This document shows, piece by piece, positions 1 through 64,000 of a stretch of DNA of 64,000 nucleotides. The stretch spans positions 1,352,501 to 1,416,500 of the forward strand of contig OU696570.1 in NCBI GenBank assembly GCA_916048095.2, read 5' to 3'. Every line of letters begins with the position of its first letter. Position 1 is the first letter of the stretch. The stretch is from Sacculina carcini (taxonomy: Eukaryota; Arthropoda; Thecostraca; Sacculinidae). The position numbers and the translations under genes were made by a program. The notes below the pieces were generated by a model, which saw only the letters and a program-made list of their open reading frames with translations, ran no database searches and was not told where the DNA came from.

Positions 1-470
1 CAAAGGTTGAAGTCACCACAAATCACTATTCTAGAAGAGAAAATTGGAAGAAGTGTGTCTAGAAGAGAAGAAAATTCATCAAGAAAAATTGAGGAAGAAA
101 GAGAATTAAGACGGTAAATGTTGATAATACATACAGGAAAAGCATTTTTACCTAAAACCTTACAGCAAATATACTCAAATGACTTGATAGTTATATCTAC
201 ACTACAAAGATGGGCCTTAATAATATTTGAATTATAGACAAAAGAAACACCACCACCAGAACATTTAGTAGAATTAGAGACATTCATAGGGCGACAATTA
301 TGAAAAGCTGAGTAGCCAGCAGGAAGAGAGCTGTCAAAAGAGGATATTTCAGCAACAGATAGCCACGATTCTATAACCAGAAAAATATCATACATAGGAA
401 GAATGGACGCAAAAAGTGAAACTTTTGACCTAATAGACCTGAAATTATATAAAGCAAATTTTAATAAGCC
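1..470 (-). mobile_element. LINE endonuclease-domain fragment (CR1/Daphne-like), runs off left edge
   Basis: The minus strand is open from about 470 to base 1. It reads through features typical of the AP-endonuclease domain of non-LTR retrotransposons. These are an entry motif of the NFRSIRSK type, then IESWLS (the ETWL position), a glycine-rich SGGGVSFVYN segment, and CGDFNL (the GDFN catalytic region) at the extreme left edge. The order and spacing are right for an APE-type endonuclease. The rest of the element (reverse transcriptase) must lie left of the window. The element stops close to a (CA)n tract. The clade assignment is tentative; the endonuclease identity is firm. Confidence 0.75.
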
Positions 471-485
471 AATTTCATAATATTG

Positions 486-488
<3 letters not shown>

Positions 489-519
<31 letters not shown>
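489..519. repeat. (CA)n microsatellite
   Basis: About 15 uninterrupted CA units abut the 5' side of the LINE fragment. Confidence 0.95.
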
Positions 520-521
<2 letters not shown>

Positions 522-719
522 GCCCACATAACTCCGTTGAAATCACAACTTGAACTCCAGCAGTGAAGTTTCATCGTTAAACGCGGGAGATTCATGAGTA
601 AAGAATATGATCAGTGAGACGAAACTATGAAATACAGTCTTATCGGATCAATTGTTTATTGTTATTTATCTATTATTTTCGTTTCGAACTATCTTTTTCT
701 CTGTAAATCTTTTAGTTAG

Positions 720-830
720 CTTCCATGGTACACATGAGACCACCGCACACAGGGTGGTAATAGTGCACTTGCACACTCTTCCCTCATGCTACTGTATTTA
801 ATTGTAATTAATAATAATAATAACAATTGA
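720..830 (+). repeat. Short interspersed repeat, family S, copy 1
   Basis: Contains the blocks GGTGGTAATAGTGCACTTGC, CTCATGCTACTG and a terminal (AAT)n run. It is related to three other segments, at 16735-16840 (-), 20905-20990 (+) and 21420-21540 (-). The simple-sequence tail and presence in both orientations suggest a SINE or a LINE 3' end. No RNA polymerase III boxes were recognised. Confidence 0.65.
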
Positions 831-908
831 AATATTATTTTACGTTATTACATTAATATATTTAGTTGAGATAATTAGACAATTAACAATATCTGACGCG
901 CAACTTAC

Positions 909-1078
909 CGGCCAATATTTTTCATTTTCATTTTGGCCTCGGGCGGCATGTGTTCGGGCTCCTCCTCATCGCTATCAGAGGCGAAGGCGGCCGCGGCCAG
1001 CGAGCTTTTGCGCTTTAGAACGACGCCCTCCCCCACCGCCAACCCATCCCCACCCCCACCGCGGGACACGCCAGACTT
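909..1078 (-). CDS. PCNP: PCNP exon with MPPEAKMKMKNIGR core
   Basis: 170 bp. The acceptor is TGTCTGCAG before base 1078 (phase 0), and the donor GTAAGT begins at 908. The exon ends in phase 2, just after the NIG codons. It contains a glycine-rich stretch, a KRKSS basic patch and the SDSDEEEPE acidic run. Confidence 0.85.
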
Positions 1079-2400
1079 CTGCAGACAATGCAGAAGTATG
1101 ACAAAAATGGCATAACTGGCAAAATTGAGCAATTAATTTCACCGCATAGACGAAATTGTTCGTGCAAAATTCTGAATAATATTGATGTTTTAGATACTAG
1201 AAAATCTAAAAAAAATAAAATTCCAGCATAACAAATTAGGCATAAAAAAGATATATGCTTGGTGTTTGAAGAGCAGAAACAACAGGATAATAATAATAAC
1301 AATAATAAAAATAACACAGCTTGTAGGCGCTTATGAAAGAAGCGACCAGAAACAACACAAGTCCAACACACTGAAACTTATTATAACCTGTCATTACAAC
1401 AAGCAACATCTGATAGAAGCAGATAAACAAAAATTAAACAATGATAAATTAATAAACGAGAAACGAATTGAAAATAAAACAAAACGGCTTATAATAAGGA
1501 CAGTCTATATCAGTGGTTCTCAACCTTTTTTCTCTGATTCCTCACTTCTTAATGAGCCATCTCTTCATGCGTGTGTGTTTGTGTATGTATGTGTGTGTAT
1601 GTAAGTATGTATGTGTGTGTGTGTCTTCATTTGTGTTCATTTGTGCGTACTTGTATATGTGTATGTGTGTATGTATATATTTATGTGTATTTGTGTGTAA
1701 TTGTATGTATGTGTATGTATGTGTGTGTGTGTAAGTTTGTGTGTGTGTGTGTCTGTGTGTGTTGTGTGTGTAAGTTTGTGTGTGTGTGTGTGTGTGTGTG
1801 TTGAGTTTCCTCGGATTCGCTATTAGCTATTAGCTTACGTACAGGCTGCATCGGTCATGTGTGTAAGAAAGAAAGAAAGAAATGTATATTTTGCTCAGAC
1901 TCAATGAGAGTATGGAGCACAGCTGCGCATCAAGTAACAGCGGTGCAAAAACAACAACAACAAAACACAACATCAAAACAACAAACAATTCAATATGACA
2001 TTATATATTAATCCAAATATGTAAATTCCCAATCATAATGCAACAAATCACGTATATAACTTGAATGTTTGTTTAAGAAATCTAGCGAGATTACGCTGCT
2101 CTTGTACATTCTTTGTTTGCATCAAGTTAATGAAACAATATGTATTTGCACAATGTGTGTGTTAGTGTATGTGTGTATGTGTGTGTGTGTGTGTGTGCAC
2201 GTACATTTGGTGTGGCGAGTTTTATTGAAATGCCGCCTTTGGACGCCGCCGCGGAGCTGGACGTTGAAAGTCTCATTTTGATCGGCTGAATGGGCGGTGC
2301 GCCAGAAACGCCGCTGTCCGTGTTGCCAGACGACTTGACACAACCGCCGACCGCACTGCCATCTGCGCGGCAAACACTGACACCGGTAACACCCACGCGC
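909..2400 (-). CDS. PCNP: PCNP homologue (PEST-containing nuclear protein), partial gene
   Basis: Two exons joined in phase encode the conserved second half of PCNP. The upstream exon carries GGISIKLATPN, matching the ISIKLGSS block of PCNP. The downstream exon carries AAAAFASDSDEEEPE followed by HMPPEAKMKMKNIGR, matching the acidic patch and the MPPEAKMRMKNIGRDTPT core. PCNP is a small nuclear protein of animals, reported to bind the ubiquitin ligase NIRF/UHRF2. The final exon (DTPTSAGPNSF region onward) is absent from 1-900 and should lie left of the window. The N-terminal exon is not identified. A glycine-rich insertion follows the ISIKL block and is longer than in vertebrates. The family call is strong; the gene model is incomplete. 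Confidence 0.8.
1512..1535 (+). repeat. Solitary hAT-like terminal repeat
   Basis: CAGTGGTTCTCAACCTTTTT matches the end sequence of the hAT-type MITE at 21122-21829 and the well-known hAT terminal consensus. I found no partner inverted repeat nearby, so this is probably a decayed or truncated copy. Confidence 0.45.
1565..1803. repeat. TG-rich compound microsatellite inside the PCNP intron
   Basis: Imperfect (TG)n interrupted by TATG and TTTG variants over about 240 bp. A shorter (TG)n lies at 2153-2198, just 3' of the upstream PCNP exon. Long frames here are low-complexity artefacts. Confidence 0.95.
2205..2396 (-). CDS. PCNP: PCNP upstream exon with ISIKL block
   Basis: The donor GTACGT starts at 2204, and the exon ends in phase 0, matching the phase-0 acceptor at 1078. 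The frame is open back to an in-frame TAA at 2403-2405. The true 5' boundary is therefore an acceptor inside this interval (for example the CGCGCAG near 2375) or a start that I cannot fix. Confidence 0.65.
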
Positions 2401-2419
2401 CATTAGCACGCCGGCAGCG

Positions 2420-2825
2420 CGCCATTATTGTCACACTTTATTGTTTAAAATTACTAATATCTATGATAACTATATATCCAACTATGATCCTAACTAACTA
2501 TGATATGAATGACTAACTATAAATACTAACTATGATATCCATTCTTGTACATGAGCTGCACCTGAACGAGCGTCAAATCGTCGAGATTGTCTTTTTCAGT
2601 TCTATATTTCATGGAATCCTTTGTCGTTCAAATAATTAATTCATTCTAATGATTAACTCTATTAATTCTAATAATTAATTTATAATATTAAATTAATTTA
2701 TAATAATAAATTAATAATAATTAATCATTCTAATAATTAATTCATCTTCTACCTTCCGTACATTTAGCGAATGTAACCATTATATTCCTGCGCTCGATTC
2801 ATGTATCACTTTAAATATTAGCAAG
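2420..2825. repeat. AT-rich stretch with short tandem motifs
   Basis: Repeats of the AACTATGAT type occupy roughly 2460-2540. TTCTAATAATTAAT-type repeats occupy roughly 2630-2750. I see no coding signal. Confidence 0.7.
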
Positions 2826-2876
2826 ACGGCGTGAAATGGTCGGTTCGGCCGAAACGCCTAAACGACAACAACAACT
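2826..2876 (+). repeat. Retroposon 3' end with (CAA)n tail
   Basis: GGCGTGAAATGGTCGGTTCG is followed by GGCCGAAACGCC and a short ACAACAACAAC tail. The same block occurs inverted near 3830-3880. Ending in (CAA)n is typical of I-clade LINEs and the SINEs they mobilise. Confidence 0.55.
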
Positions 2877-3725
2877 AATAACTAATGATTATTGTTAATA
2901 AATACTTGGTAATTGTATGTTTGATAAAATATTGTGCCAACTTGATAACTGGATTTATAGTTTTATTAAATGTTTTGATTGAGTATTTTGGTTTGAACTT
3001 GGTCTCTTTGTTTGGGGTGCTATCAACCTCCTAACTAAACTCGTATTTCTCTAATTGTGTGTGTTTTGCGGCAATGAGTCGATGTTTAAAGTGCAAACTA
3101 ATAAAACAATACAGGGAACAGCAGCAGACAGATATGAATAAGCTTAAATATATTATAGTGATAATATTAAAATCATTATATTAAAACAAACAAGGTGAAT
3201 GAAAACCTGTGTCTAGAAGTACCTGACAAATGTAGAATTAAATATGGATCAATCTATATAGAAATAAACAATGTTAAATGCGCCTTAAGTGGTTGAATCA
3301 CACTATGCTCTCCACTGAATCTAATATATACTGTCATTGCAAGTGTGTAGTATTTTCCACTATTGAATAAGTCCAAACATAAATAAATTCAAGCTATGAA
3401 CTCATTGACACCGGTGAAATAATAAAGCGGGTAGAAGAGACGAACATATTTATTGTGAAATACTTAGGTAAATAAATTTGCTTAAATAATTCATTATTTA
3501 ATTTAAATTAATAAAACCAACTAACCCGTGCTCGCATTACCCTCCGGCATATTAGTTCCGCTCGGAGACAAAACCCAACAACCTGGGGAATGAAAGAACA
3601 CAAAATCCACAAAACAAACACGCACCAACTTATTTGAAGAGGCAAGATATGTACACAAATTATTCAAATAAAATAAAACAATACATCCACCAACACACTA
3701 ACACCAACAAACGCAATGAAATTTT
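2877..3725. other. No recognisable gene or element
   Basis: AT-rich sequence without an open frame longer than background or any recognisable domain. Confidence 0.6.
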
Positions 3726-3880
3726 TTGTTGTTGCTGGAAAAGCGCTTCAGCCGAGATCGACCATTTCGCGCCAGAAACGTTATCACGGAAACGTAGTCA
3801 TGCGCCAAGTCAAAACCTCAAAGTTATGTTGTTGTTGTTGTTGGCGTTTCGGCCGATCACGACCATTTCACGCCCTCCAA
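3726..3880 (-). repeat. Two inverted copies of the (CAA)n-tailed retroposon end
   Basis: Read on the minus strand, both 3828-3880 and 3726-3775 carry a GGCGTGAAATGGTCGTGATC-like block, then CGGCCGAAACGCC-like sequence and (CAA)n. They form the opposite orientation of the copy at 2826-2876. Confidence 0.5.
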
Positions 3881-4079
3881 TGACGAACCAGAACGTGATT
3901 CCTTCGCGCCACAATTGTATTCAGACGGATTTTGGATTCGAGAAAATGATTAGAATGGATATAGTTATAACGGAAATCTCTGGTAAAAACAAGGAAGAAC
4001 CAAGCAAAATTTCATAAATATGCCGAACAGAAATAAATGAAGCTCAAATGGTAAAAGCAATAAAATATCGACCACTATA

Positions 4080-7000
4080 CAAATGCTATATTTTCATTAG
4101 CAGATCATATTTCTGTAGAAAACTTAATAGCAATTTTATCATGTCAAGCTGAGTGCAGTCTAAAATGTTTGAGATGCTAAAATCGATGGCACGGGAGTCG
4201 CAATACGAAATCAGTGGTCTGCGGCCCACAGCGTATTTTCCGCATTCCAACAGGATATGTTCCACTGTTAGGCGAACACCGCATCTTTCACACTGTGGAG
4301 GTGGTCTTCCCTCTAAAAGATGAGCTTGGGTCAGGTATGAGTGGCCAGACTGTAATCTCGCTAGCTTCTTTTCTAGTTCACGGGGTATTCCATTATCTAA
4401 CCAGTGACCTGAGTCAGCCATCTTGCCGTAAAAATATCGGTTTCGTTTTGCTTCCCATTCGCATTTTTGATGTTTAATGAAGAATGGTTCCACCAATTGT
4501 TTCACCATGGTCCTGTTGAATGGATATGGAGTGATGACGGGTTCTTGCAACGACTCTTTAGCTTGGAGGCCGGCCTCAACATTCCCACTTATCCCCATAT
4601 GCCCTGGAATCCATGCAAATTCACAAGAGTTGTCTGTGCGTACGATCCGACTATATAAGCCAAGGATTTGCTCGTGCACTGGATCATGGTCCATGAGATG
4701 AGAGATATATTACAGTGAAGATTTGGAGTCTGTCTGTCTGATTTGGAGTGTTTTGCTGTAATGGTATTCTTCCGCTATGTATAGAGCCTTGGAAATGGCA
4801 AATAGCTCAGCATGAAATACGGAGACGTAGGATGGAAGTCCATATCGGTGTGTTGTCTCATCGGTTGTATTTGAAATATAGACGGCACATCCGGCTCTGT
4901 CGTTGTCTTTCGAACCGTCTCTATAAATGTGAACTAAATCACGGAACTTGTGAAGCAGCTCTGTTGTCAAGGATTGTACGACAACAGGTGGTACGAAGTC
5001 TTTTGGCTCTGAAAACAAGTGGCTGACCCTCGGTACTGATAGGCTCCATGGGGCATGCGTAATGTGTTCCCGTGCCGCGCAGTCAGCCGACGGTAGAGCG
5101 ATACTGAATTCGTCTATGTAGGATAAAACACGTCTGCTAACTGTTTTCGATACAATGCGGTTTCTTCTCGTAAAAACAGATGGGATGTCCGAATGTTCAG
5201 GGTGAAAATTAAAAAGTGGCTTCAAAATGTGCGTGTTGTTGTAGTACGCTTTCAATGCATATCTGATAGCCAGTTTTTTGTGACGCGTTGATAAAGGAGC
5301 AATACTTGTACTAGCCCGTAACACTTCCACTGGTGTTGTACGAAACGCTCCAGTGATGATTCGGAGACATTCGTTTTGTACAGGTTCCAGGGTGCTCAGT
5401 GCAGAAGGGCTTGCCGACATGTACACCTGAGCTCCATAGTCCAGCACTGGCAAGATCAAGGACTTGTATGCCTTTTGAAGAATGACGCGACTGGCTCCCG
5501 CTACATTATTTCCTGCAATTGCTCGTAAAACATTCAACCTTTGTTCGCATCTTTTCTTCATGTGTAAAATATGTTCGCGCATGGTCAACGATTTATCTAA
5601 AATCACACCGAGAAATTTGTGAGAATTCTTGTAGGGAATCAATTCTTGTGAAATTTCGAGTGAGCTCCTAGGTTTATGGTTATCCACTGTGTATAGGACT
5701 GCAGTGGATTTGCTTCCTGAGTATCTCATCCCGTTTTCTTCTGCCCAGTCGGTGAGGATATTCAATGCGTCTTGAATGTGTTCGCCCAGCAATTTAGAAT
5801 CGTTTCCCTGAATCCAAAGAGCGCAGTCATCCGCATACTGGGCAAACTGAATTCCATCAGGAATGGCGTCAAACATATCATTCACTATTATGTTAAAAAG
5901 GATGGGTGACAAACAGCTTCCCTGAGGCAGTCCTATATCTGTTTTGTGGATATCTGAGAAATGTTCATTCAGATTCACTCGAAATGTCCTTCTTGATGAG
6001 ATAAAATTCCTTAAAAAACCTGCTAAATTCCCTCTGAAGCCCATTCGATGAAGTTTGAATAAAAGAATTTGCGGTACAACGGTGTCGTATGCCTGTTTAA
6101 GATCTAGGAATACCACCAATGTGCACAGTTTATCCTTAAAGCCTTCTCTGATGATGGTCTCGAGCCTTACGACGTGTTCCATTGTGGATTTGTTTGGTCT
6201 GAATCCACATTGGTGTTCATCTATGATATTGTTGAACTCGAGAACATTTTTCAGTCTCGCTCCGACCATACGTTCTAATAGTTTTCCGAAACAACTGCTC
6301 ATTGCTATCGGACGGTAAGACGTCACGGCATGGCGTGTTTTTCCGGGCTTCAAGATCGGTATGATCGTGTGATGCTTCCACCGGCTAGGATATACCTGCG
6401 ACTTCCAAATGTGATTAAAAAAATTAAGAATGTAATTAAAGCACGAGCTAGGGATGTGTCGGAAGAAATCGTAATGTAAACCGTCTGGACCCACTGCTGT
6501 TTGACCAGACGATTTAATGGCCATTCGTGGTTCAATGTAGCTGAAGTCATGATTGTATAAAACGTCATATGGACTAAAAAATGCTTGATGTGGGAGGTGA
6601 AATTTTGATAAAGCCACTCGATCCATATTTGGTTGGCTTGAGAGTGAGCTAACTGTGGCAATATGGGTGGCCATCGTGTTCGCCACTAAAATTGGATCTC
6701 CAATTTGTACACCGTTAATTTGTAAAATGGGCGTCGGTGTACGTGAAAATTTTCCACTTAGTGCTTTGATTTTCCTCCATATCATCGACAAAGGTGTATG
6801 AGAGTTGAAAGAGCTGATAAATGTTCTCCAGGCTTCAGTCTTTGCTTTTCGCAGTATTTTTCGAGCTTTGGCTCGCTCTCGACAGTATTCAATGCGAGTC
6901 GTGGACGTTTTATGTCTTGCGTGAGCTCGGAAGGCTCTTTTCCTGCGAGCGATAGCCTTACGACATTCGTCATCGAACCAAGGCACGGGAGCTCGCCGTG

Positions 7001-7692
7001 TTGGCCGGACGCTGACAGGTATGGCTTCGCTTGCGCCACTTGATAATTTTCCGTTTATAACTTCCAGCGTATCATCAATTGACCTGTTCGAGATATACTC
7101 AGGGAAAACACAATTTTTCTCAAACATTTCCCACTGAGCTCTCCTGAGGATATATTTCCGGTTCCATTCCTTTGCCATGATTTTAAAAGTAGAAGTTAAA
7201 ATTATTGGAAAGTGGTCAGAATTGTTGACGTCGGTGTGAGTGGCCCACGTATATTTGTGGGCAATATCAGGCGAACTGATAGTTAAGTCTATCGAGGACG
7301 TTCTACCTGATCGAAGGTCGAAATGTGTCGGTGATCCTTCATCCAACAATATCAGGTGATGTCTGCGTATAAAATTTTCAACAATGCGTCCTTTCTCGTT
7401 TGTGTGTTCGCTGCCCCATACATTATTATGAGCATTAAAATCCCCCACAATGATAAAACTGTTGCTCAAAGTGTTTTCAACTTGTTCAAGATGGCTGTTG
7501 ATAGCCGCTGCAGACGTATTCGGCGGAAAATATATGTTGACAATGTCTATGGCCTTATAATCCACTTCTATTGTGCATATGACAGTCGCTATGTCTCCGA
7601 AATTGAAATGTATGTTTTTCTGAGGGATATGGCTTGCTACGTAAGTTGCAACACCTACTCGGCGTCTGCCTGTTCCCGAATAATGTTCTCAA
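4080..7692 (-). mobile_element. I-like LINE, 5' truncated
   Basis: About 3.6 kb. One reading frame covers the endonuclease, reverse transcriptase, RNase H and C-terminal zinc-knuckle regions, interrupted once by a stop. The 5' end is lost inside the endonuclease domain near 7692, where the frame meets a stop. The 3' end lies near 4080 without a clear poly(A). The orientation matches every other retroelement recognised in the window. Confidence 0.85.
4086..7690 (-). pseudogene. LINE ORF2: endonuclease-RT-RNase H polyprotein with one nonsense codon
   Basis: Domains in order. The first is an APE-type endonuclease, partial at its N-terminus, with VGDFNAHN, then SSIDLTIS and NSDHFPII near its end. 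The second is a reverse transcriptase with KPGKTRHAVTSYRPI, VVFLDLKQAYD, GLPQGSCLSPILFN and the catalytic QYADDCALW. The third is an RNase H with IYRDGSKDN and FHAELFAIS, then TDSKSSL, and after the break EFAWIPGHMGISGN. A C-terminal zinc knuckle reads CERCGVRLTVEHILLEC. The frame is continuous from about 7690 to the stop at 4086, except for TAA at 4710-4712 within RNase H. An RNase H after the RT marks the I/Jockey-related LINEs. The copy is inactive as it stands (truncated 5' end, nonsense codon) but otherwise well preserved, so it is fairly recent. Confidence 0.88.
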
Positions 7693-7704
7693 AGTAAGCG
7701 CTAA

Positions 7705-8192
7705 ATTAGCGCCAAGTTGTCCACCTCAATTATATTAAATTAAGTTATATTGAATCTGAATAAATCTGTATAACACAAAATTGTATCTTCTGGTCGATTC
7801 ACCAAACTATACTTCATACGACAAAAAATGTGTACAGTATTTTTCGATACAATGCTCTTGTCGAAAGCATAGCGAAAAATTTCAGAAAATACAACTTGCA
7901 ATCAAATACATATGAGCACAAAGAAACCCTTCACCAATTTTCTTATTAATTATCGTATTTCTTATCGTCACATCCCAACAATGTTCTCATTCTGACGATA
8001 AATTATTGTGAACGCTAGCAATGCAAACTGCCAAATTAAGCATTGTCATCGAAATGGACACGGATAGATATTTGACTATATATTTGAAAATAAATCCGAA
8101 AATCCCAGCTGAAATATAACACGTAACAAAAACATAAAAATATACTAATCAACACAAATACATGATTATAAAACATCTGAAAATATCTACAC
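7705..8192 (+). repeat. Interspersed repeat R, copy 1 (about 490 bp)
   Basis: Near-identical to 18096-18582 in the same orientation. Both begin at an AGCGCCAA-containing block followed by CCACCTCAATTATATTAAAT and end near GAAAATATCTA. No coding potential or terminal repeats were recognised. Copy 1 starts right at the truncated 5' end of the LINE. Confidence 0.85.
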
Positions 8193-9525
8193 CATTAAAA
8201 AAAACTAACACCAGTGAACGTTTTATTGTCTATAGTTGCTGCCCGCGGGACATTTTTATTTCATAAAAATGAGACATCGCTTTGTTTGCGTTTGAAGACG
8301 CCTGCCCGTCGTGCTGAACATAAAGTGCTGAACATAAAGTAAAATTCATATTCAATCCATAAAATATGCTGGATACAAATTAAAAAGCAAAACATTTAAC
8401 CTGTACATACGTTCACCAATAAAAAAAACTCTAAATCTGAATATTTTTTTTTAAATTTGACAAAATATGATCCCTCAATCGGCCTCATATTTGAACTTGC
8501 CCGTCGTGCGGAATAATTCAGACACAAAACAATGAAAAATGACTAAAAAAATTTATCATAATGTTTTCAAAATATATTTATATCTTAACGTCACCATCTA
8601 GCATTAAAACCCGCCCGTTGTGCAGAACAATAAATATAGTAAAATGAATATTGAATTAATAAAAAATGATTAGAAATTAAAAAAGAAAAAGTAAACCCAT
8701 ATAAAGTGTTAATCTATAGAAAGTGTATATATGAATATTTTTATTTTAGATGTGGCAATTCCCAGCATGATGGTGTCAATTAGATGTGTGATAATTAGTT
8801 TTTGAGAAAGAGAAAAAAAGTATAGAAAATTGGACGCTTTGGACAAAATTGTGAATGTAGATTGAATTTTTATATTTGTAGTTCTGGTAGTTTCGAAAGC
8901 AGAAGGATGCAGAGCCGTAGCAACGGCCCCCCGTACCCCACGGTTAGGGGCCCCAATGCTTCACGTATATTAAAATTTCTCATATTTATAACCGTTACCC
9001 TTGTGCTACCTGCTGATGTTTTAACCTGAGCTTGTATTATTTGATTATGTCTAATAAATAAATATATCAATATCAATATTGGGTGCTATATTTATAATGG
9101 GGTCATTCTCATTCATTATTTGGTGCTATATTTATAATGGGGTCCCATAAGTCCTCGCAACGACTCTGGAAGGATATGACTCCCCTTGGACACTCGAGAT
9201 GCAACGCATCAACACGCGTAGACTCCTTCGTAGAGACGTAGAATTAAATGTCGTACCCAAGCCATTACGCGTAACTGGGGTTGCGTCCCTTTCCTTGGGG
9301 TCATTCGAACTTGTGCTGTCTTTGGGGTTTGTAAAACACAGGTCTATGAAAAATACAACCAACCGTGAAACAAATATTCTGGTACATGTATTGAACACTG
9401 CGCTCATAACATATTCGAGAGTACGAGTAACGTAGATATTCTTGTGCGAGATTTGCAGCTGTAACGCTGTAACACCTGTAACGCACGCAAACACACAGAT
9501 ACGCATATAACTCCAGCAAGCACCA
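8193..9525. repeat. AT-rich noncoding sequence with a recurring GCCCGTCGTGC motif
   Basis: The motif GCCCGTCGTGC (or GCCCGTTGTGC) followed by GAA-rich, AT-rich sequence recurs at 8304, 8499 and 8613. This suggests degenerate tandem duplication. From 9070 to 9145 a short phrase (GGTGCTATATTTATAATGGG) is repeated twice. I see no supported gene. Confidence 0.45.
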
Positions 9526-9673
9526 GGGGAGAACGAAAACTCAACGCTGACCTCAGTTGGCCGTTCCATATTCCTCATAACATTCAGAACAGGTCTGTGA
9601 TAATGAACAATCATCATATACATCGCATATATCACACACACACACACACACACAGACTCAACTTATCACTAAC

Positions 9674-9729
9674 CTCTAGCCACAGGGCTGCCAAAGAGTC
9701 GGTAGGAGCCTGCGAGGTCTGGTGACAAC
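9674..9729 (-). other. Candidate exon a (duplicated pair)
   Basis: 56 bp between a CAATTTCAG acceptor and a GAG|GTTAGT donor. Read after a 2-nt phase it gives CHQTSQAPTDSLAALWLE. The sister segment at 9919-9977 ends in IWLE at the same place, with the same flanks. No protein family was recognised. Confidence 0.35.
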
Positions 9730-9918
9730 CTGAAATTGCAGAAACACGCAAATGATTAGTTTCCGGAAATCACCTAGAGATGAAAGAGAACAAAAACGCC
9801 GACTTCAGTTGGCCGTTCCATACTCCTCATAACATTCAGAACAGGTCTGTGATAATGAACAATCATCATATACATCAACAACACACACACACACAATGCT
9901 TCACAACTTCTCACTAAC

Positions 9919-9977
9919 CTCTAGCCATATAGAACCGAGGCGTCGATAAGAAGTCTGAAAACTTTTACGACCACAAC
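9919..9977 (-). other. Candidate exon b (duplicated pair)
   Basis: 59 bp between a CATTTTCAG acceptor and a GAG|GTTAGT donor. In the same phase as its sister it reads CGRKSFQTSYRRLGSIWLE. A mutually exclusive pair is possible; so is a duplicated non-coding segment. Confidence 0.35.
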
Positions 9978-9989
9978 CTGAAAATGCAA

Positions 9990-10770
9990 CGAAAAATACC
10001 ATTGTTCACATGCTCTGTATGTGTCAAACCAAATAAATGTTTACATGGAAGAAAGACAGTTGTGGAATCACATTACATTTCACAGTATCGCATTCTGAAT
10101 TATCAAAGGACACATTCTTAATGTTTAATGACATTCTCCAGTTCCACGTGGTCAGAAGAGAAAGACCAACGCGGAGAGGTTGAATTGTCACGCACAGCCG
10201 CTAGTTCATCAGGGCGATCAGCTCGCGCACGACACACAAGATGAACGGTTTAGTTGTGCGAATTAATTAAGGTACACAAAGAACAGACTGGATTGAAACA
10301 CACCTGGGGCATAGTCGTAGTTCTTAAAATTCGGCCATCAATCACCACACACCCTGTGAACAAAAATGAACGCGTCAAACGAAGCAAAACACTGAGACGA
10401 GACTATGTTGAAAAGGCTCGTCAAAGAATGTTGTCTCACAAGCAGCGTTCTGATACAGCGCAGTAGCGACGCTGTCACAGCATAGCGGGCCAGACCACAC
10501 AATATCTGCAGATAGGGAACGCCGCACTGAACAAGATACGCACCAGTGCGGAGCTAGTCTGCACATTACTTTGTATACAACGGCGGAAACATAGGAAACA
10601 ATTGATATGTGAAAAACTCACCAAAATAGACACACACGACCGCAGACACCTGCGAAAAAACAAAACTATTAGAAAACCAAAGGCAACTTCTGTCATATCC
10701 TAACGTACATCTTGCAATACAGCTGTACCATGCCTTTCTGTTTCAATGAATGCAAAATCATTTATGAAAA
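9990..10770. other. No supported gene; one 28-bp micro-exon-like segment
   Basis: At 10622-10649 (minus strand) a TTTTTTCGCAG acceptor and a GTGAGT donor bracket 28 bp, open in all three frames. It is too short to assign. The rest shows nothing recognisable. Confidence 0.25.
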
Positions 10771-10775
10771 TAATG

Positions 10776-11036
10776 TGGCCCACATGGTATTTCTCCGAGT
10801 TGAGGCCGATTTTATCGCAACACTCGGAGACTATGGAGAATGTGTACCGCAACTATCAGCCAACCAACACACACACGGACATACACACATGAGGTGTGTG
10901 TGTGTGTGTGTGTGTGCGAGTGGCGACAGAGCTCAGTGTACGATGTTGTGACACAAAGACATGCTGACACACAGACAGACAGCAGTCGAGGTCACTGACA
11001 CGCGACCGCGAAGGGAGGTCGGGTCACATCGATAGC
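10776..11036. repeat. Local duplication D, copy 1
   Basis: Nearly identical to 13071-13326: a GGCCCACATGGTATTTCTCC start, a CTCGGAGACTATGGAGAATG block, a (TG)n tract, then GAGGTCACTGACACGCGACC. The copies differ chiefly in the length of the (TG)n. Confidence 0.85.
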
Positions 11037-11940
11037 GAAATGTCCCAATATTAAAAATAATCAACTACATATCAATATTGATACTATAATCAAAATATAA
11101 ATGAAGAAAAATCATACCAGTTATAGCAGATATCAGCCCAATGTACGTCTGAAAATGGACGGGCACCTGACACAAACCAAAATTCTGGTTTAAAAACGTG
11201 TGGCGATCGGCAACTCCACACAGGAGGCTACATATCGGGCAGATACAATCAGACAGAGTATGTTATCGTCAGACCAGCGGTCAAGAGTAGCAAATACACA
11301 TTGTCAAACACATCATTTGAGTATCGACCCGAGGGTAATAGCAAACGACAAACAATAACGTACACACCTCATCAGCTTCAACCAGAAAACACAAGCCTTA
11401 GCCAGTGCCAAATAACGACCTGAAACACAAAAAGAAACCATTCATACAATACATAAGAAACAATTAAATGTCACATCAAAACAAACTTACACAACACATA
11501 AACAAATTAATGTCATATCAAAATAAAAGCATTCATTCAATGTACTGCACGCCTTCACGTGTATGTATGCAATTTAGAGAACACACACACGCACGGGTTG
11601 GAAGGCGATATATGTGTGATGTATGCAAAGCCATACGACCAGAACCACCACAGCGTATGGGTATGTTCTGGGGTGTTCATTGCAACGTGTCACATCGAAA
11701 CCTCACCTGTAATGGCTGGCTGGGTCAAGACTCCTCCATCATCTGTAGAACACAATACAAAACGACCAGCATGAAGACACATCTATATAGGAAGAAACAT
11801 ATGAAGAAGAACAACCAATCAGACGCACAATGAACCGTCACAGAAAACAAGCTCCGGTGGAAACCGCGAATGTGAGATTCAAGCCTTCATCATGATTCAT
11901 ATAGCAGCGATATTCTGGAGAACGAAGGGCTGGCGAGACT
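11037..11940. other. No recognisable gene
   Basis: Frames here have no recognisable domains, and no repeats shared with the rest of the window were noticed. Confidence 0.5.
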
Positions 11941-11943
11941 CAC

Positions 11944-11991
11944 CTAGAAAATGAATCCACCATTGACCAGAACATCTGTTTTCAACGAAGC
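11944..11991 (-). other. Candidate short exon c
   Basis: 48 bp between TTTGTTTCAG and a TAG|GTGAGT donor. One phase is open and reads FVENRCSGQWWIHFL. No homology was recognised. Confidence 0.3.
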
Positions 11992-12193
11992 CTGAAACAA
12001 ACACAATTGTGCGGGAATATCAGAGTCGGTTCCAAAGAGACACAATTCAGTGATCACAAGGAAAAGACGCATCAGAGATAACATCAAACAGGGAACTCCA
12101 GTGTTTTCTGCATAGCCAGTGGCTGAAAGCGAGCTGGATATGTCATCATTAACATAACTGAATATATAACACACAAATACAACAATTGCCTAC

Positions 12194-12243
12194 CTGTTTT
12201 TGGTGCGACTTGCTCTAGCTCCGTTTTATCAGCAGGCCCGATT
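12194..12243 (-). other. Candidate short exon d
   Basis: 50 bp between GTGTAG and CAG|GTAGGC. Only one phase is open (IGPADKTELEQVAPKT). An alternative acceptor 8 bases upstream is equally possible. Confidence 0.3.
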
Positions 12244-12711
12244 CTACACAATCTTAAAGACAGAAAAACAAAACCACACAACGCATTAGCAACTAAAGAC
12301 CGCCGGCGTAGAAACCGCACAGGTAGCACAGTTTGAGTGTCAGAAGGAAGGTGGCATCGTCACAGCAAAGCATACTAAACAAAACATTCACGTATTCATC
12401 AAGCATATCGGACGAACAAAATTAGCACACCGGTCTAACTCGGCACAAAACTCACCGCAAACACTGTGCTCATGTCTTTGGCACATCACGTCACATTATA
12501 GTCATCTGCAAACACAGTAAAATACCAATATGTTGAGATAACACACAATGCAGTCGACATCACAAAGAACGATAGAAGTCGTTGATGAATCAGGTTAAAG
12601 GGTTCGAAATCGCTTGTCTACATTGAGTATGTTGAGAAGAGGCAGACGTATCATCATAATGACAACATCGAAACATAATTACTGTGTGTGTGTGTGTGTG
12701 ATTCCACTCAC

Positions 12712-12746
12712 CGCTTATCTCTGTTGCTGCAAGATTAATCATGAAT
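12712..12746 (-). other. Candidate micro-exon e
   Basis: 35 bp between a strong pyrimidine-rich TTTTTTTCTTGCAG acceptor and a GCG|GTGAGT donor. Only one phase is open (FMINLAATEIS). Confidence 0.3.
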
Positions 12747-13070
12747 CTGCAAGAAAAAAAGACAGAAGACAGAAACGAAACATTAACGTGACAGCAATCA
12801 AAACAAGGACATGAACGATATGTGAAAAATATACGAAATGACCGTATTAAAATAACCGTACTCAATTTAGGCAATTGTGGAAAGTTTCACAGTAATGAAT
12901 AACTATTGAGCACTGAAATAATTAAATTCATCGTAAACATCAATTAGAATCAGATCTTATAGGGTCGCTGATACATGGGGAAAATACGGTATAGGCAAAT
13001 AAACGGGACCCATTGACACAGTAACAATAGGAGCGCGTGCACAGGTGGTGTTCGGGAATGACGACAACAA

Positions 13071-13326
13071 ATGTGGCCCACATGGTATTTCTCCGAGTTG
13101 AGGCCGACTTGATCGCAACACTCGGAGACTATGGAGAATGTGTACCGCAACTATCAGCCAACCAACACACACACGGACATACACACATGAGGTGTGTGTG
13201 TGTGTGAGTGGCGACAGAGCTCGATGAGTGTACGATGTTGTGACACAAAGACATGCTGACACACAGACAGACAACAGTCGAGGTCACTGACACGCGACCG
13301 CGAAGGGAGGTCGGGTCACATCGATA
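13071..13326. repeat. Local duplication D, copy 2
   Basis: Partner of 10776-11036 in the same orientation, about 2.3 kb away. It has a shorter (TG)n and a few substitutions. Confidence 0.85.
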
Positions 13327-13660
13327 ACTATGTTCAAACCAATAACTCACTGACCTATGATCAATAGGCTTTGTCAAAATCGCCAACAGTGGCCGAAAGT
13401 CTGAAAGACCACACATAAAATCAGGTCAAGATAGAACATAGAAAAAAGATGGCTCATGCGAATAGAGCATTAAATAAATCAGAAAATCCGATCAGTCATT
13501 TAGCTCAGACTGGGGCGGTAAAAAATCATCACAAAATTGGCACAATACACTAATGAAGGTCATTGATCATACGAGGCGCACAATTCGATGAAAAATGGGA
13601 AAACTCAAACTATACAAATAAGGATAAACTAAAAATAAATTAAACTTGGTGGAAACTCAC

Positions 13661-13710
13661 CTGAGAAGGACAACTCATGATCTGACGAACACGTGTTCAC
13701 AAACAGATTT
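13661..13710 (-). other. Candidate short exon f
   Basis: 50 bp between TTTGCTTTGCAG and CAG|GTGAGT. The open phase reads NLFVNTCSSDHELSFS. Its phase does not connect directly to exon g, so at least one exon would be missing between them. Confidence 0.3.
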
Positions 13711-13999
13711 CTGCAAAGCAAAAAAGATAAGTGAGCACCACACATCGAATGACTAGGACAGTTATAGAGGATAGACATGACATTATACAATGAACGCTGA
13801 CTTAAGAATGTGGCGGTTTGTCTCATCGTCCAGGTTACATCGCACACAACACAGACGTGCGATGTGTTTTAAACCAAATGACTTCACTGTTGCCCACAAC
13901 GTTCAACCACCAACGCTACACACACGCGAATAATGGCTTGTTCGGCGGGCCCCACAACGTAAAACTCTTGTAAAAACTTGTGTGCTTGTAAAAACTCAC

Positions 14000-14085
14000 C
14001 GCTTCATCGATTCGATCTTTCAGCAGCAGCATATCTTCCGCCAGACCCAAACCCTGGGAGTTTAGGGCTTCCATGCAGAGCATGC
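14000..14085 (-). CDS. Probable internal exon g of an unidentified minus-strand gene
   Basis: 86 bp with acceptor TTATTCCACAG and donor GCG|GTGAGT. Joined to the 14313-14364 segment the phases fit (1 nt plus 2 nt). The frame continues as MLCMEALNSQGLGLAEDM then LLLKDRIDEA, which looks like ordinary helical protein sequence. I do not recognise the family. It lies 5 kb downstream of the CREB3-like gene's stop and is unlikely to belong to it. It could instead be an upstream PCNP exon, but it resembles nothing in PCNP. Confidence 0.5.
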
Positions 14086-14312
14086 CTGTGGAATAAAACA
14101 CCACGCCAGCCAGCTAATTAATTTATAACGAAAACTGTGGCGGTTGATTATAGAATTCAAGTGTGAAGTCAGACACAACCATACCGTCAAAGCCTACGGT
14201 ATAAAGACAATTCAGGGGCTCTGGTGGAAACCGCGAATGGTTCAGTTGGAAATATCATCAGACAATATTGTCAACAACGACAATCACCAGAAGACCAGGC
14301 ACACAAACTCAC

Positions 14313-14364
14313 CAAAAGAAAGACGATGAGATTCCACGCCGCATTGGATGATGCCAGCAGTTAC
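14313..14364 (-). CDS. Probable internal exon h, joins exon g in phase
   Basis: 52 bp with acceptor CTCTAG and donor TTG|GTGAGT. Starting in phase 0 it reads VTAGIIQCGVESHRLSF and hands one base to exon g. Together the two exons make an uninterrupted 46-codon stretch, the best coding evidence in the 9.5-16 kb region. Confidence 0.45.
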
Positions 14365-14369
14365 CTAGA

Positions 14370-15960
14370 GGACACAAAACAACATGAAATAAATGTCATG
14401 GGGTCGCCATGGCCACAACTAATACACTAGACATGTGTGGCAGAGGCCTGACAGAGAGAAGTGTGTCACACGGCAAACCACTACGATTCGGGCCAACTGC
14501 CGTGCATGTGGCTTATATGTGCATCCAAGGGAAGACGACGCAGTTGAGAAAAACAACTGGGTCGAGGCAATGATGCACCAGAACACAACCATAAATGAAA
14601 CGGAGCCGAAGACTGCGCTCCAGGTACATTTGGTCCCTGTACCGTCCCTTTCCTAACTAACCCAACCTAGCATAGAAAGAAAACGAGAACCGGGACTGGA
14701 ACAACCCGAGGCCTAGTTCAAACGAAACAATTAACGCAACCAAAACAAAACATTTCATGGCATCAAACAACCAAGAATAATTAATGACCACAAATCAACA
14801 TAGTAATTGGCAATAGATGTACGGAAGCTATCTGTCTGAGACTGTCAGAAAACAGACAGATCAGAAAACGAACTCCGCAGCTCAATTTGTGCATTCTAAA
14901 GAAACCGCACGGTGCAGTTGACACCATGCCGAGGGGATAATGCAACTAATGTCATATTGGGCACCTGTTACATGAGGTCACTGCATGGTGTTTTTTGTAC
15001 TACACTTTGTATCTTGCATCACTACAACACGGAATATATATGACCAGTATTCGACATAATACCACTGAACATTTATTTTGTAGTGCATATCAAAAATGCG
15101 CGTTAAACAGCAAGATAAGCCAAAAATATTCTTAGAGAAACACAAAACATGAAAAAGCACTAACTAACTGACTTAAATGAGATGCATCACACCTAGGAGG
15201 GAACATCACTTAAATAAGATACATCACAAATAGCAAATGGATAGAAAGGTAAGCGTAAGAAATCAGACTGAAGCATCTAAAGAGCACCGAACAAAATGAG
15301 GAATTAGAAGTGGCTGATAGAACAATATGAGGAAGTGAGATGTACAGTCGGGGAGCAAAGACTAAGAAATTATAACCAATCAGATGATGAAAGTACACGG
15401 CACCGCGCCCGTATTGCATTCTCAATTATCTACAGCAGTCGCTTCCGGTAGAACAAAGATTCAGTGTATTGACAAACAAGGATTCGACAAACTCCGTGCA
15501 TGAGCTATTCGGGAACTTTCTGAAAACAGGCCTCGAGTGGTAGAATCTAAGTCTTAAAATTGACATTAAATGCGAACTGTACGACAGAGACACCAGTGCG
15601 GGCGCTGTGACATTGAGAAAGAGGTCTCGTCCGCTGTGTTGTCTGCGTCACGATTTGCTGTTCTTCCATTGAAGTGCACAGTCCGATTCAGCCTAGCACG
15701 TCTGATGGGCAATAACGCCCATACACTAGCGCGAGCGGACATTGATAATAAACGCGCACGCAGATATGAACTAGCGCAAACAGAGGTACTTTGAACGGAC
15801 ACATTTTGTGCTGGAAGTATAAAATAGTCACGTACCAAACAATTTACTGTAGTTACTAACCATTTCTACCTTGGAAAGAAGAACTAACTACTAAGGTAAC
15901 GTATCACAAGTAGGTAACGTATTGAATCAAGTGACGGATGCATGAACAGATGAAATACTT
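14370..15960. other. No recognisable gene
   Basis: Scattered short frames without domains. A pair of short direct repeats (TTAAATGAGATGCATCACA and TTAAATAAGATACATCACA) lies at about 15172 and 15211. Confidence 0.5.
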
Positions 15961-15962
15961 AC

Positions 15963-15996
15963 GGATGAGCAGACTAGGTCGAACCAAGTCACCCAT
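15963..15996 (-). other. Candidate short exon i
   Basis: 34 bp between TTTGCTCCAG and CC|GTAAGT. It begins with ATG (MGDLVRPSLLI) and could be an internal or first coding exon of the same unidentified gene. Unsupported beyond the splice signals. Confidence 0.25.
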
Positions 15997-16574
15997 CTGG
16001 AGCAAATAGAATTCAACCTTGCACGACGAAGGCGCGCAGTGAAAGACCTTAGGTGGTGGAACACGTGCCCTCAACAATTTCTATTCGCTAGGGGTGGGCG
16101 AGAATCGACTCCAAAATCGATTCTCGCGATTCTAGTTGCTGGGCTGCAGAATCGAGTCTGATTCGTCAAAATCGATTCTGACATTTTCTTGGTTGACTTT
16201 ATCTGAAGATTCACTCTAACAAAACACTAAAATCGAAGAATGCATATGAATAAAACTTTATTTGGTATTAAATTAATTAAATTTCAACGGGATATACTGT
16301 ATTAACACTGCGACTGGCCAGAGTTTGACCGCTGCACCACTAGATGGCAATAGCAGTCATCAATGCATATACATGGATATATGTGTGATTGTGTGCGAGT
16401 GTCTGTGTGTCTCTGTGTGTGCGTGTGTGGGATGACTCGATTGAACAGTGTCAGTAGATCCGCCCACACTGTATGTATTGAACTTTGTATTATGGATACG
16501 CCATGATTTCAGGCTGATAATCGTTAATAACACCCGTGTTGGTATATTCCAGCATATGAATACACGGATGGAAA

Positions 16575-16578
<4 letters not shown>

Positions 16579-16640
<62 letters not shown>
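16579..16640. repeat. (AT)n microsatellite
   Basis: About 30 uninterrupted AT units. Confidence 0.95.
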
Positions 16641-16642
<2 letters not shown>

Positions 16643-16734
16643 GCTGTACCTGCACCAGAGGTTTTATAGTCAACACATAGTTATTGGGGTACTGCTCTCG
16701 GAGTTATTGGGGTACTCCATTTCGGTATGCTAAA

Positions 16735-16840
16735 ATTCGTATTATTATTAATTACAGGCAAATCCAGTAGCATGGGATGAGTGCAAGCACTATTACCACC
16801 CTGCGGTGACTCCCATGTACCGGAAGCGCCCAAAAGATCT
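16735..16840 (-). repeat. Family S repeat, copy 2
   Basis: Shares the GCAAGCACTATTACCACCCT and CATGTACCGGAAGCGCCCAA blocks with copy 4 at 21420-21540, and is inverted relative to copies 1 and 3. Confidence 0.7.
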
Positions 16841-18095
16841 AGAGAAATCTGTATAAGATCACTCCATTGTTTCATTTCACCTACACTCCTCCACTATCCA
16901 CAAACTATCCACAGCAATTGAATGTATTATTCAATAAATATCAAACAATAAATATGAATAGGTAGGAATAAATATTTATATATAAGTCAATATATAACAA
17001 GCAACATCTACCAACAGATAAATAAAAACATGGTTTAATCCATAAAAGCAACCAAGAATAATAACAACAACCGAACAATAGAAAATTCAATATAAACAAT
17101 TAAATATGCAACAATCAACAGTAAATAAAATATTCATCAAGATATATCGTTCATCCGCTCAGATTCGATTCACACAATCGACTCTGGCCAGAATCGACTT
17201 CGCTCGTTATTCAAGTTGTTCTATTGCAGGTTTAAAATGTTACTATCTGGTATTAGAATGTTACTATTGGTGTATGAGGGTAATTTGCAATTTGCAGCCA
17301 AACCACACTGCAAAAACAAAGTATGTTGAGCAAACTAACTCCGTGCGATGCTCGAGGACAAAGCAAGGACACATGCGCACACGCATACACACATTACGAC
17401 ATACCTCAGCCAATCAGAGGCGAGCTGATACACCAGACACTCCATCTACCGACACATCTCGCACTTCACGAATTACAGCACACGTGCAACCAACGCCAAC
17501 TAGTAGTCTAGGTGATTCTACGCACCACATTGTTCACAGTAGCGGATACAGGGTGCAATGTTGTGAGGAGCTGAATTTTGGGGGGTGGGGTCAAGCCTTG
17601 AGGGTGTCATTCATGTACATGTATCACTATGCAACGTATTTGCAATAATGCTTATATCAACAAATTCTACACAAACAATATTTTGACCTCTAAATGAGCT
17701 CTTCATCCCCTGAACCCCTGGATCCGCCAGTGACTGTCCATTGTACACGAACACACACAAAACACACCGACATCCACATCACGCACGCTCAATAAAATCG
17801 TTCAACCATCGTTTGTTTCAATGCGATTTTAGCACGCGTCAAGAAATTTAATTAGGTTTTCGATAGCTATTTAGTATATCCTATCATTTGCTTGAACCCA
17901 AACACACCTAACTGGAGCAACTGTATTTCGCTTTGTATGCGTATAACCATTGTGCGAGATGTTGGTAGATTCCCCTGGTTACACCATGGACAATGAACAA
18001 TGAACACATCAGACTCGATTCTGGAGATTCTGCTGTCGGTTAAAATCGATTCTGACGATTCTCAGAAATCCGATTCTTGCCCAGCCCTAAACCTC

Positions 18096-18582
18096 AGCGC
18101 CAAATTGTACCACCTCAATTATATTAAATCAAGTTATATTGAATCTGAATGAATCTTTATAACACAAAATTGTCTCTTCTGGTCGATTCACCAAACTATA
18201 CTTTATACGACAAAAAATGTGTACAGTATTTTTCGATACAATGCTCCTGCCGCAAACATAGCGAAAAATTTCAGAAAATACAACTTGCGATCAAATACAT
18301 ATGAACAAAAAAAATACTTCACCAATTTTCTTATTAATTATCGTATTTCTTGTCGTCACATCCCAACAATGTTCTCATTCTGACCATAAACTCTTATTGT
18401 CAACGCTAGCAACGCAAAATGCCAAAATAAAATATTTTCATCGAAATGGACACGGATAGATATTTGACTATATATTTGAAAATAAATCCGAAAATCCCAG
18501 CTGAAATATAACACGTAACAAAAACATAAAAATACACTAATCAACACAAATACATGATTATAAAACATCTGAAAATATCTAT
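18096..18582 (+). repeat. Interspersed repeat R, copy 2
   Basis: Partner of 7705-8192. It begins within a few bases of the right end of the DNA transposon. Confidence 0.85.
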
Positions 18583-18904
18583 GCGTAACATCAGATAAAA
18601 ATCACCCTAACAGCACCGAGTGAGAGAAGACGAAAGTGAAACTCCACCTAAATCACACCCATCACCCAGAGAAAAACCAAAACACAATATAAAAACACAC
18701 CAATATTGTAAAGGCGCCACAATAAAAACCTAAACGCAAAACTGACGCTATTGTGATATTTTTATGAACACAAACGTGCACGATAACAATTACTTCAACT
18801 GGCTGTGAAATTCACCGCAAACGCCCAATTGGCAATTCTTTATCGGTCAAACACGTTTCCTGCGCAAAAAAAAACACGAAAGCGAAATAAAACAGTAAAT
18901 ATAT

Positions 18905-19230
18905 ATGTGTGTGTGATCTTCAATGTTATAATCAGTGGGTGTGCACGTATATGTGCTTCCACACCATGTCAACAATCCACAATACGCAACCATTACACCT
19001 ACACAAACACACACACACACACACACGGATAGATACAAACACACACACACACACACAAACACTCACAAAACACAAACACATGCAAAAACACATGCACATA
19101 CACAAAACACATACACAAACACATACACAAAACACAAAACACACACTAACACACAAAACACACAAAACACACACACATACACAAACACACACAGAACACA
19201 CACACACACACAAACACACATACACATGTG
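18905..19230. repeat. (CA)n-rich compound microsatellite next to the CREB3-like stop codon
   Basis: Imperfect (CA)n with AAACA interruptions, about 230 bp at 19000-19228. It starts about 10 bp 3' of the gene's stop codon, so it would form the proximal 3' UTR. The long frames are low-complexity artefacts. Confidence 0.9.
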
Positions 19231-19237
19231 GTGGCCA

Positions 19238-19533
19238 TCAATCCAGCCCCAGCGAGGCGGCCGCCAGAAAGGCGCTGCCAGTGGTGGCGCCACCACACGC
19301 CACCGCCGGCAGCCCGCCACCAATGAGGCCACCACACGGTGGCTCGCTGAGTTGGCCAGCAGCGCTGACAGAACTGGCTGTGTTGTGGTGTTGTGGGGAT
19401 GTCAGAGACACTGCAGGAATTTGCTGCTGCTGCATCAGTTCTGTCTTCAACTGTTGTTTGTTGACATAGACAGATAGCTGATGCACGAGCGCCGACAGAA
19501 CGCCCGCATCTCGCGCAGACATACCGCCAGACT
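19238..19533 (-). CDS. CREB3L: CREB3-like exon 8, luminal tail and stop
   Basis: Acceptor TTTGTCAG. The two leading bases complete a codon with exon 7. Reads [20 protein letters not shown] and ends [12 protein letters not shown] with TGA at 19238-19240. Confidence 0.8.
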
Positions 19534-22500
19534 CTGACAAACACACACACAAACACACACGCGTGAACAAATATTAAAAGTGTGTTAATAACAAGTATTC
19601 ACTCTATGGTCCAGTTTTCCATGGACAGATCTATGGACATCTATGATATTCAATCTATGGACATATTAGCTTGTTGTTTATTTTGTTGATGCTGTGCGTT
19701 TTGTGTTCAAGAATTGTTCGAAAATGATGCCGTAGTTGAATGTATTCAAGACTGAGTCAATGTTGTGTTATAATTTGTATATGTAAATCATGTACGTAAA
19801 ATAGCTATGCAGGATGAATATATTTTTTATCATATTATACTCTTCATAATTTGAAGAGTTATTATTCATAGTTTGAAGAGTTATACTTTATACTCTTTTA
19901 TAAGAACTCTATAATAAGGAGTATTATACTCTTCATAATTTGTTTCATGCTTTTCTTAGATATTTTTGCAAATATACTCTAAACAGCATGCATGTACCCA
20001 TAGACATCAGTGATACTATACAACACAGAGTAATATAGTAATTTCTCGCTGTTATAACACGCTAATGCCATATACCATATCCCTATATGCGCAAGTATCG
20101 AAAACGACCGATTTCGGTCAATTTTTACGTTGTTTGAAGTGTCAGTTGCACACGTACGCGCACAATTATCGAAAATGAGCTATTTCCTTCCACTGCCTTT
20201 GCGAATACAATAACCATGCCAATAACCAATAAATAGCCATGAATTATGCCTGTGTGAATTATGCCCATGGCTAGAATTAGAATTATGCCCATGACCATGG
20301 CTAGAATTATGCCCATGGCTGAATTATACCCATGGCTATTATGCCAATAAATAGCCAATAACCACCATTGTCACCACGTGTGTGCACACAAACTCACTGT
20401 CAAACAACACAGACGACAACGAACTATGCTGTTGTTGTTGTTGTTGTTGTTGTGATTTCAGCAACATATCTGCCACTGTTGACGCGTTGCCAATTTGTTG
20501 TTGTTGTTGTTGTGGCATGAGACACACACACAGTGAAATCAACAGCACTAGCAAGCACGCGGCCGGTGGCTGTCGGGTTTTAGTTGTGTCCCCGGCCGAC
20601 AGGGGGCGCTGCTGTTGTTGTTGTTGTTGATGTAGACGGCGGGATTGTTTCAGCTGCGCCGCCAGTGTGTTGTTGTGAGCGGCAAGCTGGGCGTTGCGAC
20701 CCTCCAAGTGACGCATGCGCTTGTGCAGGCCACGATTCTCCTCGGTGAACGTGCGAACTCTGCGTGAATTAAAAATTAGGTCACTAGGTCAACAAGACAT
20801 TAAGTCACTAGGTCAACAAGAAACTAGGTAAGCAATAAATTAGGTCACTAGGTCATATTTTCACTAAAATGTGTAAGTGTATTACTATGTTTAATACTTT
20901 GGCTAGCTTCCAGTAAATGGGGTCACCGCAGGGTGATAATAGTGCACTTGCACTCTTCCTCCATGCTACTGGATTTGCCTGTAATTAATGATAATATTTA
21001 TTACAAAGTTGGCTTCTAATTAGATCAATCATTATTGTATCAACTCGGCAGTATGTGTATTTTCTATTAAAACAAGTATTTTCTCGTTGATTCTGTATGA
21101 CAGTATTTGTTCCTGCTAGAGCAGTGGTTCCCAACCTGGGGGTAAATTACCCCCTGGGGGTAATTTAGCAATTGTTCGGGGGTAATGTAGGGGTGACAGG
21201 AAAATGTTAAGAATTCTGAAATTCAAGAAAACATTGCGGTACCTTGTATTGGGATTAATGTTAACTTAGCATATTATGTTTATTGTTTGCATTGTGTGGA
21301 TATAGTATTGCTCATATGGCGTGTTATATATAGTTGTGTGTGCACGCGTGCGTGTGTGTGTGTGTGTGAATGCTTACAGTAAAATGTACAGTAACAAAGG
21401 GGTAACATGCTTAATATGATATGCTAAATTGGGTATTATTATTATTATTATTAATTAAAGGCAAATTCAGTAGCATGGTGGAAAAGTGCAAGCACTATTA
21501 CCACCCTAAGGTGGCCCCATGTACCGGAAGCGCCCAAAAGATTCAGAGAGAAAGAGAGTTCGAAGAGAAAAAAGTCTAGAAAGAGAGTTGGAAAGAAAAT
21601 AATAAATAAATAACAATAAATAATAAACCATCATTCGATAACAATCCATAATGTCACTCCGCCCACGTTCCTCAATAAATAATAACAATCAACAATAAAT
21701 ATGTGATTCAGTAAATAACAGCCATCAATAAATAAGAATAAATATTAATAAATAAGTAATAAATAACAATCAAGAACAATAAATATGATTCAATAAGTAA
21801 CAAGCTGAAAAAAAGGTTGGGAACCACTGTGCCAGACAATCACTGACTTTTCCTCGAGACAATCATAATACTCTTTCTTGCGCTTGCGACTATCTTGAGC
21901 CGACACTTTGTTGCGAATTTTGCGGCGAATACGCTTGAGATTGTGCTCTTCCTGGCGCGTAAGTGGCCAATGACTCGGCACAGGCACACCCTCCTGCTGC
22001 AACAGCCTGCGCTCCTCAGCTAAACAAACAAACAAACAAACAAACAAACAAACACATTTAGACACACACACACACCTATTCGTTGAACATGGTTTCGTCA
22101 ATGCAACAGTTAATTTCAGCGAAGGCGAATGCAAAGTGATAAAAATCGGCTCTTGTATGTGTGTGTGTGTGTGTGTGTACGCGAGAATAAACACACACAC
22201 ATACACACACATCTCTACGACGAAGTGAAAAAACAATCAACACACGCAAAGGAGATATAATTTATCCTTCAATCATAACTGAGGCTGGAAGAAAGCGGCT
22301 AAATTATGATGCTGCTAGATTCATGTATGCTGTATTTTCTTCCTAGTATGTGCTTATGTTTGTGTGTAAGTGTCATTTGATGTCATATATATACATACCG
22401 TGTAAGTATGCATATATGGGCAATTATTTGTGTGTGTGTGTGTGTGTTTATATACATATATTGTTTGAAATCGTACTGAAAAGCCAACTTATTGGAGTGC

Positions 22501-23404
22501 AATAAATCAATTTACTCTACTTTACACACATAAAAACACACACACACACACACAGACACAAAAACACACCGGTGACGGAGAGCCGCGCCATTTCTGCCGC
22601 ACTAGCGCCGCCGCCGCCGCCGGCTCCATGGTCCACTATCTTGACGACAGTGTGGGCGGGCAGCGAGGAAGAGGGCACTGCAGCTCGAGACACCTTGATG
22701 ACGGGCAGAGAAAGACCCGCGCTGTTGCCCGTATTGGAGCTGGAGGAGGTTGTGCTAGCAGCCTTGATCACACGAATTACTCGCCGACAAGTCGGAGCCA
22801 AGTCGCCTCTGCTGTTGACATCACCACCAACACGACCACATCTGGCGCCATTAGCAATAACACCCTGCCAACACACACACACACACACACGTGCTTACAC
22901 ACACACCGAAGGGTGTGTGAAATCGATCTCATCTTTTCTCGCTTCCAATGAATGCAAATAGAGAACACAAGAGAATACCAAACAATAGAGCAATAAAATA
23001 CCACAAGAAAACGAACAGGCAAAAAACTATGAACACAACCAGCTAGAAATAAAGCATAAAATGAACGAAAAGACACCAAAAGGCTTTAGTCAGATTGAAT
23101 CTAACGAAGAAAGAATGAAAACTAATAGTGAGAGAAGACGGGTGCGTGTGCTGACAATGTTATTGTTGTTATTGTTGTTGTTTGGCGTGACAGGTAGCAC
23201 GCGCACAGCACGAACTGTACCGCCCACTCCTCGAACACTGACAGGTACCACCAGAGGAGCAGCCGATGTTGCTCGAGATGTTGAAGATGTTGAAGGAGGA
23301 TGATGATGTTGATGAATGCGCTTCTTGTCCACTACGTGATGTTCAGCCACGTGTTCCACTTTGACGTCGATCTCTGATCCGACAAAAAGGCAAGCAGACA
23401 CACC

Positions 23405-23440
<36 letters not shown>

Positions 23441-25205
23441 CATTGTATTCGGTTCGAGTTAGTAACTGACAAATCACTTCATGCAATGAGCTTAGACACC
23501 CTTATACAAGATACACACACACAAACACGCACACACACACACATATATATACAAACACGCACACATTCATAACACACATACACACATACAAATACATATA
23601 TATGCGTGGCAACGCTGCCTATGTCCTATTGTGATAGTTTTCACGTAATATGAACAATACAGACGTATATATGAATACACATGTGTATATGAATAAACAG
23701 TGTATATGAAAGAAGAAAAAAACACACACACACACACATACACACACACAAACACACACACACAAACACACACACACACACAAACACACACAAACACAAA
23801 AACACACACACACACACAAGATACGGCAATAAGCACACCTGTGACAGGAGCGCTGGTCGACACGCACTTGAGTTGCCGCCGCCGCGACTGGCATTGTGAA
23901 ACAGCATCGTCCTTGTGGCTGTCTGAAGAAACGGAGGAGGAATAGGAGAGAGAGGGAGAGAGAGGAGGAAGCAGAGAAGCAGATGATGGCGGCGAAGAGC
24001 AGACAGAGGGTGAGAGCGTGGGAGAGAGCGCAGCAGTCGACCCTCCGCCCACACATCCAATCAGCTCCATCAAAGATTCGTCCATACTCTCTGCTCCGCC
24101 TAACACACACACACACACACACACATACATACACACACGTGAGCAACAAAGAACAGTTGGGCTGCCAGCATATACCACATGTATAGATAAACAAATACAC
24201 AATGAAACACGGGAAGCAAATAGAACGATAAAAAGAGGGGGACAGAGGGGAAGATAGATACAGAGGACAGATAAAAGAGATATGGAGAAACAGAGAAAAG
24301 AAATAGACAGGAGAGAGAGGGAAGAGATAGAGGGAGCGGAAAAAGGGAAGAGGAGAAAAGGGATAGATGAGAGAACAAAGAGCAAGCGGGGAAAATAAAG
24401 GGAAGAACGAGAAGAGAAAGATAAATAGAAAAATGCAGAGGAAAAAGGAGAGGGCAAAGAATTGAGATCTAGAAAGAGGGGATAGAGAAGGGAGAGATAG
24501 GGCAGACACAGGATATAGATAGAGATAGAGGTAGATGGAGCATAGCACTCACTGAGACCATCATCGTGGTCGGGAGAGCCTGTCCAAGAGCCACTGCCGG
24601 TGCCGACAGAAGAATCGCACGAGCCAAGCAGATTACCACCGCTGACCGCCGCACCCTCGGCTGTAGCTGACATATCGTCGTCGTCTGATATGAACTCGCG
24701 CAGCAGCAGGTCAATATCGCTGCTGATCTCCGCGTCACAATCGTCTCCGCCGGCCGCGCGCCAAAAATCGCCGCTCTGTGTGCGTCAATGTGTATGTATG
24801 TATGTGTGTGTTTGTGTTTATCAAGCATAGAAAATGATTGTAAATTCGGTAATGGCGCCCAGCTATGATCGTTAAAGAGAACGAGGGAGATGTGTTGAGA
24901 CAGGTAAAATAAACAGCAAATCACAATTAAATAGCGATAAATGCTAAAAAAGCACACACAAATGCACACACACTATCCTGGGATAAACATAATATACAAA
25001 GAAAAAGTCGGCCAGCGGCCCTGGGAAACCCAAAATCCAGTAATAGTAGCATAGTAGTAATAGTAATAGCATAACTCGGAACATGGTAATAACGACTGAC
25101 CGCAGCAAAAGCGTCGTCGGTGTTGGAACCCAGCGTGTTCATTTCGTCCCAGATGTTCATAGGTTCGAGAGGAACGGGCGAAGCGCACGAAGGATTTCCG
25201 TGCAT
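19238..25205 (-). CDS. CREB3L: CREB3-family ER-bound bZIP transcription factor, eight exons, predicted 631 aa
   Basis: Eight exons whose splice phases all agree sum to 1896 nt. They encode an acidic, serine-rich N-terminal half ([17 protein letters not shown] near residue 60), then a bZIP preceded by the family-specific [10 protein letters not shown] segment. The basic region reads [11 protein letters not shown] then [12 protein letters not shown], diagnostic of CREB3/CREB3L/CrebA. A leucine zipper follows to about residue 450, then one membrane segment ([16 protein letters not shown], about 479-494). A luminal tail with an NAS glycosylation sequon comes last. Known biology: these factors sit in the ER membrane and are released by Golgi S1P/S2P cleavage to activate secretory-pathway genes. 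PolyQ tracts flank the membrane segment. The start at 25205 is the only ATG compatible with the first exon, but an upstream exon is not excluded. Confidence 0.85.
19570..20200. other. CREB3-like intron 7, AT-rich, with TACTCTT repeats
   Basis: Several short direct and inverted copies of ATACTCTTCATAATTTG cluster at 19838-19945. Nothing else was recognised. Confidence 0.5.
20205..20350. repeat. Minisatellite of GAATTATGCCCATGGCTA-type units
   Basis: About four to five degenerate units of roughly 18-25 bp inside CREB3-like intron 7, close to the exon 7 donor. Confidence 0.7.
20398..20759 (-). CDS. CREB3L: CREB3-like exon 7, leucine zipper, polyQ and membrane segment
   Basis: Acceptor TTCACGCAG, donor ACA|GTGAGT. 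Encodes [20 protein letters not shown], further heptads, three glutamine runs and the single hydrophobic segment. Confidence 0.88.
20905..20990 (+). repeat. Family S repeat, copy 3
   Basis: Shares AATAGTGCACTTGCACTCTT and CATGCTACTGGATTTGCCTG blocks with copy 1. It lies in CREB3-like intron 6. Confidence 0.7.
21122..21829. mobile_element. hAT-type MITE (708 bp) in CREB3-like intron 6
   Basis: The left end CAGTGGTTCCCAACCT is the exact inverse complement of the right end AGGTTGGGAACCACTG. The flanks TGCTAGAG (21114-21121) and TGCCAGAC (21830-21837) agree at 6 of 8 positions, as expected for an aged 8-bp hAT target duplication. No transposase is present, so it is non-autonomous. A family-S repeat lies inside it. 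Its right target-site copy ends only 10 bp from the exon 6 splice donor. Confidence 0.85.
21420..21540 (-). repeat. Family S repeat, copy 4, inside the MITE
   Basis: Carries (ATT)n, GCAAGCACTATTACCACCCT and CATGTACCGGAAGCGCCCAA, as in copy 2. Confidence 0.7.
21848..22019 (-). CDS. CREB3L: CREB3-like exon 6, basic DNA-binding region
   Basis: Acceptor TTTGTTTAG inside a (CAAA)n tract, donor AA|GTCAGT. Encodes the complete basic region and the first zipper heptad (YYDCLEE). Confidence 0.9.
22021..22056. repeat. (CAAA)n microsatellite forming the exon 6 pyrimidine tract
   Basis: On the minus strand this is (TTTG)n running directly into the TTTAG acceptor. Confidence 0.9.
22570..22864 (-). CDS. 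CREB3L: CREB3-like exon 5
   Basis: Acceptor TTGGCAG (phase 0), donor CCG|GTGTGT (phase 1). Encodes a Ser/Gly-rich linker ending MARLSVT, which joins the [10 protein letters not shown] segment of the next exon, as in other family members. Confidence 0.8.
23192..23373 (-). CDS. CREB3L: CREB3-like exon 4
   Basis: Acceptor GATCAG. Encodes [15 protein letters not shown] and a His-rich patch. The donor is uncertain: GTCACG at 23191 and GTCAGC about 40 bp further both keep phase 0. The second would add a run of asparagines. Confidence 0.65.
23400..23600. repeat. (CA)n microsatellites in CREB3-like intron 3
   Basis: Tracts at about 23400-23442 and 23511-23590. Further (CA)n lies at 23724-23820 and 24103-24138, all immediately beside exon ends of this gene. 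Confidence 0.9.
23839..24099 (-). CDS. CREB3L: CREB3-like exon 3, Ser/Pro-rich
   Basis: Acceptor GTGTTAG, donor CAG|GTGTGC, phase 1 to phase 1. Encodes [15 protein letters not shown] followed by a long serine/proline-rich low-complexity stretch. Confidence 0.8.
24140..24540. other. CREB3-like intron 2, purine-rich
   Basis: About 400 bp, strongly GA-rich on the plus strand (AGAGAGAGGG-type runs) and so CT-rich on the transcribed strand. No element was recognised. Confidence 0.6.
24553..24775 (-). CDS. CREB3L: CREB3-like exon 2, acidic activation region
   Basis: Acceptor CACACAG, donor CA|GTGAGT, ending in phase 1. Encodes [20 protein letters not shown] and the following DDDD-rich acidic patch. 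Confidence 0.8.
25101..25205 (-). CDS. CREB3L: CREB3-like exon 1 (coding part)
   Basis: Begins at ATG ([15 protein letters not shown]). The donor GTCAGT at 25100 leaves phase 0. The frame remains open upstream, so a longer N-terminus or an acceptor near TTGAG just before the ATG is possible. Confidence 0.6.
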
Positions 25206-25209
25206 CTCA

Positions 25210-25903
25210 ACACAGCAGAAACCACTCAAAAGGAACTCGCATCCGTAAACAGCAAATCTGTAGACATGTATGAGCAGATGGCAAAACCGAAATAAACGAA
25301 TCAAATTATAATAGACTTTATGTTCGCTCAGCAACACTAGCTAATCCATTTGATTCAAAACAGAACCAGTTGGCATGACAAACTCCATCTTTCGACAACC
25401 GTCGCGAGCATATGGACTGCATAATCGAATGCACAAAACAAAGTTCCATTTCAAACAATGAAAAAATGGTTTCCCGTGTCTGGTTGAAATACATATATAT
25501 CGATATTCATTTATTGAAAATATAAATCCAGAAGAATACCTCTGTAACTAAATCCGACTTGACCGTTAACATGAATTTCGATGCCGACTGCCTGCTTGTC
25601 AGTATATAAAGTGTACGAAGTATCCCCAAATGATTTTGTGTAGTCAAATATATTTTAGGAAACTATATACTAGAAAAAAATGAAAAGTAAAATTTAGTGA
25701 TTTGATGAAAATAATTATTTCTTATTTCACCAGTTGATTAATAAAATCTGCAAGAAAATTTATACATTCAAGTTATACGACAAACTTTATTTTCACATAC
25801 AATAATTTTTCGTAATTTATTGAATATGTCGGGTTAATTTTAATGAAGAGTGAATTTTAGTGAATGTATGATGTCCTCCAGATGATTTGATATTCAAGCG
25901 TTT
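25210..25903. other. AT-rich upstream region of the CREB3-like gene
   Basis: Any promoter or 5' UTR exon of the CREB3-like gene should lie here. I cannot identify a TATA box or initiator with confidence. Confidence 0.4.
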
Positions 25904-25907
25904 GTCC

Positions 25908-26019
25908 TGTAGCGGACACACGAGAACACGATACGATGTATATTGATTACCGTCATATAAGGACGTAAACAAACGCAGGTGAGACAAATAAGTGTTGCCA
26001 ATCCCGGGACCTGGCCACA
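25908..26019 (-). repeat. 3' LTR of the complete Ty3 element
   Basis: 112 bp, running TGTGGCC...GCTACA on the minus strand and identical to 30416-30527. Confidence 0.93.
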
Positions 26020-26031
26020 GCCCCCCTCCAA
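26020..26031 (-). promoter_or_regulatory. Polypurine tract
   Basis: Minus strand GGAGGGGGG, two to three bases before the 3' LTR; primer site for plus-strand DNA synthesis. Confidence 0.75.
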
Positions 26032-26255
26032 GAACCTGACACCTCGGGAAGGTACTGATACAAGAGGTTCGTGATTACATGGCAAACATACAGGTAAAAC
26101 ACACGGATGCAAATATACAGGATCTCGCTCTACTTTGCGCAAATTCTAGGTAACTCATTGAATTAGAAACACCGGATACACACAAACAGGAAACTCTCAA
26201 CATTATACACATTCGCAATAAGAACAGTGTTAAATGTAAGACATGTGCGTGAAGG

Positions 26256-29200
26256 TCAAATGTAATCCGCCAGCCTGTGAGGTCGCCGGCTCTCTCTTCC
26301 AGTGCGAGTGGTCACAGTGGAGGGCTCAGGTGGCGGAATATACTCTGCTTCGCGATCCGACTCCGGTGCTGTCGTTTGAGAAACGGGACAAGATACCGGG
26401 GGTAGGTTGTCAGTGCGAGAATCCTCGGTTGCCAGGAATGCCGGTTTCAACCTATCGATGGCAACATTGTCAGTACGATGGCCCAAATCGAGAAGGAACG
26501 ATTTTTGTCCTCGATCCATAACCGGGTAAGGACCCTTGTATGGCCTGTCTAGTGAGCCGCGGTGAGCATCCACACGAACAAACACATGACTGGCTTGCGA
26601 CAGGTGAGGAGACACAAAAGTAGAAGGAGGTTCCTGTGTCTGGTGCCATGATGTTGGGACAGGTCTCAGTCGGGCGATGGCCTTGGAAATGTTGCGAACG
26701 AAATCTCTGTTGGGAAGAGCGTCGGTCGGCGAAAAGAACTGATGAGGCAGACGAATGGGCTCACCAAACACGAGCTGAGCTGGAGAGCAACCGATGTCGG
26801 GTTTCAGCGTTGCTCTGAGGCCTAGCATCACCAAAGGTAAGGCGTCCAGCCAGGTATGATGATTTTGGAGTGATGCCATCAGCGAAGCCTTCAGAGTGCG
26901 GTGTAGTCGCTCGACGAGTCCATTTTGTTGAGGTTGATACGCCAATGTCGTTGTGCACTGGACACCAAGAAGCGACCAAAGTTCACTCCAGAGCTCCCCA
27001 ACGAATTGTCGGCCGCGGTCGGATGTGATCGTTAAGCACATTCCAAAACGGGATATCCACCCCAATAGCGCTCGCGCACACGATTCTGCTGTGGAGTCAG
27101 TCATCGGGACCGCTTCGGGGTAGCGGGTGAAGCGGTCAATGATGGTGAAGAGATAACGGTGCCCATTTGCCGGATCTAGGGGGCCAACAATGTCGACATG
27201 TAATGCTTCGAAGCGACCTGAAGGAGTAGCTGGGCGTTTCAACGGCGTATTTTGATGTCGGCTCACCTTAGAACTCTGGCAGTGAAGACACGTGCGAGTC
27301 CACTTGGTTATGTCGGCACTCATACCCTTCCACACAAATCGTTCAGTGATTAGGCGCTTTGTAGCTCGGGTGCCGGGGTGGTGGATACCGTGAAGGCGGT
27401 CGAATGTGGGTCGGCGAAGTGAAGTCGGAACGAGAGGACGATGAGAGCCAGTGGACACATCAACAATCAGTGGGTGTTCGGTTCCTGCGACTTGTAGTCT
27501 TCTGATGGTCAACGATAGATTCGTAGACAAGGCAGCTACTTCAGGGTCTTCGCTTTGTCGTTTGGCCAATTCAGTGCTGTTTACTTCTTGCTGAGCGATG
27601 TTGAAGCACGTTGAGACTATTGGGGAATCCGATGGTTCACTGACTTGATGTGGTCGACTTAGACAATCCGATACTGCGTTGGCTGCCCCGCTCACATGTC
27701 TGATGTCTGTAGAATATTCGCTGAGGAAGGCTAATTGTCGAGTCACACGTGCTGAACGCTCCGTTTTCGAGGTGAATGCGTAGATCAGTGGCTTGTGATC
27801 TGTTACGAGTTGGACGTCCGCACGGCCTTCAAGAAGGTGACGAAAACGCCGGACAGCACTCACCAACGCAAAAAGTTCACGGTCACCGGCGCTCCATTTC
27901 TTCTGTGTGATTGACAACATTTTTGAATGGAAGGCGAGGGGCACTATCTTGTTGTCGAACTCTTGTTGGAGAACGGCACCAATGGCTGTGGACGATGCAT
28001 CAGCGACGACTTGGATGGGAATGTCCTGGCGTGGAAAAGCGAGTGTTACTGCTGATCCTAACATGGATTTCGACTTGTCGAAGGCAGTTTGATGCTTTGG
28101 TTCCCATGTAAATTCGTTTTTATTTCGATTTGCTAGTTCATGTAGTGGTGAGAGTACCGCGGCGAGGCGTGGAATAAAGCGATGGTAATAGTTCATCATG
28201 CCTATGAAGCGGCGACATGAAGTGACATCTTGTGGCGACTTTACAAGCTTGAGTGCATCCACTCTGTCGTGCATCGGAGCCAAGCCCTCGCTGGAGACTT
28301 TATAACCGAGGAATTCGATGGAGGATGTACCTAACACACACTTCTCGGGAGAGATGACAAGGCCGTGAAGTTGCAGACGGTCGAGCACAGCAGTTAGGTC
28401 TTTGATGTGCGTTTCCGCATCAGGCGAATACAGAAGAATATCGTCTATGTAGGCGAAAATCCGCGGAAGTCCACGGAGCACACCATCGATAAACCTCTGA
28501 AATGTCTGCGCGGCATTGCATAACCCGAACGGCATGCGGGTGTATTCATACAGGCCGAACGGCGTAATGATTGCAGTTTTGTGGCGGTGTGCCGGATGGA
28601 CTGGTATTTGAGCAAAGGCTCGTTTCAAATCCAGTTTGCTGAAAACTGTGGAGCCACTCAACTGGTCGGCGAATGACTGAACATCCGGAACAGGATATCG
28701 GTCTTTCACTGTTATAGCGTTGAGACGTTCGTAACAACCGACTGTCCTGAAGCTGGTATTATCCCCTTTCCGGACCAAATGGATCGGACTGGCCCATTCA
28801 GAGGACGATGGCACGAGGATTCCGCGTGACAGCAGGTCATTGACTTCCTCTTTAGACGCACGAAGTTTGTCTGGAGGTAGTCGGCGGGCGCGCGCAAACA
28901 CAGGGCGGCCGTTTGTGATGATCATGTGTTCGGTGACAGATGACGGCGTATCCACATTCGCGTTGGACGGTGAACATAGCAATTTGAATTGTTTAGATGA
29001 GCGAAGTGAAGAAAAGAGTTCGCAAGCAGGTAATGAGTTGTCTCCAGCGGATTTCACTGCCGCTATAGTCATGGGTGGTTCACTCGACAATGGACTTGCG
29101 TGACAACATGAAACGGAAAGATGTGTCGAGCAGTCGTGGAGACGTGAGTTTTTCATATCTGGCACAAGGCCGTGCTCTCGAAGGAAATCAGCGCCCAATA

Positions 29201-29491
29201 TAGGTATTGGGACGTCGGCGACCAGAAATTTGAATTCATACTTTCGACCAAGTCCCAGGTCGAGAGTCATTTTGTGTCCTACGGAGAAAACTTTGATCGG
29301 GCGACCGTTGGCCGCACGAAGACGGGGGGCGCCGACGTGTTCAGTGAGAAATGCTGACGAGGACGGAGGTAATATAGATACCTCGCTTCCACTATCCACC
29401 ATCCAGCGACGACACGTGGAGTCGCGCACGTAGAGGAGCCGGCAACAATTGTGGCAGCCCGCAGCAGGCGACGCCGGGGGCTGCCCTGCTA
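26256..29491 (-). CDS. pol: Ty3 pol polyprotein (protease, RT, RNase H, integrase)
   Basis: About 1060 residues counted from the first start-like codon at 29429; the frame is open further upstream, overlapping the end of gag. Domains: aspartic protease (MVDSGSEVSILPP near the start); RT with SKLDLKRAFAQIPV, MPFGLCNAAQTFQRF and catalytic YIDDIL at about residue 327; RNase H with VVADASSTAIGAV near 475, then TDHKPLIYAF; integrase with an HHCC zinc finger (HHPGTRATK, then CLHCQSSK) and a D-D-E core (DIVGPLD, TSDRGRQF, NGLVERLHRTLK). All catalytic motifs are present. Pol is in the -1 frame relative to gag, so expression as Gag-Pol needs a -1 frameshift. Confidence 0.93.
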
Positions 29492-30349
29492 GTTTTCCGA
29501 GCGATGCTTAAAGTCGGAATCGAACGAACAGTTTCCAAGACAATTTCGGGCAGCTGGGCCATACCGGCGATGTATACGGCACCAACGGTCGACAAAGTTG
29601 GTAGCTGAGTTGCGTTGTGTCTCTCTTCCATGCAGGCGCGGATGCTGCGGGTCACGGCGACTGCTGTCTCTTTGGCGGCGAGCAGTGGGTGGAGCAGTTG
29701 ATCGGTGTGCCGCAGCCACCAAACCTTCGGCGGGACACTCGGCGCAGTCGTCACCATCGGCGGTGTTTACCGCGAAAACCTCGTTTGTGGAAGCTGTCAC
29801 GTAACTGTCTGCCTTCAGGGCGACTTCTGACAATTTTGAGGTCAGTAGGCCTTCTCTGCACTGTATCTGCAGCGTGTCGGGAAGCCGCCTCAGGAAGTGC
29901 TCCTTGATGATGCTGTGTTCTGTATCGTGCGGGTACAGTACCTCTATGTCCGCGTACAGAGACGAGGGCTTTCTCGTTCCAAGCATGGGAAGAGCCTCGA
30001 GTCGTCGGAGTCTTTCGGCGTCTGATATTGTTAGCCGAGTTTTCAGTGTCGATTGCAGCTGGTCGTAACAATCGGCTGGTAGCGGGTTGGTGACGGCCAG
30101 ATTTTTCACCAGACGAAAATACTGCGGCGGAAGTTTTGCCAACACTTTTCGGAATTTTGTCGTGGCCTGCGTAACTCCTCCATCTATGAGTAAATTCTCA
30201 CACATTGCAAGCCATGTGTCGATATCTGCGGCGTCAAACGCGGGCAGTTCAACACGGACGGCGAACGACTGTGACTGGTTTACTACGGCTCTTTCCTCGG
30301 ACATGTTAAAAGTTAAAATTATGATCAAGCGGATCAATAATATATACAC
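29489..30349 (-). CDS. gag: Ty3 gag-like protein
   Basis: Up to 286 residues; the MSEERAVV methionine (residue 15) is a likelier start than the hydrophobic leader before it. It resembles the capsid region of mag/gypsy Gag, with VELPAFDAADIDTWLAMCEN and LPDTLQIQCREGL-type segments. It ends in a basic region and a cysteine-containing CRIHRRYGPAARNCLGNC motif, where Ty3 Gags often carry a zinc knuckle. The terminal codons GAA AAC precede TAG. GGAAAAC is a possible slip site just before the stop. Confidence 0.85.
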   Translation of the reverse strand: MYILLIRLIIILTFNMSEERAVVNQSQSFAVRVELPAFDAADIDTWLAMCENLLIDGGVTQATTKFRKVLAKLPPQYFRLVKNLAVTNPLPADCYDQLQSTLKTRLTISDAERLRRLEALPMLGTRKPSSLYADIEVLYPHDTEHSIIKEHFLRRLPDTLQIQCREGLLTSKLSEVALKADSYVTASTNEVFAVNTADGDDCAECPAEGLVAAAHRSTAPPTARRQRDSSRRDPQHPRLHGRETQRNSATNFVDRWCRIHRRYGPAARNCLGNCSFDSDFKHRSEN

Positions 30350-30400
30350 GCTCTAAAGAGAGGAAATTTGTGCAACTTACGATGAAATATTTCACAAAAA

Positions 30401-30414
30401 TAGCGGGGTCACCA
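30401..30414 (-). promoter_or_regulatory. tRNA primer-binding site
   Basis: Minus strand TGGTGACCCCGCTA starts one base inside the 5' LTR. The TGG opening fits complementarity to a tRNA CCA end. The tRNA species is not assigned. Confidence 0.75.
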
Positions 30415-30415
30415 T

Positions 30416-30527
30416 TGTAGCGGACACACGAGAACACGATACGATGTATATTGATTACCGTCATATAAGGACGTAAACAAACGCAGGTGAGACAAATAAG
30501 TGTTGCCAATCCCGGGACCTGGCCACA
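30416..30527 (-). repeat. 5' LTR of the complete Ty3 element
   Basis: 112 bp, identical base for base to 25908-26019. Contains a CTTATATGACGG segment that might serve as a TATA box. Confidence 0.93.
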
Positions 30528-30531
30528 GTCC

Positions 30532-31006
30532 TGTAGCGTGAGTTCAAGACCAGCGGATGTGAGAGCACGTGCGTGTATTTGCGTCGGCACACAGAAACGG
30601 AGACAAGCACACTGAAGGACGCCGAGACAACGAAAGAGAGCTCTGGCGGTAAAACGACAGCTCATATACCCACAGGAAATCAGCCTCGCGGCTTACGCGC
30701 ACCGCGAAAAACAAGAACATTCTTAGAAATTATAAAATATGGCAAAAATAAACATTACCCAAACAAAGTAAAAAGAGAGGTTTCATTTCCGATAAGAACA
30801 TATTTTTCACACAAAAAAAACATTAAAAACACTATAACATGAAAGCTGCGCACGGCGCAGCATAAGGTTCATGTGCGTCAGGCGAAGCTAACTCAAGAGT
30901 TTTCATAAAGCGCGAACCAATATTTCTGTCACATTTCACAAACAAATTATATAAAACCGCAACGCCATACGCAGAACAAAATGTGCAGGGAAACACAGAT
31001 GCTACA
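30532..31006 (-). repeat. Probable 3' LTR of a second Ty3 element
   Basis: About 475 bp, beginning TGTAGCATC and ending ACGCTACA on the minus strand (TG...CA). A TTTTATATAA TATA-like box lies near 30948-30957, and purine-rich GGTAGGGGAG lies just before its start. A 263-bp part (30581-30843) recurs at 54629 and 59434 fused to viral L. No intact opposite LTR is present. The other Ty3 element inserted exactly at its outer edge, sharing GTCC. Confidence 0.65.
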
Positions 31007-31152
31007 GATACTCCCCTACCAGATGCGGAGCATACAAACAACGAAGCAAGGCACTGGCAGCATACATGAACAAGAAAATGACAATAACAAGACATAAGAA
31101 ATCGTGTGCAATATGCCGTCATAGAAGCAAAACACAAAATTGAACGACACAC

Positions 31153-33138
31153 TCAATAATAATGATACTCAGGGCGACCACGGAATGTAACTACCCGCCC
31201 GGATCTGGTTTGTGCCGACACTCTTGCACTTGCTTGTGAAGCATCGACAGGTGGTGTCAGTGTGTCTTTAGATGGCGGTGGTGTAGTAACAGGTATATCA
31301 CTGAAGTGTCGTGGTGTAGTCATAGACGGCGCCACTGGTTCAATAGATGGCGACGGTGAGGTGATAGATGACGATGTTGGTGAATCAGATGATGCAGACG
31401 GCTGCTGTCCAGGAGTTAGACGACCGCTACTATCACCTTTCTCACCAGCCAGCAGGTTCTCCGCCAGATATGCCGGCTTCACCCTGTCAACAGAAACACA
31501 CTCCTCACCACCGGTTAGCGTCTCTATCACAAAAGCTTTAGGTGAGCGCTTCAAGACTTTACATGGTCCGCGATACGGGGCCTGTAACGGGCGCCGCACA
31601 CGATCCACACGCACCCATACATGCGTGCACTTTGCCAGGTCTTTAGGCACATGAGTCTTGAGTGGACCATGGTGAGAGCCTTCAGAAAGGTGGAAGAAGT
31701 CGATCTCGGTCATCCGTGTCGCCAGCTCCTTCACGAACTCTTGCTGATCGCGTGATGGCGCGTCTGGCTCCACAAGCGGTTTGGGACACAGTAACTGACT
31801 GCCCGTTACAGCTGTGAAAGGTGCGACACCGTCACGAGCAGGAACCATCCTCATTCCCAGCAGCACAACAGGCAGAGCAGACAACCAGTCTTGACGACGC
31901 GCAGTGATGGCAGTTTTCAGCACTCGGTGACTCCGCTCCACCAAGCCGTTGCCCTGTGGATGATAAGCTGTCGTGCGAAGACGGTGAAATCCGACGAGCG
32001 AAGACAATTCCCGGAACAGCTCAGACTCGAATTGGGATCCTCGATCCGTCACCAGATAAACTGGGACACCGAAGCGAGATATCCACGTGCTCATGAATGC
32101 CCTGGCGACTGATGCTGCAGTGATTTCACAGAGAGGAGCTGCTTCGAGCCACCGGGTAGCACGATCAATGCACGTCAGTATGTACCGATACGGGCGTGCG
32201 AACGGCTGACCAGGTGGCAGCTGTGGCGGCAGAGGACCTACTAAATCAATGTGCACGATTTCAAATCGTGCGGCGGCTGGTGTGAATTCACTCAGTGTGG
32301 TTTTTGTATGTCGGTGAATCTTCGCTTGTTGACAGTTCTGACAGTCTTTTACCCACTGCTGGATGTCTCTGTCCATGTGAGGCCAGATGTAACGCTGCTT
32401 GATGAGCTTACATGCTGACAGTCTACCGGGATGTGACGGCTGATGAAGGAGATCGAATACACCACGGCGGCATGTCTTTGGTACATACGGTCGAGGATGG
32501 GGCGTCGACACGTCACACCACAACACATGATCTCCGGAGATTTTGATGGCCTTCAGTCTGTCAGTGGCGACGATGGTTTCCTCGTCAGATGCCTGTGCTG
32601 CTGCAATTGCAGGTAAATCAAAAACATCGACGTGGACACTGTTGATAGATCGTGACAGACAATCCGCGACCACATTTTCACAGCCACGAATGTACTGCAC
32701 GTCGGCTACATACTCAGTGATAAGTCCCCAGTGGCGCTGCTGGCGATCCAGCTTAGCCGGTCGCTGACTACGGAAAGCTGTGATCATGGGCTTGTGGTCT
32801 GTCATGAGTGTGACTGACCTGCCTTCAATGCAATGGCGGAAATGTACAACGGCCAGATACGCCGCCAACAACTCTCTGTCGTAGGTGGAGTAGCGCTGTT
32901 CTGTGGCAGACAATTTGCGAGAGAAAAACGAGATCGGTTTCGCCTCGCCGTCCACCATCTGGTGGAGTGCGGCCCCAACCGCTCGACTCGATGCATCAGT
33001 CACTAGGATGAAATCCTGTGACTGCGGACATGGATGAGGAAGCTGGCAAGCATTGCTCAGCATGACTTTACTGGCCTCGAACGCGTTGTCAGCAGCCTCA
33101 TTCCAATCCAATTGTTTTGATTTGGGCTGTGTTCGCAT
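31153..33138 (-). pseudogene. pol: Second Ty3 pol fragment: RNase H and integrase, 5' part missing
   Basis: 661 codons, open from MRTQPKSKQLDW to the stop at 31153. RNase H begins inside its connection to RT and shows LVTDASSRAVGAAL, STYDRELLAAY and MTDHKPMITAF. The integrase has an H-H-C-C finger (HQPSHPGRL, then CQNCQQAK) and a D-D-E core (HIDLVGPL, TDRGSQFES, GNGLVERSH). Gag, protease and RT are absent. The sequence ends abruptly near 33140 and the viral L gene starts 16 bp later in the opposite direction. It is distinct from the complete Ty3 element. Confidence 0.9.
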
Positions 33139-33922
33139 TATCCTATTCTATTCTCCATGGCAGAGAAATACCCAAATCAGCGTATCAGTGGCCACCTCAG
33201 CTCCCCGTTGTCAGCGGATGCATGTTCGCTGCATCGGGAGAGTCTGTTGAAGGACCCAAAATGCCATTATCACAGAAAAATGTATACTGCGTTGGCAAAC
33301 GCTCATGGACTTGACATGGCCACATTCTTGCGCCGATGCAAGACAGACCTCACCGACATGGACATCTGGGGACTCCTTGAGTCTGACCTGATGTCAAGGA
33401 TACGTCCTCCGAGCATCGATCTCATCAGGAAATGGATTGAATCATCAGCCAGATTGTTATTCGTCGGCAGCCACGCTTGGACCAACTGTTCAGCGTACGA
33501 CTGGCGCCACGTCTCTCAAGGCATCATGGATTCAGGTATCATTGAATACCTCATGGATTATCACAAAGCTGGAGTTCTAAAGCTGAAAATGCGACGACTT
33601 GAACTGGACTCTGTTGAAGTTTCCCGAATTTATCCTGGTCTAGTAATTGGTCCGAAGATTTCATGTGTCACAGTTAAATCACGTATGCTCTTGATGGAAA
33701 CCGGATTGGTAATCGGTGTATTGGACAAGCTTCAAGAAAAAGCACTGGTTTCGTTGCTCATGGCGGTAAAGGACATTGTAGAGCCCATCGCTAATCACTC
33801 ACGAGTTCAAGACTTCAAAGTCCTCGATCACGAGTTCACATCATTGAGAGAGAACCTCAAAAACGACTTCTGTTCAATCCAGAAGGTTCAAGAAGACTTG
33901 CCTCTGGCGTTTCTACAGTCGA

Positions 33923-35542
33923 CTGACCCTGTGGTGGCTAATGATGAGCTGAAGAGAGAATTGCTCAAGACAGTAGAAAATAAGCTGCTCAAAACCGACT
34001 ACCACTTCACTCGACGATTGACAGAGATTCGCGTCAGCGTCCCCTGGACACATCACCTGATTTCATCATCAGCTCTTGCCAAAATCTGGGGCCATCCGCT
34101 GATTAAATCAGAAACTGGATTCATCTCCCAAATGCACAGATGCTGCTCATTTGAATTGTCTGCGGTACCTCATACGCTACCAGTAGCTGCCATGATCAAA
34201 AAGATAATAGTGAGAAACCATTTCGTGGACCACAGCTCATGGCCCATGAAGACGATGAACGCAGATCACGCGGTGTTTGGACGGTTTGTAAGGACAAACC
34301 GGTGGCCCCGGACCGCTGTAGAGAGATCAATCACAATGCACGATTGGATGACCTATAGTCTCCGTGGATTGATGACATTCGACAGTGGTATGCCGCTGTA
34401 TGACTTGATATCTGATAAGTCGTTGTCGCCGAGACGCTCCTCTTGGGCCCAAGCGCTGGATCAGTGTACTTTCACACTCAGCGGCCAGAGGAAGCCTTCA
34501 CAACCACGGTGCTGCACCCGCGTAATTGATGAGTACATGTCCTCTCTCCAGCTCACTACGTGGAAAAGGTTGTCGCCAGCTTTGAAAAGTATGGCGACCT
34601 TCCGCGTGAGCAGAAAATCTTCACCCTGGTGAACAAGGAGTTGGAGCTCAAAGCGGAAGGGCGCACCTTTTGTAAACAGACGTTTCATACCCGCACGCTC
34701 CAAACTGTACGAGAGGAGAACGCTGCGAGGGTTTTGTCGAAGTTTAAGTACAGCACTATGACGCTGCGAGGGGTCGAGACTGACCATAAACTTGCTAGAT
34801 TGAGTCACTTTTCCGCCAGACGAGATTTGGGAGTAATTTACATTGCTCTCGATTTCGAAAAGTGGAACAATCGGTTCCGCTTTGAGACTACTGCTGCACC
34901 TTTCGGAGTTTTAGATGAAATTTTTGGTTTAAACTGCTTATTCAGAAACATACATAAAATCTATGAAAATTCTCTGGTAGTGTTCCAAGACGTTGGCTGT
35001 AGAGATGTGAGGTTGGATGAGCGAGGTGAACCCGAATGCGGTTATGGAGGGTATTGTGGTCACAGAGGAGGTTTTGAGGGAATGTCCCAGAAAGAGTGGA
35101 CGATTCTGACGTTAGCTGCTGTGCTTCATCACGGTGAGCAAGAGGATTACACCATAACATCATTGGGACAAGGAGACAACGTCGTCGTGTGCTTGCAGGT
35201 TCCGCCTCGCACAGACTCTGCCCGGCTCGTGGAGAGTTACGTTAAAAGTCTCACGGTGTACATGGCAAAGCTCAATTTGCCCCTGAAGAGGTCTGAAACA
35301 TTCATCAGTTCAGACTGCCTGGTCTATGGGCGCCAGGTATTCTTCAGAGGTGCTGAAGTGGAACAATGCTACAAGAAAATTCGACGTGCATTCCCTGATG
35401 GAAACGAAACTGTCATGTCAGTAGTCAATGATTTAGCATCAACAGCAACCGCTACTGAATCATCTTCTCGGGCAAGTCACAACTCTTTCCTTCCTACACT
35501 CGTCAATTGTTTTGTCACTCTCGAGTACTTGCACAGGGCTGG
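33923..35542 (+). pseudogene. RdRp-core unit 1 (divergent founder)
   Basis: The only unit with the CT insertion (34543-34547), A at 34021 (Thr for Ala) and A at 34312 (Thr for Pro). Confidence 0.9.
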
Positions 35543-37160
35543 CTGACCCTGTGGTGGCTAATGATGAGCTGAAGAGAGAATTGCTCAAGACAGTAGAAAA
35601 TAAGCTGCTCAAAACCGACTACCACTTCACTCGACGATTGGCAGAGATTCGCGTCAGCGTCCCCTGGACACATCACCTGATTTCATCATCAGCTCTTGCC
35701 AAAATCTGGGGCCATCCGCTGATTAAATCAGAAACTGGATTCATCTCCCAAATGCACAGATGCTGCTCATTTGAATTGTCTGCGGTACCTCATACGCTAC
35801 CAGTAGCTGCCATGATCAAAAAGATAATAGTGAGAAACCATTTCGTGGACCACAGCTCATGGCCCATGAAGACGATGAACGCAGATCACGCGGTGTTTGG
35901 ACGGTTTGTAAGGACAAACCGGTGGCCCCGGCCCGCTGTAGAGAGATCAATCACAATGCACGATTGGATGACCTATAGTCTCCGTGGATTGATGACATTC
36001 GACAGTGGTATGCCGCTGTATGACTTGATATCTGATAAGTCGTTGTCGCCGAGACGCTCCTCTTGGGCCCAAGCGCTGGATCAGTGTACTTTCACACTCA
36101 GCGGCCAGAGGAAGCCTTCACAACCACGGTGCTGCACCCGCGTAATTGATGAGTACATGTCCTCTCCAGCTCACTACGTGGAAAAGGTTGTCGCCAGCTT
36201 TGAAAAGTATGGCGACCTTCCGCGTGAGCAGAAAATCTTCACCCTGGTGAACAAGGAGTTGGAGCTCAAAGCGGAAGGGCGCACCTTTTGTAAACAGACG
36301 TTTCATACCCGCACGCTCCAAACTGTACGAGAGGAGAACGCTGCGAGGGTTTTGTCGAAGTTTAAGTACAGCACTATGACGCTGCGAGGGGTCGAGACTG
36401 ACCATAAACTTGCTAGATTGAGTCACTTTTCCGCCAGACGAGATTTGGGAGTAATTTACATTGCTCTCGATTTCGAAAAGTGGAACAATCGGTTCCGCTT
36501 TGAGACTACTGCTGCACCTTTCGGAGTTTTAGATGAAATTTTTGGTTTAAACTGCTTATTCAGAAACATACATAAAATCTATGAAAATTCTCTGGTAGTG
36601 TTCCAAGACGTTGGCTGTAGAGATGTGAGGTTGGATGAGCGAGGTGAACCCGAATGCGGTTATGGAGGGTATTGTGGTCACAGAGGAGGTTTTGAGGGAA
36701 TGTCCCAGAAAGAGTGGACGATTCTGACGTTAGCTGCTGTGCTTCATCACGGTGAGCAAGAGGATTACACCATAACATCATTGGGACAAGGAGACAACGT
36801 CGTCGTGTGCTTGCAGGTTCCGCCTCGCACAGACTCTGCCCGGCTCGTGGAGAGTTACGTTAAAAGTCTCACGGTGTACATGGCAAAGCTCAATTTGCCC
36901 CTGAAGAGGTCTGAAACATTCATCAGTTCAGACTGCCTGGTCTATGGGCGCCAGGTATTCTTCAGAGGTGCTGAAGTGGAACAATGCTACAAGAAAATTC
37001 GACGTGCATTCCCTGATGGAAACGAAACTGTCATGTCAGTAGTCAATGATTTAGCATCAACAGCAACCGCTACTGAATCATCTTCTCGGGCAAGTCACAA
37101 CTCTTTCCTTCCTACACTCGTCAATTGTTTTGTCACTCTCGAGTACTTGCACAGGGCTGG
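35543..37160 (+). pseudogene. RdRp-core unit 2
   Basis: Frame open through to TGA at 37162-37164; sequence as in full-length copy 2. Confidence 0.9.
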
Positions 37161-38778
37161 CTGACCCTGTGGTGGCTAATGATGAGCTGAAGAGAGAATT
37201 GCTCAAGACAGTAGAAAATAAGCTGCTCAAAACCGACTACCACTTCACTCGACGATTGGCAGAGATTCGCGTCAGCGTCCCCTGGACACATCACCTGATT
37301 TCATCATCAGCTCTTGCCAAAATCTGGGGCCATCCGCTGATTAAATCAGAAACTGGATTCATCTCCCAAATGCACAGATGCTGCTCATTTGAATTGTCTG
37401 CGGTACCTCATACGCTACCAGTAGCTGCCATGATCAAAAAGATAATAGTGAGAAACCATTTCGTGGACCACAGCTCATGGCCCATGAAGACGATGAACGC
37501 AGATCACGCGGTGTTTGGACGGTTTGTAAGGACAAACCGGTGGCCCCGGCCCGCTGTAGAGAGATCAATCACAATGCACGATTGGATGACCTATAGTCTC
37601 CGTGGATTGATGACATTCGACAGTGGTATGCCGCTGTATGACTTGATATCTGATAAGTCGTTGTCGCCGAGACGCTCCTCTTGGGCCCAAGCGCTGGATC
37701 AGTGTACTTTCACACTCAGCGGCCAGAGGAAGCCTTCACAACCACGGTGCTGCACCCGCGTAATTGATGAGTACATGTCCTCTCCAGCTCACTACGTGGA
37801 AAAGGTTGTCGCCAGCTTTGAAAAGTATGGCGACCTTCCGCGTGAGCAGAAAATCTTCACCCTGGTGAACAAGGAGTTGGAGCTCAAAGCGGAAGGGCGC
37901 ACCTTTTGTAAACAGACGTTTCATACCCGCACGCTCCAAACTGTACGAGAGGAGAACGCTGCGAGGGTTTTGTCGAAGTTTAAGTACAGCACTATGACGC
38001 TGCGAGGGGTCGAGACTGACCATAAACTTGCTAGATTGAGTCACTTTTCCGCCAGACGAGATTTGGGAGTAATTTACATTGCTCTCGATTTCGAAAAGTG
38101 GAACAATCGGTTCCGCTTTGAGACTACTGCTGCACCTTTCGGAGTTTTAGATGAAATTTTTGGTTTAAACTGCTTATTCAGAAACATACATAAAATCTAT
38201 GAAAATTCTCTGGTAGTGTTCCAAGACGTTGGCTGTAGAGATGTGAGGTTGGATGAGCGAGGTGAACCCGAATGCGGTTATGGAGGGTATTGTGGTCACA
38301 GAGGAGGTTTTGAGGGAATGTCCCAGAAAGAGTGGACGATTCTGACGTTAGCTGCTGTGCTTCATCACGGTGAGCAAGAGGATTACACCATAACATCATT
38401 GGGACAAGGAGACAACGTCGTCGTGTGCTTGCAGGTTCCGCCTCGCACAGACTCTGCCCGGCTCGTGGAGAGTTACGTTAAAAGTCTCACGGTGTACATG
38501 GCAAAGCTCAATTTGCCCCTGAAGAGGTCTGAAACATTCATCAGTTCAGACTGCCTGGTCTATGGGCGCCAGGTATTCTTCAGAGGTGCTGAAGTGGAAC
38601 AATGCTACAAGAAAATTCGACGTGCATTCCCTGATGGAAACGAAACTGTCATGTCAGTAGTCAATGATTTAGCATCAACAGCAACCGCTACTGAATCATC
38701 TTCTCGGGCAAGTCACAACTCTTTCCTTCCTACACTCGTCAATTGTTTTGTCACTCTCGAGTACTTGCACAGGGCTGG
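37161..38778 (+). pseudogene. RdRp-core unit 3
   Basis: No difference from unit 2 noticed; ends at TGA 38780-38782. Confidence 0.9.
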
Positions 38779-40396
38779 CTGACCCTGTGGTGGCTAATGA
38801 TGAGCTGAAGAGAGAATTGCTCAAGACAGTAGAAAATAAGCTGCTCAAAACCGACTACCACTTCACTCGACGATTGGCAGAGATTCGCGTCAGCGTCCCC
38901 TGGACACATCACCTGATTTCATCATCAGCTCTTGCCAAAATCTGGGGCCATCCGCTGATTAAATCAGAAACTGGATTCATCTCCCAAATGCACAGATGCT
39001 GCTCATTTGAATTGTCTGCGGTACCTCATACGCTACCAGTAGCTGCCATGATCAAAAAGATAATAGTGAGAAACCATTTCGTGGACCACAGCTCATGGCC
39101 CATGAAGACGATGAACGCAGATCACGCGGTGTTTGGACGGTTTGTAAGGACAAACCGGTGGCCCCGGCCCGCTGTAGAGAGATCAATCACAATGCACGAT
39201 TGGATGACCTATAGTCTCCGTGGATTGATGACATTCGACAGTGGTATGCCGCTGTATGACTTGATATCTGATAAGTCGTTGTCGCCGAGACGCTCCTCTT
39301 GGGCCCAAGCGCTGGATCAGTGTACTTTCACACTCAGCGGCCAGAGGAAGCCTTCACAACCACGGTTCTGCACCCGCGTAATTGATGAGTACATGTCCTC
39401 TCCAGCTCACTACGTGGAAAAGGTTGTCGCCAGCTTTGAAAAGTATGGCGACCTTCCGCGTGAGCAGAAAATCTTCACCCTGGTGAACAAGGAGTTGGAG
39501 CTCAAAGCGGAAGGGCGCACCTTTTGTAAACAGACGTTTCATACCCGCACGCTCCAAACTGTACGAGAGGAGAACGCTGCGAGGGTTTTGTCGAAGTTTA
39601 AGTACAGCACTATGACGCTGCGAGGGGTCGAGACTGACCATAAACTTGCTAGATTGAGTCACTTTTCCGCCAGACGAGATTTGGGAGTAATTTACATTGC
39701 TCTCGATTTCGAAAAGTGGAACAATCGGTTCCGCTTTGAGACTACTGCTGCACCTTTCGGAGTTTTAGATGAAATTTTTGGTTTAAACTGCTTATTCAGA
39801 AACATACATAAAATCTATGAAAATTCTCTGGTAGTGTTCCAAGACGTTGGCTGTAGAGATGTGAGGTTGGATGAGCGAGGTGAACCCGAATGCGGTTATG
39901 GAGGGTATTGTGGTCACAGAGGAGGTTTTGAGGGAATGTCCCAGAAAGAGTGGACGATTCTGACGTTAGCTGCTGTGCTTCATCACGGTGAGCAAGAGGA
40001 TTACACCATAACATCATTGGGACAAGGAGACAACGTCGTCGTGTGCTTGCAGGTTCCGCCTCGCACAGACTCTGCCCGGCTCGTGGAGAGTTACGTTAAA
40101 AGTCTCACGGTGTACATGGCAAAGCTCAATTTGCCCCTGAAGAGGTCTGAAACATTCATCAGTTCAGACTGCCTGGTCTATGGGCGCCAGGTATTCTTCA
40201 GAGGTGCTGAAGTGGAACAATGCTACAAGAAAATTCGACGTGCATTCCCTGATGGAAACGAAACTGTCATGTCAGTAGTCAATGATTTAGCATCAACAGC
40301 AACCGCTACTGAATCATCTTCTCGGGCAAGTCACAACTCTTTCCTTCCTACACTCGTCAATTGTTTTGTCACTCTCGAGTACTTGCACAGGGCTGG
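38779..40396 (+). pseudogene. RdRp-core unit 4 (G-to-T variant)
   Basis: G to T at 39367 changes Cys to Phe; the same change is in unit 7. Confidence 0.9.
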
Positions 40397-42014
40397 CTGA
40401 CCCTGTGGTGGCTAATGATGAGCTGAAGAGAGAATTGCTCAAGACAGTAGAAAATAAGCTGCTCAAAACCGACTACCACTTCACTCGACGATTGGCAGAG
40501 ATTCGCGTCAGCGTCCCCTGGACACATCACCTGATTTCATCATCAGCTCTTGCCAAAATCTGGGGCCATCCGCTGATTAAATCAGAAACTGGATTCATCT
40601 CCCAAATGCACAGATGCTGCTCATTTGAATTGTCTGCGGTACCTCATACGCTACCAGTAGCTGCCATGATCAAAAAGATAATAGTGAGAAACCATTTCGT
40701 GGACCACAGCTCATGGCCCATGAAGACGATGAACGCAGATCACGCGGTGTTTGGACGGTTTGTAAGGACAAACCGGTGGCCCCGGCCCGCTGTAGAGAGA
40801 TCAATCACAATGCACGATTGGATGACCTATAGTCTCCGTGGATTGATGACATTCGACAGTGGTATGCCGCTGTATGACTTGATATCTGATAAGTCGTTGT
40901 CGCCGAGACGCTCCTCTTGGGCCCAAGCGCTGGATCAGTGTACTTTCACACTCAGCGGCCAGAGGAAGCCTTCACAACCACGGTGCTGCACCCGCGTAAT
41001 TGATGAGTACATGTCCTCTCCAGCTCACTACGTGGAAAAGGTTGTCGCCAGCTTTGAAAAGTATGGCGACCTTCCGCGTGAGCAGAAAATCTTCACCCTG
41101 GTGAACAAGGAGTTGGAGCTCAAAGCGGAAGGGCGCACCTTTTGTAAACAGACGTTTCATACCCGCACGCTCCAAACTGTACGAGAGGAGAACGCTGCGA
41201 GGGTTTTGTCGAAGTTTAAGTACAGCACTATGACGCTGCGAGGGGTCGAGACTGACCATAAACTTGCTAGATTGAGTCACTTTTCCGCCAGACGAGATTT
41301 GGGAGTAATTTACATTGCTCTCGATTTCGAAAAGTGGAACAATCGGTTCCGCTTTGAGACTACTGCTGCACCTTTCGGAGTTTTAGATGAAATTTTTGGT
41401 TTAAACTGCTTATTCAGAAACATACATAAAATCTATGAAAATTCTCTGGTAGTGTTCCAAGACGTTGGCTGTAGAGATGTGAGGTTGGATGAGCGAGGTG
41501 AACCCGAATGCGGTTATGGAGGGTATTGTGGTCACAGAGGAGGTTTTGAGGGAATGTCCCAGAAAGAGTGGACGATTCTGACGTTAGCTGCTGTGCTTCA
41601 TCACGGTGAGCAAGAGGATTACACCATAACATCATTGGGACAAGGAGACAACGTCGTCGTGTGCTTGCAGGTTCCGCCTCGCACAGACTCTGCCCGGCTC
41701 GTGGAGAGTTACGTTAAAAGTCTCACGGTGTACATGGCAAAGCTCAATTTGCCCCTGAAGAGGTCTGAAACATTCATCAGTTCAGACTGCCTGGTCTATG
41801 GGCGCCAGGTATTCTTCAGAGGTGCTGAAGTGGAACAATGCTACAAGAAAATTCGACGTGCATTCCCTGATGGAAACGAAACTGTCATGTCAGTAGTCAA
41901 TGATTTAGCATCAACAGCAACCGCTACTGAATCATCTTCTCGGGCAAGTCACAACTCTTTCCTTCCTACACTCGTCAATTGTTTTGTCACTCTCGAGTAC
42001 TTGCACAGGGCTGG
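40397..42014 (+). pseudogene. RdRp-core unit 5
   Basis: Consensus type; ends at TGA 42016-42018. Confidence 0.9.
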
Positions 42015-43632
42015 CTGACCCTGTGGTGGCTAATGATGAGCTGAAGAGAGAATTGCTCAAGACAGTAGAAAATAAGCTGCTCAAAACCGACTACCACTTC
42101 ACTCGACGATTGGCAGAGATTCGCGTCAGCGTCCCCTGGACACATCACCTGATTTCATCATCAGCTCTTGCCAAAATCTGGGGCCATCCGCTGATTAAAT
42201 CAGAAACTGGATTCATCTCCCAAATGCACAGATGCTGCTCATTTGAATTGTCTGCGGTACCTCATACGCTACCAGTAGCTGCCATGATCAAAAAGATAAT
42301 AGTGAGAAACCATTTCGTGGACCACAGCTCATGGCCCATGAAGACGATGAACGCAGATCACGCGGTGTTTGGACGGTTTGTAAGGACAAACCGGTGGCCC
42401 CGGCCCGCTGTAGAGAGATCAATCACAATGCACGATTGGATGACCTATAGTCTCCGTGGATTGATGACATTCGACAGTGGTATGCCGCTGTATGACTTGA
42501 TATCTGATAAGTCGTTGTCGCCGAGACGCTCCTCTTGGGCCCAAGCGCTGGATCAGTGTACTTTCACACTCAGCGGCCAGAGGAAGCCTTCACAACCACG
42601 GTGCTGCACCCGCGTAATTGATGAGTACATGTCCTCTCCAGCTCACTACGTGGAAAAGGTTGTCGCCAGCTTTGAAAAGTATGGCGACCTTCCGCGTGAG
42701 CAGAAAATCTTCACCCTGGTGAACAAGGAGTTGGAGCTCAAAGCGGAAGGGCGCACCTTTTGTAAACAGACGTTTCATACCCGCACGCTCCAAACTGTAC
42801 GAGAGGAGAACGCTGCGAGGGTTTTGTCGAAGTTTAAGTACAGCACTATGACGCTGCGAGGGGTCGAGACTGACCATAAACTTGCTAGATTGAGTCACTT
42901 TTCCGCCAGACGAGATTTGGGAGTAATTTACATTGCTCTCGATTTCGAAAAGTGGAACAATCGGTTCCGCTTTGAGACTACTGCTGCACCTTTCGGAGTT
43001 TTAGATGAAATTTTTGGTTTAAACTGCTTATTCAGAAACATACATAAAATCTATGAAAATTCTCTGGTAGTGTTCCAAGACGTTGGCTGTAGAGATGTGA
43101 GGTTGGATGAGCGAGGTGAACCCGAATGCGGTTATGGAGGGTATTGTGGTCACAGAGGAGGTTTTGAGGGAATGTCCCAGAAAGAGTGGACGATTCTGAC
43201 GTTAGCTGCTGTGCTTCATCACGGTGAGCAAGAGGATTACACCATAACATCATTGGGACAAGGAGACAACGTCGTCGTGTGCTTGCAGGTTCCGCCTCGC
43301 ACAGACTCTGCCCGGCTCGTGGAGAGTTACGTTAAAAGTCTCACGGTGTACATGGCAAAGCTCAATTTGCCCCTGAAGAGGTCTGAAACATTCATCAGTT
43401 CAGACTGCCTGGTCTATGGGCGCCAGGTATTCTTCAGAGGTGCTGAAGTGGAACAATGCTACAAGAAAATTCGACGTGCATTCCCTGATGGAAACGAAAC
43501 TGTCATGTCAGTAGTCAATGATTTAGCATCAACAGCAACCGCTACTGAATCATCTTCTCGGGCAAGTCACAACTCTTTCCTTCCTACACTCGTCAATTGT
43601 TTTGTCACTCTCGAGTACTTGCACAGGGCTGG
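42015..43632 (+). pseudogene. RdRp-core unit 6
   Basis: Consensus type; ends at TGA 43634-43636. Confidence 0.9.
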
Positions 43633-45250
43633 CTGACCCTGTGGTGGCTAATGATGAGCTGAAGAGAGAATTGCTCAAGACAGTAGAAAATAAGCTGCTC
43701 AAAACCGACTACCACTTCACTCGACGATTGGCAGAGATTCGCGTCAGCGTCCCCTGGACACATCACCTGATTTCATCATCAGCTCTTGCCAAAATCTGGG
43801 GCCATCCGCTGATTAAATCAGAAACTGGATTCATCTCCCAAATGCACAGATGCTGCTCATTTGAATTGTCTGCGGTACCTCATACGCTACCAGTAGCTGC
43901 CATGATCAAAAAGATAATAGTGAGAAACCATTTCGTGGACCACAGCTCATGGCCCATGAAGACGATGAACGCAGATCACGCGGTGTTTGGACGGTTTGTA
44001 AGGACAAACCGGTGGCCCCGGCCCGCTGTAGAGAGATCAATCACAATGCACGATTGGATGACCTATAGTCTCCGTGGATTGATGACATTCGACAGTGGTA
44101 TGCCGCTGTATGACTTGATATCTGATAAGTCGTTGTCGCCGAGACGCTCCTCTTGGGCCCAAGCGCTGGATCAGTGTACTTTCACACTCAGCGGCCAGAG
44201 GAAGCCTTCACAACCACGGTTCTGCACCCGCGTAATTGATGAGTACATGTCCTCTCCAGCTCACTACGTGGAAAAGGTTGTCGCCAGCTTTGAAAAGTAT
44301 GGCGACCTTCCGCGTGAGCAGAAAATCTTCACCCTGGTGAACAAGGAGTTGGAGCTCAAAGCGGAAGGGCGCACCTTTTGTAAACAGACGTTTCATACCC
44401 GCACGCTCCAAACTGTACGAGAGGAGAACGCTGCGAGGGTTTTGTCGAAGTTTAAGTACAGCACTATGACGCTGCGAGGGGTCGAGACTGACCATAAACT
44501 TGCTAGATTGAGTCACTTTTCCGCCAGACGAGATTTGGGAGTAATTTACATTGCTCTCGATTTCGAAAAGTGGAACAATCGGTTCCGCTTTGAGACTACT
44601 GCTGCACCTTTCGGAGTTTTAGATGAAATTTTTGGTTTAAACTGCTTATTCAGAAACATACATAAAATCTATGAAAATTCTCTGGTAGTGTTCCAAGACG
44701 TTGGCTGTAGAGATGTGAGGTTGGATGAGCGAGGTGAACCCGAATGCGGTTATGGAGGGTATTGTGGTCACAGAGGAGGTTTTGAGGGAATGTCCCAGAA
44801 AGAGTGGACGATTCTGACGTTAGCTGCTGTGCTTCATCACGGTGAGCAAGAGGATTACACCATAACATCATTGGGACAAGGAGACAACGTCGTCGTGTGC
44901 TTGCAGGTTCCGCCTCGCACAGACTCTGCCCGGCTCGTGGAGAGTTACGTTAAAAGTCTCACGGTGTACATGGCAAAGCTCAATTTGCCCCTGAAGAGGT
45001 CTGAAACATTCATCAGTTCAGACTGCCTGGTCTATGGGCGCCAGGTATTCTTCAGAGGTGCTGAAGTGGAACAATGCTACAAGAAAATTCGACGTGCATT
45101 CCCTGATGGAAACGAAACTGTCATGTCAGTAGTCAATGATTTAGCATCAACAGCAACCGCTACTGAATCATCTTCTCGGGCAAGTCACAACTCTTTCCTT
45201 CCTACACTCGTCAATTGTTTTGTCACTCTCGAGTACTTGCACAGGGCTGG
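43633..45250 (+). pseudogene. RdRp-core unit 7 (G-to-T variant)
   Basis: G to T at 44221, at the same unit offset (588) as in unit 4. Confidence 0.9.
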
Positions 45251-46868
45251 CTGACCCTGTGGTGGCTAATGATGAGCTGAAGAGAGAATTGCTCAAGACA
45301 GTAGAAAATAAGCTGCTCAAAACCGACTACCACTTCACTCGACGATTGGCAGAGATTCGCGTCAGCGTCCCCTGGACACATCACCTGATTTCATCATCAG
45401 CTCTTGCCAAAATCTGGGGCCATCCGCTGATTAAATCAGAAACTGGATTCATCTCCCAAATGCACAGATGCTGCTCATTTGAATTGTCTGCGGTACCTCA
45501 TACGCTACCAGTAGCTGCCATGATCAAAAAGATAATAGTGAGAAACCATTTCGTGGACCACAGCTCATGGCCCATGAAGACGATGAACGCAGATCACGCG
45601 GTGTTTGGACGGTTTGTAAGGACAAACCGGTGGCCCCGGCCCGCTGTAGAGAGATCAATCACAATGCACGATTGGATGACCTATAGTCTCCGTGGATTGA
45701 TGACATTCGACAGTGGTATGCCGCTGTATGACTTGATATCTGATAAGTCGTTGTCGCCGAGACGCTCCTCTTGGGCCCAAGCGCTGGATCAGTGTACTTT
45801 CACACTCAGCGGCCAGAGGAAGCCTTCACAACCACGGTGCTGCACCCGCGTAATTGATGAGTACATGTCCTCTCCAGCTCACTACGTGGAAAAGGTTGTC
45901 GCCAGCTTTGAAAAGTATGGCGACCTTCCGCGTGAGCAGAAAATCTTCACCCTGGTGAACAAGGAGTTGGAGCTCAAAGCGGAAGGGCGCACCTTTTGTA
46001 AACAGACGTTTCATACCCGCACGCTCCAAACTGTACGAGAGGAGAACGCTGCGAGGGTTTTGTCGAAGTTTAAGTACAGCACTATGACGCTGCGAGGGGT
46101 CGAGACTGACCATAAACTTGCTAGATTGAGTCACTTTTCCGCCAGACGAGATTTGGGAGTAATTTACATTGCTCTCGATTTCGAAAAGTGGAACAATCGG
46201 TTCCGCTTTGAGACTACTGCTGCACCTTTCGGAGTTTTAGATGAAATTTTTGGTTTAAACTGCTTATTCAGAAACATACATAAAATCTATGAAAATTCTC
46301 TGGTAGTGTTCCAAGACGTTGGCTGTAGAGATGTGAGGTTGGATGAGCGAGGTGAACCCGAATGCGGTTATGGAGGGTATTGTGGTCACAGAGGAGGTTT
46401 TGAGGGAATGTCCCAGAAAGAGTGGACGATTCTGACGTTAGCTGCTGTGCTTCATCACGGTGAGCAAGAGGATTACACCATAACATCATTGGGACAAGGA
46501 GACAACGTCGTCGTGTGCTTGCAGGTTCCGCCTCGCACAGACTCTGCCCGGCTCGTGGAGAGTTACGTTAAAAGTCTCACGGTGTACATGGCAAAGCTCA
46601 ATTTGCCCCTGAAGAGGTCTGAAACATTCATCAGTTCAGACTGCCTGGTCTATGGGCGCCAGGTATTCTTCAGAGGTGCTGAAGTGGAACAATGCTACAA
46701 GAAAATTCGACGTGCATTCCCTGATGGAAACGAAACTGTCATGTCAGTAGTCAATGATTTAGCATCAACAGCAACCGCTACTGAATCATCTTCTCGGGCA
46801 AGTCACAACTCTTTCCTTCCTACACTCGTCAATTGTTTTGTCACTCTCGAGTACTTGCACAGGGCTGG
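45251..46868 (+). pseudogene. RdRp-core unit 8
   Basis: Consensus type; ends at TGA 46870-46872. Confidence 0.9.
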
Positions 46869-48486
46869 CTGACCCTGTGGTGGCTAATGATGAGCTGAAG
46901 AGAGAATTGCTCAAGACAGTAGAAAATAAGCTGCTCAAAACCGACTACCACTTCACTCGACGATTGGCAGAGATTCGCGTCAGCGTCCCCTGGACACATC
47001 ACCTGATTTCATCATCAGCTCTTGCCAAAATCTGGGGCCATCCGCTGATTAAATCAGAAACTGGATTCATCTCCCAAATGCACAGATGCTGCTCATTTGA
47101 ATTGTCTGCGGTACCTCATACGCTACCAGTAGCTGCCATGATCAAAAAGATAATAGTGAGAAACCATTTCGTGGACCACAGCTCATGGCCCATGAAGACG
47201 ATGAACGCAGATCACGCGGTGTTTGGACGGTTTGTAAGGACAAACCGGTGGCCCCGGCCCGCTGTAGAGAGATCAATCACAATGCACGATTGGATGACCT
47301 ATAGTCTCCGTGGATTGATGACATTCGACAGTGGTATGCCGCTGTATGACTTGATATCTGATAAGTCGTTGTCGCCGAGACGCTCCTCTTGGGCCCAAGC
47401 GCTGGATCAGTGTACTTTCACACTCAGCGGCCAGAGGAAGCCTTCACAACCACGGTGCTGCACCCGCGTAATTGATGAGTACATGTCCTCTCCAGCTCAC
47501 TACGTGGAAAAGGTTGTCGCCAGCTTTGAAAAGTATGGCGACCTTCCGCGTGAGCAGAAAATCTTCACCCTGGTGAACAAGGAGTTGGAGCTCAAAGCGG
47601 AAGGGCGCACCTTTTGTAAACAGACGTTTCATACCCGCACGCTCCAAACTGTACGAGAGGAGAACGCTGCGAGGGTTTTGTCGAAGTTTAAGTACAGCAC
47701 TATGACGCTGCGAGGGGTCGAGACTGACCATAAACTTGCTAGATTGAGTCACTTTTCCGCCAGACGAGATTTGGGAGTAATTTACATTGCTCTCGATTTC
47801 GAAAAGTGGAACAATCGGTTCCGCTTTGAGACTACTGCTGCACCTTTCGGAGTTTTAGATGAAATTTTTGGTTTAAACTGCTTATTCAGAAACATACATA
47901 AAATCTATGAAAATTCTCTGGTAGTGTTCCAAGACGTTGGCTGTAGAGATGTGAGGTTGGATGAGCGAGGTGAACCCGAATGCGGTTATGGAGGGTATTG
48001 TGGTCACAGAGGAGGTTTTGAGGGAATGTCCCAGAAAGAGTGGACGATTCTGACGTTAGCTGCTGTGCTTCATCACGGTGAGCAAGAGGATTACACCATA
48101 ACATCATTGGGACAAGGAGACAACGTCGTCGTGTGCTTGCAGGTTCCGCCTCGCACAGACTCTGCCCGGCTCGTGGAGAGTTACGTTAAAAGTCTCACGG
48201 TGTACATGGCAAAGCTCAATTTGCCCCTGAAGAGGTCTGAAACATTCATCAGTTCAGACTGCCTGGTCTATGGGCGCCAGGTATTCTTCAGAGGTGCTGA
48301 AGTGGAACAATGCTACAAGAAAATTCGACGTGCATTCCCTGATGGAAACGAAACTGTCATGTCAGTAGTCAATGATTTAGCATCAACAGCAACCGCTACT
48401 GAATCATCTTCTCGGGCAAGTCACAACTCTTTCCTTCCTACACTCGTCAATTGTTTTGTCACTCTCGAGTACTTGCACAGGGCTGG
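46869..48486 (+). pseudogene. RdRp-core unit 9
   Basis: Consensus type; ends at TGA 48488-48490. Confidence 0.9.
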
Positions 48487-50104
48487 CTGACCCTGTGGTG
48501 GCTAATGATGAGCTGAAGAGAGAATTGCTCAAGACAGTAGAAAATAAGCTGCTCAAAACCGACTACCACTTCACTCGACGATTGGCAGAGATTCGCGTCA
48601 GCGTCCCCTGGACACATCACCTGATTTCATCATCAGCTCTTGCCAAAATCTGGGGCCATCCGCTGATTAAATCAGAAACTGGATTCATCTCCCAAATGCA
48701 CAGATGCTGCTCATTTGAATTGTCTGCGGTACCTCATACGCTACCAGTAGCTGCCATGATCAAAAAGATAATAGTGAGAAACCATTTCGTGGACCACAGC
48801 TCATGGCCCATGAAGACGATGAACGCAGATCACGCGGTGTTTGGACGGTTTGTAAGGACAAACCGGTGGCCCCGGCCCGCTGTAGAGAGATCAATCACAA
48901 TGCACGATTGGATGACCTATAGTCTCCGTGGATTGATGACATTCGACAGTGGTATGCCGCTGTATGACTTGATATCTGATAAGTCGTTGTCGCCGAGACG
49001 CTCCTCTTGGGCCCAAGCGCTGGATCAGTGTACTTTCACACTCAGCGGCCAGAGGAAGCCTTCACAACCACGGTGCTGCACCCGCGTAATTGATGAGTAC
49101 ATGTCCTCTCCAGCTCACTACGTGGAAAAGGTTGTCGCCAGCTTTGAAAAGTATGGCGACCTTCCGCGTGAGCAGAAAATCTTCACCCTGGTGAACAAGG
49201 AGTTGGAGCTCAAAGCGGAAGGGCGCACCTTTTGTAAACAGACGTTTCATACCCGCACGCTCCAAACTGTACGAGAGGAGAACGCTGCGAGGGTTTTGTC
49301 GAAGTTTAAGTACAGCACTATGACGCTGCGAGGGGTCGAGACTGACCATAAACTTGCTAGATTGAGTCACTTTTCCGCCAGACGAGATTTGGGAGTAATT
49401 TACATTGCTCTCGATTTCGAAAAGTGGAACAATCGGTTCCGCTTTGAGACTACTGCTGCACCTTTCGGAGTTTTAGATGAAATTTTTGGTTTAAACTGCT
49501 TATTCAGAAACATACATAAAATCTATGAAAATTCTCTGGTAGTGTTCCAAGACGTTGGCTGTAGAGATGTGAGGTTGGATGAGCGAGGTGAACCCGAATG
49601 CGGTTATGGAGGGTATTGTGGTCACAGAGGAGGTTTTGAGGGAATGTCCCAGAAAGAGTGGACGATTCTGACGTTAGCTGCTGTGCTTCATCACGGTGAG
49701 CAAGAGGATTACACCATAACATCATTGGGACAAGGAGACAACGTCGTCGTGTGCTTGCAGGTTCCGCCTCGCACAGACTCTGCCCGGCTCGTGGAGAGTT
49801 ACGTTAAAAGTCTCACGGTGTACATGGCAAAGCTCAATTTGCCCCTGAAGAGGTCTGAAACATTCATCAGTTCAGACTGCCTGGTCTATGGGCGCCAGGT
49901 ATTCTTCAGAGGTGCTGAAGTGGAACAATGCTACAAGAAAATTCGACGTGCATTCCCTGATGGAAACGAAACTGTCATGTCAGTAGTCAATGATTTAGCA
50001 TCAACAGCAACCGCTACTGAATCATCTTCTCGGGCAAGTCACAACTCTTTCCTTCCTACACTCGTCAATTGTTTTGTCACTCTCGAGTACTTGCACAGGG
50101 CTGG
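48487..50104 (+). pseudogene. RdRp-core unit 10
   Basis: Consensus type; ends at TGA 50106-50108. Confidence 0.9.
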
Positions 50105-51722
50105 CTGACCCTGTGGTGGCTAATGATGAGCTGAAGAGAGAATTGCTCAAGACAGTAGAAAATAAGCTGCTCAAAACCGACTACCACTTCACTCGACGAT
50201 TGGCAGAGATTCGCGTCAGCGTCCCCTGGACACATCACCTGATTTCATCATCAGCTCTTGCCAAAATCTGGGGCCATCCGCTGATTAAATCAGAAACTGG
50301 ATTCATCTCCCAAATGCACAGATGCTGCTCATTTGAATTGTCTGCGGTACCTCATACGCTACCAGTAGCTGCCATGATCAAAAAGATAATAGTGAGAAAC
50401 CATTTCGTGGACCACAGCTCATGGCCCATGAAGACGATGAACGCAGATCACGCGGTGTTTGGACGGTTTGTAAGGACAAACCGGTGGCCCCGGCCCGCTG
50501 TAGAGAGATCAATCACAATGCACGATTGGATGACCTATAGTCTCCGTGGATTGATGACATTCGACAGTGGTATGCCGCTGTATGACTTGATATCTGATAA
50601 GTCGTTGTCGCCGAGACGCTCCTCTTGGGCCCAAGCGCTGGATCAGTGTACTTTCACACTCAGCGGCCAGAGGAAGCCTTCACAACCACGGTGCTGCACC
50701 CGCGTAATTGATGAGTACATGTCCTCTCCAGCTCACTACGTGGAAAAGGTTGTCGCCAGCTTTGAAAAGTATGGCGACCTTCCGCGTGAGCAGAAAATCT
50801 TCACCCTGGTGAACAAGGAGTTGGAGCTCAAAGCGGAAGGGCGCACCTTTTGTAAACAGACGTTTCATACCCGCACGCTCCAAACTGTACGAGAGGAGAA
50901 CGCTGCGAGGGTTTTGTCGAAGTTTAAGTACAGCACTATGACGCTGCGAGGGGTCGAGACTGACCATAAACTTGCTAGATTGAGTCACTTTTCCGCCAGA
51001 CGAGATTTGGGAGTAATTTACATTGCTCTCGATTTCGAAAAGTGGAACAATCGGTTCCGCTTTGAGACTACTGCTGCACCTTTCGGAGTTTTAGATGAAA
51101 TTTTTGGTTTAAACTGCTTATTCAGAAACATACATAAAATCTATGAAAATTCTCTGGTAGTGTTCCAAGACGTTGGCTGTAGAGATGTGAGGTTGGATGA
51201 GCGAGGTGAACCCGAATGCGGTTATGGAGGGTATTGTGGTCACAGAGGAGGTTTTGAGGGAATGTCCCAGAAAGAGTGGACGATTCTGACGTTAGCTGCT
51301 GTGCTTCATCACGGTGAGCAAGAGGATTACACCATAACATCATTGGGACAAGGAGACAACGTCGTCGTGTGCTTGCAGGTTCCGCCTCGCACAGACTCTG
51401 CCCGGCTCGTGGAGAGTTACGTTAAAAGTCTCACGGTGTACATGGCAAAGCTCAATTTGCCCCTGAAGAGGTCTGAAACATTCATCAGTTCAGACTGCCT
51501 GGTCTATGGGCGCCAGGTATTCTTCAGAGGTGCTGAAGTGGAACAATGCTACAAGAAAATTCGACGTGCATTCCCTGATGGAAACGAAACTGTCATGTCA
51601 GTAGTCAATGATTTAGCATCAACAGCAACCGCTACTGAATCATCTTCTCGGGCAAGTCACAACTCTTTCCTTCCTACACTCGTCAATTGTTTTGTCACTC
51701 TCGAGTACTTGCACAGGGCTGG
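50105..51722 (+). pseudogene. RdRp-core unit 11
   Basis: Consensus type; ends at TGA 51724-51726. Confidence 0.9.
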
Positions 51723-54700
51723 CTGACCCTGTGGTGGCTAATGATGAGCTGAAGAGAGAATTGCTCAAGACAGTAGAAAATAAGCTGCTCAAAACCGACT
51801 ACCACTTCACTCGACGATTGGCAGAGATTCGCGTCAGCGTCCCCTGGACACATCACCTGATTTCATCATCAGCTCTTGCCAAAATCTGGGGCCATCCGCT
51901 GATTAAATCAGAAACTGGATTCATCTCCCAAATGCACAGATGCTGCTCATTTGAATTGTCTGCGGTACCTCATACGCTACCAGTAGCTGCCATGATCAAA
52001 AAGATAATAGTGAGAAACCATTTCGTGGACCACAGCTCATGGCCCATGAAGACGATGAACGCAGATCACGCGGTGTTTGGACGGTTTGTAAGGACAAACC
52101 GGTGGCCCCGGCCCGCTGTAGAGAGATCAATCACAATGCACGATTGGATGACCTATAGTCTCCGTGGATTGATGACATTCGACAGTGGTATGCCGCTGTA
52201 TGACTTGATATCTGATAAGTCGTTGTCGCCGAGACGCTCCTCTTGGGCCCAAGCGCTGGATCAGTGTACTTTCACACTCAGCGGCCAGAGGAAGCCTTCA
52301 CAACCACGGTGCTGCACCCGCGTAATTGATGAGTACATGTCCTCTCCAGCTCACTACGTGGAAAAGGTTGTCGCCAGCTTTGAAAAGTATGGCGACCTTC
52401 CGCGTGAGCAGAAAATCTTCACCCTGGTGAACAAGGAGTTGGAGCTCAAAGCGGAAGGGCGCACCTTTTGTAAACAGACGTTTCATACCCGCACGCTCCA
52501 AACTGTACGAGAGGAGAACGCTGCGAGGGTTTTGTCGAAGTTTAAGTACAGCACTATGACGCTGCGAGGGGTCGAGACTGACCATAAACTTGCTAGATTG
52601 AGTCACTTTTCCGCCAGACGAGATTTGGGAGTAATTTACATTGCTCTCGATTTCGAAAAGTGGAACAATCGGTTCCGCTTTGAGACTACTGCTGCACCTT
52701 TCGGAGTTTTAGATGAAATTTTTGGTTTAAACTGCTTATTCAGAAACATACATAAAATCTATGAAAATTCTCTGGTAGTGTTCCAAGACGTTGGCTGTAG
52801 AGATGTGAGGTTGGATGAGCGAGGTGAACCCGAATGCGGTTATGGAGGGTATTGTGGTCACAGAGGAGGTTTTGAGGGAATGTCCCAGAAAGAGTGGACG
52901 ATTCTGACGTTAGCTGCTGTGCTTCATCACGGTGAGCAAGAGGATTACACCATAACATCATTGGGACAAGGAGACAACGTCGTCGTGTGCTTGCAGGTTC
53001 CGCCTCGCACAGACTCTGCCCGGCTCGTGGAGAGTTACGTTAAAAGTCTCACGGTGTACATGGCAAAGCTCAATTTGCCCCTGAAGAGGTCTGAAACATT
53101 CATCAGTTCAGACTGCCTGGTCTATGGGCGCCAGGTATTCTTCAGAGGTGCTGAAGTGGAACAATGCTACAAGAAAATTCGACGTGCATTCCCTGATGGA
53201 AACGAAACTGTCATGTCAGTAGTCAATGATTTAGCATCAACAGCAACCGCTACTGAATCATCTTCTCGGGCAAGTCACAACTCTTTCCTTCCTACACTCG
53301 TCAATTGTTTTGTCACTCTCGAGTACTTGCACAGGGCTGGCTGTCTAGCAGACTCGCTGACAGTAGACGATATGGTCGCCATCATGCTATCTACATATCC
53401 GATTGGCGGGATCTCACAACTTTCACTCTTTTCCCATGTCATCAGAGGCCAGGAGGACCCGGTGACTTCGTCGCTCTCAATTGTGCTCCACATTATGAAA
53501 TGTGTTGACTGCCAATGTTGTGTCTCCCTGGCCTCTTTGAGAAGACATGTGAGGATCATTCCTTCACGCAATGTGGATAAGACAATGTTGCTCGAAGCAC
53601 CCGCCAGTTTGAATGTGGATCGCCCGACAATGAAGCATAGATGGCTCAGAGATATGTGTGAGAAGGTGTTGCGTGCCCGAGTGACAAATCCAGAGCTTAC
53701 TGTATGGTTCTCTCACGATGACGATGACCACACACAACGTCTCATTGACCTCCTGTTCTCGTCTACGCCTCTGTTTCCCGCATGGATTTCTGAGATTTTC
53801 AGATGCTCAGTGTCAGGCATTACGAAACGGTTGACGTCACGACTGACCAATGTCTCGACATTAGTCCAATCTGTTGCTCTTGAGATGTTAGACGATGGTC
53901 TGAAGATACTCTTGTCGGAATATACTGCTGAATGTGCAAATATTCGTCGTTTTCTGGTGAACGCTGACCGCGGAGTTTCAATACTCGAGCTTCTCACGAG
54001 ATTCAAATGCTCTATGCTCACCGCACAGTACTTGAGAAAACTTACATGGGGAGTTGAGCTAGAAGGTATATCCTCGCCCTCTCCTTGTGAGCAATTCCTT
54101 CTCGTACGGTCTGACGACTTTAGTGGCGAATTCGCTCACGTCACTGTGTCTCCTGCGGACTGTGAATATGATTCAATGACTACAACCAGAGGACCGTGGC
54201 CACCATACCTCGGGAGCCGCACGCAGGAGAAAATCACAATGAATCCCGCTCTAGACCTCGAAGTTCTTTCTCTCAAACATGAGTCCAAGCGCTTATGTCA
54301 ACTGCTCGCCTGGTGTCGACAAAGCCAGCTCGGAAATTACGAGGCAGTGGTTCTGCAAGAACTCTCTCGAGTTCTCAGCTGTCTGGACTTTGATATGACT
54401 AGCGACGACATCCACAAAATGAACATCGCCATATACGAGGGCGGGACTGTTGACCACAGATTGTCATCTGTATATCTTACCAGGTCTCAGTCACCAAATT
54501 GTACTTACAATGCGGGAACCCATGTGAGTGTGTCAACGTCGTCTTTCAACAACTTGACCAAGGCACTAGACTTGACGATCACCTATCAAAGCTTGATCAG
54601 CTATGCAATAACCGGATCGTGCATCATAGCGTCGGCACACAGAAACGGAGACAAGCACACTGAAGGACGCCGAGACAACGAAAGAGAGCTCTGGCGGTAA
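51723..54700 (+). pseudogene. RdRp-core unit 12 continuing into the capping domain
   Basis: Unit 12 lacks the recombinant junction at its right end and reads on (CTGTCTAGCAG at 53341) through the PRNTase region. The frame is open to TAA at 54698-54700. The last 23 codons, from 54629, are LTR-derived. Confidence 0.9.
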
Positions 54701-54889
54701 AACGACAGCTCATATACCCACAGGAAATCAGCCTCGCGGCTTACGCGCACCGCGAAAAACAAGAACATTCTTAGAAATTATAAAATATGGCAAAAATAAA
54801 CATTACCCAAACAAAGTAAAAAGAGAGGTTTCATTTCCGATAAGAACATATTTTTCACACAAAAAAACCATTAAAAACACTATAACATG
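54629..54889 (-). repeat. Ty3 LTR fragment fused to the viral L 3' end (copy 1 side)
   Basis: Matches 30581-30843 of the second Ty3 LTR, starting at GCGTCGGCACAC and ending at TATAACATGA. The LTR part with the TATA-like box is missing. It supplies the last codons and the stop of the L frame. Confidence 0.88.
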
Positions 54890-55257
54890 ATGTTGTTGTT
54901 GTTGTTGTTGTTGGTTAATGCACATAACACTGTTGAGGTTCTAGTGCAGTATATATGGTTTTCGATTTGCGCTAGCCGTCAGCGTCTGTGTTCTTGTCTC
55001 TTCTGGAAGAGTGATATGAATTGATGGAAACTATCCAGCGGAGGAGTTTATATGACAATTATATGTGAGGATGAGGAAATGGCCAGAAGGATTATCATAT
55101 GAAATCGAGAAGTTTGGTGGATATTAGGAACTGCCTCAGAGGTTCGGTAAATTCGGTTTGGTAAAGAAGAGTATCTAGACTTGGGGGTGAGGAGAGTTCA
55201 TCAGTCATGATTGATCTTTGTCTTGCGAATTTTCCACAATGCAGCATCAGGTGTGTT
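54890..55257 (-). mobile_element. LINE 3'-end fragment with (CAA)n tail
   Basis: On the minus strand, codons THLMLHCGKFARQRSIMTDE resemble the C-terminal zinc-knuckle region of RNase H-bearing LINEs. A stop at 55095, a 3' UTR and a (CAA)n tail follow, written (TTG)n at 54890-54914. It is about 370 bp, so strongly 5' truncated. It joins Ty3 RNase H in frame on its 5' side. Confidence 0.7.
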
Positions 55258-55745
55258 ACACTGTTGATAGATCGTGACAGACAATCCGCGACCACATTTT
55301 CACAGCCACGAATGTACTGCACGTCGGCTACATACTCAGTGATAAGTCCCCAGTGGCGCTGCTGGCGATCCAGCTTAGCCGGTCGCTGACTACGGAAAGC
55401 TGTGATCATGGGCTTGTGGTCTGTCATGAGTGTGACTGACCTGCCTTCAATGCAATGGCGGAAATGTACAACGGCCAGATACGCCGCCAACAACTCTCTG
55501 TCGTAGGTGGAGTAGCGCTGTTCTGTGGCAGACAATTTGCGAGAGAAAAACGAGATCGGTTTCGCCTCGCCGTCCACCATCTGGTGGAGTGCGGCCCCAA
55601 CCGCTCGACTCGATGCATCAGTCACTAGGATGAAATGGATGAGGAAGCTGGCAAGCATTGCTCAGCATGACTTTACTGGCCTCGAACGCGTTGTCAGCAG
55701 CCTCATTCCAATCCAATTGTTTTGATTTGGGCTGTGTTCGCATTA
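55258..55745 (-). pseudogene. Ty3 RNase H fragment, copy 2, with 17-bp deletion
   Basis: Matches 32637-33140 of the second Ty3 element. 17 bp present in the other two copies are missing at about 55635, which shifts the frame within the RNase H start. The frame 55095-55658 runs from here into the LINE fragment. Confidence 0.88.
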
Positions 55746-55761
55746 TCCTATTCTATTCTCC

Positions 55762-58700
55762 ATGGCAGAGAAATACCCAAATCAGCGTATCAGTGGCCAC
55801 CTCAACTCCCCGTTGTCAGCGGATGCATGTTCGCTGCATCGGGAGAGTCTGTTGAAGGACCCAAAATGCCATTATCACAGAAAAATGTATACTGCGTTGG
55901 CAAACGCTCATGGACTTGACATGGCCACATTCTTGCGCCGATGCAAGACAGACCTCACCGACATGGACATCTGGGGACTCCTTGAGTCTGACCTGATGTC
56001 AAGGATACGTCCTCCGAGCATCGATCTCATCAGGAAATGGATTGAATCATCAGCCAGATTGTTATTCGTCGGCAGCCACGCTTGGACCAACTGTTCAGCG
56101 TACGACTGGCGCCACGTCTCTCAAGGCATCATGGATTCAGGTATCATTGAATACCTCATGGATTATCACAAAGCTGGAGTTCTAAAGCTGAAAATGCGAC
56201 GACTTGAACTGGACTCTGTTGAAGTTTCCCGAATTTATCCTGGTCTAGTAATTGGTCCGAAGATTTCATGTGTCACAGTTAAATCACGTATGCTCTTGAT
56301 GGAAACCGGATTGGTAATCGGTGTATTGGACAAGCTTCAAGAAAAAGCACTGGTTTCGTTGCTCATGGCGGTAAAGGACATTGTAGAGCCCATCGCTAAT
56401 CACTCACGAGTTCAAGACTTCAAAGTCCTCGATCACGAGTTCACATCATTGAGAGAGAACCTCAAAAACGACTTCTGTTCAATCCAGAAGGTTCAAGAAG
56501 ACTTGCCTCTGGCGTTTCTACAGTCGACTGACCCTGTGGTGGCTAATGATGAGCTGAAGAGAGAATTGCTCAAGACAGTAGAAAATAAGCTGCTCAAAAC
56601 CGACTACCACTTCACTCGACGATTGGCAGAGATTCGCGTCAGCGTCCCCTGGACACATCACCTGATTTCATCATCAGCTCTTGCCAAAATCTGGGGCCAT
56701 CCGCTGATTAAATCAGAAACTGGATTCATCTCCCAAATGCACAGATGCTGCTCATTTGAATTGTCTGCGGTACCTCATACGCTACCAGTAGCTGCCATGA
56801 TCAAAAAGATAATAGTGAGAAACCATTTCGTGGACCACAGCTCATGGCCCATGAAGACGATGAACGCAGATCACGCGGTGTTTGGACGGTTTGTAAGGAC
56901 AAACCGGTGGCCCCGGCCCGCTGTAGAGAGATCAATCACAATGCACGATTGGATGACCTATAGTCTCCGTGGATTGATGACATTCGACAGTGGTATGCCG
57001 CTGTATGACTTGATATCTGATAAGTCGTTGTCGCCGAGACGCTCCTCTTGGGCCCAAGCGCTGGATCAGTGTACTTTCACACTCAGCGGCCAGAGGAAGC
57101 CTTCACAACCACGGTGCTGCACCCGCGTAATTGATGAGTACATGTCCTCTCCAGCTCACTACGTGGAAAAGGTTGTCGCCAGCTTTGAAAAGTATGGCGA
57201 CCTTCCGCGTGAGCAGAAAATCTTCACCCTGGTGAACAAGGAGTTGGAGCTCAAAGCGGAAGGGCGCACCTTTTGTAAACAGACGTTTCATACCCGCACG
57301 CTCCAAACTGTACGAGAGGAGAACGCTGCGAGGGTTTTGTCGAAGTTTAAGTACAGCACTATGACGCTGCGAGGGGTCGAGACTGACCATAAACTTGCTA
57401 GATTGAGTCACTTTTCCGCCAGACGAGATTTGGGAGTAATTTACATTGCTCTCGATTTCGAAAAGTGGAACAATCGGTTCCGCTTTGAGACTACTGCTGC
57501 ACCTTTCGGAGTTTTAGATGAAATTTTTGGTTTAAACTGCTTATTCAGAAACATACATAAAATCTATGAAAATTCTCTGGTAGTGTTCCAAGACGTTGGC
57601 TGTAGAGATGTGAGGTTGGATGAGCGAGGTGAACCCGAATGCGGTTATGGAGGGTATTGTGGTCACAGAGGAGGTTTTGAGGGAATGTCCCAGAAAGAGT
57701 GGACGATTCTGACGTTAGCTGCTGTGCTTCATCACGGTGAGCAAGAGGATTACACCATAACATCATTGGGACAAGGAGACAACGTCGTCGTGTGCTTGCA
57801 GGTTCCGCCTCGCACAGACTCTGCCCGGCTCGTGGAGAGTTACGTTAAAAGTCTCACGGTGTACATGGCAAAGCTCAATTTGCCCCTGAAGAGGTCTGAA
57901 ACATTCATCAGTTCAGACTGCCTGGTCTATGGGCGCCAGGTATTCTTCAGAGGTGCTGAAGTGGAACAATGCTACAAGAAAATTCGACGTGCATTCCCTG
58001 ATGGAAACGAAACTGTCATGTCAGTAGTCAATGATTTAGCATCAACAGCAACCGCTACTGAATCATCTTCTCGGGCAAGTCACAACTCTTTCCTTCCTAC
58101 ACTCGTCAATTGTTTTGTCACTCTCGAGTACTTGCACAGGGCTGGCTGTCTAGCAGACTCGCTGACAGTAGACGATATGGTCGCCATCATGCTATCTACA
58201 TATCCGATTGGCGGGATCTCACAACTTTCACTCTTTTCCCATGTCATCAGAGGCCAGGAGGACCCGGTGACTTCGTCGCTCTCAATTGTGCTCCACATTA
58301 TGAAATGTGTTGACTGCCAATGTTGTGTCTCCCTGGCCTCTTTGAGAAGACATGTGAGGATCATTCCTTCACGCAATGTGGATAAGACAATGTTGCTCGA
58401 AGCACCCGCCAGTTTGAATGTGGATCGCCCGACAATGAAGCATAGATGGCTCAGAGATATGTGTGAGAAGGTGTTGCGTGCCCGAGTGACAAATCCAGAG
58501 CTTACTGTATGGTTCTCTCACGATGACGATGACCACACACAACGTCTCATTGACCTCCTGTTCTCGTCTACGCCTCTGTTTCCCGCATGGATTTCTGAGA
58601 TTTTCAGATGCTCAGTGTCAGGCATTACGAAACGGTTGACGTCACGACTGACCAATGTCTCGACATTAGTCCAATCTGTTGCTCTTGAGATGTTAGACGA

Positions 58701-59505
58701 TGGTCTGAAGATACTCTTGTCGGAATATACTGCTGAATGTGCAAATATTCGTCGTTTTCTGGTGAACGCTGACCGCGGAGTTTCAATACTCGAGCTTCTC
58801 ACGAGATTCAAATGCTCTATGCTCACCGCACAGTACTTGAGAAAACTTACATGGGGAGTTGAGCTAGAAGGTATATCCTCGCCCTCTCCTTGTGAGCAAT
58901 TCCTTCTCGTACGGTCTGACGACTTTAGTGGCGAATTCGCTCACGTCACTGTGTCTCCTGCGGACTGTGAATATGATTCAATGACTACAACCAGAGGACC
59001 GTGGCCACCATACCTCGGGAGCCGCACGCAGGAGAAAATCACAATGAATCCCGCTCTAGACCTCGAAGTTCTTTCTCTCAAACATGAGTCCAAGCGCTTA
59101 TGTCAACTGCTCGCCTGGTGTCGACAAAGCCAGCTCGGAAATTACGAGGCAGTGGTTCTGCAAGAACTCTCTCGAGTTCTCAGCTGTCTGGACTTTGATA
59201 TGACTAGCGACGACATCCACAAAATGAACATCGCCATATACGAGGGCGGGACTGTTGACCACAGATTGTCATCTGTATATCTTACCAGGTCTCAGTCACC
59301 AAATTGTACTTACAATGCGGGAACCCATGTGAGTGTGTCAACGTCGTCTTTCAACAACTTGACCAAGGCACTAGACTTGACGATCACCTATCAAAGCTTG
59401 ATCAGCTATGCAATAACCGGATCGTGCATCATAGCGTCGGCACACAGAAACGGAGACAAGCACACTGAAGGACGCCGAGACAACGAAAGAGAGCTCTGGC
59501 GGTAA
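55762..59505 (+). CDS. L: Endogenous mononegavirus-type L fragment, copy 2: intact 1247-codon frame
   Basis: An uninterrupted frame covering the N-terminus, RdRp and PRNTase capping domain. Visible motifs: HLNSPL near residue 13; RdRp motif A with DFEKWN (Asp565); motif B GGFEGMSQKEW (637-647); motif C QGDNVV (Gly672-Asp673-Asn674). In the capping domain: YPIGGIS (814), YLGSRT (1084-1089), the His-Arg pair that forms the RNA-enzyme intermediate (1167-1168), and ITYQSLI (Tyr1210-Gln1211). From residue 1225 the protein is Ty3 LTR sequence. Natural L proteins are about 2000 residues or more, so the connector and methyltransferase domains are missing. Motif C has Val after GDN where most relatives have Gln. 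Rhabdovirus-like versus chuvirus-like origin is unresolved. No upstream promoter was seen. Confidence 0.9.
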   Translation: MAEKYPNQRISGHLNSPLSADACSLHRESLLKDPKCHYHRKMYTALANAHGLDMATFLRRCKTDLTDMDIWGLLESDLMSRIRPPSIDLIRKWIESSARLLFVGSHAWTNCSAYDWRHVSQGIMDSGIIEYLMDYHKAGVLKLKMRRLELDSVEVSRIYPGLVIGPKISCVTVKSRMLLMETGLVIGVLDKLQEKALVSLLMAVKDIVEPIANHSRVQDFKVLDHEFTSLRENLKNDFCSIQKVQEDLPLAFLQSTDPVVANDELKRELLKTVENKLLKTDYHFTRRLAEIRVSVPWTHHLISSSALAKIWGHPLIKSETGFISQMHRCCSFELSAVPHTLPVAAMIKKIIVRNHFVDHSSWPMKTMNADHAVFGRFVRTNRWPRPAVERSITMHDWMTYSLRGLMTFDSGMPLYDLISDKSLSPRRSSWAQALDQCTFTLSGQRKPSQPRCCTRVIDEYMSSPAHYVEKVVASFEKYGDLPREQKIFTLVNKELELKAEGRTFCKQTFHTRTLQTVREENAARVLSKFKYSTMTLRGVETDHKLARLSHFSARRDLGVIYIALDFEKWNNRFRFETTAAPFGVLDEIFGLNCLFRNIHKIYENSLVVFQDVGCRDVRLDERGEPECGYGGYCGHRGGFEGMSQKEWTILTLAAVLHHGEQEDYTITSLGQGDNVVVCLQVPPRTDSARLVESYVKSLTVYMAKLNLPLKRSETFISSDCLVYGRQVFFRGAEVEQCYKKIRRAFPDGNETVMSVVNDLASTATATESSSRASHNSFLPTLVNCFVTLEYLHRAGCLADSLTVDDMVAIMLSTYPIGGISQLSLFSHVIRGQEDPVTSSLSIVLHIMKCVDCQCCVSLASLRRHVRIIPSRNVDKTMLLEAPASLNVDRPTMKHRWLRDMCEKVLRARVTNPELTVWFSHDDDDHTQRLIDLLFSSTPLFPAWISEIFRCSVSGITKRLTSRLTNVSTLVQSVALEMLDDGLKILLSEYTAECANIRRFLVNADRGVSILELLTRFKCSMLTAQYLRKLTWGVELEGISSPSPCEQFLLVRSDDFSGEFAHVTVSPADCEYDSMTTTRGPWPPYLGSRTQEKITMNPALDLEVLSLKHESKRLCQLLAWCRQSQLGNYEAVVLQELSRVLSCLDFDMTSDDIHKMNIAIYEGGTVDHRLSSVYLTRSQSPNCTYNAGTHVSVSTSSFNNLTKALDLTITYQSLISYAITGSCIIASAHRNGDKHTEGRRDNERELWR

Positions 59506-59694
59506 AACGACAGCTCATATACCCACAGGAAATCAGCCTCGCGGCTTACGCGCACCGCGAAAAACAAGAACATTCTTAGAAATTATAAAATATGGCAAAA
59601 ATAAACATTACCCAAACAAAGTAAAAAGAGAGGTTTCATTTCCGATAAGAACATATTTTTCACACAAAAAAACCATTAAAAACACTATAACATG
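59434..59694 (-). repeat. Ty3 LTR fragment, copy 3
   Basis: Same piece and same fusion point as at 54629, 4805 bp further on. Confidence 0.88.
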
Positions 59695-60062
59695 ATGTTG
59701 TTGTTGTTGTTGTTGTTGGTTAATGCACATAACACTGTTGAGGTTCTAGTGCAGTATATATGGTTTTCGATTTGCGCTAGCCGTCAGCGTCTGTGTTATT
59801 GTCTCTTCTGGAAGAGTGATATGAATTGATGGAAACTATCCAGCGGAGGAGTTTATATGACAATTATATGTGAGGATGAGGAAATGGCCAGAAGGATTAT
59901 CATATGAAATCGAGAAGTTTGGTGGATATTAGGAACTGCCTCAGAGGTTCGGTAAATTCGGTTTGGTAAAGAAGAGTATCTAGACTTGGGGGTGAGGAGA
60001 GTTCATCAGTCATGATTGATCTTTGTCTTGCGAATTTTCCACAATGCAGCATCAGGTGTGTT
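59695..60062 (-). mobile_element. LINE 3'-end fragment, second copy
   Basis: Matches 54890-55257, with at least one substitution (A for C near 59793). Includes the (TTG)n tract at 59695-59719. Confidence 0.7.
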
Positions 60063-60567
60063 ACACTGTTGATAGATCGTGACAGACAATCCGCGACCAC
60101 ATTTTCACAGCCACGAATGTACTGCACGTCGGCTACATACTCAGTGATAAGTCCCCAGTGGCGCTGCTGGCGATCCAGCTTAGCCGGTCGCTGACTACGG
60201 AAAGCTGTGATCATGGGCTTGTGGTCTGTCATGAGTGTGACTGACCTGCCTTCAATGCAATGGCGGAAATGTACAACGGCCAGATACGCCGCCAACAACT
60301 CTCTGTCGTAGGTGGAGTAGCGCTGTTCTGTGGCAGACAATTTGCGAGAGAAAAACGAGATCGGTTTCGCCTCGCCGTCCACCATCTGGTGGAGTGCGGC
60401 CCCAACCGCTCGACTCGATGCATCAGTCACTAGGATGAAATCCTGTGACTGCGGACATGGATGAGGAAGCTGGCAAGCATTGCTCAGCATGACTTTACTG
60501 GCCTCGAACGCGTTGTCAGCAGCCTCATTCCAATCCAATTGTTTTGATTTGGGCTGTGTTCGCATTA
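60063..60567 (-). pseudogene. Ty3 RNase H fragment, copy 3
   Basis: Retains the 17 bp lost in copy 2. The frame 59900-60565 is therefore open from MRTQPKSKQ through RNase H into the LINE C-terminus, a 221-codon chimeric frame. Confidence 0.88.
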
Positions 60568-60583
60568 TCCTATTCTATTCTCC

Positions 60584-63500
60584 ATGGCAGAGAAATACCC
60601 AAATCAGCGTATCAGTGGCCACCTCAACTCCCCGTTGTCAGCGGATGCATGTTCGCTGCATCGGGAGAGTCTGTTGAAGGACCCAAAATGCCATTATCAC
60701 AGAAAAATGTATACTGCGTTGGCAAACGCTCATGGACTTGACATGGCCACATTCTTGCGCCGATGCAAGACAGACCTCACCGACATGGACATCTGGGGAC
60801 TCCTTGAGTCTGACCTGATGTCAAGGATACGTCCTCCGAGCATCGATCTCATCAGGAAATGGATTGAATCATCAGCCAGATTGTTATTCGTCGGCAGCCA
60901 CGCTTGGACCAACTGTTCAGCGTACGACTGGCGCCACGTCTCTCAAGGCATCATGGATTCAGGTATCATTGAATACCTCATGGATTATCACAAAGCTGGA
61001 GTTCTAAAGCTGAAAATGCGACGACTTGAACTGGACTCTGTTGAAGTTTCCCGAATTTATCCTGGTCTAGTAATTGGTCCGAAGATTTCATGTGTCACAG
61101 TTAAATCACGTATGCTCTTGATGGAAACCGGATTGGTAATCGGTGTATTGGACAAGCTTCAAGAAAAAGCACTGGTTTCGTTGCTCATGGCGGTAAAGGA
61201 CATTGTAGAGCCCATCGCTAATCACTCACGAGTTCAAGACTTCAAAGTCCTCGATCACGAGTTCACATCATTGAGAGAGAACCTCAAAAACGACTTCTGT
61301 TCAATCCAGAAGGTTCAAGAAGACTTGCCTCTGGCGTTTCTACAGTCGACCGACCCTGTGGTGGCTAATGATGAGCTGAAGAGAGAATTGCTCAAGACAG
61401 TAGAAAATAAGCTGCTCAAAACCGACTACCACTTCACTCGACGATTGGCAGAGATTCGCGTCAGCGTCCCCTGGACACATCACCTGATTTCATCATCAGC
61501 TCTTGCCAAAATCTGGGGCCATCCGCTGATTAAATCAGAAACTGGATTCATCTCCCAAATGCACAGATGCTGCTCATTTGAATTGTCTGCGGTACCTCAT
61601 ACGCTACCAGTAGCTGCATTGATCAAAAAGATAATAGTGAGAAACCATTTCGTGGACCACAGCTCATGGCCCATGAAGACGATGAACGCAGATCACGCGG
61701 TGTTTGGACGGTTTGTAAGGACAAACCGGTGGCCCCGGCCCGCTGTAGAGAGATCAATCACAATGCACGATTGGATGACCTATAGTCTCCGTGGATTGAT
61801 GACATTCGACAGTGGTATGCCGCTGTATGACTTGATATCTGATAAGTCGTTGTCGCCGAGACGCTCCTCTTGGGCCCAAGCGCTGGATCAGTGTACTTTT
61901 ACACTCAGCGGCCAGAGGAAGCCTTCACAACCACGGTGCTGCACCCGCGTAATTGATGAGTACATGTCCTCTCCAGCTCACTACGTGGAAAAGGTTGTCG
62001 CCAGCTTTGAAAAGTATGGCGACCTTCCGCGTGAGCAGAAAATCTTCACCCTGGTGAACAAGGAGTTGGAGCTCAAAGCGGAAGGGCGCACCTTTTGTAA
62101 ACAGACGTTTCATACCCGCACGCTCCAAACTGTACGAGAGGAGAACGCTGCGAGGGTTTTGTCGAAGTTTAAGTACAGCACTATGACGCTGCGAGGGGTC
62201 GAGACTGACCATAAACTTGCTAGATTGAGTCACTTTTCCGCCAGACGAGATTTGGGAGTAATTTACATTGCTCTCGATTTCGAAAAGTGGAACAATCGGT
62301 TCCGCTTTGAGACTACTGCTGCACCTTTCGGAGTTTTAGATGAAATTTTTGGTTTAAACTGCTTATTCAGAAACATACATAAAATCTATGAAAATTCTCT
62401 GGTAGTGTTCCAAGACGTTGGCTGTAGAGATGTGAGGTTGGATGAGCGAGGTGAACCCGAATGCGGTTATGGAGGGTATTGTGGTCACAGAGGAGGTTTT
62501 GAGGGAATGTCCCAGAAAGAGTGGACGATTCTGACGTTAGCTGCTGTGCTTCGTCACGGTGAGCAAGAGGATTACACCATAACATCATTGGGACAAGGAG
62601 ACAACGTCGTCGTGTGCTTGCAGGTTCCGCCTCGCACAGACTCTGCCCGGCTCGTGGAGAGTTACGTTAAAAGTCTCACGGTGTACATGGCAAAGCTCAA
62701 TTTGCCCCTGAAGAGGTCTGAAACATTCATCAGTTCAGACTGCCTGGTCTATGGGCGCCAGGTATTCTTCAGAGGTGCTGAAGTGGAACAATGCTACAAG
62801 AAAATTCGACGTGCATTCCCTGATGGAAACGAAACTGTCATGTCAGTAGTCAATGATTTAGCATCAACAGCAACCGCTACTGAATCATCTTCTCGGGCAA
62901 GTCACAACTCTTTCCTTCCTACACTCGTCAATTGTTTTGTCACTCTCGAGTACTTGCACAGGGCTGGCTGTCTAGCAGACTCGCTGACAGTAGACGATAT
63001 GGTCGCCATCATGCTATCTACATATCCGATTGGCGGGATCTCACAACTTTCACTCTTTTCCCATGTCATCAGAGGCCAGGAGGACCCGGTGACTTCGTCG
63101 CTCTCAATTGTGCTCCACATTATGAAATGTGTTGACTGCCAATGTTGTGTCTCCCTGGCCTCTTTGAGAAGACATGTGAGGATCATTCCTTCACGCAATG
63201 TGGATAAGACAATGTTGCTCGAAGCACCCGCCAGTTTGAATGTGGATCGCCCGACAATGAAGCATAGATGGCTCAGAGATATGTGTGAGAAGGTGTTGCG
63301 TGCCCGAGTGACAAATCCAGAGCTTACTGTATGGTTCTCTCACGATGACGATGACCACACACAACGTCTCATTGACCTCCTGTTCTCGTCTACGCCTCTG
63401 TTTCCCGCATGGATTTCTGAGATTTTCAGATGCTCAGTGTCAGGCATTACGAAACGGTTGACGTCACGACTGACCAATGTCTCGACATTAGTCCAATCTG

Positions 63501-64000
63501 TTGCTCTTGAGATGTTAGACGATGGTCTGAAGATACTCTTGTCGGAATATACTGCTGAATGTGCAAATATTCGTCGTTTTCTGGTGAACGCTGACCGCGG
63601 AGTTTCAATACTCGAGCTTCTCACGAGATTCAAATGCTCTATGCTCACCGCACAGTACTTGAGAAAACTTACATGGGGAGTTGAGCTAGAAGGTATATCC
63701 TCGCCCTCTCCTTGTGAGCAATTCCTTCTCGTACGGTCTGACGACTTTAGTGGCGAATTCGCTCACGTCACTGTGTCTCCTGCGGACTGTGAATATGATT
63801 CAATGACTACAACCAGAGGACCGTGGCCACCATACCTCGGGAGCCGCACGCAGGAGAAAATCACAATGAATCCCGCTCTAGACCTCGAAGTTCTTTCTCT
63901 CAAACATGAGTCCAAGCGCTTATGTCAACTGCTCGCCTGGTGTCGACAAAGCCAGCTCGGAAATTACGAGGCAGTGGTTCTGCAAGAACTCTCTCGAGTT
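60584..64000 (+). CDS. L: Endogenous mononegavirus-type L fragment, copy 3, open to window end
   Basis: Starts at the same ATG context (CTCCATGGCAG) as the other copies and stays open for 1139 codons to the right edge. It covers RdRp motifs A-C and the capping domain up to shortly before the His-Arg motif. Private changes: T to C at about 61351, GCCATG to GCATTG near 61617 (Met to Leu), a silent C to T near 61900, and A to G near 62553 (His to Arg). It lacks the internal tandem repeat. The higher-order unit probably continues beyond the window. Confidence 0.88.
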   Translation, partial: MAEKYPNQRISGHLNSPLSADACSLHRESLLKDPKCHYHRKMYTALANAHGLDMATFLRRCKTDLTDMDIWGLLESDLMSRIRPPSIDLIRKWIESSARLLFVGSHAWTNCSAYDWRHVSQGIMDSGIIEYLMDYHKAGVLKLKMRRLELDSVEVSRIYPGLVIGPKISCVTVKSRMLLMETGLVIGVLDKLQEKALVSLLMAVKDIVEPIANHSRVQDFKVLDHEFTSLRENLKNDFCSIQKVQEDLPLAFLQSTDPVVANDELKRELLKTVENKLLKTDYHFTRRLAEIRVSVPWTHHLISSSALAKIWGHPLIKSETGFISQMHRCCSFELSAVPHTLPVAALIKKIIVRNHFVDHSSWPMKTMNADHAVFGRFVRTNRWPRPAVERSITMHDWMTYSLRGLMTFDSGMPLYDLISDKSLSPRRSSWAQALDQCTFTLSGQRKPSQPRCCTRVIDEYMSSPAHYVEKVVASFEKYGDLPREQKIFTLVNKELELKAEGRTFCKQTFHTRTLQTVREENAARVLSKFKYSTMTLRGVETDHKLARLSHFSARRDLGVIYIALDFEKWNNRFRFETTAAPFGVLDEIFGLNCLFRNIHKIYENSLVVFQDVGCRDVRLDERGEPECGYGGYCGHRGGFEGMSQKEWTILTLAAVLRHGEQEDYTITSLGQGDNVVVCLQVPPRTDSARLVESYVKSLTVYMAKLNLPLKRSETFISSDCLVYGRQVFFRGAEVEQCYKKIRRAFPDGNETVMSVVNDLASTATATESSSRASHNSFLPTLVNCFVTLEYLHRAGCLADSLTVDDMVAIMLSTYPIGGISQLSLFSHVIRGQEDPVTSSLSIVLHIMKCVDCQCCVSLASLRRHVRIIPSRNVDKTMLLEAPASLNVDRPTMKHRWLRDMCEKVLRARVTNPELTVWFSHDDDDHTQRLIDLLFSSTPLFPAWISEIFRCSVSGITKRLTSRLTNVSTLVQSVALEMLDDGLKILLSEYTAECANIRRFLVNADRGVSILELLTRFKCSMLTAQYLRKLTWGVELEGISSPSPCEQFLLVRSDDFSGEFAHVTVSPADCEYDSMTTTRGPWPPYLGSRTQEKITMNPALDLEVLSLKHESKRLCQLLAWCRQSQLGNYEAVVLQELSRV

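What the first reader, a model, noticed from the sequence alone, without database searches (positions are those of the whole stretch)
33923..53340. Twelve exact head-to-tail copies of a viral polymerase core in host DNA
The RdRp-core segment of an endogenous L gene (residues 256-795, containing the catalytic motifs) is repeated 12 times with one identical junction showing 3-bp microhomology (CTG). Tandem amplification of just the polymerase core of a non-retroviral RNA virus is something I do not know to be described. One breakpoint event followed by unequal exchange or rolling-circle-type amplification would explain the identical junctions. Near-zero divergence means either a very recent event, ongoing homogenisation, or an assembly artefact.
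Basis: partly seen in the sequence, partly recalled or inferred. Interest (0 to 1): 0.92.

Follow-up and report, generated by a model that had tools for sequence, protein, structure and literature searches.

The report
Nested repeat array of viral polymerase DNA
In what looks like an arthropod chromosome, a piece of an RNA virus's polymerase gene joined to a jumping gene has been copied into a repeat-within-a-repeat array; the ingredients are known, but so orderly an array made from an RNA-virus gene seems unusual.

Summary
Twelve head-to-tail copies of a 1,618-bp segment (L residues ~256-795, RdRp core) lie at 33921-53338, with identical junctions showing CTG microhomology. In copies 2-12, two differ by one SNP; copy 1 has two private substitutions and a 2-bp insertion.

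This is the inner level of a nested array: a ~4.8-kb outer unit (gypsy RNaseH fragment, L fragment, LTR fragment, end of a LINE-like repeat) occurs five times, running 12 kb past the window and holding 12, 1, 1, 1 and 2 inner units. The inner junction occurs 12 times in the 264-Mb assembly, all at this locus.

The L fragment replaces gag-protease-RT of a Ty3/gypsy provirus flanked by GTCC on both sides; a later element split one LTR. The outer unit contains that later element, so the outer amplification happened in chromosomal DNA. Most likely: two microhomology tandem duplications, then unequal exchange, as published for transposon-born satellites. Junctions shift frame, so no multi-polymerase protein is encoded. 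Other L loci (C23, C29, C22) are also tandemly duplicated, but so is one of four L-free control loci, so this is probably not specific to L. Copy number needs long-read checking.

The parts
25908..30527 (-). gypsy1: Ty3/gypsy provirus (pol ORF 26256-29507, DUF7041 ORF 29489-30352), LTRs about 25908-26019 and 30416-30527, with GTCC on both sides
   Evidence: Pfam; self-BLAST and flanks
30528..30531 (.). GTCC, left target-site duplication of the gypsy2::L provirus (right partner at window-numbered 81655-81658, outside the window)
30532..31006 (-). gypsy2 LTR (475 bp, TGTAGC...GCTACA)
   Evidence: LTR boundaries from dispersed copies
31153..33147 (-). gypsy2 RNaseH-integrase ORF; gypsy2 homology ends at 33138, where the L-derived sequence begins
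   Evidence: Pfam; comparison with an intact gypsy2 copy
33157..33922 (+). L start: ATG at 33157, residues 1 to ~255, preceded by an 18-nt leader-like stretch
33921..53338 (+). Inner array: 12 copies of the 1,618-bp RdRp-core unit (first is 1,620 bp); 11 identical junctions with CTG microhomology
53339..54628 (+). L downstream part to about residue 1,224 (includes part of the capping region, PF14318), then cut off
54629..54890 (-). Fragment of the second gypsy2 LTR, joined directly to the cut L end (49 bp into the LTR)
54891..55257 (-). 365-367 bp end of a dispersed LINE-like repeat that split the LTR (TTG run at its edge)
   Evidence: genome search; LTR resumes at window-numbered 81464; a zinc-knuckle ORF lies in the element beyond the window
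32636..55257 (+). Outer copy O1 (with 12 inner units)
55258..60062 (+). Outer copy O2 (1 inner unit); L open for 1,224 codons from ATG 55762
60063..64000 (+). Outer copy O3 (1 inner unit), runs to 64884; O4 64885-69689 (1 unit) and O5 69690-76112 (2 units) follow outside the window

Best explanation
A fragment of L from an undescribed mononegavirus-like virus was joined to a Ty3/gypsy element (gypsy2), replacing its gag-protease-RT part in the opposite orientation. The chimera sits in the chromosome between two LTRs and a GTCC duplication (shown). How the join arose is inferred: template switching of a gypsy reverse transcriptase is favoured, but repair-type insertion into an existing provirus is not excluded. 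A LINE-like element later split one LTR (shown by resumption of the LTR on its far side). Two tandem duplications then arose at short microhomologies: a 1,618-bp inner one (CTG) and a ~4.8-kb outer one (AC, between RNaseH and the end of the inserted element). Once duplicated, the array grew and shrank by unequal exchange or gene conversion (inferred from the 12/1/1/1/2 pattern and discordant variants). It behaves as a nascent, non-coding satellite-like array. No function is shown.
For: Same junction sequence at 12 inner sites and only at this locus. Four identical outer junctions with 2-bp overlap. The outer unit contains the end of a repeat that is dispersed elsewhere and interrupts the gypsy2 LTR; after O5 the LTR resumes about 5.7 kb on, at 81464, and ends GCTACA|GTCC, matching the left GTCC. 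Intact gypsy2 copy L030 versus C1: positions 4671-6923 are replaced by L; that stretch of L030 holds the DUF7041 and protease ORFs and the RT end of pol. Variants are discordant along the array: the 17-bp stretch is kept in O1 and O3 but missing in O2, O4 and O5; T1040C is shared by O4 and the second unit of O5; the 591 SNP is in units 4 and 7 only. Outer copies differ by 1-8 substitutions in ~4.8 kb while the provirus LTRs differ at 3 of 426 compared sites, so the array is younger or homogenised. A published route from TE to satellite by microhomology joining and then non-allelic recombination exists (PMC12628747, passages).
Against: No reads: copy number is as assembled. The order of inner and outer duplication is not resolved, because the inner junction is in O1 and O5 only. 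Rolling-circle amplification of the inner unit would leave a similar trace. A template-switch origin is inferred from anatomy alone. The LTR count leaves out 27 bp at the edge of the later element, which hold 4 further differences.
Confidence: 0.75

Rival explanations
1. Assembly artefact: the assembler unrolled or misjoined a shorter repeat, so the 12 copies are not in the chromosome.
For: Eleven units are almost identical; no reads could be examined; SNP 591 in two units could be a polishing error.
Against: Copies carry different, discordant variants and different unit counts; the longest stretch without a distinguishing site is about 9.1 kb (44221 to 53339), within reach of ordinary long reads; the only N run in the 124 kb held (window-numbered -9999 to 114000) lies at -4999 to 0, outside the array.
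Confidence: 0.12
2. The inner unit was amplified as an extrachromosomal circle by rolling-circle copying and re-entered the locus by homologous recombination.
For: Nine of 11 units are identical, with a uniform junction.
Against: No copy of the junction lies elsewhere in the assembly; outer copies with 1, 1, 1 and 2 units look like ordinary growth and shrinkage; nothing specifically demands a circle.
Confidence: 0.15
3. The repeats were made during reverse transcription (template switching that copied the L template repeatedly) before integration.
For: L is joined to gypsy pol here, and gypsy-type ORFs abut or lie near L at C22, C29, C16 and C23.
Against: The outer unit contains 365 bp of an element that inserted into the LTR after integration, so the outer level is chromosomal; the inner level lies inside it with the same kind of 2-3-bp junction.
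Confidence: 0.05
4. Selection favours amplified L sequence, for example as a source of antiviral piRNA or siRNA, so L loci are repeatedly duplicated in this genome.
For: Direct repeats of 150 bp or more at 96% or more identity that include L sequence occur at 5 of 10 L loci examined (C1, C23, C29, C22, C16; tandem at the first four). Among 14 other gypsy2 loci listed with no known L nearby (40 of 338 candidates scored), none shows a repeated internal segment within the element.
Against: An L-free control locus, gypsy1 at C1:9.21 Mb, is itself a tandem duplication with an 8,674-bp period at 99.93% identity (1 of 4 control loci fetched); a second (C3:6.43 Mb) has a 334-bp direct repeat 7.9 kb apart. 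Two gypsy2 copies on C2 lie 11.8 kb apart in the same orientation. C7 has a 1.5-kb tandem repeat without L. More sequence was examined at L loci that had shown several matches. No small-RNA data.
Confidence: 0.08

Closest known systems
Satellite DNA arising from transposable elements (PMC12628747, passages; PMC9659126, search listing and start of abstract)
   Same: A TE-derived segment duplicated at microhomology, then expanded by non-allelic recombination into head-to-tail copies.
   Different: Here the repeated core is a non-retroviral RNA-virus polymerase fragment carried inside a gypsy provirus, with two nested unit lengths at one locus.
Tandemly duplicated endogenous bornavirus-like N elements of afrotherians (PMC4982594, passages)
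   Same: A non-retroviral mononegavirus gene integrated and tandemly duplicated at the DNA level.
   Different: Those are coding elements reported as kept by selection; here 17 partial polymerase cores with frame-breaking junctions where units meet.
nrEVE clusters of Aedes albopictus (PMC7448346, passages) and paralogous nrEVEs on one contig of Bactrocera oleae (PMC10689555, passages)
   Same: Viral integrations in clusters, described as rearranged or duplicated.
   Different: No regular nested tandem array was described in the passages seen.
Jingchuvirales EVEs with Gypsy/Pao elements in arthropods, including Anakin (PMC10084718, passages)
   Same: EVE flanked by LTR-element sequence, rarely inside complete element boundaries.
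   Different: That is glycoprotein capture; here L in antisense replaces gag-protease-RT, and the locus is then amplified.
eEBLL-1, an L-derived ORF in Eptesicus bats (PMC4865735, passages)
   Same: Endogenous mononegavirus L with an open frame and RdRp motifs.
   Different: A long-preserved gene attributed to LINE-1; here a truncated, recent, multiplied fragment.

Membership tests
Non-retroviral EVE from Mononegavirales L | Homology to L with RdRp motifs | tested here: met
   PF00946 at 6.1e-77, 1.7e-13 and 1e-95 in three frames of the array, PF14318 at 4.5e-20 in one; motifs DFEKWN, GGFEGMSQKEW, QGDN; PDB L proteins, best 6.6e-34
Non-retroviral EVE from Mononegavirales L | Lies in host chromosome | tested here: met
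   Contig C1 is 14.86 Mb with host-type DNA and genes either side
Lispiviridae (arli-like) origin | Close and specific grouping with that family | tested here: inconclusive
   Best named hit is brine shrimp arlivirus 1 at 23% identity, but a gammacytorhabdovirus also hits at 23%; no tree was made
Ty3/gypsy provirus carrying L | Two LTRs, pol domains, short target-site duplication | tested here: met
   LTR 30532-31006 and split second LTR, RNaseH and integrase, GTCC on both sides; gag, protease and RT absent
Mobile gypsy element that spreads L as cargo | The same L-gypsy junction at several loci | tested here: not met
   In 1.5 kb upstream of L at 7 loci the only nucleotide matches between loci are 42 bp or shorter; protein-level gypsy similarity exists between C1 and C16 or C29. 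Gypsy pol near L is 38-43% identical in protein to gypsy2 at C22, C29, C16. C23 L is joined to gypsy2 itself, but at another gypsy2 position (L030 4961 versus 4670) and not at the L start
Satellite DNA | Head-to-tail near-identical repeats | tested here: met
Satellite DNA | Large or multi-locus array | tested here: not met
   Inner junction at one locus only, 17 inner copies: at most nascent
piRNA cluster | Gonadal small RNAs of piRNA size from the locus | not testable with these tools
   No small-RNA data

The most novel reading that the evidence does not exclude
This genome repeatedly and independently turns integrated mononegavirus L fragments into tandem arrays (C1, C23, C29, C22), with the RdRp core in three of the four. 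The C1 array could then be a newborn satellite kept because it raises the dose of antiviral small RNA. (Odds lowered from 0.12 after the L-free tandem control.)
Probability: 0.07. Interest if true: 0.8.

Novelty: new variant of a known kind. Interest (0 to 1): 0.45.

Why it matters
It catches an RNA-virus gene as it becomes tandem-repeat DNA, with most steps legible: joining to a gypsy element, a later insertion, two microhomology duplications and exchange. It links EVE biology with the origin of satellites. The unit counts 12/1/1/1/2 offer a ready marker to measure exchange rates in a population. Whether viral fragments are amplified more than other TE-rich DNA in this genome is testable; the controls here do not show it.

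Tried and rejected
Chance repeats: rejected. A multi-polymerase gene: rejected, since each junction shifts the frame. A gypsy element that spreads L as cargo: considered because gypsy ORFs abut L at several loci; not supported, because the upstream flanks at 7 loci (C1, C29, C25, C16, C20, C19, C31) share only a short leader before the ATG, about 18-45 nt judged by eye. C22 matched only from residue 28, and C23 and C7 gave no start, so these three were not compared. My first reading that the LTR ends near 30838 was wrong; dispersed copies show it ends at 31006. L-specific amplification: weakened by an L-free tandem duplication among the controls. Exogenous relatives in IMG/VR: none confirmed in two scans; phage collection none. 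A full census of L-like loci was not obtained: the protein search did not complete, and one search scored 20 of 21 candidates and listed 5 of the 17 cores at C1. Literature: the titles and abstract starts listed describe no nested tandem array of an RNA-virus EVE; one search found no paper, one search listed 15 of 19, one search listed 4 of 5 and one search listed 15 of 192, in an openly licensed library only. One search concerned motif C. Passages were also seen in PMC10288550, PMC6379468, PMC10675110 and PMC6932829 without such an array.
Full report
OBSERVATION. The window is C1:1352501-1416500 of a 264-Mb, 43-contig assembly. A 31-mer self-comparison shows a dominant period of 1,618 bp and a second period of 4,805/4,822 bp. 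The inner units start at 33921 and then every 1,618 bp from 35541 to 51721; of units 2-12, nine are identical and two (units 4 and 7) carry one SNP; unit 1 carries two private substitutions and a 2-bp insertion. The junction has a 3-bp CTG overlap between the two parent sequences. It occurs 12 times in the whole assembly, 11 in this array and once at window-numbered 72561.

BEYOND THE WINDOW. The right flank shows that the window cuts through a larger array. An outer unit begins at 32636, 55258, 60063, 64885 and 69690 and the array ends at 76112. The four outer junctions are identical over 27 bases and show a 2-bp AC overlap, with one base differing from the right-hand parent. The five outer copies hold 12, 1, 1, 1 and 2 inner units, 17 in all.

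ANATOMY. Left of L lies a Ty3/gypsy element (gypsy1) with LTRs and GTCC on both sides. Next to it a second element, gypsy2, has a 475-bp LTR at 30532-31006 whose limits follow from dispersed copies, the best 98-99% identical. Compared with a full-length gypsy2 copy (L030), the C1 copy keeps LTR, integrase and RNaseH, loses positions 4671-6923 and instead has the L fragment in the opposite orientation; L ends 49 bp inside the other LTR. In L030 the lost stretch holds DUF7041 and protease ORFs and the RT end of pol. The second LTR is interrupted by a dispersed repeat with a TTG run at its edge; an ORF inside that element beyond the window has a zinc knuckle at the Pfam cut-off, so 'LINE-like' is a label, not a test. 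The LTR resumes at 81464 and ends GCTACA followed by GTCC at 81655-81658, matching GTCC at 30528-30531. A shared 12-base stretch (ACTATAACATGA) on both sides of the interruption fits its target-site duplication. So the L fragment sits within one provirus.

WHAT THE L FRAGMENT IS. Pfam gives PF00946 and part of PF14318. Outer copies O2, O3 and O4 are open for 1,224 codons from the ATG; O1 and O5 are not. The nearest named proteins are 22-23% identical: brine shrimp arlivirus 1, OKIAV95, Nasoule virus, a gammacytorhabdovirus. Nine other contigs of the same genome hold L-like sequence: rows over 1 kb are 67-75% identical in nucleotides, shorter rows 70-80%, and C7 has only one short row; most are broken into several frames, though the C16 core is open for 545 codons. 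The C1 and C16 cores differ at 8.6% of nonsynonymous and 88% of synonymous sites: the divergence looks like protein-constrained viral evolution before insertion, so these are best read as separate integrations. At seven loci the resemblance before the ATG covers about 18-45 nt by eye, and the 1.5 kb further upstream shares no nucleotide match over 42 bp; this fits an L mRNA 5' end or gene start as the joining point (inference).

MECHANISM. The outer unit includes 365 bp of an element that entered the LTR after integration, so the outer amplification is chromosomal. Both levels have 2-3-bp microhomology. Variants are discordant along the array: the 17-bp stretch is present in O1 and O3 and absent in O2, O4 and O5; T1040C is in O4 and the second unit of O5; SNP 591 is in units 4 and 7. 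O4 could be a collapsed O5-type copy. This fits unequal exchange or gene conversion. Outer copies differ by 1-8 substitutions per ~4.8 kb (0.02-0.17%), one inner unit per copy counted; the two LTRs differ at 3 of 426 sites, 0.7%, leaving out 27 bp at the element's edge with 4 more differences. At a recalled mutation rate of about 3e-9 per site per generation the provirus would be about 1.2 million generations old and the array at most about 0.3 million; both are rough, and homogenisation makes the second unreliable. The published model for TE-born satellites, microhomology-initiated joining then non-allelic recombination, fits well (PMC12628747, passages).

CODING. Sixteen of 17 inner units are open in the L frame, but 1,618 is not a multiple of 3, so each junction shifts frame. 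Openness reflects youth and is not evidence of selection.

RECURRENCE AND CONTROLS. C23 holds about 3.2 copies of a 3.7-kb L unit at 98.8-99.1% identity, joined at its right end to gypsy2 pol; C29 has a 2.47-kb L unit at 96.2%; C22 has a 1,365-bp repeat 6,153 bp apart at 99.3% that includes the L C-terminal region; C16 has a 1.4-kb repeat 11.5 kb apart at 97.8% that includes an L piece. C31, C25, C20, C19 and C7 show no L repeat of 150 bp or more in the 10 kb examined (C31 has a 119-bp one within L; C7 has a 1.5-kb tandem repeat without L). The amount of sequence examined differs: 30 kb for C23, 16 kb for C29 and C16, 10 kb for the rest. Against an L-specific effect: of four L-free control loci fetched, the gypsy1 copy at C1:9.21 Mb is a tandem duplication with an 8,674-bp period at 99.93% identity over 8.8 kb, C3:6.43 Mb has a 334-bp direct repeat 7.9 kb apart, and L030 and L032 show only their LTRs. 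Fourteen other gypsy2 loci listed (40 of 338 candidates scored; C23 left out because it lies beside L, and a 68%-identical C2 row left out as another family) show no repeated internal segment, but two of them on C2 lie 11.8 kb apart in the same orientation.

ARTEFACT. Distinguishing variants leave at most about 9.1 kb unmarked inside the inner array, and the stretch from 1 to 114,000 in window numbering has no N. Reads are needed.

LITERATURE. Tandem duplication of an EVE is known (afrotherian EBLN, PMC4982594, passages), as are duplicated nrEVE clusters in Aedes (PMC7448346, passages) and gypsy-flanked EVEs (PMC10084718, passages). The listings (partly capped, titles and abstract starts only) show no nested array like this one.

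Noticed in passing
window 35541-37158 and loci on C16, C19, C20, C22, C23, C25, C29, C31: Motif C reads QGDNV at all nine contigs where it was found (one C29 copy has GDNA), while the consensus of the aligned named relatives reads GDNQ; with strong constraint between loci this suggests a virus lineage with an unusual motif C.
   Followed up: partly
C23:3618529-3630315 (L015-L016): A second L tandem array (3.7-kb unit, about 3.2 copies) joined directly to pol of the same gypsy2 family.
   Followed up: partly
C29:6159790-6166946 (L018-L019): Older (96%) L tandem duplication with a 2.47-kb unit that includes about 185 bp upstream of L with weak gypsy pol similarity.
   Followed up: partly
C1:9209001-9226500 (L033-L034): A gypsy1 copy lies in an 8,674-bp tandem duplication at 99.93% identity, without L.
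   Followed up: partly
upstream of L ATG at C1, C29, C25, C16, C20, C19, C31: A short leader is shared by eye; in C25, C19 and C31 it includes a GTA(A)G(A/T)AAAACAAT-like stretch that may be the viral gene junction.
   Followed up: partly
window-numbered 82039-84909 (L029:39-2909): An uninterrupted 957-codon WD40-protein frame (Elongator subunit 2-like by recall) starts about 380 bp after the provirus ends.
   Followed up: no
window-numbered 99.7-102.6 kb: A different tandem repeat of about 85-89% identity between copies.
   Followed up: no
C1 4.3-10.9 Mb: Many TTAGG runs lie inside the chromosome contig, not only at ends.
   Followed up: no
window 13473-13538: SNORD31-like snoRNA on the minus strand.
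   Followed up: no
window-numbered -4999 to 0: A run of exactly 5,000 N directly left of the window: a gap or a withheld stretch.
   Followed up: no
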